From contig NZ_JASISR010000034.1 in NCBI RefSeq assembly GCF_030063245.1, positions 1 to 36,986 on the forward strand: 36,986 nucleotides of DNA, read 5' to 3'. Position 1 is the first letter of the stretch, and each line of letters begins with the position of its first letter. This stretch comes from Paenarthrobacter sp. PH39-S1. Lineage in GTDB: Bacteria; Actinomycetota; Actinomycetes; Actinomycetales; Micrococcaceae. Made by a program: the position numbers and the translations under genes. Shown here piece by piece: positions 1-36,986 of the stretch. The notes below the pieces were generated by a model. That model was not told where the DNA came from and made no database searches. It saw nothing but the letters and a program-made list of their open reading frames with translations.

Positions 1-1
1 G

Positions 2-178
2 ATCCTCACCGAGGAAGAACGCGATCAGCTGTCGCGATGGACCCGCAGGCGCAAGTCCTCCCAGGCCCTGGCGCTGCGTTCGCGGATCGTACTGGCTTGC
101 GCGGAGGGGATGGCAAACAAGGACGTCCTCGAATCACTGGGACGACTATTAAAACGAATTAACGGCGCGAGACACTAG
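2..178 (+). pseudogene. IS630-family transposase, N-terminal remnant
   Basis: The frame is open from the left edge to a TAG at 176-178. It reads LTEEERDQLSRWTRRR, then a helix-turn-helix stretch with LRSRIVLACAEG, the hallmark N-terminal region of IS630-type transposases in actinobacteria. Family resemblance ends at about base 140 (ESLG), after which the frame enters an AT-richer, non-homologous tail. The DDE catalytic domain is absent downstream, so this is the 5' stump of an insertion sequence whose start lies outside the window. The stump runs in the same direction as the MFS gene, and its stop overlaps that gene's ribosome-binding site. Family assignment is from memory of the motif, without a database search. 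Confidence 0.7.
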
Positions 179-187
179 GAGAAGTTT

Positions 188-1667
188 ATGCCGAGCACCA
201 ACACACCGGAACTTCGGGCATCTACCGGTGTTCCACTCAAAATGAGCGCCATCATCGGGTTCTTGATTTTCGTCGAATTCACCAGCGGCTTCGTCCAGGG
301 GTACTACATCCCGTTGTATGGGGCCATCTGCCCGGTGGGGGATCACAGATGCAGACATCACTTGGTTCGTCACCCTCTGGACGCTTTCCTCGGCAGTCTG
401 TATTCCGGTGCTGGCCAAGCTTGGGGATATTTTTGGGCACCGCAAAATGCTCCGTCTGGCCGTCATCGCTGTACTGGTGGGCGTGTGCTTCGTGGCATAT
501 TCCAATAACTACTCATTAGTTCTCGTAGGGCGCATCCTGACGGGGCCGCTTTCGGTCTGGTTGCCACTGGAAATTGCGCTGGTTCACGATCGCATTGCAG
601 GCGAACGAGCCCGCAAGTCGGTTGGTCTGCTCATCTCCTTCATGACCGTCGGCGTTGTCGCCGGAATGTTAGTCTCTGGAGTGATTGCAGGGCTCGAGCG
701 GAACTTCACCATGGTGTTGCTGGTGCCAGCCATTATCACAGCACTTTGCGTGTTTGTGGTCTTCTTACTCGTCCCCGAATCAACGGTTCGATCCAAATCG
801 ACTGTGGACTACCTTGGCTTTTTAGGGCTTGCCGCCTCCATGATCACGCTGTTGCTGGCCCTTAGTGGGATCCAAAAATATGGAATTTCTTCGCCTCAGG
901 TACTGGTCCCCCTGTTGACCTGTGGGGTAATCACGGTGGCATGGGTATGGTGGGAATCTCAGACCGCCTGCCCTGCCATAGATCTGAGGTTGGTCCGGTC
1001 ACGCCTCATGTGGCCTCCCTACCTGACCGCTTTCCTGTTCGGCATCGTCACGCTGGGATCGCAGACAGTCATTACCACCTTTCTGGCTGCTAAACCCAAG
1101 GTGGTCGGCTTCGGATTTGCCATGGCTCCCGGAAACATCTCACTCTTGACGGCAGGAGATACGCTTACTGCATGCGTGGCTGCTGCAACCTTCGCATACT
1201 TGGCCCGTGCCATCGGTATGCGCGGGGTGTTGCTGGTGGGAGTTACGTTCCTTGCCACGGCAAACTTGCTGCTCATCTTTGCGAACGACCAAATGTCATT
1301 GGTGGTTCTTAGCCTCATCTTCATTGGTACGGGATCTGGCCTACTCCTCGGAGCCCTGCCGTCCTTGGTAGCCGAACTCTCCCCCGCGGATCAAACTGGT
1401 ATTGCCTCAGGCATCTACAACTCGCTCAAAACGTTGGGTGGCGCGGTGGGCGGAGCCATCTTCGGTGTCATCATGGCCTCGACGGTGATTAGTGGTTCCG
1501 GCGCCGCACTAAGCTCCTACAAAATGGTGTGGATCATCGGTGTGGCAGCACTTTGTCTGTGCGTGGTTTCGTTGCTGTTCATGAGACAACAGAAACCGCC
1601 GGCGAATGCCATTGCCATAACAGAGTACCCGGAGGTGAAACGGCCGGACAGCGAGTCCGTTCACTAA
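188..1667 (+). pseudogene. MFS transporter (DHA2/EmrB-like), frameshifted
   Basis: This is a proton-driven major facilitator permease of the inner membrane. Translation starts at ATG 188, six bases after an AGGAG at 177-181, and gives a first membrane helix (IIGFLIFVEFTSGFVQGYY). The frame then changes. The rest of the protein, from GITDADITWFVTLW through LAKLGDIFGHRKM (the MFS loop 2-3 motif) and roughly a dozen further helices, is read in the next frame and ends at 1665-1667. Removing one G from the G5 run at 337-341 joins both parts into about 492 residues, a normal length for 12-14-helix drug/metabolite exporters. Substrate is unknown. It lies just upstream of a YtcJ-like hydrolase, so the pair could have formed an operon. 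The lesion may be a real mutation or a homopolymer error. Confidence 0.8.
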
Positions 1668-1671
1668 CTTT

Positions 1672-3438
1672 GTGACACACGGTAGCGTGCGTGGAGGAAG
1701 GTCATTCCTCGCCCGCTACCTCAACGACGAGGATCGAACCGTAGCCGTAAACCAGGGAGTGGCAGTGGATCAGCAGACCATTATTTATCCGGCAAAAATC
1801 GTGCGAACCATGGATCCCTCACGGCCTGTGGCCACAGCCATCGCGGTCAGGGACGGATTGATTCGAGCCGTGGGATCGGTCGAGGAGCTCCGCGCCTACC
1901 CAAACACCGTGATTGATGAAAGATATGCGCAGCAGGTGATGGTGCCGGGATTCGTTGAGGCTCACGCGCATGCTGGCTCCGGAGGAATGTAGGAGGGGCA
2001 GATCTACGTAGGCTATTTTGACCGCACCGATCCGGATGGCAACCTCTGGCCCGGATGCACCAGCACGGAGGCGGTCCTGCGACGGTTGCGCGAGGTCGAG
2101 TCCGCCATGCGTGATACGGATACGCCATTGCAGGCCTGGGGTATGGACAACATCTACTTCCCGAAACAGAGCATTCTGGTCCACGATCTCGACACCATCT
2201 CCACCACCAGGCTGATCCAAATCAGCCACGCCAACGGGCACGTGGCGGTCGTCAATTCTGCAGTCCTCGCCAAGGCTGGCATCGATTCCTCCAACCAAAC
2301 CGAGGGCGTGGAAAAGTACGCCGATGGAATGCCCAATGGTGAACTCCGAGAATTTGCCGCCATGGGTTTGGTACATCACTTCTTTGAAGGCGGCTTGCTC
2401 GCGCTTTCGGCCAGGGCACTGAGCCAATTCGCGCAGGACGCAGTGAATCACGGCGTGACCACCATTACCGATTTGGGCACCATGGGGTTGCTCACCGAAG
2501 AGGGACGTGCTGTATACACGGACACGGTTGATGAGAACTTTCCGGTGAGACTGAACGTCTTCCAATTTGGGGTGGGGTTGGGGACCGGTCCGCTGGCGGC
2601 TGCCATGGCGGAACATTTGGCGGAGCTGAAATCTGAGGGCAACGAAAACCTGCGTTTTGGGCACGTTAAACTCATACTTGATGGGTCGATTCAGGGCTTC
2701 ACTGCCAGACTCTTGGCCCCGGGCTACCTCGGGGATCAACCCAACGGGATTTGGAACATCACACCCGAAGAGTTCGAGGTGGCCTTCACCGCGTTCCACC
2801 GCGCCGGGCTATTGATTCACGTACATTGCAATGGGGACCAAGCCAGCCAGCTCTTTCTCGATGCTCTGGAAGCGGTGCTGACCAAATATCCACGGCCCGA
2901 TCACCGGCACACCATCACGCATTCTCAGCTGACCACTCAGGCTCAATACCGACGAGCCGCGGCGCTGGGGGCCTGCGCCAATATTTTTTCGAACCATCTG
3001 TGGACCTGGGGAGATCAGCATGCCGACAGGATCTTAGGGTGGGACCGGGCCTCACGGATGGACGCAGCACGCTCCGCGCTCGACGCCGGGGTTCCCATCT
3101 CAGTGCACTGCGACACCCCGGTGACCGAATTGAACCCGCTGAAGAGCATGAAGCATGCCATCACACGACTGACAGTCTCGGGGAGAGTGCTGGGCGAATA
3201 CGAATGTCTCAGCGTGCATGAAGCGCTGCATGCGGTGACCCTGGGGGCCGCTTACATGTTGAAAATGGATGAGGAAGTGGGATCCCTCGAGGCCGGAAAA
3301 CGCGCGGACGTGGCCATTCTTGCGCGGGACCCTTTCGAGGTGGATCCTCAGCTGATTGGCGAGATCCGGGTGCTGGGCACAATAATTGGCGGCCGTCACC
3401 AGGACGCCAAACACGGCACCTCGGACCCGGTTCAATAA
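1672..3438 (+). pseudogene. YtcJ-like amidohydrolase (amidohydrolase family 3), in-frame amber stop
   Basis: This is a metal-dependent hydrolase of the YtcJ type, which acts on C-N bonds such as amides. The N-terminal part ends in the metal motif VPGFVEAHAHAGSGGM and meets TAG at 1990-1992. The same frame continues with EGQIYVGYFDRTDPDGNLWPG and a complete C-terminal barrel: GHVKLILDGSIQG, HVHCNGDQA, HTITHSQL, ISVHCDTPV and the closing LEAGKRADVAIL. So one nonsense codon splits an otherwise full-length gene; the family usually has W near this position. GTG 1672 has no clear ribosome-binding site; GTG 1759 gives about 558 residues and is a more natural start. It follows the MFS gene by four bases. 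Without readthrough neither half would be active. Confidence 0.82.
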
Positions 3439-3640
3439 TGTCTATCCCCCTTATGGTCATCGGCGGGTACCTTGGCGGGGGAAAACCACTCTTGTCAATG
3501 ACCTGTTGGCCCATAGCGATGAGCGAATTGCCGTCGTCGTCGACGATTTAGGTGAACTTAACATTGACCCTCGGTTGATTCGATCGGCCAAGGAAAACAC
3601 CATTGAACTGGCCAACGGCTGCATCTGCTGCAACCTCAGC
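3438..3640 (+). pseudogene. CobW/G3E-family GTPase (COG0523), truncated and frameshifted
   Basis: COG0523 proteins are GTP-dependent metal chaperones. ATG 3438 overlaps the end of the preceding hydrolase gene and gives MSIPLMVIGGYLGGGK. One base is then missing near 3482; the next frame continues as KTTLVNDLLAHSDERIAVVV, then the Asp-rich switch, and the family signature GCICC (about 3617-3631) with its metal-binding cysteines. Together these are the P-loop (GGYLGGGKTT) and CXCC motifs of the G3E GTPase domain. After CNLS at about 3640 all similarity stops, so about two thirds of the protein (usual length about 320-400 residues) is missing. It may once have metallated the adjacent YtcJ-like hydrolase; that link is an inference. 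Confidence 0.75.
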
Positions 3641-3886
3641 CGTGCTGAACCTCACTGCGTCGGCAGTGCTGCAGGCATTTCCGGTGGGGCCGTTGTCCCG
3701 CCAACGGCGCCTATTCTCCAACCGGACGGAGGGGACGTCCTGCAAAGCGATTACCGGAGGGTTTCCGGCTATGACGTGATGCTCCAACGACGCTCCTGGT
3801 ACTGCTCGGGGTTGCCGCGCGGGCGGCAGGGCTCGCTGTCCCAAAGGCACTGCCCTTGGCCAAACCCGACAGTCCCATGTCGCCTC
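3641..3886. other. Degenerate stretch between truncated CobW gene and amidohydrolase promoter
   Basis: No intact gene is visible. Plus-strand frames contain two short stretches with coding-like composition: one reading through LTASAVLQAFPVG to a TGA at about 3777, and one reading TTLLVLLGVAARAAG up to a stop before 3935. Neither was recognised. They may be debris from a deletion that removed the CobW 3' end. Confidence 0.4.
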
Positions 3887-3898
3887 TTGTATACCAAA
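3887..3898. promoter_or_regulatory. Putative GntR operator, copy 1
   Basis: TTGTATACCAAA, containing GTATAC, sits immediately upstream of the -35 element. Its exact reverse complement, TTTGGTATACAA, lies at 8739-8750 in front of the DUF3100 gene. A related TGGCATACAA occurs at 3949-3958, downstream of the -10 element. GntR-family operators commonly have a GT...AC symmetric core, and an FCD-type GntR gene lies at 5302. Binding is inferred from sequence only. Confidence 0.55.
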
Positions 3899-3928
3899 TT
3901 GACAAAAATCGTGATGCATACGCATATT
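3899..3928 (+). promoter_or_regulatory. Sigma-70-type promoter of the amidohydrolase gene
   Basis: A perfect -35 TTGACA (3899-3904), an 18-bp spacer and a -10 CATATT (3923-3928, 4/6 matches) lie about 55 bp before ATG 3982. Candidate GntR sites flank it on both sides (3887-3898 and 3949-3958), a geometry suited to repression. Confidence 0.5.
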
Positions 3929-3981
3929 TTTCCTGATTTGGTCTACTGTGGCATACAAAGCTACGCCACTGGAGGTTACTC

Positions 3982-5202
3982 ATGTCTGACCCCGCCGTTA
4001 TCCGTAACGTACGGCCGTGGGGCGGGTCGGCCGCCGACGTCACGATCGTCGGTGGCCGGGTTGGCTCAGTCGTTGCACACGATCCGTCGGCGGTCCCGTC
4101 CGGTGTCACCGTGATCGAAGGAAGAGGCCGGCTGTTGCTGCCGTCCTTCTCCGATGTCCACGTTCACCTTGACTCCAATCGGTTGGGTCTGCCGTTCCGC
4201 GAACATACTGGCGCCCCTGGCGTGTGGGGCATGATGCTGAACGACCGCAACAACTGGCGCGATGCGGAAACGTCGATCGGAGAGCGTGCCCAGACGGGGC
4301 TGCGCATGATGATCGAGCGCGGGACCACGCGCGTGCGCAGCTTCGCCCAGGTGGACACGGACTGCGGGCTGGAGAAGTTCGAGGCAGTACTCGCCGCCCG
4401 CCAGATGTACCGGGACCGGGCCGAGGTGAAGGTCATCGCCTTCCCGCAGGCCGGACTATTCCTGGAAAACGGCACGGCAGAGCTCATGGAGGAGGCGCTG
4501 AAGGCCGGCGCCGATGTCATGGGCGGCATCGATCCCTGCGGGCTGGACAAGGATCCCGTCCGCCATCTGGACCTCGTGTTCGGCCTGGCCGAAAAATATC
4601 AGGTGCCCATCGACATCCATCTGCACGAACCCGGCGAGTTAGGGCATTTCAGCGCCGCGTTGATCGCTGACCGCACGCGCTCCCTGGGCATGCAAGGCAA
4701 TGTGACGATCTCCCATGGCTACCCGCTGTGGGGTGTCAGCGAGGCCCACACCCGGACGTTGATCGAAACTTGGGCGGAACTGGACATCTCGACGGCGACC
4801 GTCGCGCCCGGCGGTCGGTTCCAACTGCCGCTGGCCGACCTGGCCGACGCCGGCGTCCGCGTGGGCTTGGGTGAGGACGGCCAGCGCGATTACTGGTCCC
4901 CCTACGGGAACGCCGACATGCTCGACCGCACGTGGCAGCTGGCCTTCGTCAACGGCTACCGCTCCGATCACCTAATTGAGCACGCTCTGGCCGTGGCCAC
5001 GGTTGGCGGGGCGTCCATCCTGGACCGCACGGTCCCCCGGCTGGCCTCCGTGACGGACCGGCCCGGCACCAGCGTCGGTGATCCGGCCGAATTCCTGCTG
5101 GTGTCGGGGGACTGCGTCAGCGCCGCCGTCATGGACCGGCCGTCGGATCGTACCGTCATCCACAGGGGCCGCGTTGTCGCGGACCAGCTGGCGCTCGTCT
5201 GA
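3982..5202 (+). CDS. Amidohydrolase, cytosine-deaminase-like
   Basis: A 406-residue cytoplasmic TIM-barrel hydrolase of the amidohydrolase superfamily, closest in layout to cytosine deaminase CodA. Visible metal and catalytic residues are H60 and H62 in FSDVHVHLD, H213/H215 and E216 in IDIHLHEPGE, H245 in ISHGYPL, and D299 in GLGEDGQRDYWSPYG followed by NADML, the same order and spacing as in CodA. It probably deaminates or hydrolyses a cyclic or heteroaromatic C-N compound; the substrate cannot be read from sequence. ATG 3982 follows GGAGG at 3971-3975. It is the first gene of a module with a GntR regulator downstream, and its promoter carries candidate operators. The frame is intact, unlike the genes to its left. 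Confidence 0.85.
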   Translation: MSDPAVIRNVRPWGGSAADVTIVGGRVGSVVAHDPSAVPSGVTVIEGRGRLLLPSFSDVHVHLDSNRLGLPFREHTGAPGVWGMMLNDRNNWRDAETSIGERAQTGLRMMIERGTTRVRSFAQVDTDCGLEKFEAVLAARQMYRDRAEVKVIAFPQAGLFLENGTAELMEEALKAGADVMGGIDPCGLDKDPVRHLDLVFGLAEKYQVPIDIHLHEPGELGHFSAALIADRTRSLGMQGNVTISHGYPLWGVSEAHTRTLIETWAELDISTATVAPGGRFQLPLADLADAGVRVGLGEDGQRDYWSPYGNADMLDRTWQLAFVNGYRSDHLIEHALAVATVGGASILDRTVPRLASVTDRPGTSVGDPAEFLLVSGDCVSAAVMDRPSDRTVIHRGRVVADQLALV

Positions 5203-5301
5203 GGGCATAGTCCGCGCCCTGCGAGGTAGCCGGGCCACTAAGCTGGCCTCAGGGATAGTCGGTCTTGGTCCCCGTCCCGATACACCACGGAAGGGTGATC
5301 C

Positions 5302-6003
5302 ATGGCTTTGCAGGCAGACGACGATGTCGGAGACCCGCAGCAGTCAATGGCGGACTTCGCGTATCGGCGGATCAGCGACAAGATCCTCAGCGGCGACTAC
5401 CCGGCTGGGTTCCGCCTCCGGGAGCGCGAGCTGTCCGACGATCTGGACATCTCGCGCATCCCCATCCGCGAATCGCTGCACCAGCTCGAGGCCGACGGGT
5501 TCATCGTCACCTACCCGCGGCGGGGTGCCGTCGTGCGAGAGTTCACGGTCAGCGACGCCGAGGAACTCTTCGACATCCGGCTCAATCTTGAGGTCTTCGC
5601 TGCCCGGAAGGCCGCGGAGTTCGTCGCGGCCGGAGGCGTGGCACCGCGACTGGCCGAGTTACAGGAGGAGTCCGCGTCGGCCACGGCACGCGAGGACATC
5701 GCGGCGGTCGCCGCGTTGAACTCTGCGCTGCACGCCGAGATTATTGCCATGAGTGGCAACACACTGCTTGCCACCGCCATGCGACCTGTACTTGGCCGGC
5801 TCCAACGATTGTTCGCTCTCGCATCGGACCGCGATCCCCAAGCCCAGTGCACCGAGCATGCGGGACTGTGCGCCGCCATTTACGCTGGAAAGCCGGAACT
5901 CGCTGCCGCCCTCGCCTATGCGCATATCGAACTTGGCCGCGAGCCCTCTCTCGCCGGCTTGGCAACCGCCCTGACCACCGGACACAAGGGCATCACCCAG
6001 TAG
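5302..6003 (+). CDS. GntR-family transcriptional regulator, FCD subfamily
   Basis: A 233-residue DNA-binding repressor or activator. The N-terminal winged helix (about residues 18-80) has the GntR signature FAYRRISDKILSGDYPAG, LRERELSDDLDISRIPIRES and LEADGFI. The C-terminal FCD ligand domain keeps its histidines (NSALHAEI, TEHAGL, AYAHIELG), which in the family bind a metal and carboxylate ligand; the usual Asp of the first motif is Asn here. ATG 5302 follows GGAAGGG at 5289-5295. It lies 99 bp after the amidohydrolase and convergent to the leftward amidohydrolase/OCD operon. It is the likely owner of the TTTGGTATACAA sites at 3887-3898 and 8739-8750. No copy is seen in front of its own gene. 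Confidence 0.9.
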   Translation: MALQADDDVGDPQQSMADFAYRRISDKILSGDYPAGFRLRERELSDDLDISRIPIRESLHQLEADGFIVTYPRRGAVVREFTVSDAEELFDIRLNLEVFAARKAAEFVAAGGVAPRLAELQEESASATAREDIAAVAALNSALHAEIIAMSGNTLLATAMRPVLGRLQRLFALASDRDPQAQCTEHAGLCAAIYAGKPELAAALAYAHIELGREPSLAGLATALTTGHKGITQ

Positions 6004-6018
6004 CGCCGGTAGCGCCGG
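6001..6018. repeat. 9-bp tandem duplication over a stop codon
   Basis: TAGCGCCGG occurs twice back to back. The first TAG is the stop codon of the GntR gene. No function is suggested. Confidence 0.5.
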
Positions 6019-6056
6019 TAGATTCAACTCTCCTGACAGGTCAAGCAGTTCAGTCA

Positions 6057-7043
6057 CTACCGGCTGAGGTCAACCCGTAGCCCCAGACCCTGTTCGATGG
6101 CCCCGTCGTACAAGAGCCTCCCGATGGCCAGATCCAGCATGCCGATGCCCACGGAGTTGAACAGCGTGATATCTGCGTCGCTGATGCGGCCCGGGATCCG
6201 TCCGGCCACCACCTCGCCGAGTTCCCCCTGGACATCCGCCAGCGACAGCGCGCCCTCCGCCACAGGAATGAGCAGGTCGCCGGACTTCTCCGCCGCTGTG
6301 GCACGGCTGTCGACGAAGATCCGCGAGCGCACCATCCCTTCCGTGTCGATCTCGCGGTGATCCGGACGGGGCCGGGAGCCCACTGCGTTGATGTGCTGGC
6401 CGTCCCGGAACCAGCGCCCGTGCACCACCGGCTCCGTGGCGGGCGTCAGCGTGCACACCACATCGGCCGTCTCGAAGACTTCCCCGGGGGAGCCGACCAC
6501 GGTGACGGACAGCCCGTGGCGGAGCACCTTCTCGCGGAACCCGTCCGTCGTCGTCGTCGACCGGGACCATACGACTACTTCCTCGATCGGTAGCACGGCG
6601 AGCATCGCCTCCACATGCGCAACCGCGAGCGCGCCCGCACCCACCAGCCCCAACACCCGACTGTCCGGCCGGCCCAGGTGTCTGCTGGCCACGGCGCTGG
6701 CGGCGGCCGTACGCACCCGTGTGGGCACACGTCCGTCCAGAATGGCCAGCGTCTCCCCCGTGATTTGCGAGGCGAGCAGGATCGTGGAGCGCTGAGTGGG
6801 CAGCCCGGCACCGCGGTTGGCAGGGATGTCCGCCAGCAGCTTCACGGACGCCAGCTGCTGCTCGTCGGCAAGAGCGGTCATCGGCACGAAGCGCGCGTCC
6901 GAGCCGGGCAGGTGGAGCGACGTCGGAGCGGGCTGGTGGGCGGTGCCCCTGGTGATGTCACCGAAGGCGAGTTCGACGGCGGCGATCGTGGCCTGCATGT
7001 CCGCCAATACGGCGAGGTCCGAGGCGGTGAGGATCAGGGTCAT
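6057..7043 (-). CDS. Ornithine cyclodeaminase / mu-crystallin family protein
   Basis: A 328-residue NAD(P)-dependent enzyme. Family members include ornithine and alanine dehydrogenase-type deaminases, ketimine reductases and imine-forming enzymes. The family arginine motif is present (VPTRVRTAAASAVASRHL), then the Rossmann dinucleotide site LGLVGAGALAVAHVEAM (about residues 129-145), INAVGS, and the C-terminal FNSVGIGMLDLA corresponding to the catalytic KSVG...D motif. ATG 7043 is preceded by AAGGAAC. It starts 21 bp after the upstream amidohydrolase stop, so the two are probably co-transcribed. In context it may reduce or deaminate an imine or amino-acid intermediate released by the hydrolases. 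The exact reaction is open. Confidence 0.88.
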   Translation of the reverse strand: MTLILTASDLAVLADMQATIAAVELAFGDITRGTAHQPAPTSLHLPGSDARFVPMTALADEQQLASVKLLADIPANRGAGLPTQRSTILLASQITGETLAILDGRVPTRVRTAAASAVASRHLGRPDSRVLGLVGAGALAVAHVEAMLAVLPIEEVVVWSRSTTTTDGFREKVLRHGLSVTVVGSPGEVFETADVVCTLTPATEPVVHGRWFRDGQHINAVGSRPRPDHREIDTEGMVRSRIFVDSRATAAEKSGDLLIPVAEGALSLADVQGELGEVVAGRIPGRISDADITLFNSVGIGMLDLAIGRLLYDGAIEQGLGLRVDLSR

Positions 7044-7064
7044 GGCGGGGTTCCTTGGATCGGG

Positions 7065-8552
7065 TCAGGCAGGGACGTGGGTCATTTGAGGTTCGCTGCG
7101 GGGAAAAGCCGGCGGAAAGAGTTCATCGGCACTGCGCCGGTGCATGTCCCGCTCGGAGTAGGCGTGCCGCATGCGGTTGAACAAGGTCTGGGCCCGGGCA
7201 CGCAGCGCCGGAAGGTCGATGCCAGGCACCGCTCCGTCACGCACCACCATCCGGCCGGCCACCACGGAGTGCGTGACGGAGCGGGCGCTGCCGTTGAGCA
7301 GCAGCGTGCGGACCGGGTCATCGAGCACGCCGTCGCGGAAGTCGGCCAGCGAGAACGCGACCAGGTCGGCCTGCGCTCCGGCCTCCAGCCGGCCCAGGTC
7401 CGGCCGGTGCAGGGCCCGGGCGCCACCGAGCGTCGCCGCGTCGAAGTAGCGCTCGACCGGTGCAGCGTCGGCGGCGCCGTCCACGATCTTGGCCAGGTGC
7501 ACGCCTGTGTCCATGCCGCGCACCAGGTCCGGTGGGAACGAGTCCGTGCCCAGGCACATGTTAATGCCCGCGGCCAGGTAGGCGCCGAACGAGTGCAGGG
7601 CACTGCCGTACCGGAAGGATGTCTGCGGGCAGTGGATGATGGAAGCCCCCGCGTCGGCCAGCACGGCCAGGTCACCGTGGTCCTCCCCCGCAACGAGGGG
7701 GTTACGGTCGATCATCATGCCATGGGGAATCAGCAAGTTAGCACCGAGCAGCCCGGTGCGCTCCAGCAGCTCCAGCGGCGTCACGCCGTAGCGCTCTTGG
7801 ATCAGCCTGCGCTCCAGCAGCCCCTGGAGCGCGTGCAGGCGCACCAGCACCTGACGAGATCCGGCTGCAGCCGCTGTGGCGGCCATCAGCTCTTCGGTAA
7901 GAGTCTCGATCCGGCACGGCAGCAGCACGCCCGTGACCAGCGGATCGTCGAGCTCCTGCGTGTAGTCCAGGAACCGCTTGGCCTCGGCCAGCCCGGCGTT
8001 GCCCTGCTCCTCATCGAAGGCTACCGCGCGTTCACCGTCCGGGCCGACGACGTTCACGCCCGAGCGGTAGGCCGGACCGAGGAATCCGCGCAGGCCGATC
8101 CGGCGGGAGGTGGCGGCCATGCCGACCAACTCTTCGTAGCTTTCCGCCCAGGCGCTGTGCACTTCCGACGCTATTGGCATGTAGGTCGTGATCCCGTGCA
8201 GGGCCAGCTGGACCAGTGCGAATTCGCGCACCACCTGGCGCTCCTCGGGCGTGAATACGTCGTGGCGTCGGTGGTCGAAGTAGTTCTGCGACCACTGAAA
8301 CCCCTCGGACCGGTCGACGGGGGACCATGAATCCAGGATGAGGTGGTCGATGTCCGTCAGCGCGTCTAAATCGATCAGCCCCGGCGTGACCAGTGACGCG
8401 CCCAGCTCCAGCGTCTCGTCGAAGGAACCCTCCCGGAGCGGCCCCGCGTACACGATCGAATCGTCCTCATAGACAACTTGGCCACCGGAAACCAGCACAT
8501 GCCGTCCGCTCTCGTGGCCCAGCACATGGTCTGCGCGGATACATGTTCGCAC
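7065..8552 (-). CDS. Amidohydrolase / chlorohydrolase-like protein lacking the canonical HxH motif
   Basis: A 495-residue protein of the SsnA/TrzA/AtzB-like branch of the amidohydrolase superfamily. The fold landmarks are present: VTPGLIDLDALTDIDHL (end of strand 1), VRLHALQGLLE, IPHGMMI, IIHCPQTSFRYGSALHSFG and NMCLGTDSFPPD, closing with LGRLEAGAQADLVAF. The strand-1 HxH metal pair is replaced by D-L-D-A-L, so metal binding must differ or be lost. GTG 8552 is chosen over GTG 8567 because a strong AAGGAGG (8558-8564 on this strand) lies six bases before it and inside the longer reading. It heads a two-gene operon with the OCD-like gene and is divergent from the DUF3100 gene. Substrate unknown. 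Confidence 0.82.
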   Translation of the reverse strand: MRTCIRADHVLGHESGRHVLVSGGQVVYEDDSIVYAGPLREGSFDETLELGASLVTPGLIDLDALTDIDHLILDSWSPVDRSEGFQWSQNYFDHRRHDVFTPEERQVVREFALVQLALHGITTYMPIASEVHSAWAESYEELVGMAATSRRIGLRGFLGPAYRSGVNVVGPDGERAVAFDEEQGNAGLAEAKRFLDYTQELDDPLVTGVLLPCRIETLTEELMAATAAAAGSRQVLVRLHALQGLLERRLIQERYGVTPLELLERTGLLGANLLIPHGMMIDRNPLVAGEDHGDLAVLADAGASIIHCPQTSFRYGSALHSFGAYLAAGINMCLGTDSFPPDLVRGMDTGVHLAKIVDGAADAAPVERYFDAATLGGARALHRPDLGRLEAGAQADLVAFSLADFRDGVLDDPVRTLLLNGSARSVTHSVVAGRMVVRDGAVPGIDLPALRARAQTLFNRMRHAYSERDMHRRSADELFPPAFPRSEPQMTHVPA

Positions 8553-8610
8553 GCTTACCTCCTTCACAGACGTGGACCGAATGGCTTACGTCCTCCAGTA
8601 TAACCGCATC

Positions 8611-8620
8611 TGGTATTCCA
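8611..8620. promoter_or_regulatory. Operator-like palindrome TGGTATTCCA
   Basis: A near-perfect 10-bp palindrome in the divergent region between the amidohydrolase (8552) and DUF3100 (8774) genes, about 60 bp upstream of the amidohydrolase start. It shares TGGTAT with the 8739-8750 site and may be a weaker copy serving the leftward promoter. Confidence 0.35.
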
Positions 8621-8738
8621 AAGATGAACATGCCTCTCTGCGGGAAAGCAGAAGGACTTCGCTTACCACCGTCATTAGCAGTGAGTAGAACGACTCCCAG
8701 AGGTGATTTACATCTCATCATGTATTCGCTACCATCAC

Positions 8739-8750
8739 TTTGGTATACAA
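8739..8750. promoter_or_regulatory. Putative GntR operator, copy 2
   Basis: TTTGGTATACAA, 24 bp before ATG 8774, is the exact reverse complement of 3887-3898. It lies where it could block transcription of the DUF3100 gene. A 12-bp identity between two promoters of one functional module is unlikely to be chance. Confidence 0.55.
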
Positions 8751-8773
8751 CTTCAAGGAAGACAGTGAGAGAC

Positions 8774-10143
8774 ATGAGCAACTCCATCGGCACCCGGCAC
8801 CCTGCCCCCGCCCCCGGGATCACCCGCGGCCACTGGACCACCGTCATCATCCTGTCGGTGGCGGTCTCCGCCGTCACCGTTCTCATCGGCACAGTGAAAA
8901 TTCAGCTGGGACCGGCCGCCGTCGTCCTCTTTCCCATCATCTGAGCGGTGGTCCTCGGCGCGATCCTGGGCACGCAGCGCTTGCGCCCCATCTCTGCTGC
9001 AGCGCGGTCCGTGGCCACCCTGCTGCTGGAGATTGGCATCATCGTCTTCCTGGCCCGGCTCGGCACCCAGATCGGCCCGACCCTGATGAAGCTCGGCGTC
9101 ATCGGTCCGGCCATAGCGTTGCAGGAGGTAGGCCATATCTTCGGCACCGTGATCATCGCGCTGCCGGTCGCCGTCGCCCTCGGCCTGGGCCGCGTCGCCA
9201 TCGGCGCCACCTGGTCGATCGACCGCGAATCGTTCCTGGCCTACGCGATCCAGCGCTTCGGCGTCCGCTCGCCCGAATACCGCGGGGTGTTCTCCGTCTG
9301 GCTCCTCGGCAGTCTGTTCGGCGCCGTGTTCATCTCCCTGCTGGCCGGCTTCCTCGGCGGCCTGTCCATCTTTGACCCCCTGGCCCTGGCGCGGGACTTG
9401 GCCTGGGCTCCGCATCGATGATGCTCGGCGGCGCCGGCGCGCTGTCCCTGCTTTACCCGAGCCAGGCACCCGAGATCATGGCCCTGGCCGCCCTGTCCAA
9501 CCTGGTGACCAACATCGTCGGCTTTTACGCCGGGGTATTCCTGTCGCTGCCGCTATGCCGCCGCCTCTACACGTTCTGGAGCCGGCTCTTCGGCAGGGAC
9601 GACGACGGCCGCCGGGTCGGGCGGGCAACGCAGGCAGCTGCCGGGCCCGCAGATCCGGCAGCCCAACCTGCGCCGGACGCGCCCGTGGCAGCAGAGGACC
9701 CCAAGGTGCCCCTCTCCCGGCGGACGCAGCTGCTGGCGTACGGCGTTGTGGGCGTGTCCGGCCTGCTGATGAACCTTTTGGGGACCAAGGCCTTCGTCCC
9801 TGGCGACCTGCTCGGCATGGTCATCCTGCTGCTGCTCACGGCCCTGTCATTCCGGCTGGCGAAGTGGCTGCCTACCGTGCCCTCGAGCGTGTGGGTGCTC
9901 GGCATCGCCACGGTACTCTCGGCCCCGTTCCTGCCCACCTCCCAGCTGTTCGCGACCCTGACCGGCAACCTCGACGTCATCCTGATGGGCGTGCCCACCC
10001 TGGCGCTGATCGGCCTCACGGTGGGGCGCGATATCCCGGCGTTGAAGGCGCTCAGCTGGAAGGTGGTCATCGTAGCGCTGATCACCTATAGCGCCTCGTT
10101 CATCGCCGCCGCAGCCCTGGGCCAGACCGTCCTGCACCTCTAG
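8774..10143 (+). pseudogene. DUF3100 membrane protein, broken by a nonsense codon and a frameshift
   Basis: DUF3100 proteins are polytopic membrane proteins, probably transporters, often near amidohydrolases. ATG 8774 starts a hydrophobic N-terminus (WTTVIILSVAVSAVTVLIG) that stops at TGA 8942-8944 after LFPII. The same frame resumes with AVVLGAILGTQRLRPIS, the DUF3100 signature, then EVGHIFGTVIIALP and GATWSIDRESFLAYA up to about 9398. There one G is missing; the next frame continues GLGSASMMLGGAGALSLLYP, LSNLVTNIVGFYAGVF, a proline/alanine-rich linker (about 9590-9710) and five or six more helices to TAG 10141-10143. Repairing a Trp codon at 8942 and one base near 9400 restores about 456 residues. 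It may have imported the substrate of the neighbouring amidohydrolases; that is an inference. Confidence 0.82.
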
Positions 10144-11147
10144 TGTCCTGCCCCTGCTAGGACAACCGCCGTCGTCATTGCGCACCTGAGGGCGTGGCCT
10201 CCTTTCAGTCGCTCGAATGTTCCGCGTAAGCCCTGCGCCCAATTTCGGGCTCGACGTGCCACGTTGCGCCGAGTCGTTCGTGCACGGCGCGCCAGTTGGC
10301 CAGGGAGGCGGCTTCGCATGGGGTGATCAGCGAGTAAGGCGTCCAGCCGGGCGAAACAACGGTCCCAGCCGGCCCCGGCCAGCGCGGCCTGGTCGCGGTC
10401 GGTGAAGGTGTGTGTGAACGCGAGCACGCATCCGGTACCCTCGGGCCGCAGCTCGAACCGCAGGGTTCCCTCCCCTTGCCAGGAACCCGTCAGTAAACGG
10501 GGCGCCTCACTCTCCCCGACCTCAAGGCCGCCGGGGAACCACTGGCGCAGCTCGGCGGGATCGGTCAGGGCCTGCCACAGCCGCCCGATCGGCTGATCGT
10601 AGCGACGTTCCAGCCGCAGGACCGGGCCGTCCTCGAGTACGGGGCCCCGGAAGGCCAGGCCCGCGATGAACTCGCGGCCGGGAGCGGGATCGAGCCCGAA
10701 TTGCGCCGCGTAGCGCTCGTGCCGCTCCCCGATCGGTACGTGGGCGCTTTCTTCGGACAGGTTACGCCCGCCCAGGTAGGGCTCGAGCCGGTCGAGGTAG
10801 CAGGCCCATCCGGCTGCCGTCTGGGCTGCAGCCCCACCATCGTCAAAGACGTGGGTGAACACCAACACGCATTCGCCCTGCTCCTTCTTGAGCTCAAATC
10901 GGAACAGCTGGGCGCCGAAGGTCCATTCGATCCGCTGCGGCGCAGTGAGTTCGGTGATTTGTCCGGTTTGTCCTCCCGCTTCGAAAGTCTCGCCCGCTTC
11001 AGGGGTCCAGTCGGCCGCAGCGGGAAACCACTTTCCGAGCTCGGCAGGGACGACGACGGCGCGCCACACCCGCCCGATCGGATGCGCCAGTCGGCGCTCA
11101 AACCGCAGCGCCGCGCGACCGTCGCTGGTCTTCAGAGTGACGTTCAT
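10140..11147 (-). CDS. Tandem SRPBCC (AHSA1-like) domain protein with frameshifted C-terminus
   Basis: The 335-residue reading has two copies of the AHSA1/SRPBCC ligand-binding fold. Domain 1 (about residues 8-135) has FERRLAHPIGRVWRAVV and WTFGAQLFRFEL; domain 2 (about 178-270) has LERRYDQPIGRLWQALTDP and a repeat of the FAFTHTF-type strand. From about residue 275 (DHP, near base 10320) the frame turns into Arg-rich sequence. In the neighbouring frame a sensible tail appears (EAASLANWRAVHERLGATWH, ending EHSSD) with a TGA at 10205-10207, so one extra base near 10317-10324 displaced about 40 residues. Both domains are otherwise intact. It is the last gene of the leftward operon, 12 bp after the GlcD-type gene; its role there is unknown. 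Confidence 0.8.
   Translation of the reverse strand: MNVTLKTSDGRAALRFERRLAHPIGRVWRAVVVPAELGKWFPAAADWTPEAGETFEAGGQTGQITELTAPQRIEWTFGAQLFRFELKKEQGECVLVFTHVFDDGGAAAQTAAGWACYLDRLEPYLGGRNLSEESAHVPIGERHERYAAQFGLDPAPGREFIAGLAFRGPVLEDGPVLRLERRYDQPIGRLWQALTDPAELRQWFPGGLEVGESEAPRLLTGSWQGEGTLRFELRPEGTGCVLAFTHTFTDRDQAALAGAGWDRCFARLDALLADHPMRSRLPGQLARRARTTRRNVARRARNWAQGLRGTFERLKGGHALRCAMTTAVVLAGAGH
10144..10164. terminator. Small hairpin between convergent genes
   Basis: TGTCCT and AGGACA form a 6-bp perfect stem around a 9-nt loop just after the DUF3100 stop, pointing at the convergent SRPBCC gene. It has no T tract and is a weak terminator candidate. Confidence 0.25.
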
Positions 11148-11159
11148 TGTGGGTACTCC

Positions 11160-12551
11160 TCAGACAGTCGACGATTCCACGAGCGGCGCCAGCACCGGAT
11201 CAAACACCTTGCCGGGATTGAGCAGGTTGTGCGGATCAAATACCGCCTTGATCTGCCGTTGCAGCCCAAGCTGGATGCCGCCGAGTTCGTCGCCGAGCCA
11301 GCGCCGTTTAAGAAGTCCGATGCCATGTTCGCCGGATAGCGTGCCGCCCAGCGCCAAGGCGTGGGCGAAAAGTTCCTCTGCGGCGGCCCAAATGGCGTCC
11401 GGGACCGATTCACCACTGAAGACGAAGCTCGGATGAAGATTGCCGTCCCCCGCATGGCACGTGGTGGGAATCGTGACACCATACTTGATTTCAAGGTCGG
11501 AGATTTTGGCAAACGCCGCAGTCATTTGAGACCGGGGCACGGCGATGTCTTCAACCAGCAAGGTCCCCATGGCCTCCAAGGACGGGAACACCTGCCGCCG
11601 CACGTCCACCAGGGCCTTGGCAGTCTCCGGATCGGTCGTAATTTCCACCCGTCCCCCGGCATCGCGGATGATCCCGGCCATCTTAGAGGCCTCTGATTCC
11701 GCGCCGGGGCCATCACACTGGAGAAGGAAGTAGGCATTGCCTCGTAAGACCAGATCCACGCCGGTATAGCGACTCACACATTCCAGCGTGCGCCGGTCCA
11801 GCAACTCCATCATTGCCGGCTGCAGTCCGGCAGCCGTAATGGCGGCCGAGGCCGCAGCGGCCTCGGCGATCGAATCGAAGAAGGCGGCAATAGTGGCCAC
11901 CGTGCCGGTTACCAGAGAGCGCAGTTTCAGCGTGGCCTCGACGATCACGCCCAAGGTACCCTCGGAGCCGACCATCAACGCACACACATCGTAGCCGGTG
12001 ACACCCTTGACCGTGCGGTGTCCCACCGAAATCAGCTGGCCGTCGGCCAGGACGACCTTCAACGCCAGGACGGCTTCGCGGGTGACGCCGTATTTAGCGC
12101 ACAGCAGGCCGCCGGAATTCATCGCAATATTCCCGCCAACGGTTGAGATGTCCTTGCTGGCTGGATCCGGCGGCCACCACATGCCCTGCTTTGCCAGTTC
12201 ACGGTTCAGGTCACCATTGAGGATGCCGGGCTCGACGACGGCGAGCCGGTTATCGGGTGAGACCTCCAAAATCCGCGTCATGGACGTCGTGGAGAGTATG
12301 ATTTCACCGGCTCCGGCAATGGCGCCGCCGGAGAGGCCGGTGCCGGCGCCCCTGGTGACCACTGGGGTGCGATGCTCGTGGGCAATTCTGCACACGGTCT
12401 GCACATCGTCGACGGTGCGGGCCTGCACCACCGCCAGTGCCGTGCCGGAGGCCAGATGGCCGGAGCGGTCCGCCCGGTACATCTGCAAGACCGAAGGATC
12501 AGTCTGTACCAGGCCGGGCAACGCTGCGGACAAGTGGTGGACGACATCCAT
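11160..12551 (-). CDS. FAD-linked oxidase, GlcD / D-lactate dehydrogenase type
   Basis: A 463-residue flavoenzyme of the vanillyl-alcohol-oxidase superfamily that oxidises D-2-hydroxy acids to 2-keto acids. The FAD-binding domain shows TPVVTRGAGTGLSGGAI, the long WWPPDPASKDISTVGGNIAM stretch, KYGVTREAVLALKVVLADG and TGYDVCALMVGSEGTLGVI. The C-terminal domain has the family signatures TCHAGDGNLHP and LSGEHGIGLLKRRWL and ends with FDPHNLLNPGKVF. ATG 12551 follows GAGGGA on this strand; an upstream in-frame extension lacks coding character. It sits about 100 bp downstream of an FMN hydroxyacid oxidase gene. The two would cover D and L hydroxy acids, so the pathway probably passes through a 2-hydroxy acid. 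Confidence 0.9.
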   Translation of the reverse strand: MDVVHHLSAALPGLVQTDPSVLQMYRADRSGHLASGTALAVVQARTVDDVQTVCRIAHEHRTPVVTRGAGTGLSGGAIAGAGEIILSTTSMTRILEVSPDNRLAVVEPGILNGDLNRELAKQGMWWPPDPASKDISTVGGNIAMNSGGLLCAKYGVTREAVLALKVVLADGQLISVGHRTVKGVTGYDVCALMVGSEGTLGVIVEATLKLRSLVTGTVATIAAFFDSIAEAAAASAAITAAGLQPAMMELLDRRTLECVSRYTGVDLVLRGNAYFLLQCDGPGAESEASKMAGIIRDAGGRVEITTDPETAKALVDVRRQVFPSLEAMGTLLVEDIAVPRSQMTAAFAKISDLEIKYGVTIPTTCHAGDGNLHPSFVFSGESVPDAIWAAAEELFAHALALGGTLSGEHGIGLLKRRWLGDELGGIQLGLQRQIKAVFDPHNLLNPGKVFDPVLAPLVESSTV

Positions 12552-12649
12552 GCTTTCCCTCTTTTCGTTTTCGTTGGATACTGCAGGCGTGTCCCGCCAG
12601 GGGCTCCGACCGCCGCGCTTCGCAGGCAGACAGAGCACCGATAGTGCCC

Positions 12650-13864
12650 TCAGCAGCGCGGTGCCAGCAGGCCTGGTCCGGCTGCACGCAGCTCCTCGAC
12701 GCTGGCCATTCCCAGCAATTGGAGTGTCCGGCGGAACTGACCGGTGAGCAGGTCCGCAACATGTTCCACCCCCTCCTGGCCGCCGGCCACCAGCCCCCAC
12801 AGGTAGGCGCGCCCCACCATGCAGGCGTCAGCTCCAAGGGCGATGGCGGTGGCGACGTCCGAACCATGCCGGATGCCCGAATCCACCAGAATGGCGAAAT
12901 CTTCACCGACGGCGGCCCGGACCGGCCGAACAAGTTCCACCGGGGCCAGGGTCCGGTCGAGCTGCCTGCCTCCATGGTTGGACAAATGCACACCGTCCAT
13001 GCCCAGGCTCTGGGCGCGTTTGGCGTCGGCGGGGCCGATCGGCCCCTTCAAGACCAGCTTTCCGGGCCACGCCTGACGCAGGGTGTCCAGGTCCTCCCAC
13101 GTCACGCCGGGGTCAAACTGTTGGCCGATGTTTTCAACGCTGTAGCCGCTGGACCGGTCCTCCACATTGGCAAATGTCAGGGCCGGACCAGCCAGCATGC
13201 CCGCCCAGTATCCGGGTCGGCTTCCAATGTCCGCCAGGCTCCTCAGCGAGAGGGCTGGGGGAATGGTCAGGCCATTTCGCACGTCACGTAACCTATTACC
13301 GGTGACCGCCGTATCCACGGCGACTTCCAGCACGCGGTACCCGCTGGCCCACGCCCGCCTGACCAGCTCGAGCGTCAGGGCACGATCTTTCCAGACATAC
13401 AGCTGAAACCAGAGGTCCGCAGAGTTCACGCCTGCGGCTTCGGCCAAATCCTCCAATGACGTGCTGGCCATGGTGGAGAGGACATAAGGAATGCCGGCCT
13501 TTGCGGCCGCCCGCGCTACGGCAGGCTCCCCGCGCGGATCGATCATCCTGGTGTAGCCGGTGGGCGCAAAACCCAGCGGAGCGGCGGTTTTGCGCCCCAG
13601 GATCGTAGCGGAAATATCCGGGTTACCGACATCGGTCAGGACTCTGGGAAGGTAATGGTAGCGACCCAGTGCATCTATGTTGTTCCGCAACGAGCCCTCA
13701 CTGTCCGCTCCGCCGTCGACATAGTCGAAGACAGGCCGCGGCAAGCGGCGTTTGGCGGCCAGCCGGACATCATCGATGGTCCGGCACCGCTCCAACCGCC
13801 GGCTGGTCCGGTTCCCGGAGCGCGGCTTGATCGAGACAAGTTTCAGGGCCTGTGAAACTTTCAT
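12650..13864 (-). CDS. FMN-dependent alpha-hydroxy-acid oxidase/dehydrogenase (LldD family)
   Basis: A 404-residue flavoprotein oxidising L-2-hydroxy acids (lactate, glycolate, mandelate or similar). The TIM barrel carries FDYVDGGADSEGSLRNN, PLGFAPTGYTRM, VLSTMASTS, WFQLYVWKDR, VDTAVTGNRLRDVRNG, LVLKGPIGPADAKRA with the FMN-contacting Lys, and the active-site SNHGGRQLDR with the catalytic His and substrate-binding Arg, then ILVDSGIRHGSDVATAIALG and MVGRAYLWGL. The start ATG overlaps the upstream IclR stop by four bases (ATGA), implying translational coupling. Its presence in an operon with an amino-acid ABC transporter, opposite an aminotransferase, suggests catabolism of a hydroxylated or deaminated amino-acid-like compound. 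Precise substrate unknown. Confidence 0.9.
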   Translation of the reverse strand: MKVSQALKLVSIKPRSGNRTSRRLERCRTIDDVRLAAKRRLPRPVFDYVDGGADSEGSLRNNIDALGRYHYLPRVLTDVGNPDISATILGRKTAAPLGFAPTGYTRMIDPRGEPAVARAAAKAGIPYVLSTMASTSLEDLAEAAGVNSADLWFQLYVWKDRALTLELVRRAWASGYRVLEVAVDTAVTGNRLRDVRNGLTIPPALSLRSLADIGSRPGYWAGMLAGPALTFANVEDRSSGYSVENIGQQFDPGVTWEDLDTLRQAWPGKLVLKGPIGPADAKRAQSLGMDGVHLSNHGGRQLDRTLAPVELVRPVRAAVGEDFAILVDSGIRHGSDVATAIALGADACMVGRAYLWGLVAGGQEGVEHVADLLTGQFRRTLQLLGMASVEELRAAGPGLLAPRC

Positions 13865-14598
13865 GCGGTGGCCTTCCGGGTCAAGGTTCCCAGCAGCTGC
13901 GTCAAGTGGCTGGCAGAGTTCATGACGTGCGCTGCAACGGCGTCGGCGTCAAGGGCCGAACCGAGCATGTAGCTGACGCCGATGGCGCCCGGCCCGCCGG
14001 AGGGGCTAAAAACCGGCGCAGCAATGCAGCGGACACCGGAAGCTGTTTCGCCGTCATCGAGGCTGTAGCCGCGCTCCCGCACCTGGGCAAGCTCGGCCAT
14101 GATCCCGCCGTCCCGCCCTTCGTCTGCACCGGCCGGCAGGTGAGCTGCCAGGTCGTTCCCCGGCAGCCAGGCCAAGGCTGCCTTCCCTACCGCCGTGACA
14201 ACGGCCGGCAGTCTGGCTCCCACGGAACTTGCCAGTTTGATGCCCAGGCCGGGAGGGTCCTGTTTGCAGAGGTAGACGGCGTCGGTTCCGTCGAGAACCG
14301 CATAGTGCGAGGTGATGCCCAGCTCTTTCGTCAGACCCGCCAGTTGGGGGATGACAATGTCGACGGCGTTATTGGAGCGCAGGTGCGCGGCACCGACTTC
14401 GAACGCCCGCAGCCCGATGGAGTAGGACGCGTGCTCGGTGACTTCCAGGAACTCCCGGCTGGCCAGCGCTCGAAGAATGGCATGTGCGGTGCTTTTAGGG
14501 ATCTCCAGTTGCTCCGCTATCCGGGTCAGCGGCAGCGGTTTGTCCGAGCCCGATAGTAGTTCGAGGATCTTCAGGGCTCGTAAAACCGAGGTGCTCAT
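13861..14598 (-). CDS. IclR-family transcriptional regulator
   Basis: A 245-residue regulator. The N-terminal winged helix (about residues 4-60) reads VLRALKILELLSG, LTRIAEQLEIPKSTAHAILR and LEVTEHASYSIGLRAFEVG; the C-terminal effector domain includes YAVLDGTDAVYLCKQ, LPAVVTAVGKAALAWL, ERGYSLDDGETASGVRCIAAPVF and IGVSYML, all typical of IclR. It lies inside the leftward operon, 20 bp after the ABC ATPase gene, and overlaps the next gene by ATGA. It most likely controls the divergent promoter region at 17289-17623, where two related palindromic sites are found. IclR proteins may repress or activate; the direction cannot be read here. Confidence 0.9.
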   Translation of the reverse strand: MSTSVLRALKILELLSGSDKPLPLTRIAEQLEIPKSTAHAILRALASREFLEVTEHASYSIGLRAFEVGAAHLRSNNAVDIVIPQLAGLTKELGITSHYAVLDGTDAVYLCKQDPPGLGIKLASSVGARLPAVVTAVGKAALAWLPGNDLAAHLPAGADEGRDGGIMAELAQVRERGYSLDDGETASGVRCIAAPVFSPSGGPGAIGVSYMLGSALDADAVAAHVMNSASHLTQLLGTLTRKATA

Positions 14599-14618
14599 CT
14601 GTTCCTACTCCTCGCCTA

Positions 14619-15386
14619 TCAAAGGACCGCACTGAGGAACGCCCGGGTGCGCTCCTCTTGGGGGTTGCCCAAAACGTCGTGCGGCTGGCCCCGCTCAACG
14701 ACGCAGCCATTATCAATGAAGACTATTCCGTCCGCGACCTCACGGGCAAAGCCCATCTCATGCGTCACCACCACCATGGTCATCCCGGAACTGGCAAGGT
14801 CTTTCATCACGTCCAGGACCTCCCCCACCAATTCGGGGTCGAGTGAGGAGGTCGGCTCGTCGAAAAGCATCAGCTGCGGTTCCATCGCAAGTGCCCGGGC
14901 GATGGCGACTCGTTGCTGCTGGCCGCCGGACATGGCATAGGGGTAGGCATGTGCCCGGCTCCCCAGCCCCACGCGATCCAGCAGCGCCATGCCCTGTTCG
15001 GTTGCCTTCTTTTTAGAGATTCCTTTGACCTGCACCGGACCCTCTATGACATTTTCCAGCGCGGTCTTGTGGCCGAAGAGGTTGAAATGCTGGAACACCA
15101 TGCCGATATTGGCCCGTTCCCGGCAGACGTCCTTGTCCCTTAGCTCGTATAACCTGTCCCCGTTCTGGCGGTAACCCACCAGCGAGCCGTTGACCGATAG
15201 GCGTCCGCCGTCGATCTTCTCCAGATGGTTGATGCACCGCAGAAACGTGGACTTACCCGATCCCGAGGGACCAATGATGCACAGCACCTCACCACGGAAA
15301 ACCTGCAGGTCAATCCCCTTGAGGATCTCCAGGTCGCCGAATGATTTGGTGACCTGCTCGGCATGGACGATCAGTTGCTTGCTCAT
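14619..15386 (-). CDS. Amino-acid-type ABC transporter ATP-binding protein (GlnQ/HisP-like)
   Basis: A 255-residue cytoplasmic ATPase energising uptake. It has Walker [10 protein letters not shown] (about residues 39-47), a Q-loop in [15 protein letters not shown], the ABC signature [15 protein letters not shown], Walker [15 protein letters not shown] and the switch His in [14 protein letters not shown]. These are the sequence idioms of polar amino acid importers. Its ATG overlaps the stop of the permease gene by four bases, so the two are translationally coupled. With the permease and lipoprotein it forms a complete PAAT-family importer. Confidence 0.93.
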
Positions 15387-16309
15387 GCGGTCCTCCTGAG
15401 GGCCAGGTTTTTCCGAAGCCGGCGCGCAAAACTAGGTCTGGATCCCGGCGCACTGCGGCCGAGCCGGTCCTCCAGCATCTGCTGCAGGACGCTGAACACG
15501 GTGGTTAGGGCCAGGTACCAGATGGTAACGGTGAAGAGCAGCTCGATCACCTTGAAATTAGCGGTGTAAATCTTGTTCGCCGAGTGCAGGAGTTCGCTGA
15601 AGGAAATGGTGTAGGCCAGCGATGTGAACTTCAGGCACGCGATAAATTCGTTGCCCAGCGGCGGAATGATCACGCGCATCGCCTGTGGCAGGACGATCCT
15701 GCGCATGATTTTGGCGCGCGGCATTCCGATGGCCGAGGCAGCTTCGCGTTGGCCGTGGTCGACAGAGAGGATGCCACCGCGCACGATTTCCGAAATGTAA
15801 GCACCCTCATTTATGCCCAGGCCCAGCAGGGCCGCCAAGAACGGCGTCATCAGCGTGTTCATGGGCATGGACACCAGGCCCGGGATCGTGAAGGTATTGA
15901 AAATGATCGCAAGGTTGAACCAGATCAGCAGCTGTACCAGAAGCGGAGTACCCCGGAACAGCCAAACATACCCGCCCCCGACCCAGCGCAGGACCGGATT
16001 TGGCGACTGGCGCATCACTGCGGTCAGCACGCCAAGGACCAGTCCCAACGCCATGGACAGCAGCAGGAGCAGCAGCGTATTGCGCACTCCCTCAAGGATT
16101 CCGGGGACCGTTAAGTACTCGACCACCGCGGCGTAATCGATGTCAGCAACCACGAATGCCCGTACGAGCAGGGCCAGCAACACCAGAATCACGATGGCCA
16201 GCACCCACCGTCCGGGGTATTTCAGCGGGACAACTGTCAGCGCCCTGGCGGACGTTGGCACCGCGGGCACTTCGCGCTCGGTCTCAAGCTTGTCTTCGAC
16301 TGCCACCAC
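15383..16309 (-). CDS. Amino-acid-type ABC transporter permease
   Basis: A 308-residue inner-membrane permease of the HisM/GlnP type. After a hydrophilic N-terminus it has a single helix ([19 protein letters not shown]) and then a core of about five helices. The motif [13 protein letters not shown]-like [17 protein letters not shown] and the EAA loop [20 protein letters not shown], which docks the ATPase, are clear. Start GTG 16309 follows AAAGGAG. The same reading suggests a single permease forming a homodimer, since only one permease gene is present. It lies 41 bp downstream of the substrate-binding protein gene. Confidence 0.92.
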
Positions 16310-16349
16310 GTGCTCCTTTTCCTGTTGTCAGTTCATCGGGCACGGCGGG

Positions 16350-17288
16350 CTACTTAGGACTGATGCCGGCCGTTACGGGGTTCACCGTGGACTCGGTGAT
16401 GCCGATGCTGCCCAGATCCCACTTCTTCAGCACCGCCTGGTACGAGCCGTCGTCGATGATGGCCTGCCAAGCCTTCCCCAGGGCATCACGCAACGTTGAT
16501 TCCTTCTTGCTGAAGACCATCGAGAAGAAGCGTTTCTCAACTTGCAGCCCACTAACGACCTCAAGTTTGCCCTCGGACTGCTGGGCGAAGTAGGCGGCCG
16601 TCGGGTAGTTCTCCAGCAGTGCCACAGCCTTGCCTTGTTTTACCGCGAGCTGCTCGGCGGCGTTGCCGTCAAAAGTGAGCACGTCGATGGGCTGTTTGCC
16701 GGCATCGGTGCACACCTTGGATTGGGCCTCGAGATACTGTGGCTGAACGCCTCCGCGCACGGCCGCGATGGGCTTTCCACAGAGGTCTTCAACCGAGGCG
16801 AGTCCGGTCGGATTACCCTTTTGGACGACAAAACCTTGGGAGGACTGTAGATATGACACCATATCGAAGGTCTTTTCGCGTTCAGCCGTGTCATTGACGG
16901 CACCAAAGATGACGTCGTACCTCTTGGTGGTCAGTGCCGGCAGCAGAGTGTCAAAACTGGCGTTGTTCCAGGTGAAGGAGACGCCGAGCTGCTTTTCCAG
17001 CTCCTTGGACAACTCGACTTCGAAGCCGGCCAGCGGGCCTGAGGCCTCGTAGTACTCGAAGGGCGGGTAATCGATGGCGGAGCCAATTTGGATGGTGCCC
17101 GCCTTCTGGACAGACTCCGGCAGCGACTTGTAAAGCGGTGCCGTGCTGTCCGCAGCCTGGTCCTTCACCGCCCCGTTCACGTCACCGGGGGTGGCAGAAC
17201 TGCACCCGGACAGGATGAGGCCGGCAAGGACAGGGAGGGCGAATAGGGCTCTGTTGCGGATTTTGTGGCGGGGATCGATGGCACTCAC
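16350..17288 (-). CDS. ABC transporter substrate-binding lipoprotein, amino-acid type
   Basis: A 312-residue extracytoplasmic solute-binding protein (SBP family 3). The signal peptide ends in the lipobox ILSGC, with C29 as the lipid-anchored residue. The mature fold shows IQIGSAIDYPPFEYYE near the N-terminus, LAGFEVELSKELEKQLG, FDTLLPALTTKRYDVIFGAV and LCGKPIAAVRGGVQ, characteristic of polar amino acid binders. The ligand is unknown. GTG 17288 follows GGAGG seven bases upstream. It is the first gene of the leftward operon (SBP, permease, ATPase, IclR, two hydroxyacid oxidases, SRPBCC), so expression is set by the promoter and inverted repeat at 17337-17396. Confidence 0.92.
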   Translation of the reverse strand: MSAIDPRHKIRNRALFALPVLAGLILSGCSSATPGDVNGAVKDQAADSTAPLYKSLPESVQKAGTIQIGSAIDYPPFEYYEASGPLAGFEVELSKELEKQLGVSFTWNNASFDTLLPALTTKRYDVIFGAVNDTAEREKTFDMVSYLQSSQGFVVQKGNPTGLASVEDLCGKPIAAVRGGVQPQYLEAQSKVCTDAGKQPIDVLTFDGNAAEQLAVKQGKAVALLENYPTAAYFAQQSEGKLEVVSGLQVEKRFFSMVFSKKESTLRDALGKAWQAIIDDGSYQAVLKKWDLGSIGITESTVNPVTAGISPK

Positions 17289-17336
17289 GGGGCATCCTCC
17301 AAGGGGTGGGCAACTGAAAACTCGCTGAAAAATTCA

Positions 17337-17360
17337 CATATACGAACAGCGTTCGATATG
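17337..17360. promoter_or_regulatory. Inverted-repeat operator for the ABC operon (probable IclR site)
   Basis: Perfect arms CGAAC and GTTCG around AGC (17343-17355) extend outward into CATAT and ATATG with a single-base bulge on the left, giving about ten paired positions per arm. It lies just downstream of the leftward -10 element, a position suited to repression. A diverged relative lies at 17493-17518. Confidence 0.6.
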
Positions 17361-17368
17361 AGAGAAAG

Positions 17369-17396
17369 AGTATGGTGTGGTCTGCGTCACTGTCAA
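17369..17396 (-). promoter_or_regulatory. Promoter of the leftward ABC/hydroxyacid oxidase operon
   Basis: On the minus strand a perfect -35 TTGACA (17396-17391) and a -10 CATACT (17374-17369, 4/6) are separated by 16 bp. The predicted transcription start falls next to the inverted repeat at 17337-17360, about 75 bp before the GTG start. Confidence 0.55.
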
Positions 17397-17478
17397 TGGG
17401 TGGGCCGAATATGACGGACCGCCTTAAGTGCCGCCTGGCGTGAACTCCTCCCGGGCCATTGACTTACCGGAAACGGCT

Positions 17479-17518
17479 TTGTAACGTGTTCACATATTCG
17501 TATAGCGATCGTATATAG
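17479..17518 (+). promoter_or_regulatory. Rightward promoter overlapping a second operator-like site
   Basis: TTGTAA (17479-17484) and TATAGC (17501-17506) are spaced by 16 bp. They overlap 17493-17518, whose reverse complement (TATATACGATC...ATACGAATATG) resembles the 17337-17360 site in both the ATATACGA start and the CGA-ATATG end. This suggests one regulator controls both divergent promoters. The promoter match is moderate. Confidence 0.4.
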
Positions 17519-17623
17519 GAACAAACGCGGGGGGTGGCCGGAACGAGAGCCCGGGACGGCACCGCCGCCCACACCCCACCTGGCGCCTCTACACCACATT
17601 CCCCTAGCCGGAAGGCCCACCTA

Positions 17624-19744
17624 ATGACCATTGCTGAACGCCCGTGGCTGAACCGTCTGCAGCCCTATCAGCCGGGGAACCGAGCCCCGATCGCGGACGG
17701 ATCAATGGCATCTAATGAATCCCCCTTGGGAGCCAGTCCCGATGTCGCGGCGGCAATCTGCGGTGCGCTGGCGCAATCACATCGTTACCCCGACCCGCTG
17801 GCGCAGGAATTGAGGTCAGAGCTCGCGTCGCTGCATCACGTTGCCCCGGACCAGATCCTCATCGGCAATGGTTCCGATGAGCTGATCTTCCTGCTCGCCT
17901 CGGCCTACCTTGCCCAAGGAGGCCATGCCGTCTGCGCAGCACCCCCTTATCAGATCGACAGGATCAGTACCTATGCGGTCAACGCCCGCCTGACACAGGT
18001 GCCGTTGCGCGATTGGGCACATAATCTGGAAACGATGGCTGCCGTTGACGCGGATATCGCCTATATGGTTAACCCGCACAATCCGACGGGAACGGTGTGC
18101 ACACCGGCTGATATCCGCAAATTCGTGGCGCGAAGCCCGGCGCGGCTCGTGGTCATTGATGAGGCGTATATCGATTTCACCGATGATCCGAACGCCCAAA
18201 CTTCCATCCCGCTCGTGGCGGGCGGAGGGGTTGCCGTCCTGAGGACCTTCTCCAAGATTCATGGACTGGCCGGGCTGCGGGTGGGCTACCTCGTGGCGGA
18301 GCGGGAGGTCATCGCGACACTGCAAAAGATCCGGCCGCCGTTTTCCGTCAGCTCGGTGGCGCAGGCTGCTGCCCTGGCGGCTCTGCGGGACCCCGCACAC
18401 CAACTCGCCGTGCGCGAACACACGCTGCGCATCCGCGCCGAAATGGTCCTCCTGCTTGAACAGACCGGTTACCCGGTTATCCCTTCCCAGGCGAACTTTC
18501 TCCTCGTCCAGACCATTGACGAGACGGAGTTCGTCTCAGCGGTGCTCAGGCATGGAATCTCGGTGCGCCCGGGAAGCAGCCTGGGCCTACCCGGGACCGT
18601 GCGGATCAGCGTGCCCACCCAGCGCGGGCTGGAACTGCTGCGAGGTGCCCTGCCTCCCGTCCGAGAACTGCTACAACCGACCGCCGCTGCCAGCGGCCCT
18701 GTTAGAGGAGAGTCCATGTTTATCAAGAATGCCTGGTACGTCATCGCTTCATCTGACGAAATTGTCCACGAACCGATGAAGCGCACCATACTCGGTGACG
18801 ACGTCGTGCTCTACCGAAAGCTCGACGGCGGCGTCGTCGCCCTTGACGACCGGTGCGCCCACCGCGCATACCCACTCTCGGCAGGCCGGCTTGTCGGCGA
18901 CAACATCCAGTGCGGCTACCATGGGTTCGAATACAATTGCGCCGGAATCTGCGTCCGGGTCCCAGCTCAGGAACGCATCCCGGAACGTGCGGTGGTGCAG
19001 GCCTTTCCCGTCGTTGAAGCTCACCGCTGGGTGTGGATATGGATGGGGGATCCGGAAAAAGCCGCGGCAGTTCCCGTGCCCGATACGCACTGGATGACGG
19101 ATCCGGCCTGGGACCGCGTGACCCACACCAGGCTCTTTCACAGCAGCGCGGATTTGATCCACGACAATCTGCTGGACCTTACCCATGAGAGTTTCCTGCA
19201 CCAGTCCACCATCGGCGATGAGGCCGTCTACGAAAACGGCATCACCGTCGAAGTTGATGTACAGACGGTCAGCGTTGACCGATGGATGCCAGGGTGCCAC
19301 CCGTCACCCCTGTTTGAAAAGGCCACCGGGTTGACTTTGGTGGACCGCTGGCATACTACCGAATTCCAGATCCCCAGTTTGCACGTGATCCACGCCGGTG
19401 TGGTGGAGCCCGGCGGGCGCCGCGAAGACGGACATCTGCTCACGGTGCTCAATGCCATCACTCCGGAAACCGAGAACACCGCCTGGTACTTCTACGCATT
19501 CTGCCGCGACTTCGCCGTTGGTGACGAGGCGATGAACGAGCTGCTCCAACAAAGCCTGGGCGAAGTCTTGACCGAGGACGAAGACGCCTTGGCTCTGCAG
19601 CAGGAGCGAATGGAAACCCGTCCCGCACGTCTTCCGGATGTGCTGATCGCCCAAGATGCCGGGGTCGCCAAGGCCCGGAGGATCCTGGCGCGGATGCTGG
19701 CCGCAGAAGCCAAGGAATTGGCCAATGCGGGGCAGCTGCCGTGA
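17624..19744 (+). CDS. HisC-like aminotransferase fused in frame to a Rieske oxygenase
   Basis: One uninterrupted 706-residue frame. Residues 1 to about 350 are a class I/II PLP aminotransferase of the histidinol-phosphate aminotransferase type: SNESPLGASPDVAAAI, ILIGNGSDELIFLLASAY, MVNPHNPTGTV, VVIDEAYIDF and TFSKIHGLAGLRVGYLVA with the PLP lysine. Residues 365-706 are a VanA-like Rieske oxygenase (described separately at 18716). ATG 17624 follows GGAAGG at 17610-17615. No stop separates the domains; the linker reads LLQPTAAASGPVRGES and its DNA contains a Shine-Dalgarno sequence and a TAG in the next frame. So this may be a real fusion, or two genes joined by a one-base change. It is divergent from the ABC operon and probably co-regulated with it. 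Confidence 0.85.
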   Translation: MTIAERPWLNRLQPYQPGNRAPIADGSMASNESPLGASPDVAAAICGALAQSHRYPDPLAQELRSELASLHHVAPDQILIGNGSDELIFLLASAYLAQGGHAVCAAPPYQIDRISTYAVNARLTQVPLRDWAHNLETMAAVDADIAYMVNPHNPTGTVCTPADIRKFVARSPARLVVIDEAYIDFTDDPNAQTSIPLVAGGGVAVLRTFSKIHGLAGLRVGYLVAEREVIATLQKIRPPFSVSSVAQAAALAALRDPAHQLAVREHTLRIRAEMVLLLEQTGYPVIPSQANFLLVQTIDETEFVSAVLRHGISVRPGSSLGLPGTVRISVPTQRGLELLRGALPPVRELLQPTAAASGPVRGESMFIKNAWYVIASSDEIVHEPMKRTILGDDVVLYRKLDGGVVALDDRCAHRAYPLSAGRLVGDNIQCGYHGFEYNCAGICVRVPAQERIPERAVVQAFPVVEAHRWVWIWMGDPEKAAAVPVPDTHWMTDPAWDRVTHTRLFHSSADLIHDNLLDLTHESFLHQSTIGDEAVYENGITVEVDVQTVSVDRWMPGCHPSPLFEKATGLTLVDRWHTTEFQIPSLHVIHAGVVEPGGRREDGHLLTVLNAITPETENTAWYFYAFCRDFAVGDEAMNELLQQSLGEVLTEDEDALALQQERMETRPARLPDVLIAQDAGVAKARRILARMLAAEAKELANAGQLP
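18716..19744 (+). CDS. Rieske non-heme iron oxygenase, VanA-like (module with its own start)
   Basis: Read from ATG 18716 this is 342 residues, the normal size of vanillate O-demethylase-type oxygenases. The Rieske 2Fe-2S ligands are C47, H49, C66 and H69 (CAHRAYPLSAGR...CGYHG); the mononuclear iron site is D154, H157 and H162 in NLLDLTHESFLH. The start FIKNAWYVIASSDEI is a typical family N-terminus, and GAGGAG at 18705-18710 lies five bases before the ATG, so independent initiation is plausible inside the longer frame. The enzyme would oxidise or demethylate an aromatic or N/O-methyl substrate and needs an electron-transfer reductase; none is visible nearby. Substrate unknown. Confidence 0.85.
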   Translation: MFIKNAWYVIASSDEIVHEPMKRTILGDDVVLYRKLDGGVVALDDRCAHRAYPLSAGRLVGDNIQCGYHGFEYNCAGICVRVPAQERIPERAVVQAFPVVEAHRWVWIWMGDPEKAAAVPVPDTHWMTDPAWDRVTHTRLFHSSADLIHDNLLDLTHESFLHQSTIGDEAVYENGITVEVDVQTVSVDRWMPGCHPSPLFEKATGLTLVDRWHTTEFQIPSLHVIHAGVVEPGGRREDGHLLTVLNAITPETENTAWYFYAFCRDFAVGDEAMNELLQQSLGEVLTEDEDALALQQERMETRPARLPDVLIAQDAGVAKARRILARMLAAEAKELANAGQLP

Positions 19745-20226
19745 GGCTGGTCTTGAGGGCAGGGTCCCATCGCGAGGTTGCCGACGGGGCCCTGGAAGTG
19801 GCCGCCTCCCCCGACACGCCGCGCCGGGAACGGTGGCAATGGGACATCCGCGTGTTTGAAGCCGCCACTGCGCCGAATGGAAGTCAGCGCCAGGGCGTTC
19901 CGGTCAGCGCCGACCTTGGGCGTGGCGATGGCTCGGCATCGCGCATCGAAGTGCGCGCCGACCCTGAACTGGTCCGTGCGGAAATTCAGGTACGTAGCGT
20001 CGGCACCGGCTTCGACGTCGAACGAGAGTTGCAGGAGGTGGTGGCCGTCATCGTCGGATCCGGCTCGGCGCTGGCCGAAGGCCGTCGCCGGCTTCGCGAA
20101 TTGGATGCGCTCATTTTGGAGGGCGATGATCCATACTTCCTGCGGATCGAGCCAGGGTCTGACATCGATGCCACCGTCGCCGTGATTCGACTCAAGGGCA
20201 CCGGCTCCATCGGCTGGGTGCCCTGA
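19741..20226 (+). CDS. Hypothetical protein, coupled to the Rieske gene
   Basis: A 161-residue protein I do not recognise. GTG 19741 overlaps the preceding TGA by four bases (GTGA), which implies co-translation with the Rieske oxygenase. The sequence is soluble, without signal peptide or membrane helices; it begins MRLVLRAGSHREVADGALEV and has an acidic, arginine-rich middle (LRELDALILEGDD) and a C-terminus IRLKGTGSIGWVP. No cysteine clusters, flavin or ferredoxin motifs are present, so it is not the missing reductase. It ends nine bases before the convergent SQR-like gene's stop. Confidence 0.6.
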   Translation: MRLVLRAGSHREVADGALEVAASPDTPRRERWQWDIRVFEAATAPNGSQRQGVPVSADLGRGDGSASRIEVRADPELVRAEIQVRSVGTGFDVERELQEVVAVIVGSGSALAEGRRRLRELDALILEGDDPYFLRIEPGSDIDATVAVIRLKGTGSIGWVP

Positions 20227-20235
20227 GCGGCCTAT

Positions 20236-21564
20236 TTAGGCGCGTCCTCTGAGGATGAGGTGCCAGTAGACCCGAGGGAGAATATTGCGCTCCAGGATCC
20301 AGGTGGAATGGTGCTCCTTCATGCTGCCTTTCCACGGTAACGTCGGTTTGGGCCTGTGCAGGTGGTCGAATTCGGCGAAGACCACCGTGGATCGGGAAAC
20401 GGTGAAGGGCGTCGCGGAGTAATGGTTGTACTTATGGCGGGGGGCCCTTCCCTTGCTGGCGGCCTTGAGATTTTTCGCCAGGGCCAGGGTTTGTTTCCGC
20501 AGCGATGCGCCCGACTTGAAGTTCTTGGTGCCGGCTGCGTCGCCAAGAGACCAGATGTCCCGGAAGCGACTGTGCTGCAGGGTTTCCGGGTTCACGTCCA
20601 CAAAGCCGCCCGGGTCCCCGGGGCGGGTCAGGCCACTGGTCCGGAGCCAGTCCGGTGCCACCTGAGGGGGCACCCCATGAAGCAGATCGTAGCGAAGGAC
20701 CTCGCTGCCTGCTGCCACTGACTCGGCCCGGGCGGCCGGGTTGGTCACCGGTGAGATCGTCACCGGTGAGATCGTTACCGCTGAGATCGTTACCGTCTGC
20801 GCGGCGCCGTCGACGTCTGTGACCTCACTGCTGCAGCGCAGCTCCACCCCATACTCGTCGATCTTCCGATTCAATTCCTGGTCCACCACGTCCACTCCGT
20901 AGACGGTGGGAGTCGGCACCACCATGACCACGCGGATATCGTCGAGGACACCTTCCTGCCGCCAGTAGTCGCAGGCAAGGTACATGATTTTCTGGGTGGC
21001 CCCGTCACACTTCACTGTCCCGGACGGCATGGTGAAAACGGCCGTCCCGCGCTGGAGTCCGCGGACAAGGTCCCACGTCTTCGGGGCCAGCTCGAACACG
21101 TAGTTGGACGACGCGGAGGGAGTGCTCATCGCCTCGGCTAAGCCCGGCACCGCATCCCAGTCCAACCGCATGCCCGGGCAGATGACAAGCTGACGGTAGG
21201 CCAGCATCGTCCCCGAGGCGAGTTGAACGGTTTGCGCGTCCGGCGCGATATCCACGGCCGCGTCGCGAATCCAACGCACACCCTTGGGCATGACGTCAGC
21301 CTGCGGCCGCACGGCCTCTTCCGCCCGCGCCGTTCCGCCGCCGATATGAGATAACAGCGGTTGATACAGGTGCCTGTCGCTGGGCTCGACGATCACGATG
21401 TCCCTGAATCCGTATCGGTGCAGCCGCGCGGCCAGCGAGATGCCGGCGTTCCCGCCACCGATGATGACGACGTCATGGTCTTCGGCTCCATCGCTCCCCG
21501 GGACGGCCGGTGACCCCGCTGCAGGATCAGCATCAAGTGTGCTTGACCAGTAACTGGAAGCCAT
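20236..21564 (-). CDS. FAD/NAD(P) oxidoreductase, sulfide:quinone oxidoreductase-like
   Basis: A 442-residue two-dinucleotide-binding-domain flavoprotein. The FAD motif VVIIGGGNAGISLAARL (about residues 32-48) is followed by HLYQPLLSHIGGG and, in the centre, MPSGTVKCDGATQKIMYLAC, the type II SQR signature with a conserved Cys (C186). Near the C-terminus SLGDAAGTKNFKSGASLRKQ occupies the position where SQRs usually have a second redox cysteine just after GD; here it is Ala. So quinone or other electron-acceptor chemistry is likely, but classical sulfide oxidation is doubtful. A DNA tandem repeat adds a VTIS-VTIS-VTN segment in the middle. ATG 21564 follows AAGGGAGAA. It lies downstream of an SDR gene. 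Confidence 0.85.
   Translation of the reverse strand: MASSYWSSTLDADPAAGSPAVPGSDGAEDHDVVIIGGGNAGISLAARLHRYGFRDIVIVEPSDRHLYQPLLSHIGGGTARAEEAVRPQADVMPKGVRWIRDAAVDIAPDAQTVQLASGTMLAYRQLVICPGMRLDWDAVPGLAEAMSTPSASSNYVFELAPKTWDLVRGLQRGTAVFTMPSGTVKCDGATQKIMYLACDYWRQEGVLDDIRVVMVVPTPTVYGVDVVDQELNRKIDEYGVELRCSSEVTDVDGAAQTVTISAVTISPVTISPVTNPAARAESVAAGSEVLRYDLLHGVPPQVAPDWLRTSGLTRPGDPGGFVDVNPETLQHSRFRDIWSLGDAAGTKNFKSGASLRKQTLALAKNLKAASKGRAPRHKYNHYSATPFTVSRSTVVFAEFDHLHRPKPTLPWKGSMKEHHSTWILERNILPRVYWHLILRGRA
20744..20796. repeat. 15-bp tandem repeat inside the SQR-like gene
   Basis: Three tandem copies of GTCACCGGTGAGATC (20744-20758, 20759-20773, and 20774-20788 with two changes) plus a partial copy. In frame they encode repeated VTISPVTIS-type pentapeptides. 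The length keeps the frame, so this looks like a recent in-frame expansion within a surface loop. Confidence 0.8.
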
Positions 21565-21759
21565 GGGTATTCTCCCTTGTGAGTCAGTCTGCCGCATATC
21601 CGTCGAGCCTACGTGAGGATCGGCAGCGACAGAAGGGCGGGACGCCCGGAACGTCTGCGATGCGCCAACAACTTTCAAGCCTGCTGGATGCCGCTGACTC
21701 CAAGGCAGCGCGCCGCGGACGACCGTTTCCGCACCGAACCGGAGCGAAATCTGCCGTGC

Positions 21760-22518
21760 TCAGGCAACGACCGAGCCGCCCGCTACGTCGAGTGTTGTGC
21801 CGCTGATCCAGTCTGAGCCGTCGGAAGCCAGGAACAGCGCGGCGTCAGCGACGTCGTCGGGGGTTCCGAGGCGTTGGATCGGGTGGGTCTGGCGGAGCCG
21901 TTCCTGAATGGCCGCGGGGATCCGTTCCCGGTTGCGTTCGGTCAAGATGGTCCCTGGGGCAATACAGTTTACCCGGACGCCGGAGGGGCCGGCTTGCAGT
22001 GCTACCTCCTTGGTCAGCAGCTCGATGCCAGCTTTGGCAGCGGCGTAGGCGACCGGCGAGCCGACGGTGGGGTGGCGAGCGGCCGACGATGACATGGTGA
22101 TGATGATTCCCCGGTGGCGGTCTTTCATTCCAGGGAGGAATGCCTTGATGGTGAAGAAAGTGGTGGTGAGGTTGGCGTCGATCGAGGCGCGCCACCCATC
22201 CCCGGTGATGTCCTCGACCGGCCCGGGAGGGATCGGGTTCCCTCCTGCGTTGGCGACTAGGATGTCGATCGTCCCGAGATCGTCCTCGATAGCCGAGCGC
22301 ATCGCCTCGATCTGTGCGAAGTCAGCCAGATCGGCGACGACCGAGATTGCTTGCCCACCCGCCGTCGTGATCTGCTCCCGAACTGCAACGGCGGCTTCGT
22401 AGTTGCGTCCATGTACGGCCACGGCCGCGCCCTCGGCGGCGAAACGGCGCGCGATTGCCGCACCGATACCTCGCGAGCTTCCGGTGACCAACGCAACTTG
22501 GCCCTGCAACTGCGTCAT
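21760..22518 (-). CDS. Short-chain dehydrogenase/reductase (FabG-like)
   Basis: A 252-residue classical SDR using NAD(P)H. It has the cofactor motif VTGSSRGIGAAIARRFA (TGxxxGxG) near residue 11, the DL pair for the adenine site (VVADLADF), the NAGG motif, and the catalytic tetrad N-S-Y-K seen in SIDANLTTTF, TMSSSAARHPTVGSPVAYAAAKAG and the PGTILTE loop, finishing with SDWISGTTLDVAGGS. It probably reduces a keto group or oxidises an alcohol in a small-molecule pathway. It lies about 195 bp upstream of the SQR-like gene on the same strand, possibly but not certainly co-transcribed. Confidence 0.92.
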   Translation of the reverse strand: MTQLQGQVALVTGSSRGIGAAIARRFAAEGAAVAVHGRNYEAAVAVREQITTAGGQAISVVADLADFAQIEAMRSAIEDDLGTIDILVANAGGNPIPPGPVEDITGDGWRASIDANLTTTFFTIKAFLPGMKDRHRGIIITMSSSAARHPTVGSPVAYAAAKAGIELLTKEVALQAGPSGVRVNCIAPGTILTERNRERIPAAIQERLRQTHPIQRLGTPDDVADAALFLASDGSDWISGTTLDVAGGSVVA

Positions 22519-22622
22519 ACTTCTGCGCCCATCCTCTCCTATTCCAATGTTTGGCGATCAGGTCGCGAAGCGCAACCGCCCCGGCTAACCAAACCGCTGG
22601 CGTCCGCGGAGCGAGGGGTCCC

Positions 22623-23549
22623 TCATGGCGCTGTCATCCTGATGGTCAGTGCCAGCGGATCCACGGTAACCCGCAGGTGCGTTGCCTGGCCCAGGTGATC
22701 GCCGTCGAGTTGGAATTCCTGCGGGCGGTCCAAGGTGATGTCCGCGGTCATGCCCGAAAGGCTCCGCACCGACCGGTTAGTGCTCTTGTTCTTGCCTAGC
22801 ACCCCGGCGACAACGCCGACCCAGCCAAACCAGCCGCGGGGGGCGAGTGTCAAGAGATCGAGGATGCCGTCGGTGTTCACAGCCCCCGGAAAGATCTCCA
22901 CCCCGCCCATCAACTTTCCGCAATTGCCCACCATGACACCCCGGACCTTGCGGTGGTTCTCGGCCTTGCCGTCAACGCTGATTCTGGCGGTCACCGGTTT
23001 CCCCGACAGATTGCGGATGCCGGACTCGACGTAGGCAAGCCAGCCCACGCGGTCCTTGAGGCCATCGACTGCGTCGGCCATGATGGATGCATCGTAGCCC
23101 AGCCCGGCTGCGACGAGAAAAATCCGTCCCTGCTCCTCGTGGTCGACCATAGCCTGCACGACGTCGATCTTGGTCTCGGTACCGTGCAGAACGTTGCGGG
23201 CTGCGGTCACTGGGTCTGTGATGAAAATGCCGAGGTTGCGGGCCAGCAGGTTACCCGTTCCCAGCGGCACCAAACCCATGGCGGTATCCGTGCCGGCAAG
23301 GACCCCAGCGACACACCGGACGGTGCCGTCCCCGCCGGCGGCAATGACAACATCGACGCCGGCATCAAGGGCCTCCTTGGCCTGGCCACGGCCAGGGTCG
23401 ACCTCGGTGGTTTCCAGCCACAGAGGCTCGGCCCAGCCAGCGTCCGCGCACAGCCGGAAGAATGTCGGTTTGAAATTCTCGCCCGGGGACTTCGTCGGAT
23501 TGATGACCACGGCGGCACGCTTGCCCCGCCGGGGATGGGTCTGTGCCAT
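22623..23549 (-). CDS. Diacylglycerol kinase-family lipid kinase (YegS/DagK-like)
   Basis: A 308-residue cytoplasmic or membrane-associated lipid kinase that phosphorylates diacylglycerol or a related lipid. The catalytic domain (about residues 10-140) shows VVINPTKSPGENF, the nucleotide-binding IAAGGDGTVRCVAGVLAG and the PLGTGNLLARNLGI motif; the C-terminal beta-sandwich has VAAGLGYDASIM and IFPGAVNTDGILDLLTLAP followed by FQLDGDHL. All conserved glycines are intact. ATG 23549 follows AAGGAC. It appears monocistronic. Confidence 0.92.
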   Translation of the reverse strand: MAQTHPRRGKRAAVVINPTKSPGENFKPTFFRLCADAGWAEPLWLETTEVDPGRGQAKEALDAGVDVVIAAGGDGTVRCVAGVLAGTDTAMGLVPLGTGNLLARNLGIFITDPVTAARNVLHGTETKIDVVQAMVDHEEQGRIFLVAAGLGYDASIMADAVDGLKDRVGWLAYVESGIRNLSGKPVTARISVDGKAENHRKVRGVMVGNCGKLMGGVEIFPGAVNTDGILDLLTLAPRGWFGWVGVVAGVLGKNKSTNRSVRSLSGMTADITLDRPQEFQLDGDHLGQATHLRVTVDPLALTIRMTAP

Positions 23550-23721
23550 GTTGTCCTTGCATGTTGGGAATGTCGAGCAACACTGAATCCTAACCCGGAG
23601 GGACTCCTGCGGGGGGATGGGAACCGAGCTTGGTTGGTGTCCCGGCTACCCCACTGGGCATGCGCCGTGCAGAGAATTCCGCATCGTCCGTGGATTTCCG
23701 CATCGTCCGTGCTCGCGGGTG

Positions 23722-23895
23722 TCAATGGTTTTCGGGGCCGTAGATGAAGGCTTTGGCGTGATTTGCCGCTTTTTTGAAGGCGTCGTTGCGCAGTGTGACG
23801 TCCTGACTCTGTTGGGATTCGATGTAGTCGGTGATTCCGGGGCGCAAAAGCCAGATATCGCCGGCCGGTGGCAGATAGAACAATGCGAAGGCCAT
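23722..23895 (-). CDS. Small hypothetical protein downstream of the J-domain gene
   Basis: A 57-residue reading starting at ATG 23895, a few bases past the J-domain gene's stop, with GGAGG about 20 bases upstream. It reads FYLPPAGDIWLLRPGITDYI and ends AKAFIYGPENH before TGA. Composition is protein-like, with amphipathic helix potential in the C-terminal half (NDAFKKAANHAKAF), and codon use matches its neighbours. I do not recognise it. It could instead be initiated at the ATGA overlapping the J-domain stop, but that frame encodes less plausible sequence. Placement suggests a third member of the Hsp20/J-domain operon. Confidence 0.5.
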   Translation of the reverse strand: MAFALFYLPPAGDIWLLRPGITDYIESQQSQDVTLRNDAFKKAANHAKAFIYGPENH

Positions 23896-23899
23896 GCAC

Positions 23900-24259
23900 T
23901 CATTGAGATAAACCTCCTGGCCGCTCCCACCGCAGTGGACCGACGATTATCTGGGGCTGCCCGGCCGCTGCTCCGGCCCTGGCCGGCCGCGCCCCGGACG
24001 AGCGACCCCGCGCTGCGCCTGTTACCCTGCGGCCGTGGTCGTAGAGGGCCCTTTGCACCGGGTCGGCCAGAACAGCATGCGCGGCCATTATTTCCTGCAG
24101 TGCCTTACCTTCAATGGCCGCATCGGCCGGCGTAGCCGGCAACGGGCGCGTGTCCGGATGATAGCGGCGCAGCAGGGACCCGTACGCGCGGCCGACTTCA
24201 CCGGCGGTGACTTCCGGGCCGATGTGCAGCACGGCATAGAAATCCGGCAATCCCGACAC
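23900..24259 (-). CDS. J-domain (DnaJ-like) protein
   Basis: A 119-residue protein with an N-terminal J domain (about residues 5-70): DFYAVLHIGPEVTAGEVGRA, then YGSLLRRYHPDTR with the HPD motif that stimulates Hsp70 ATPase, and EIMAAHAVLADPVQRALYD. No glycine/phenylalanine region, zinc finger or C-terminal client domain follows; the rest is a short Arg/Ala-rich tail ending GPLRWERPGG. It is therefore a small class III-type co-chaperone. GTG 24259 has only a weak ribosome-binding site. It sits 229 bp downstream of hsp20 with a strong hairpin in between. Confidence 0.85.
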   Translation of the reverse strand: MSGLPDFYAVLHIGPEVTAGEVGRAYGSLLRRYHPDTRPLPATPADAAIEGKALQEIMAAHAVLADPVQRALYDHGRRVTGAARGRSSGARPARAGAAAGQPQIIVGPLRWERPGGLSQ

Positions 24260-24313
24260 GATGGCTCACACTTCCTCTCGGTGTCGGTAGTGGGTGAACG
24301 TAGAGGATGGGGT

Positions 24314-24340
24314 GGTCCCCGGCCGTGGGGGCCGGGGACC
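24314..24340. terminator. 11-bp perfect hairpin between hsp20 and the J-domain gene
   Basis: GGTCCCCGGCC and GGCCGGGGACC pair perfectly around a 5-nt loop (GTGGG). There is no following T tract on either strand. It may be an intrinsic terminator or attenuator reducing J-domain expression, or an mRNA-processing or stabilising stem. Confidence 0.5.
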
Positions 24341-24488
24341 GTCGGGTGCGGGAGGCAACGCCAAGACAGTATTCGCTGCACGTGCGGCGCGCTGGCGTGG
24401 GTTTGAGACATCCGCCCGTCCCCATGCGGGCCTTTGCGTGGCCTTCCCGGCCTGGATAAACTCCTGGCTTTTCTTCCCGTCCCCGTGG

Positions 24489-24911
24489 TCAGGCCTTGAT
24501 GGCCTGGCGGTCAGCGGCTTTGGTGGCGATGGAGATCTTGCGAGGCTTGGCCTGCTCCGCTACGGGGATGCGAAGTGCCAGCACGCCGGCGTCGTAACTG
24601 GCCTGGATGTTTTGGGTATCCAGGTTCTCGCCCAGTATCAGTTGGCGGCTGAACACCCCGCGCGGCCGTTCGGCGGCGAGCATCTCCTTGTTCCCGTCCA
24701 GAGCGGCACGTTCGGCCCTGACGGTGACCACGTTGCGTTCCACATCCAAATTGATCGACTCCGGACTGACGCCTGGCAGGTCAAACTCGACTTCAAACAT
24801 GTCGCCCTCACGCCACGCATCCATCGGCATGGCTGCCGGGCTAACCGCGGTCCCCAGCACCTGCTGGGCGAGCCGGTCGAGTTCACGGAACGGATCTGTA
24901 CGCATCAACAT
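24489..24911 (-). CDS. hsp20: Hsp20/alpha-crystallin small heat-shock protein
   Basis: A 140-residue ATP-independent holdase. The N-terminus [18 protein letters not shown] is typical of actinobacterial Hsp20 (Hsp18-like) proteins. The alpha-crystallin domain (about residues 30-125) carries [30 protein letters not shown], the [14 protein letters not shown] strand and [19 protein letters not shown], the family's A-x-x-x-G-V-L motif, followed by the RKISI strand with the C-terminal IXI. ATG 24911 is preceded by AAAGGAG. It is divergent from the HspR/MerR-like gene, whose product probably represses it through the CACTTGAT repeats upstream. Confidence 0.93.
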
Positions 24912-24935
24912 GGCTATTCACTCCTTTACTGGTGC

Positions 24936-24959
24936 CACTTGATTTTAATGTCACTTGAT
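24936..24959. promoter_or_regulatory. Direct repeat CACTTGAT in the hsp20 promoter region
   Basis: CACTTGAT occurs at 24936-24943 and 24952-24959, start to start 16 bp. On the minus strand ATCAAGTG flanks an AT-rich ACATTAAA that could serve as the hsp20 -10 region. CTTGA resembles half of the HAIR element recognised by HspR (CTTGAGT-N7-ACTCAAG), but the copies here are direct, not inverted. Confidence 0.45.
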
Positions 24960-25067
24960 GCCATCTTTACTTGTTGTTTCCCCACCGCTACCTATCGTGG
25001 CGGGTATAGATTTTTTATAACATGACTGGCACACTGGTGCAAGGGGTTTTTTCGTGAATCGTCGTTT

Positions 25068-25454
25068 ATGGGAGAACGCAGTCTGGGATTGGGGCGTAAG
25101 GTGACCGGGGATCCACAGGCGCGCGGCGTCTACGCCATCTCCGTTGCGGCTGAACTCGTCGAAATGGGTCAGCAGAACCTCCGCCTCTACGAACGCAAGG
25201 GTCTTGTGGAGCCGGGACGCACCGAAGGGGGAACCCGTCGGTACAGCGACAACGACCTGGTGACCCTGCGACGCATCGCCGACTTGCTCGCTTTGGGACT
25301 CAACCTCTCCGGCATTCGACTGGTCCTGGCTCTGGAAGCGGAAAACAAGGTATTGCGGACAGAACTCTCACACCGTCCGGCGGGACCGGGCACCGAGCCG
25401 CGCACCGAGCCGCGCACCACGGCCGGCCCGCGCCGCCAAACCCGCCGCCGCTAG
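25068..25454 (+). CDS. MerR-family regulator, HspR-like
   Basis: A 128-residue regulator related to HspR, the repressor of heat-shock genes in actinobacteria. The HTH region reads VYAISVAAELVEMGQQNLRL, YERKGLVEPGRTEGGTRRYS and LRRIADLLALGLNLSGIRLV, followed by a helix ALEAENKVLRTEL, the short HspR-type dimer helix. The C-terminal tail has a repeated EPRT motif and is basic (TRRR). No cysteines for metal or redox sensing. ATG 25068 lacks a clear ribosome-binding site; GTG 25101 is an alternative that still keeps the whole HTH. Its divergent position to hsp20 fits an autoregulated heat-shock pair. HspR normally uses DnaK as co-repressor; dnaK is not in the window. Confidence 0.82.
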   Translation: MGERSLGLGRKVTGDPQARGVYAISVAAELVEMGQQNLRLYERKGLVEPGRTEGGTRRYSDNDLVTLRRIADLLALGLNLSGIRLVLALEAENKVLRTELSHRPAGPGTEPRTEPRTTAGPRRQTRRR

Positions 25455-25504
25455 CGATCCCGCGCAGGTGCGCGTCGCCCTGGGATCCAGCGATCCAAGG
25501 CGCC

Positions 25505-25819
25505 ATGGCACTGATCTATCCCGGGTCGCGGGCGATCCCCCGGACCGCCACTGTCGCCGCCGGCATGGTGGCATGACAGGTCCTCCGCGACGTGGCCGTC
25601 GTGTGGGCGGAAGGTCCCAACAACGAGCTCGAGCTGACCGGCGAGGTCTCCGGGTCGTGGCGGCTGGGCCGGACGGGCGGCACTGCGGTGCGGGTCACTG
25701 CTGATGGAGTGGACTTCTGCCGCCGCCTTTCCGGACGCCCACCCGACACCGGGGTATCCCTGGAGGCCGGCGATGCGGAAGTCTTGGGCCCAGTGGAGGC
25801 CCTGCAAGTCCTGTTCTAG
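25505..25819 (+). pseudogene. Remnant of a maleylpyruvate isomerase-family (TIGR03083-like) protein
   Basis: A C-terminal piece in one frame: IYPGSRAIPRTATVAAGMVA, then TGA at 25574-25576, then QVLRDVAVVWAEGPNNELEL, TGGTAVRVTADGVDFCRRLSGR and LQVLF before TAG. The TADGVDFCRRLSGR segment fits the C-terminal domain of mycothiol-dependent maleylpyruvate isomerase-type proteins; a Trp would be natural at the TGA. The N-terminal DinB-like half with its metal site is missing upstream, where only unrecognisable sequence precedes 25505. The family call is from motif memory and is moderate. Confidence 0.5.
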
Positions 25820-25928
25820 CCCGCCCATGTCGTCAGCCAGCAAGTACCGACTTGGGAACGTTGTGCACCGGTCTTCGGGGCGACCGACTGTGCCGCCGTC
25901 GTCAACCGTGTCTCGGCTCCCGGGCTCC

Positions 25929-27641
25929 TCAGTGGCGGGGCCGCCCCACCCACACCCCATGCAGCAGCGGAACCACCGACACGATCATCAGCCCACTGCC
26001 GAGCACCGTGTCGTCGGCGCGGACCACGGAACCGGCGATGAGCAGGGCGCCGAAGATCAGTGCCGATCCCGACCGCTGCACCATTCGGTTAAGCCGTGCC
26101 ACCTGCCGCTCCAGGCGCGGGCTGGCCACCGACACGGAACCGTCCTCGATGCGGGTGACAAGCCCATCCAGGCGTTTGGGCAGACGAAGGCTGACCCCGG
26201 CGGCCTCGAGCGCCTGCCGGGCCAGATCCTGAACGATGTTGCCGCTCTCATCACGCAGCAGCTGCGCCGCGTAGGGTTCAACCGAATCCCACAGATTGAA
26301 CCGGGCGTCCAGCGAGCTGCACACACCCGAGGTCAGCGACATCGCGCGGATAATGAGCAGGAAGTTCTCCGGCAACTGGAACGGCAACGAGCGAACCACG
26401 TCACCGAACTCCACCCCAAAATCACGGAACTCCCGCGGGTCCACCTCGCGAAGCTCGGCGAAGCCCATCCCGCCGAACCGGGCGAAGAGGTGCGTCATCG
26501 CCCGCTCCAGTTCGGCAGTGTCGGCCGAGGGCACCAGCACACCAACGTCGCTGATCGCGCTCACCAAGCCCTTACCGTCACGCGAGGCGGCCGCGATCAG
26601 CAGCTTCCGCAGGCCGCTGCGCGTGCCGGGCGGAACCTCGCCCATCATGCCGAAGTCGATGAACGTCAGCTTCCATGGGTGGTCTTCGGATGAACCGGTG
26701 CCCGGGGTGATGAAGATATTTCCGGGGTGTGGATCGGCGTGGAAAAAGCCATTCGTGAACATTTGGTCGAACATCACCGACGCGAATACCGGGGCTACCT
26801 GCGACGGATCGATGCCCGCCGCACGCAGTGCCTCCGAGTCCGTGATCTTGATGGCCGTGACATCTTCCAGGGTAAGCACGCGTCGGGTGGTCCGCTCCCA
26901 GACAACGCCGGGCACGCTTACTCTGTCGTCGTCGGCGAATTCAGCGGCAAAGCGCTCGGAATGCGCCGCTTCCTGAAAGTAGTCGATCTCCTCGAGACTG
27001 GTCTGCGCGAACTCCTCGACCAAGGCGGGCATGTCGGCGCGGTTCGAGACGAGGCGCACGTGGCTGAGCCAGCCGCCAACCTTGCGCAACGCAGCCAGAT
27101 CGACGTCGACAATCGCATCGATGCCCGGTCGCTGCACTTTCATCACCACGGACTCGAGTCCGGTATCCGCGGCATCGGCGGAACGAAGTTGTGCCCGGTG
27201 CGCCTGCCCGAGGGATGCAGCGGCGACGGGCGTTTGATCGACCCACGCGAACACCTTCTCCAGCGGCGCGCCCAGCTCCGCCTCGGCGAGGGTGCGGATG
27301 GCCGGGAACGGGACGGCGGGCACCTCGTCCTGCAGTCCTGCCAGTTCGTCGGTGATTTCCGGCGGGAGCACATCGAGCCTGGACGAGAGAAACTGCCCGA
27401 CCTTGATCATCAGACCACCAAGGTCCACCGCGAGCACATGGAAGCGCTGTGCGAAGCGCCGCATCCGTTTGGTCCGGGTGCGTTCGGCAATCTTCACCAG
27501 CCCAACGCGGGGCAGGAAGAGCTCAAACCACCAGGTGACGGCAAGATGCCACGCGGCGAAGCGCAGGATGCGGCGGTAACGGGCACGGGTGTCCCCTGCG
27601 CCGGGTACCGGATCTGCCCGGTCCCGACGAATCGACGTCAC
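25929..27641 (-). CDS. AarF/UbiB/ABC1-family atypical kinase
   Basis: A 570-residue membrane-anchored protein-kinase-like ATPase; relatives support quinone biosynthesis or membrane lipid homeostasis. The family hallmarks are complete: KxGQ motif in LMIKVGQFLSSRLDVLP, the Ala-rich loop in AAASLGQAHRAQL replacing a glycine loop, MKVQRPG with the nucleotide-contacting Lys, EIDYFQEAAHSERFA (ExD), HADPHPGNIF as catalytic loop and FIDFGMMGEV for the metal Asp. Two C-terminal membrane helices (SALIFGALLIAGSVV and a second ending LLHGVWV) anchor it. GTG 27641 is chosen because it follows the PadR stop by five bases; a longer frame overlaps the PadR gene. It is probably co-transcribed with that regulator. 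Confidence 0.9.
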   Translation of the reverse strand: MTSIRRDRADPVPGAGDTRARYRRILRFAAWHLAVTWWFELFLPRVGLVKIAERTRTKRMRRFAQRFHVLAVDLGGLMIKVGQFLSSRLDVLPPEITDELAGLQDEVPAVPFPAIRTLAEAELGAPLEKVFAWVDQTPVAAASLGQAHRAQLRSADAADTGLESVVMKVQRPGIDAIVDVDLAALRKVGGWLSHVRLVSNRADMPALVEEFAQTSLEEIDYFQEAAHSERFAAEFADDDRVSVPGVVWERTTRRVLTLEDVTAIKITDSEALRAAGIDPSQVAPVFASVMFDQMFTNGFFHADPHPGNIFITPGTGSSEDHPWKLTFIDFGMMGEVPPGTRSGLRKLLIAAASRDGKGLVSAISDVGVLVPSADTAELERAMTHLFARFGGMGFAELREVDPREFRDFGVEFGDVVRSLPFQLPENFLLIIRAMSLTSGVCSSLDARFNLWDSVEPYAAQLLRDESGNIVQDLARQALEAAGVSLRLPKRLDGLVTRIEDGSVSVASPRLERQVARLNRMVQRSGSALIFGALLIAGSVVRADDTVLGSGLMIVSVVPLLHGVWVGRPRH

Positions 27642-27646
27642 CCCCG

Positions 27647-28189
27647 TCAATCCTGGGCGAGGATTGAATACAGCCGACGACGTGCCTCGTCGAGTACCGT
27701 CACGGCTTCCTTCACCTGCTTCGAAGTACCAGTGCGGCCCACTTGCGCCGCGGCCTGCGCGAGCTCGATGCCAGCCTTGGGCAGCACCGCGAAGCCGGTG
27801 CCCGATGCTGGACCCGGTGTCTCCCAAGGCGCTGGCGCATCGCCACCGGCTACCTCCTCCCGGCCTGCCTCGGTCAGCGAGTAGATCTTACGGCCGTTGG
27901 ATTCCTCGGCAATGATGAAGCCCTCGTCGGCCAGCAGCTGCAACGTTGGGTACACGGAACCGGCGCTGGGCTTCCAGCTGCCGCCGCTGCGCTCCTCGAT
28001 TTCACGGATGATCTGGTAGCCGTGCATCGGCCGCTCCGCGAGCAGGGCCAGCACCGCCGAGCGCACCTCGCCTCGACCTGCACGGGTTCCCGATCGCTTC
28101 TCAAACTTTGATCGCAACTCCTCAACGGCCTGCCACACGCCGTCGATGTTGGGGACGCCAAATCCGCCTGCCTGGTATGAATTATGCAT
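27647..28189 (-). CDS. PadR-family transcriptional regulator
   Basis: A 180-residue regulator. The winged helix spans about residues 45-120: RGEVRSAVLALLAERPMHGY, QIIREIEERSGG, KPSAGSVYPTLQLLADEGFI, and the wing EESNGRKIYSLTEAGREEV, all PadR signatures. The C-terminal helix (VKEAVTVLDEARRRLYSIL) is the usual dimerisation segment. ATG 28189 is preceded by AGGAG; an upstream in-frame ATG lies within the operator. It is followed five bases later by the UbiB-like kinase gene, so it probably controls that gene and itself through the triple repeat at 28214-28240. Confidence 0.92.
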   Translation of the reverse strand: MHNSYQAGGFGVPNIDGVWQAVEELRSKFEKRSGTRAGRGEVRSAVLALLAERPMHGYQIIREIEERSGGSWKPSAGSVYPTLQLLADEGFIIAEESNGRKIYSLTEAGREEVAGGDAPAPWETPGPASGTGFAVLPKAGIELAQAAAQVGRTGTSKQVKEAVTVLDEARRRLYSILAQD

Positions 28190-28213
28190 TATGCTCTCCT
28201 TGAATGGATCGCG

Positions 28214-28240
28214 AACGATATACAACGATAGTTAACGATA
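28214..28240. promoter_or_regulatory. Triple AACGATA repeat, probable PadR operator
   Basis: AACGATA is repeated exactly at 28214-28220, 28224-28230 and 28234-28240, i.e. with a 10-bp period, so all three copies face the same side of the DNA helix. It lies 25 bp upstream of the PadR ATG, within the likely core promoter. Autoregulation is the norm for PadR proteins. Confidence 0.6.
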
Positions 28241-28313
28241 TGCCCCCATATGCTCCAAAAACAAGGGTGCCGGGCCGACGCCGCCCCCTCCTCAGCGGTT
28301 CTGGCGGCTGCAG

Positions 28314-28753
28314 TTAATCGAGGCAGAACTCGTTGCCCTCCGGATCGTGCATCGTGATGAAGCCAGACGTCATCGCCGCCTTGTCGGGCTCGACCCGATA
28401 GGCACGAGTCGCACCGAGCGTCTGAAGACGGTTGGCTTCGGTCTCGAGGGCGCTCATTCGTTCGTCGCCCTCAAGGCCGGGCGCCACACGGACGTCGAGG
28501 TGGAGCCGGTTCTCGACGGTCTTGTCCTCGGGCACGCGCTGGAAGAAAACGCGGGATGCGTTCCGTCGACGGGGAGGATCGCCGGGCGCGAGTTCCACTG
28601 GTCGCGCGGCACACCGAAAGCTTCTAGGGCCGCATCCCATGATTCGAATCCGTCGGGCGGCGATTGCACCTGATAGCCAAGCACCTCGGCCCAGAACGCC
28701 GCCAAGGCAGCAGGATCGGCGCAGTCAATCGCGATCTGCACGTCTTTCGTCAT
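28314..28753 (-). pseudogene. VOC-family (glyoxalase-like) protein, frameshifted
   Basis: A member of the vicinal oxygen chelate superfamily. The N-terminal half reads MTKDVQIAIDCADPAALAAF, WAEVLGYQVQ and RPAILPVDGTHP; after a one-base loss near 28552-28558 the next frame continues RVFFQRVPEDKTVENRLHLD, ATRAYRVEP and the terminal MHDPEGNEFCLD. Joined, it has about 147 residues, a normal length. The His and Glu metal positions (HLDV, NEF) are in the C-terminal part. ATG 28753 is preferred over 28762. It is divergent from the SnoaL-like gene. Real lesion or sequence error is undecided. Confidence 0.8.
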
Positions 28754-28843
28754 GGGGCCCACTCTCGCACGGATACGGCAATACTTTGAAGACCAAAGAC
28801 GTTATTGGGCTGTGCGTGCGGGAGCATCACGAGCGGCGAACTG

Positions 28844-28849
28844 TACAAT
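28844..28849 (+). promoter_or_regulatory. -10 element TACAAT giving a leaderless SnoaL-like mRNA
   Basis: TACAAT (5/6 match) lies six bases before ATG 28856, so transcription would start at or next to the start codon. Leaderless mRNAs are common in actinobacteria. No convincing -35 element is visible. Confidence 0.4.
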
Positions 28850-28855
28850 CGGCGC

Positions 28856-29095
28856 ATGGTGACGATTCGTGAAGAACCGGACTGCGGAAACGCCACGCGG
28901 AAGAAGATTCTGCGGGATTTCGGACGCGGAGCGAGCGTTGACGGTTTCTTCGATGTGGCAGACGGAACGAGACGGGGGTTCGGTCATGTCCTGCGCTTTG
29001 CCGGCGCAGCCAAGACCGCGAAGATCGTCGGCGTGAAGAGCCACGTCATCAACATCACGGATGAGTCAACAGCTGCACTGACGGCACAGCTTTAG
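28856..29095 (+). pseudogene. SnoaL/NTF2-like protein with internal deletion
   Basis: A 79-residue open reading. Its N-terminus (TIREEPDCGNATRKKILRDF) matches the start of a known actinobacterial SnoaL-like (NTF2-fold) family, and its C-terminal half (DVADGTRRGFGHVLRFAGA, IVGVKSHVI) matches the end of the same fold. About 50 residues of the middle, including the central helix and strands, appear to be missing between RDF and GRGAS without loss of frame. It is likely non-functional. Its last 40 bp overlap the end of the convergent racemase remnant. Confidence 0.55.
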
Positions 29096-29580
29096 CAACG
29101 CGCTGGCACGCCTTGGTCCACCGACCCCAGGCCCCTTCGCGTGGCTCAAGCGTTTCCAGAATGAGTTGGCAGGCACTGGGTAAGGGTTCAATAATGGCAG
29201 CACTACGTTCTTTGGATAGCCGTCGGGCGGTTTCGCTCAGTGGCCCGCCAGCGATAATTACAGCCTGGGCACCGTCTGCAACTGACCGACGTACTGCCTG
29301 CAGCTCCCGGAACCGGGCTTCTGCATTTTGCAGCCAGCGTGAGCGGATCCGACTCCGTCAGTCGCACTCCGCAGAAGTACTTGGTCCGTTGGTGCTCCAT
29401 CACCAGCTCCGTCAAGGACGTCACGAGAAGTGGTGTAGTGGTCGCCATACCGAAGCGTCTGCCATGCTGGGACGCCGCCAGAATCGCGGCTTCCCCGATC
29501 CCCACCACGGGGATGGTTAATTCCCCGGAGAGTTCGGCCCGTCCGGGGTAACCGATGGCGGCAACGATGATTGCTATCAC
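29055..29580 (-). pseudogene. Asp/Glu racemase-family (hydantoin racemase-like) protein, 5'-truncated and frameshifted
   Basis: The first part reads IIVAAIGYPGRAELSGELTI, PVVGIGEAAILAASQHGRRF and ATTTPLLVTSL, the central region of hydantoin/aspartate racemases. At an A4 run near 29325-29328 one extra base shifts the frame; the next frame continues NAEARFRELQAVRRSVADGA, then VIIAGGPLSETARRL and IIEPLPSACQLILETLE to TGA at 29055-29057. The N-terminal INPN motif region with the first catalytic Cys is missing or scrambled upstream of 29580 (a short MLINPEN peptide at about 29650-29670 may be its debris). It converges on and overlaps the SnoaL-like gene. Confidence 0.7.
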
Positions 29581-30013
29581 GCGAGACCCGTCGGGACCGG
29601 ACAGACCTTCACCACCTAGAGAACGTGGACTCTTGCGGCCGCCACGTTCTCTGGGTTAATCAGCATCCCAGGACCCTCCAACGCCGTGATGCCCACGACC
29701 TTCTGGACACAGGCTACCTCTTCACCTTCCACACGTGGTTTGCCAAAGGCTTCCGGAGGACTCAACGACAATGCCGAAGACCAAGAGGGCCCGCCTAGGT
29801 TCGCGGCGGGCCACACTTCCTTAGTGACCCCTGCCAGCCGCCAGGACGCCTGGTGTCCCGCTGCGGATCCATACACTCGTAACGAACCCGTGGAAACCAA
29901 AAGGCCGACTCTGACCTGCCCTGCTCATGGCTACGGAGCGACCGGTTGACGTCCGGTACCGCAGAGCCTAATCTATCAACATAAGATTATACAACGAAAG
30001 GCTTATAGAATCA
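29581..30013. other. Region without an intact gene, upstream of the ArsR operon
   Basis: No complete gene is visible. It contains an 11-bp perfect inverted repeat (AGAGAACGTGG at 29618-29628, CCACGTTCTCT at 29642-29652), the hairpin at 29788-29812, possible racemase N-terminal debris, and the promoter area of the ArsR gene: TTGACG at 29946-29951 and an AT-rich stretch with ATAAG...CTTAT half sites at about 29980-30006. Confidence 0.5.
29788..29812. terminator. GC-rich hairpin, terminator-like
   Basis: GGCCCGCC (29788-29795) and GGCGGGCC (29805-29812) form an 8-bp perfect stem with a 9-nt loop. The upstream flank is A-rich (CCAAGA) and the downstream flank ACACTTCCTT is moderately pyrimidine-rich. 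This looks like a transcription terminator left from a neighbouring, now lost, gene. Confidence 0.45.
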
Positions 30014-30367
30014 GTGAGTGATACTCTTAGCTCCGTTTTCGGCGCACTGGCCGACCCAACGCGGCGTGCGATTCTGCAGCAACTCATGCTCGGAGATGCG
30101 CCCGTCGCAGAGTTGGGCCGCCCGTTCGACATGAGCCAGCCCGCGATTTCCAATCACCTTCGGGTTCTGGAAAAGGCCGGCCTCATTTCCAGAAGGAGGG
30201 TCGCAACCGCGCGGCTAAGTCACTTAGAGGCGAGTCGATTGAAAGAGGCCAATGAATACGTCGAGAGATACCGACGCTTTTGGACAGAGTCGTTCGATCA
30301 GTTGGACGATGCCCTCCGGACCTTCCAGTGCCTGGACGATGAACCAGGGGTCGAACATGACGCCTAA
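30014..30367 (+). CDS. ArsR/SmtB-type HTH regulator (non-metal type)
   Basis: A 117-residue winged-helix repressor. It reads LSSVFGALADPTRRAILQQL, VAELGRPFDMSQPAISNHLR and VLEKAGLISRRRV, the DNA-binding core, then a C-terminal helix with RYRRFWTESFDQLDDALR. The only cysteine is C106, so the ELCVC-type metal site is lacking and it is not an arsenic sensor. Such regulators are typically paired with an AHSA1/SRPBCC gene, as here, and may be controlled by its ligand. GTG 30014 gives VSDTLSSVFG; GAAAGG lies about a dozen bases upstream. It overlaps the next gene by 11 bp. Confidence 0.9.
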   Translation: MSDTLSSVFGALADPTRRAILQQLMLGDAPVAELGRPFDMSQPAISNHLRVLEKAGLISRRRVATARLSHLEASRLKEANEYVERYRRFWTESFDQLDDALRTFQCLDDEPGVEHDA

Positions 30368-30830
30368 CGACCGGACCGAAGTGACAAGCCGGGACGTTTT
30401 CATAACCCGCGCGTTCAACGCCCCGCGGGAACTCGTGTGGCGTTTCTGGACCGAGCCCGCAGCGTTGGCCTCCTGGTTTGGCCCCACCGGGGTTTCCGTT
30501 CCCGTTGACAGCGTCCTGATCGAACTGGTGGAGGGCGGCCGGTGGGAATTAGCGATGCGCAATGACGAGACCGGCGAATTGAATCCCATCCGGGGAAAGA
30601 TCGTCTCGTTCAAGCGTACCGAGCACCTCGAAATAAAGATGGACGCAGACGCGACCGGCGGAGCACTTCACGACATCCTCCTGCGCGTGGAGTTTCACGA
30701 CCATGGCAGCCGCACCCTCGTCACTCTTCACCAGGGTCCCTTCACCGCAGATCTTCGCGATCTCACGGCGGAGGGCTGGTACCTTTCATTCCATCAACTC
30801 GACATCCAGCTGAAGGCCGCAACGAAATGA
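30357..30830 (+). CDS. SRPBCC (AHSA1-like) domain protein
   Basis: A 157-residue single-domain protein of the Aha1/Bet v1-like fold, a hydrophobic ligand-binding cavity. It shows VFITRAFNAPRELVWRFWTE, ALASWFGPTGV, GGRWELAMRNDETGEL and the C-terminal helix region DLTAEGWYLSFHQLDIQL. The ATG at 30357 lies inside the ArsR gene's end and follows AGGGG, so translation is coupled. Pairing of an ArsR repressor with such a protein is common in actinobacteria, where the SRPBCC protein may sense or bind the inducing ligand; that role is an inference. Confidence 0.9.
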   Translation: MTPNDRTEVTSRDVFITRAFNAPRELVWRFWTEPAALASWFGPTGVSVPVDSVLIELVEGGRWELAMRNDETGELNPIRGKIVSFKRTEHLEIKMDADATGGALHDILLRVEFHDHGSRTLVTLHQGPFTADLRDLTAEGWYLSFHQLDIQLKAATK

Positions 30831-31660
30831 CCAAGAACACGAACATCGGAACTGTCCTTACCGTCGTTTCGCTCGACGGGACGCGGATTTCTGTCGAACG
30901 ACTTGGCGCCGGGCCGAGCCTGGTTCTCATAGACGGCGCGTTCTGCGGCAGATCGTTTGGCCCCGCGCGGGCCCTCGCTGCGAAACTCGCGGATTCTTTC
31001 ACCGTCTACTTCTACGACCGCCGAGGAAGAGGCGACAGCGGTGACACGATGCCCTACGCCGTGGAACGAGAGATCGAAGACCTCTCGTCAGTGCTGCGGG
31101 AAGCTGGCCCGAACTCCTACGTCTACGCGACCTCGTCTGGCTCCGCGCTCGCGCTCGAAGCCGCCGCGTCCGGTGTTAAGATCCGGCGCCTGGCTACCTA
31201 CGAAGCTCCCTATACAGGCGTCGGCGTCAAAGATGGTGTTCCGGTCGATCACCAGGCACGCCTCGAGGGCTTCCTCCAGGCAGGGAAACGGGGAGCCGCG
31301 GTGTCGTACTTTCTCGTGAAGATGATCGGGGTTCCGGCGTTTGTCCCCCTCATGCTGCACCTCATGCCGGGGGTCTGGAAGAAGCAGACCGCCGCCGCCA
31401 ACACCCTTCCCTACGACACTGAAGTCATGAACAACTTTTCGGCCCCGCTGGAGAGATTCCGCCGGATCTCCGTTCCGACTCGCGTCATGGTCGGAGGGAA
31501 AGCCGGTGCGGCGATGACGGACGCGCAGGCGGCGGTGGCGGCCGCCATTCCAGACAGTGAACATCGGGTCCTGGAAGGGCAAACGCACCAGGTGAGCCCG
31601 ACAGTCATCGCCGCGCAGCTAAGAGAATTTTTCGCAGACGAATCGGCCCGGCGGCCCTAA
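30827..31660 (+). CDS. Alpha/beta hydrolase
   Basis: A 277-residue hydrolase. The oxyanion strand GPSLVLIDGAFCGRSFG, the turn YDRRGRGDSGDT and the nucleophile elbow in YVYATSSGSALALEAAA (Ser in T-S-S-G; the usual first Gly is Ala) are visible, followed by VPTRVMVGGKAG for the acid region and EGQTHQVSP with the catalytic His. Its ATG overlaps the SRPBCC stop by four bases. Homologues in ArsR-SRPBCC operons act on unknown esters or lactones. Signal peptide absent. Confidence 0.88.
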   Translation: MTKNTNIGTVLTVVSLDGTRISVERLGAGPSLVLIDGAFCGRSFGPARALAAKLADSFTVYFYDRRGRGDSGDTMPYAVEREIEDLSSVLREAGPNSYVYATSSGSALALEAAASGVKIRRLATYEAPYTGVGVKDGVPVDHQARLEGFLQAGKRGAAVSYFLVKMIGVPAFVPLMLHLMPGVWKKQTAAANTLPYDTEVMNNFSAPLERFRRISVPTRVMVGGKAGAAMTDAQAAVAAAIPDSEHRVLEGQTHQVSPTVIAAQLREFFADESARRP

Positions 31661-31689
31661 CATCGAAATTCCCCGGAAGAGGCATTACC

Positions 31690-32397
31690 ATGGCTAGATC
31701 CAGTGTGGGTTCGGCGAACCCATCAACGTCAGATACCCTCAGCAACTTGGACGCGACAACGCGGGGACTACTCGCCTGCGGGGTCGCAGCGGGGCCACTG
31801 TACCTCGTCGTCGGCTTCGCTCAAGCGTTCACGCGCAAGGGCTTCGATCCCGCGCACAACGACCTCAGCGTCCTCGCCAACGGCGCGCTCGGCTGGATCC
31901 AGATCGCCAACCTGATCATCGCCGGTGTATTGACTCTCCTGTGCGCTGCCGGACTGCGTCGCGTGCTTCGTGGCGGGAGGGGCCAGCTCTGGGGGCCGCT
32001 GCTGATCGGAGTCTTTGCCGTCGGACTCATTGGGGCCGGGGTATTCGTCGCAGACCCGATGAATGGATTCCCGCTCGGCACTCCAGCGGGCCACCCGACC
32101 AGCCCCACCCTGCACGGGTTCTTGCATTTTGTGACCGGCGGCATCGGATTCATCGGATTCATCGCCGGTGCTCTCGTTATCTCCCAACGGTTCTTTGCCA
32201 CCGGTGAACGCGTCCTCGGCTGGTTCTCTGTCGTCACCGGAGTGCTGTTCTTGCTCGCTTTCGTCGGTATTGCGACCGGTTCGACCCGGGCTCTCATCGT
32301 TCTCGGCTTCACAGCCGCCGTCATCCTCGCCTGGATCTGGCTCGCTGTGGTTTCGGTGCGCTTCCGCAAGCCGGAACGTCTTTCTCCGGACACCTGA
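31690..32397 (+). CDS. DUF998 membrane protein
   Basis: A 235-residue polytopic membrane protein with about six helices: LLACGVAAGPLYLVVGFAQA, IANLIIAGVLTLLCAAGL, GPLLIGVFAVGLIGAGVFVA, a fourth around ITGGIGFIGFIAGALVIS, and two more before the basic C-terminus. DFDPxxNxLS-type motif GFDPAHNDLSVLANG and the DPMNGFP loop with a nearby HGFLHF are DUF998 features. Function unknown. Start ATG 31690 follows GGAAGAGG. It is the last gene of the ArsR operon, 29 bp after the hydrolase. Confidence 0.88.
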   Translation: MARSSVGSANPSTSDTLSNLDATTRGLLACGVAAGPLYLVVGFAQAFTRKGFDPAHNDLSVLANGALGWIQIANLIIAGVLTLLCAAGLRRVLRGGRGQLWGPLLIGVFAVGLIGAGVFVADPMNGFPLGTPAGHPTSPTLHGFLHFVTGGIGFIGFIAGALVISQRFFATGERVLGWFSVVTGVLFLLAFVGIATGSTRALIVLGFTAAVILAWIWLAVVSVRFRKPERLSPDT

Positions 32398-32496
32398 ATA
32401 GCCTGAGCGAGCTGTGGTTTACCGAGGTGGAGGCCAGCGGCGGCGGGAGCTAATCACCGGGCGGTTGGACCAGATCCTGAAGAAGGTGGCTTCTCA

Positions 32497-33819
32497 TCAC
32501 CCGGCAGCAGCCCGACATTCCACAGCCTCACCGGCGGGTGTGTCGCAGCTGCCGCCAGGATCGGTGGAGCACACGCCGGTTTCGGGCAGCTCCAGATGCA
32601 CGGCGTCTGCGGATTCGGCGTCGCCGGCGAGCGCGGCAACGATGGACCGGACCTGCTCGTAGCCAGTGGCCAGCAGGAAGGTCGGGGCGCGGCCGTAGGA
32701 CTTCATCCCGGCAATGTAGAAATCCTTCTCCGGGTGGGCCAGCACCTTCGCGCCGTGGGCCGGGACGGTGCCGCAGGAGTGGAACTCAGGGTCAATGAGT
32801 GGTCCAAGCTCCCTTGGTGCCTCGACTGCGGGGTCAAGTTCCAAACGGATTTCCCGCAGGATGCCCAGGTCGGGGCGGAAACCGGTGGCCGGGATCAACA
32901 GATCCACAGCCAACGTCACCGGACCATCCGGCGTCGCGCCGGTAACGGCCAGGCCGTCCCCCACCGCGAAGGAAGTGGTGGTGAAGGAGGTGTGCAGCTC
33001 GATGTACCCGTCTTCAACGAGTCGGCGCAGCCGGGTGCCGAGCTGGCCGCGAGCCGGCAGAGCGTCAAGGTCTCCCCCGCCATACAGGCGGGAAGCGTCC
33101 GAGCCTCGGACTGCCCAGCTGATCCGTGTACCCGGTTCATTCTTGGCGAGCTGCCCGAGGGAAATCAGGATGTTGGCTGCCGAGTGACCGGCCCCGATGA
33201 CCAAAACGTGCCCGCCGGCGAACCGGGCTCGGTCGGTCCCAGTCACATCGGGCAGTGGCCCGGTAATCAAACCGCGTTCAACGGCCTGGCCCTCGCCAAG
33301 GGCACCCAGACCGGCCTGTCCGAGCGGGTTGGGCTGGGCCCAGGTGCCGGAGGCGTCAATCACGGCGCGCACCTGATGGTCCGTCACGGTTCCGTCAGCC
33401 AACTCCACCCGGACCAGAAAAGGCCTCCCACCGCGGCCCCGGGAATGGGTCTTGTCCATGCCTACGCGGCTGACAGCAATGACCTTGGCGGATGTGTGCA
33501 AGACGGACGCGATAGCCGGGATGGCGGCCAATGATTTCAGATACCCTTCCACGAGCTCGATCCCGTACGGCAGGGAGCTAAGCCGGGGCTCGGCCCACCC
33601 GGTGGGCGCGAGCAGCCGCCGGGAGGCCGGGTCAATGTTGTGCTGCCACGAAGAGAACAAGCGAATGTGTCCCCAGTTCAGAATGGCCGCCCCGACGTCC
33701 TCCCCCGCTTCGAAAATGATGGGGGTCAGGCCGCGTTCGATCAGGTTTGCTGCCGCGGCCAGGCCCACCGGGCCGGCCCCGATGATGGCAACAGGCAGGT
33801 CAGGTGGCTGTTTCGTCAT
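32497..33819 (-). CDS. FAD/NAD(P)-binding flavoprotein of the arsenic operon (ArsO-like)
   Basis: A 440-residue flavoprotein monooxygenase-like protein. The N-terminal FAD motif VAIIGAGPVGLAAAANLIER and the second dinucleotide site HVLVIGAGHSAANILISLG are intact, with IDASGTWAQPNPLG between them and LLIPATGFRPDLG and FYIAGMKSYGRAPTFLLATG near the end, as in ArsO-like proteins of ars operons. The C-terminal tail carries three extra cysteines (VCSTDPGGSCDTP...ECRA) that could bind As(III); that is speculation. Its ATG overlaps the arsC stop by four bases. The biochemical role of this protein in arsenic resistance is not settled. Confidence 0.87.
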   Translation of the reverse strand: MTKQPPDLPVAIIGAGPVGLAAAANLIERGLTPIIFEAGEDVGAAILNWGHIRLFSSWQHNIDPASRRLLAPTGWAEPRLSSLPYGIELVEGYLKSLAAIPAIASVLHTSAKVIAVSRVGMDKTHSRGRGGRPFLVRVELADGTVTDHQVRAVIDASGTWAQPNPLGQAGLGALGEGQAVERGLITGPLPDVTGTDRARFAGGHVLVIGAGHSAANILISLGQLAKNEPGTRISWAVRGSDASRLYGGGDLDALPARGQLGTRLRRLVEDGYIELHTSFTTTSFAVGDGLAVTGATPDGPVTLAVDLLIPATGFRPDLGILREIRLELDPAVEAPRELGPLIDPEFHSCGTVPAHGAKVLAHPEKDFYIAGMKSYGRAPTFLLATGYEQVRSIVAALAGDAESADAVHLELPETGVCSTDPGGSCDTPAGEAVECRAAAG

Positions 33820-34265
33820 GGTTTTGGTTCTCCTTCAGGAGATTCCGGAACCGGGAGCAGCTCGCTGATGAGCGCCCGAACGCGGGACTTAATGTCGTCG
33901 CGGATGGGTCGGACGGCATCCACGCCCTGCCCAGCGGGGTCTTTCAGTTCCCAGTCCTCGTAGCGTTTGCCGGGAAAGATCGGGCAGGTATCCCCGCACC
34001 CCATGGTGATGACGACGTCTGACTCCCGCACGGCGTCGGTGCTGAGGACCTTGGGAATTTCCGCCGACATGTCGATGCCGTCCTCCGCCATCGCGGCCAC
34101 GGCGGCAGGGTTGACCAACGCGGCGGGTTCGGAGCCGGCCGAACGAACCTCGATGGCCCCGCCGGAGAGCGCGGTGAGGTAGGCGGCAGCCATCTGTGAA
34201 CGTCCGGCGTTGTGCACGCAAACGAACAGGACGGACGGCTTTTTGGTGGTACCGGTGGCGCTCAT
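33816..34265 (-). CDS. arsC: Arsenate reductase, low-molecular-weight phosphatase type
   Basis: A 149-residue enzyme reducing arsenate to arsenite. The P-loop VCVHNAGRSQMAAAYL (Cys at about residue 16) matches LMW-PTP-type ArsC, and VITMGCGDTCPIFPGKRYEDWELKDPAGQG contains the two further redox cysteines and the general-acid Asp-Pro loop typical of the thioredoxin-coupled class. Actinobacterial relatives may use mycothiol/mycoredoxin instead; the sequence alone does not decide. It lies four bases after acr3 and overlaps the flavoprotein gene, so all three form one operon. Confidence 0.93.
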   Translation of the reverse strand: MSATGTTKKPSVLFVCVHNAGRSQMAAAYLTALSGGAIEVRSAGSEPAALVNPAAVAAMAEDGIDMSAEIPKVLSTDAVRESDVVITMGCGDTCPIFPGKRYEDWELKDPAGQGVDAVRPIRDDIKSRVRALISELLPVPESPEGEPKP

Positions 34266-34269
34266 GACT

Positions 34270-35397
34270 TCAGGCTCCTAACGAAAAATCGCGGGACGTT
34301 GGGCAGGCTGACAGTGGCTCGTGGGTGAAGAATCGTGTACGCGCCCACAGGGCGACGTAGACCAGGGCAATAAGGACCGGCACCTCAATCAAGGGACCGA
34401 CGACTCCTGCCAGAGCCTGGCCGGAGGTGACCCCGAAGGTGCCGATCGCGACGGCGATGGCGAGTTCAAAGTTGTTGCCGGCCGCGGTGAACGCCAGGGT
34501 TGTGGTCTTGGCGTAGCCAAGGCCCAGCGCACGGCCGATGCCCATGCCGGCACCAAACACCACCACAAAGTAGACCAGCAGCGGCACGGCGACGCGGACG
34601 ACGTCGAACGGTTGGGACGTGATGGTCTGCCCTTGCAGGGCGAAAAGCAGTGTGATGGTGAACAACAAGCCGTAAAGGGCCCACGGTCCCAGCCTTGGCA
34701 GGAACGTCCCCTCGTACCAGTCGCGCCCCTTGGCCCTTTCACCCATGGTGCGCGTCAGGAAACCCGCCAGCAGCGGAAGTCCCAGAAATACCAAGACGGA
34801 AATGGTGATGGACCAGAACGAGAAGTCAGCGCTGGTGACGGGCAGGCCCAGCCAGCCAGGCACGACCTGGAGGTAGAACCAGCCCAAGGCGCCGAAGGCG
34901 AGAACCTGAAAAACGGAGTTGATGAAGACCAACACGGCGGCAGCTTCCCGGTCCCCGCACGCCAGCTCGTTCCAGATCATCACCATGGCAATGCAACGGG
35001 CCAAGCCCACAATGATCAGCCCGGTCCGGTACTCGGGCAGATCGGGAACGAAGATCCAGGCCAAGGCAAACATGAACGCCGGCGCCAGCAACCAGTTCAG
35101 CACCAGCGAGGTGATCATGAGCCTGCGGTCTGCCAACACGCGGCCGGTCTCGTTGTAGCGGACCTTCGCCAGCACCGGGTACATCATCACCAGCAGGCCC
35201 CCAGCGATCGGCAGCGATACGGAGCCGATCTTGAGCGCGTCCAGCACGGTGTTCAGGCCGGGAATGAATTTACCCAGCAGCAGCCCGACTGCCATAGCCG
35301 CGATGATCCACAACGGCAGAAATCGATCCACGGTGGAGAGTTTGCCCAGGACGGCAGCCTCTCCGGTAGAGGAAGGGGCGGTGGTCTGGATACTCAC
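34270..35397 (-). CDS. acr3: ACR3-family arsenite efflux transporter
   Basis: A 375-residue inner-membrane permease with ten helices that exports arsenite. Family motifs include FLPLWIIAAMAVGLLLGKFI, VMMYPVLAKVRYNE, the conserved-Cys helix GLARCIAMVMIWNELACGD, and TTLAFTAAGNNFELAIAVAI with the essential Glu near the C-terminus. GTG 35397 is chosen because TAGGAG lies five bases upstream; a longer frame to ATG 35475 would run through the promoter/operator. It is the first gene of the leftward ars operon and divergent from arsR. Confidence 0.93.
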   Translation of the reverse strand: MSIQTTAPSSTGEAAVLGKLSTVDRFLPLWIIAAMAVGLLLGKFIPGLNTVLDALKIGSVSLPIAGGLLVMMYPVLAKVRYNETGRVLADRRLMITSLVLNWLLAPAFMFALAWIFVPDLPEYRTGLIIVGLARCIAMVMIWNELACGDREAAAVLVFINSVFQVLAFGALGWFYLQVVPGWLGLPVTSADFSFWSITISVLVFLGLPLLAGFLTRTMGERAKGRDWYEGTFLPRLGPWALYGLLFTITLLFALQGQTITSQPFDVVRVAVPLLVYFVVVFGAGMGIGRALGLGYAKTTTLAFTAAGNNFELAIAVAIGTFGVTSGQALAGVVGPLIEVPVLIALVYVALWARTRFFTHEPLSACPTSRDFSLGA

Positions 35398-35445
35398 AGG
35401 GCTCCTAGGCAGATCAACATGAGATTGATGGTTATCGATACAGAA

Positions 35446-35489
35446 AGTATTGTCCTCCATATCGACAGCTGTCAATCTATGCGCATAAT
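35446..35489. promoter_or_regulatory. Divergent overlapping ars promoters with central palindrome
   Basis: A perfect 10-bp palindrome GACAGCTGTC (35464-35473) links two -35 elements: TTGACA on the minus strand (35475-35470) for acr3, with AATACT-like -10 at 35451-35446, and TCGACA (35462-35467) for arsR, with CATAAT (35484-35489). One ArsR dimer bound here could silence both. The arsR -10 lies six bases before ATG 35496, so its mRNA should be leaderless. Confidence 0.6.
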
Positions 35490-35495
35490 GGATAC

Positions 35496-35846
35496 ATGGA
35501 CACTGCAGCAGCGATCGAGACCGCCGAGGATCAGCTCTGCTGCGAGCCGCGCGGACTCCCGGTCCTCAATGCCGCCGAAGCGCACGAAGCGGCACGGATC
35601 CTCAAGGCCCTCTCCGACCCGAACAGGTTGCGGCTGCTCTCGATCGTCAAGGCAGGCGACGGCGGCAAAGCCTGCGTGTGCGACCTCACCGAACCCCTCG
35701 ATTTGGGCCAACCCACCGTCTCCCATCATCTCAAGATCCTGGTCGACGCCGGATTATTGGAGCGCGAAAAACGCGGCACGTGGGCGTACTATTCTTTGGT
35801 GCCCGGTGCCCTCGAACGGGCCGCCTCGCTGATCACGCAGCTTTGA
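35496..35846 (+). CDS. arsR: ArsR arsenic-responsive repressor
   Basis: A 116-residue winged-helix repressor. HTH: AHEAARILKALSDPNRLRLL, VCDLTEPLDLGQPTVSHHLK and LVDAGLLEREKRGTWAYYSL. Candidate As(III) ligands are the N-terminal C15-C16 pair (DQLCCEP) and C60/C62 (KACVCDL). The Corynebacterium glutamicum ArsR is known to use an N-terminal Cys15-Cys16 pair together with a third Cys, and the arrangement here matches that type. ATG 35496 has no ribosome-binding site because the transcript is probably leaderless. The stop overlaps the following acetyltransferase's TTG start. Confidence 0.92.
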   Translation: MDTAAAIETAEDQLCCEPRGLPVLNAAEAHEAARILKALSDPNRLRLLSIVKAGDGGKACVCDLTEPLDLGQPTVSHHLKILVDAGLLEREKRGTWAYYSLVPGALERAASLITQL

Positions 35847-36355
35847 CCATAAATCGTCGCCCCGGCATCCAGGTGCGCCGCATGGCTGATGGCGACTGGG
35901 AAGCAGTCCGGCGCATCTACGGCGAGGGGATCGCCAGCGGCAACGCCACCTTCGAAGCACTCGTGCCGACGGAGTCGGAGTTCCTGTCATCGCGCATACC
36001 CGAGCTTTGCCTCACTGCAACTGACGGCGGTGCCATCATTGGCTGGGCAGCGGCATCACCAACCTCTGCCCGAGGTGCCTACCGCGGCGTCGTTGAACAC
36101 TCCATTTACGTTGACCCAGAGCAGGCAGGCCGTGGCATCGGCCGCATTTTGCTCAGCGAACTCATCCACAGTGCCCGTGCGAACGGATACTGGACCATCC
36201 AATCCGCGATCTTCCCGGAGAACACCGCCAGCCGCGCCCTGCATCGCAAGGCAGGATTCCGTGAAGTCGGCCGACGTGAACGCATCGCCCTGATGGCCCA
36301 CGGACCTTGGGCCGGACAATGGCGTGACACCATCCTCTACGAGCTCCGCCTCTAA
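35843..36355 (+). CDS. GNAT acetyltransferase, ArsN1/phosphinothricin acetyltransferase-like
   Basis: A 170-residue N-acetyltransferase. The fold is complete only if translation begins near 35843: strand 1 IQVRRM, then VRRIYGEGIASGNATFEALV, the PAT-family signature, IIGWAAASPTSARGAYRGVV, EHSIYVDPEQAGRGIGRILL with the acetyl-CoA R/Q-x-x-G-x-G/A loop, and ENTASRALHRKAGFREVGRR. TTG 35843 overlaps the arsR stop (TTGA), consistent with coupling; ATG 35882 would cut strand 1. Homologues in ars operons (ArsN1) acetylate arsinothricin, an organoarsenical antibiotic; PAT proteins act on phosphinothricin. The ars context favours ArsN1. Confidence 0.85.
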   Translation: MTINRRPGIQVRRMADGDWEAVRRIYGEGIASGNATFEALVPTESEFLSSRIPELCLTATDGGAIIGWAAASPTSARGAYRGVVEHSIYVDPEQAGRGIGRILLSELIHSARANGYWTIQSAIFPENTASRALHRKAGFREVGRRERIALMAHGPWAGQWRDTILYELRL

Positions 36356-36802
36356 CAGCCACGGCTGACCTTCGATCAGTAAGACTGGCCTCTGACCACC
36401 AAGCCCGCGACCACGAGCCTCTGACCGCGTAACCGAAATCAACTACGAAACTGACTCAATAACTCGACGTGCGCGTGAACAAGCTCGTATCGGGTCGTCT
36501 CATACCGTCCCTTGGCCCTGGTTCCCGGCGCCCAATTACCGATAGCACCCGCGTCCCGTAAGCCGATGCAGCAGCGCCGCGCTAGTCCCCGGCGGAGTCT
36601 TCAGAGTCCACGGGTTTTCCAGGTTCCGGCTTCTCCCCACTTCACGGTTTCCCTTAGGCATCCTTATCCTCGTCGTCGAACCCGGCCGTCATCCTACGCG
36701 AGTGCCCATGCTCTGGATACAAACAGGTGGCCGCCGACAGCAGGCCCCCGTCAAGGAATCCGTTTTGTTCAGGCAACGCAAGTACGTCACCGCTGCCACA
36801 AT
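36356..36802. other. Non-coding stretch right of the ars locus
   Basis: About 450 bp with frequent stops in all frames and no recognisable protein, RNA or strong repeat. Just after the acetyltransferase stop there are loosely repeated CTGACC/CTCTGACC words (about 36365-36426). The rest shows nothing I can assign. Confidence 0.4.
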
Positions 36803-36986
36803 TCAGGAAGCAGTAAGTCGGCTGGACCGGTCATCTTCGTTCGGTGGGGCGCCAACAATCGGGCGGTCCAGCCCCAGATGACCGCGCAGCGTCGAGGCGG
36901 TGTAGCGGGTGCGGAAGAGTCCCCGGCGCTGGAGGACGGGGATGACGTCATCGACGAACTCGTCCAGGGAATCGGGCAGCAGCGGG
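36803..36986 (-). CDS. LLM-class flavin-dependent monooxygenase, C-terminal fragment (partial)
   Basis: The gene enters from the right edge; only the last 60 codons lie in the window. They read [20 protein letters not shown], then [16 protein letters not shown] and a short hydrophilic tail to TGA at 36803-36805. [15 protein letters not shown]...TLRxHLGL is the standard C-terminus of NtaA/SnaA/DszA-type FMNH2-dependent monooxygenases (bacterial-luciferase-like). These oxidise sulphur, amine or aminocarboxylate compounds using reduced FMN from a partner. The catalytic part is outside. Confidence 0.8.

Follow-up and report, generated by a model that had tools for sequence, protein, structure and literature searches.

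A conserved divergent gene module around a Rieske oxygenase with a HutD-like partner, tentatively assigned to the catabolism of histidine-like acids

Gene content of the locus

The sequence in this study, referred to as the window in the following, is the whole analysed stretch of 36,986 nucleotides from Paenarthrobacter sp. PH39-S1 (NZ_JASISR010000034.1), an actinobacterium from soil. It corresponds to contig C63 of a genome of 4.65 Mb in 135 contigs; two of the genomes used for comparison, G098 and G056, belong to the same genus. Open reading frames and family profile searches place a nine-gene module within positions 11160–20226, arranged as a minus-strand group and a divergent plus-strand group. 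The original prediction, made from the sequence alone, had described here a combination of an IclR regulator, an importer, hydroxyacid oxidases, an aminotransferase and a Rieske oxygenase. We confirm this combination, and our recomputed calls agree with the predicted reading frames and families, save for one correction at the aminotransferase/Rieske boundary. The predicted span of 10205–20226 contains the module genes, but its start falls inside a further, non-core gene, which heads the following list.

10140–11147, minus strand: two-domain AHSA1/SRPBCC protein (PF08327), accessory and non-core
11160–12560, minus strand: FAD-linked D-2-hydroxyacid dehydrogenase-like protein (GlcD-like; PF01565 and PF02913; motif HAGDGN), kept in module relatives
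12650–13864, minus strand: FMN-dependent L-2-hydroxyacid dehydrogenase/oxidase-like protein (LldD-like; PF01070, E=1.1e-124; motif SNHGGRQ)
13861–14598, minus strand: IclR-family regulator (PF09339 and PF01614), putative local repressor
14619–15386, minus strand: ATPase of a polar-amino-acid ABC importer (PF00005), similar to GlnQ, EhuA and TcyN but below those cutoffs
15383–16309, minus strand: permease of the importer (PF00528; TIGR01726 above cutoff)
16350–17288, minus strand: substrate-binding lipoprotein of the importer (SBP_bac_3, PF00497), with conserved Arg137, and with Glu226 and Asn227
17624–18715, plus strand: HisC-like PLP aminotransferase (PF00155; motif SKIHGLAG), whose frame continues into the Rieske gene
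18716–19744, plus strand: VanA/DdmC-like Rieske non-haem iron oxygenase (PF00355 and PF19112), with its own Shine-Dalgarno sequence and ATG
19741–20226, plus strand: short HutD-like cupin of 161 residues, assigned from an AlphaFold2 model and Foldseek; no Pfam match

Among five relatives compared, the AHSA1/SRPBCC gene is present in G056 only. The importer combines an SBP_bac_3 protein, a HEQRo-type permease and a GlnQ-type ATPase in which both ATPase motifs are found, and the regulator carries the HTH_IclR and IclR_C domains of its family. We take the Rieske, PLP-lysine, SNHGGRQ, HAGDGN and ATPase motifs to have their usual meaning in these proteins. No hut genes were recognized in the window, and it yielded no Rfam match to a structured RNA. 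Defence genes were considered for two proteins and rejected, as PADLOC returned no match.

Four of the proteins fall below the cutoffs of the function-specific NCBIfam profiles among their listed matches: the aminotransferase scores 263 bits with HisC (TIGR01141; equivalog cutoff 276.55), the FAD enzyme 374 bits with GlcD (TIGR00387; equivalog cutoff 567.9), the FMN enzyme 299.2 bits with its best NCBIfam, L-lactate dehydrogenase (NF008398; cutoff 376), and the regulator 120 bits with BhcR, the regulator of the beta-hydroxyaspartate cycle (NF045644; equivalog cutoff 350). Consequently, we reject HisC, GlcD, LldD and BhcR proper as identities and use functional names only with the suffix '-like'. 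In a comparison with PDB sequences, the aminotransferase scores nearly the same against HisC (3ffh, 161 bits) and against a putative phenylalanine aminotransferase (4r2n, 159 bits); the source genome encodes four further homologs with 31–36% identity.

The Rieske protein belongs to the VanA/DdmC type by its two domains and its iron-ligand motifs, C47-x-H49...C66-x2-H69 and D154-x2-H157-x4-H162, which are invariant in six orthologs. Its best relative among PDB sequences is the dicamba O-demethylase DdmC (162 bits), and no betaine oxygenase is named among its PDB matches. A VanB-type reductase was found neither within 4–5 kb of the gene nor among the gene families of the module.

No stop codon separates the aminotransferase frame from the Rieske frame in the window, and the joined frame amounts to about 706 residues. 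In the two nearest relatives, G098 and G056, they are separate genes, the Rieske ATG being preceded by a Shine-Dalgarno sequence, and three more distant Micrococcaceae genomes likewise have two genes. Compared with G098 and G056, the window shows small deletions at the end of the aminotransferase gene, and a single-base one goes with the loss of the stop. Given this one-base difference and the separate genes in relatives, we reject a natural fusion; the merged frame is a trait of this assembly and may reflect an assembly error or a mutation.

Operators in the divergent promoter

The intergenic region between the binding-protein and aminotransferase genes contains the following elements, the operators being given without strand.

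17333–17346: operator O1, a perfect palindrome, TTCACATATACGAA (promoter alignment, motif search)
17369–17396, minus strand: promoter TTGACA-16-CATACT of the importer-regulator-dehydrogenase operon (consensus scan)
17459–17487, plus strand: likely promoter TTGACT-17-TAACGT of the aminotransferase-Rieske operon (by eye on the alignment)
17489–17502: operator-like site O2a, one mismatch, near the presumed plus-strand transcription start
17508–17521: operator-like site O2b, one mismatch (promoter alignment, motif search)

The consensus scan returned the minus-strand promoter alone and not the plus-strand one; across the aligned promoters, the first hexamer of the minus-strand promoter is invariant and the second variable. 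O1 lies just downstream of this promoter, and the O2 sites lie near the presumed plus-strand start, positions that would suit a repressor.

Shared inverted repeats had been noted in the original prediction, and they proved real. With at most one mismatch, TTCNNATATNNGAA occurs three times in the 36,986 bases, each time in the divergent promoter, where 0.25 sites are expected in the window and none of 100 shuffles reaches three. Palindromic sites on both sides are conserved in the aligned divergent promoters of six genomes, and the O2b-type site on the aminotransferase side is perfect in three of them (G209, G050 and G228). Exact sites number 13 in the six genomes, nine of them in the divergent promoter, against a single one for the backward control pattern. 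One of the four exact sites elsewhere lies in the source genome (contig C50), in a stretch matching an ornithine-cyclodeaminase-like gene. In each of the eight module loci, including those of Planosporangium and Segeticoccus described below, whose start codons are inferred, a perfect operator of the form TTC-N2-ATAT-N2-GAA precedes the binding-protein gene. In the promoter stretches of three loci with Rieske relatives but no module (L091, L094 and L099), there is no operator at up to two mismatches.

Conservation of the nine-gene unit

The gene-neighbourhood comparison around the Rieske gene that had been proposed as a check finds the nine genes co-occurring. Six of the 395 Micrococcaceae genomes searched, the window's included, encode a Rieske protein with at least 78% identity, and all six have the nine genes together in the same divergent order. 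Outside the family, Planosporangium thailandense carries the nine genes plus a reductase, all on one strand, and Segeticoccus rhizosphaerae (Rieske 80% identical) shows six of the nine, also on one strand, on a contig that stops 122 bases past the match. The preservation of the set in two gene orders across three families argues for a joint function. A pattern-seeded scan of the species-genome collection returned 26 loci, a non-exhaustive set in which G209 is missing; the Planosporangium and Segeticoccus loci are the two close ones that it added. When two candidates were scored in each of 394 genomes from the class and 396 from the order, no further aminotransferase of the module kind appeared at E <=1e-100 but only Rieske relatives, so the module is rare in this sample.

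Within the module loci, the Rieske gene follows the aminotransferase gene in 8/8 cases, and wherever this could be tested, at seven loci (the window, L033–L037 and L056), the FMN and FAD dehydrogenases are found together with the aminotransferase. The IclR orthologs are 57–96% identical, and each is accompanied by the same operator motif. L035, L036, L037 and L056, the four relatives from beyond the genus, have the Rieske protein as their most conserved catalytic enzyme; in Planosporangium, it reaches 75% identity and the aminotransferase 69%, compared with 47 and 51% for the two dehydrogenases. The racemic hydroxy acid intermediate suggested in the original prediction stays hypothetical in the light of these comparisons. 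The predicted co-regulation is supported by a conserved gene set in two arrangements and by a shared operator, and we consider it very likely that the nine genes form one co-regulated catabolic unit.

A short HutD-like protein

The last gene of the plus-strand operon encodes the 161-residue protein that the original prediction had left as unknown; we can now describe it as HutD-like, from fold matches and from weak profile hits of its relatives. The AlphaFold2 model, built from six sequences, reaches a pLDDT of 80.3 and a pTM of 0.82 at best; the fifth model reaches only 32.5. In a Foldseek search of the PDB, all six matches below E 0.001 are HutD structures (1yll, 5fcc and 5v00; E 4.1e-5 to 2.2e-4), with a probability of 1.00 and a TM-score of 0.58–0.63 of the query, but with a large rmsd of 6.4–8.8 Å. 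The predicted structure thus places the protein in the HutD fold.

The window protein itself has no match to the HutD family PF05962 (gathering cutoff 25 bits). Its relatives in Planosporangium and G879 match at 1.7e-4 and 2.6e-4 (22.2 and 21.6 bits, under this cutoff), and 5/14 members of the family match at E<=0.5, compared with at most two members for every other family. Searched against PDB sequences, the family profile gave one match, which is unrelated (E=0.8). The source genome also encodes an ordinary HutD elsewhere (143.6 bits, above the Pfam cutoff). What exactly HutD, an accessory protein, contributes to histidine utilization is a matter of continuing debate.

Association of the HutD-like protein with one Rieske clade

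The strongest new point of this analysis is the association of the HutD-like protein with one clade of Rieske oxygenases. We compared 41 distinct loci encoding a Rieske protein at least 49% identical to that of the window with 24 control loci encoding VanA-like proteins below 45%. A HutD-like gene follows the Rieske match at a distance of 0–175 bases on the same strand in 38 of the 41 loci and in none of the 24 controls; the E-values are descriptive, as the profile of the family had been refined iteratively with the same set of loci. The three exceptions are G560 and G509, where no HutD-like gene was found, and Segeticoccus, where the contig ends. The controls instead have a VanB-type reductase match within 300 bases in 15/24 cases. 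In a tree of the 65 Rieske proteins, the 41 form one clade with 100/100 support, apart from the VanA-like proteins, although the program warns that long branches to Micrococcaceae VanA-like entries may mislead. On this tree, three changes explain the distribution of the partner, and they can be interpreted as a single gain plus two losses. We therefore think that the Rieske and HutD-like proteins probably act together. In PMC open-access full text, we found no description of such a pairing.

Many members of this clade belong to sister modules, found on contig C22 of the source genome (L038), at L039 and elsewhere, in which a Rieske protein with 49–57% identity is accompanied by a HutD-like gene. 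The ten Micrococcaceae sister loci first examined all contain an importer and a reductase, with a regulator that is mostly GntR rather than IclR; none of the ten has a match to the aminotransferase or to the hydroxyacid dehydrogenase pair. Outside this family, importer genes were matched in 2/8 sister loci. A DoeB-like hydrolase, a deacylase, is present in 18/31 sister loci (223 bits against a cutoff of 402.7 in the one scanned). The source genome instead has an M20 hydrolase resembling DoeB2 (266 bits against 550), relatives of which, with at least 50% identity, lie near G376 and G879. The comparison points to a common core of the Rieske and HutD-like proteins, usually with import, around which the downstream enzymes vary. 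The reductase on C22 is 69% identical to that of L039; it could also work with the window Rieske, near which no reductase gene was found.

Proximity to histidine utilization genes

The module operon of the window is not a hut operon, and hut genes adjoin the module or its sisters in some relatives only. In Planosporangium, the module is followed by hutH, hutU and an allantoate amidohydrolase gene (641, 907 and 598 bits, all above cutoff), and in G007, the surroundings of the sister Rieske gene show similarity matches to hutH, hutU and AllC at about 4–9 kb; hut genes thus adjoin the clade in two distant lineages. More broadly, hutU lies within 50 kb of the clade Rieske gene in 7 of the 34 genomes with both genes, where 0.8 are expected by chance, but the corresponding binomial value of 1e-5 overstates this proximity, because six of the seven genomes belong to one genus and are non-independent. 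The two genes share a contig in 14/34 genomes and are at least 148 kb apart in the other seven of these. For the VanA-like controls, the counts are 0/11 within 50 kb and 4 of 11 on one contig. In G000, G098, G056 and G228, hutU is located on another contig than the module. In favour of a histidine link, the source genome has a further, divergent hut-like cluster, described below, that is itself coupled to an importer, an aminotransferase and a regulator of the types found in the module.

The substrate-binding pocket

That the importer takes up an amino-acid-like acid, as predicted, is supported by Arg137, which is conserved in all nine binding proteins aligned and which we take, from the LAO and HisJ structures, to be the residue that binds the alpha-carboxylate. 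All seven module orthologs have Asn227, preceded by Glu226, where the outgroups L121 and L039 have an Asp that is presumably the ammonium ligand. Such a pocket fits a carboxylic acid with an absent, modified or differently held amine, but names no ligand; judging from these residues, hydroxy acids and N-alkylated amino acids would fit no less well than a plain amino acid. A phmmer alignment sets Glu226 against the Asp of AncQR at the cost of a gap, whereas the aligned columns put Asn there.

Proposed function and alternatives

The substrate had been described as perhaps methylated or aromatic. The HutD-like partner and the proximity of hut genes tilt this towards a histidine-like compound, and our preferred reading, to which we assign a probability of roughly 0.45, is that the module, induced by its substrate, breaks down a histidine-like acid of the imidazole type, either an amino or a hydroxy acid and possibly N-methylated. 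The IclR regulator, from operators located beside the promoters, would repress both divergent operons through O1 and O2 until an inducer is present. The ABC importer, judging from its family and the conserved Arg, would take up the acid. The Rieske oxygenase, together with the HutD-like cupin and an NAD(P)H reductase, perhaps that of the sister module on another contig, would oxidize or N-demethylate the imidazole part, while the HisC-like aminotransferase, along with the dehydrogenases for L- and D-hydroxyacids, may convert the amino form, the keto form and the two hydroxy forms into one another. All forms would then end in one amino acid that enters the hut pathway. N-demethylation in particular is a doubtful element of this scheme.

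Several observations count against a histidine-like substrate. The window shows no recognized hut gene, and the hut-proximal genomes are mostly of one genus; the Asn in place of Asp would disfavour a plain alpha-amino acid such as histidine itself; the HutD assignment comes from sub-cutoff profiles and large-rmsd folds, and the aminotransferase appears as close to a phenylalanine enzyme; the kinship with VanA and DdmC fits an aromatic amino acid as well; and the DoeB-like deacylase of the sister loci is hard to place with an imidazole substrate. Accordingly, O-methylated aromatic and N-alkylated amino acids are the main rivals. With O-methyltyrosine or 3-O-methyl-DOPA, for example, the Rieske protein would O-demethylate the ring, the aminotransferase would yield an arylpyruvate, and the dehydrogenases would take the L- and D-aryllactates. 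The O-demethylase DdmC as best structural-database relative and the near-equal phenylalanine and HisC scores speak for such a route, which nevertheless seems unlikely to us, as it gives the HutD-like partner and the hut genes nearby no role, and as the module Rieske groups in a clade of its own, apart from its VanA-like family members. An N-methylated or N-alkylated alpha-amino acid of a betaine- or opine-like kind, dealkylated at its alpha-nitrogen, with the dehydrogenases acting on the released acid or on hydroxy forms, would account for the altered or absent amine that the Asn in 7/7 module binding proteins suggests, and the two sister-locus hydrolases scanned, with their sub-cutoff matches to DoeB and DoeB2, point to modified amines too. 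Yet no gene of the dimethylglycine or sarcosine type is recognized among the module families, and betaine oxygenases are missing from the PDB relatives of the Rieske protein, so that we regard this substrate class with some scepticism.

It is quite unlikely that the module performs ordinary hydroxyacid and amino-acid salvage, with the importer, aminotransferase and dehydrogenases at work and the Rieske pair as a passenger: all the families are common, and the dehydrogenases and aminotransferase would form a salvage set even without the Rieske protein, but it is the latter that is best conserved among the catalytic enzymes in the four relatives outside the genus, and its gene comes after the aminotransferase gene in each of the eight loci. 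That the genes are chance neighbours without a joint function is extremely improbable and is contradicted by their conservation in three families and two gene orders with one retained operator.

The view that the combination is not a described pathway agrees with the PMC open-access literature, in which the titles and opening lines of abstracts named nothing relevant on a Rieske protein with a hydroxyacid oxidase, an aminotransferase and an IclR regulator, on a Rieske demethylase with an aminotransferase and an ABC transporter in Arthrobacter, nor on Rieske N-demethylation of histidine or betaine or on methylhistidine catabolism with a Rieske protein; the full texts gave no match for ergothioneine/thiourocanate hydratase. 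In summary, we confirm the combination, which is conserved and seems to be co-regulated. The substrate is the least secure element, and a histidine-like acid is a best estimate.

A more far-reaching scenario, which we consider speculative and rather improbable, is that a HutD-like cupin of reduced length became the almost constant partner of an actinobacterial clade of VanA-like Rieske oxygenases, and that the pair oxidizes or N-demethylates imidazole-containing amino or hydroxy acids, for instance methylhistidines, as an undescribed route for histidine derivatives into hut. Methylated and oxidized histidine compounds are expected in animal waste and soil protein, and if they were the substrate, the module would fill a gap in how such compounds are broken down. 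Irrespective of this, the tie to one oxygenase clade gives the HutD-like protein a defined partner and makes for a small test system for the HutD fold, and the operator and gene set are a ready reporter for finding the inducer.

Comparison with known systems

A second hut-like cluster in the source genome (contig C48, L121) resembles the module in its polar-amino-acid importer, HisC-like aminotransferase and IclR-type regulator. It is divergent and complete, but differs in its hutH-, hutU-, hutI-, hutF- and AllC-like genes and in an aminotransferase that is only 35% identical to that of the module, and no Rieske match was found within the 20 kb searched. With HutD (PA5104 of PDB 1yll; 5fcc and 5v00 from Pseudomonas fluorescens SBW25), the 161-residue protein shares the fold according to Foldseek; it is shorter than the HutD chains of 184–195 residues, shows only distant sequence similarity and is encoded behind a Rieske gene rather than in a hut operon. 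DdmC and VanA, finally, have the Rieske and VanA_C domains and the iron-ligand motifs in common with the window Rieske. These relatives act on methoxy-aromatics; unlike them, the module enzyme is followed by a HutD-like gene in place of a VanB-type reductase gene, and adjoins an amino-acid importer and an aminotransferase.

Merged and apparently broken reading frames in the window and in a related locus

Two frames in the window and one in a genome with a Rieske relative (G956) are merged or look broken:

Window 17624-19744, + strand: merged aminotransferase and Rieske frame, produced by a one-base difference in this assembly
Window about 8750-10143: DUF3100 membrane-protein gene, apparently broken, with an internal stop and a change of frame
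L095 (G956) 10700-12334: HutD-like protein and reductase in a single open frame of about 544 aa

By sequence comparison, the aminotransferase and the Rieske oxygenase are two distinct genes in relatives, unlike in the window assembly, and their merger may be either a true mutation or an assembly error. The DUF3100 gene looks disrupted, its family profile match falling across two frames. Since the HutD-like frame measures 152 aa in two near relatives (L087 and L088), the long frame of G956 may result from a lost stop.

Gene content of related loci

A block of the window has a counterpart adjoining a sister module in G376, with identities of 57-71%:

Window 3982-8567: amidohydrolase, GntR, ornithine-cyclodeaminase-like and chlorohydrolase-family genes
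L050 (G376) 16021-19998: counterpart block

In G879, the Rieske protein of locus L091 belongs to the module clade (62% identity) and is accompanied by a HutD-like gene and a reductase. The locus is adjoined by a sodium:solute symporter gene, with P450 and aromatic-amino-acid-lyase genes lying within 10 kb; the module aminotransferase and binding protein have no match there.

A DoeB-like hydrolase occurs in 18 of the 31 sister loci, and its place in the own-genome sister module (L038) is taken by a DoeB2-like M20 hydrolase, an observation that concerns L038, L039 and 17 further sister loci. These are two separate families; in each, the single member scanned matched an N-acetyl-diaminobutyrate deacetylase model, with a score below the cutoff.

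The genome of the window strain also carries a second, divergent hut-like cluster:

L121 (contig C48) 7670-19872: hutH-, hutU-, hutI-, hutF- and AllC-like genes

The cluster has an amino-acid importer to itself, together with a HisC-like aminotransferase and a regulator of the IclR type, and its divergent type of hutU is present in the two nearest relatives (G098 and G056) as well.
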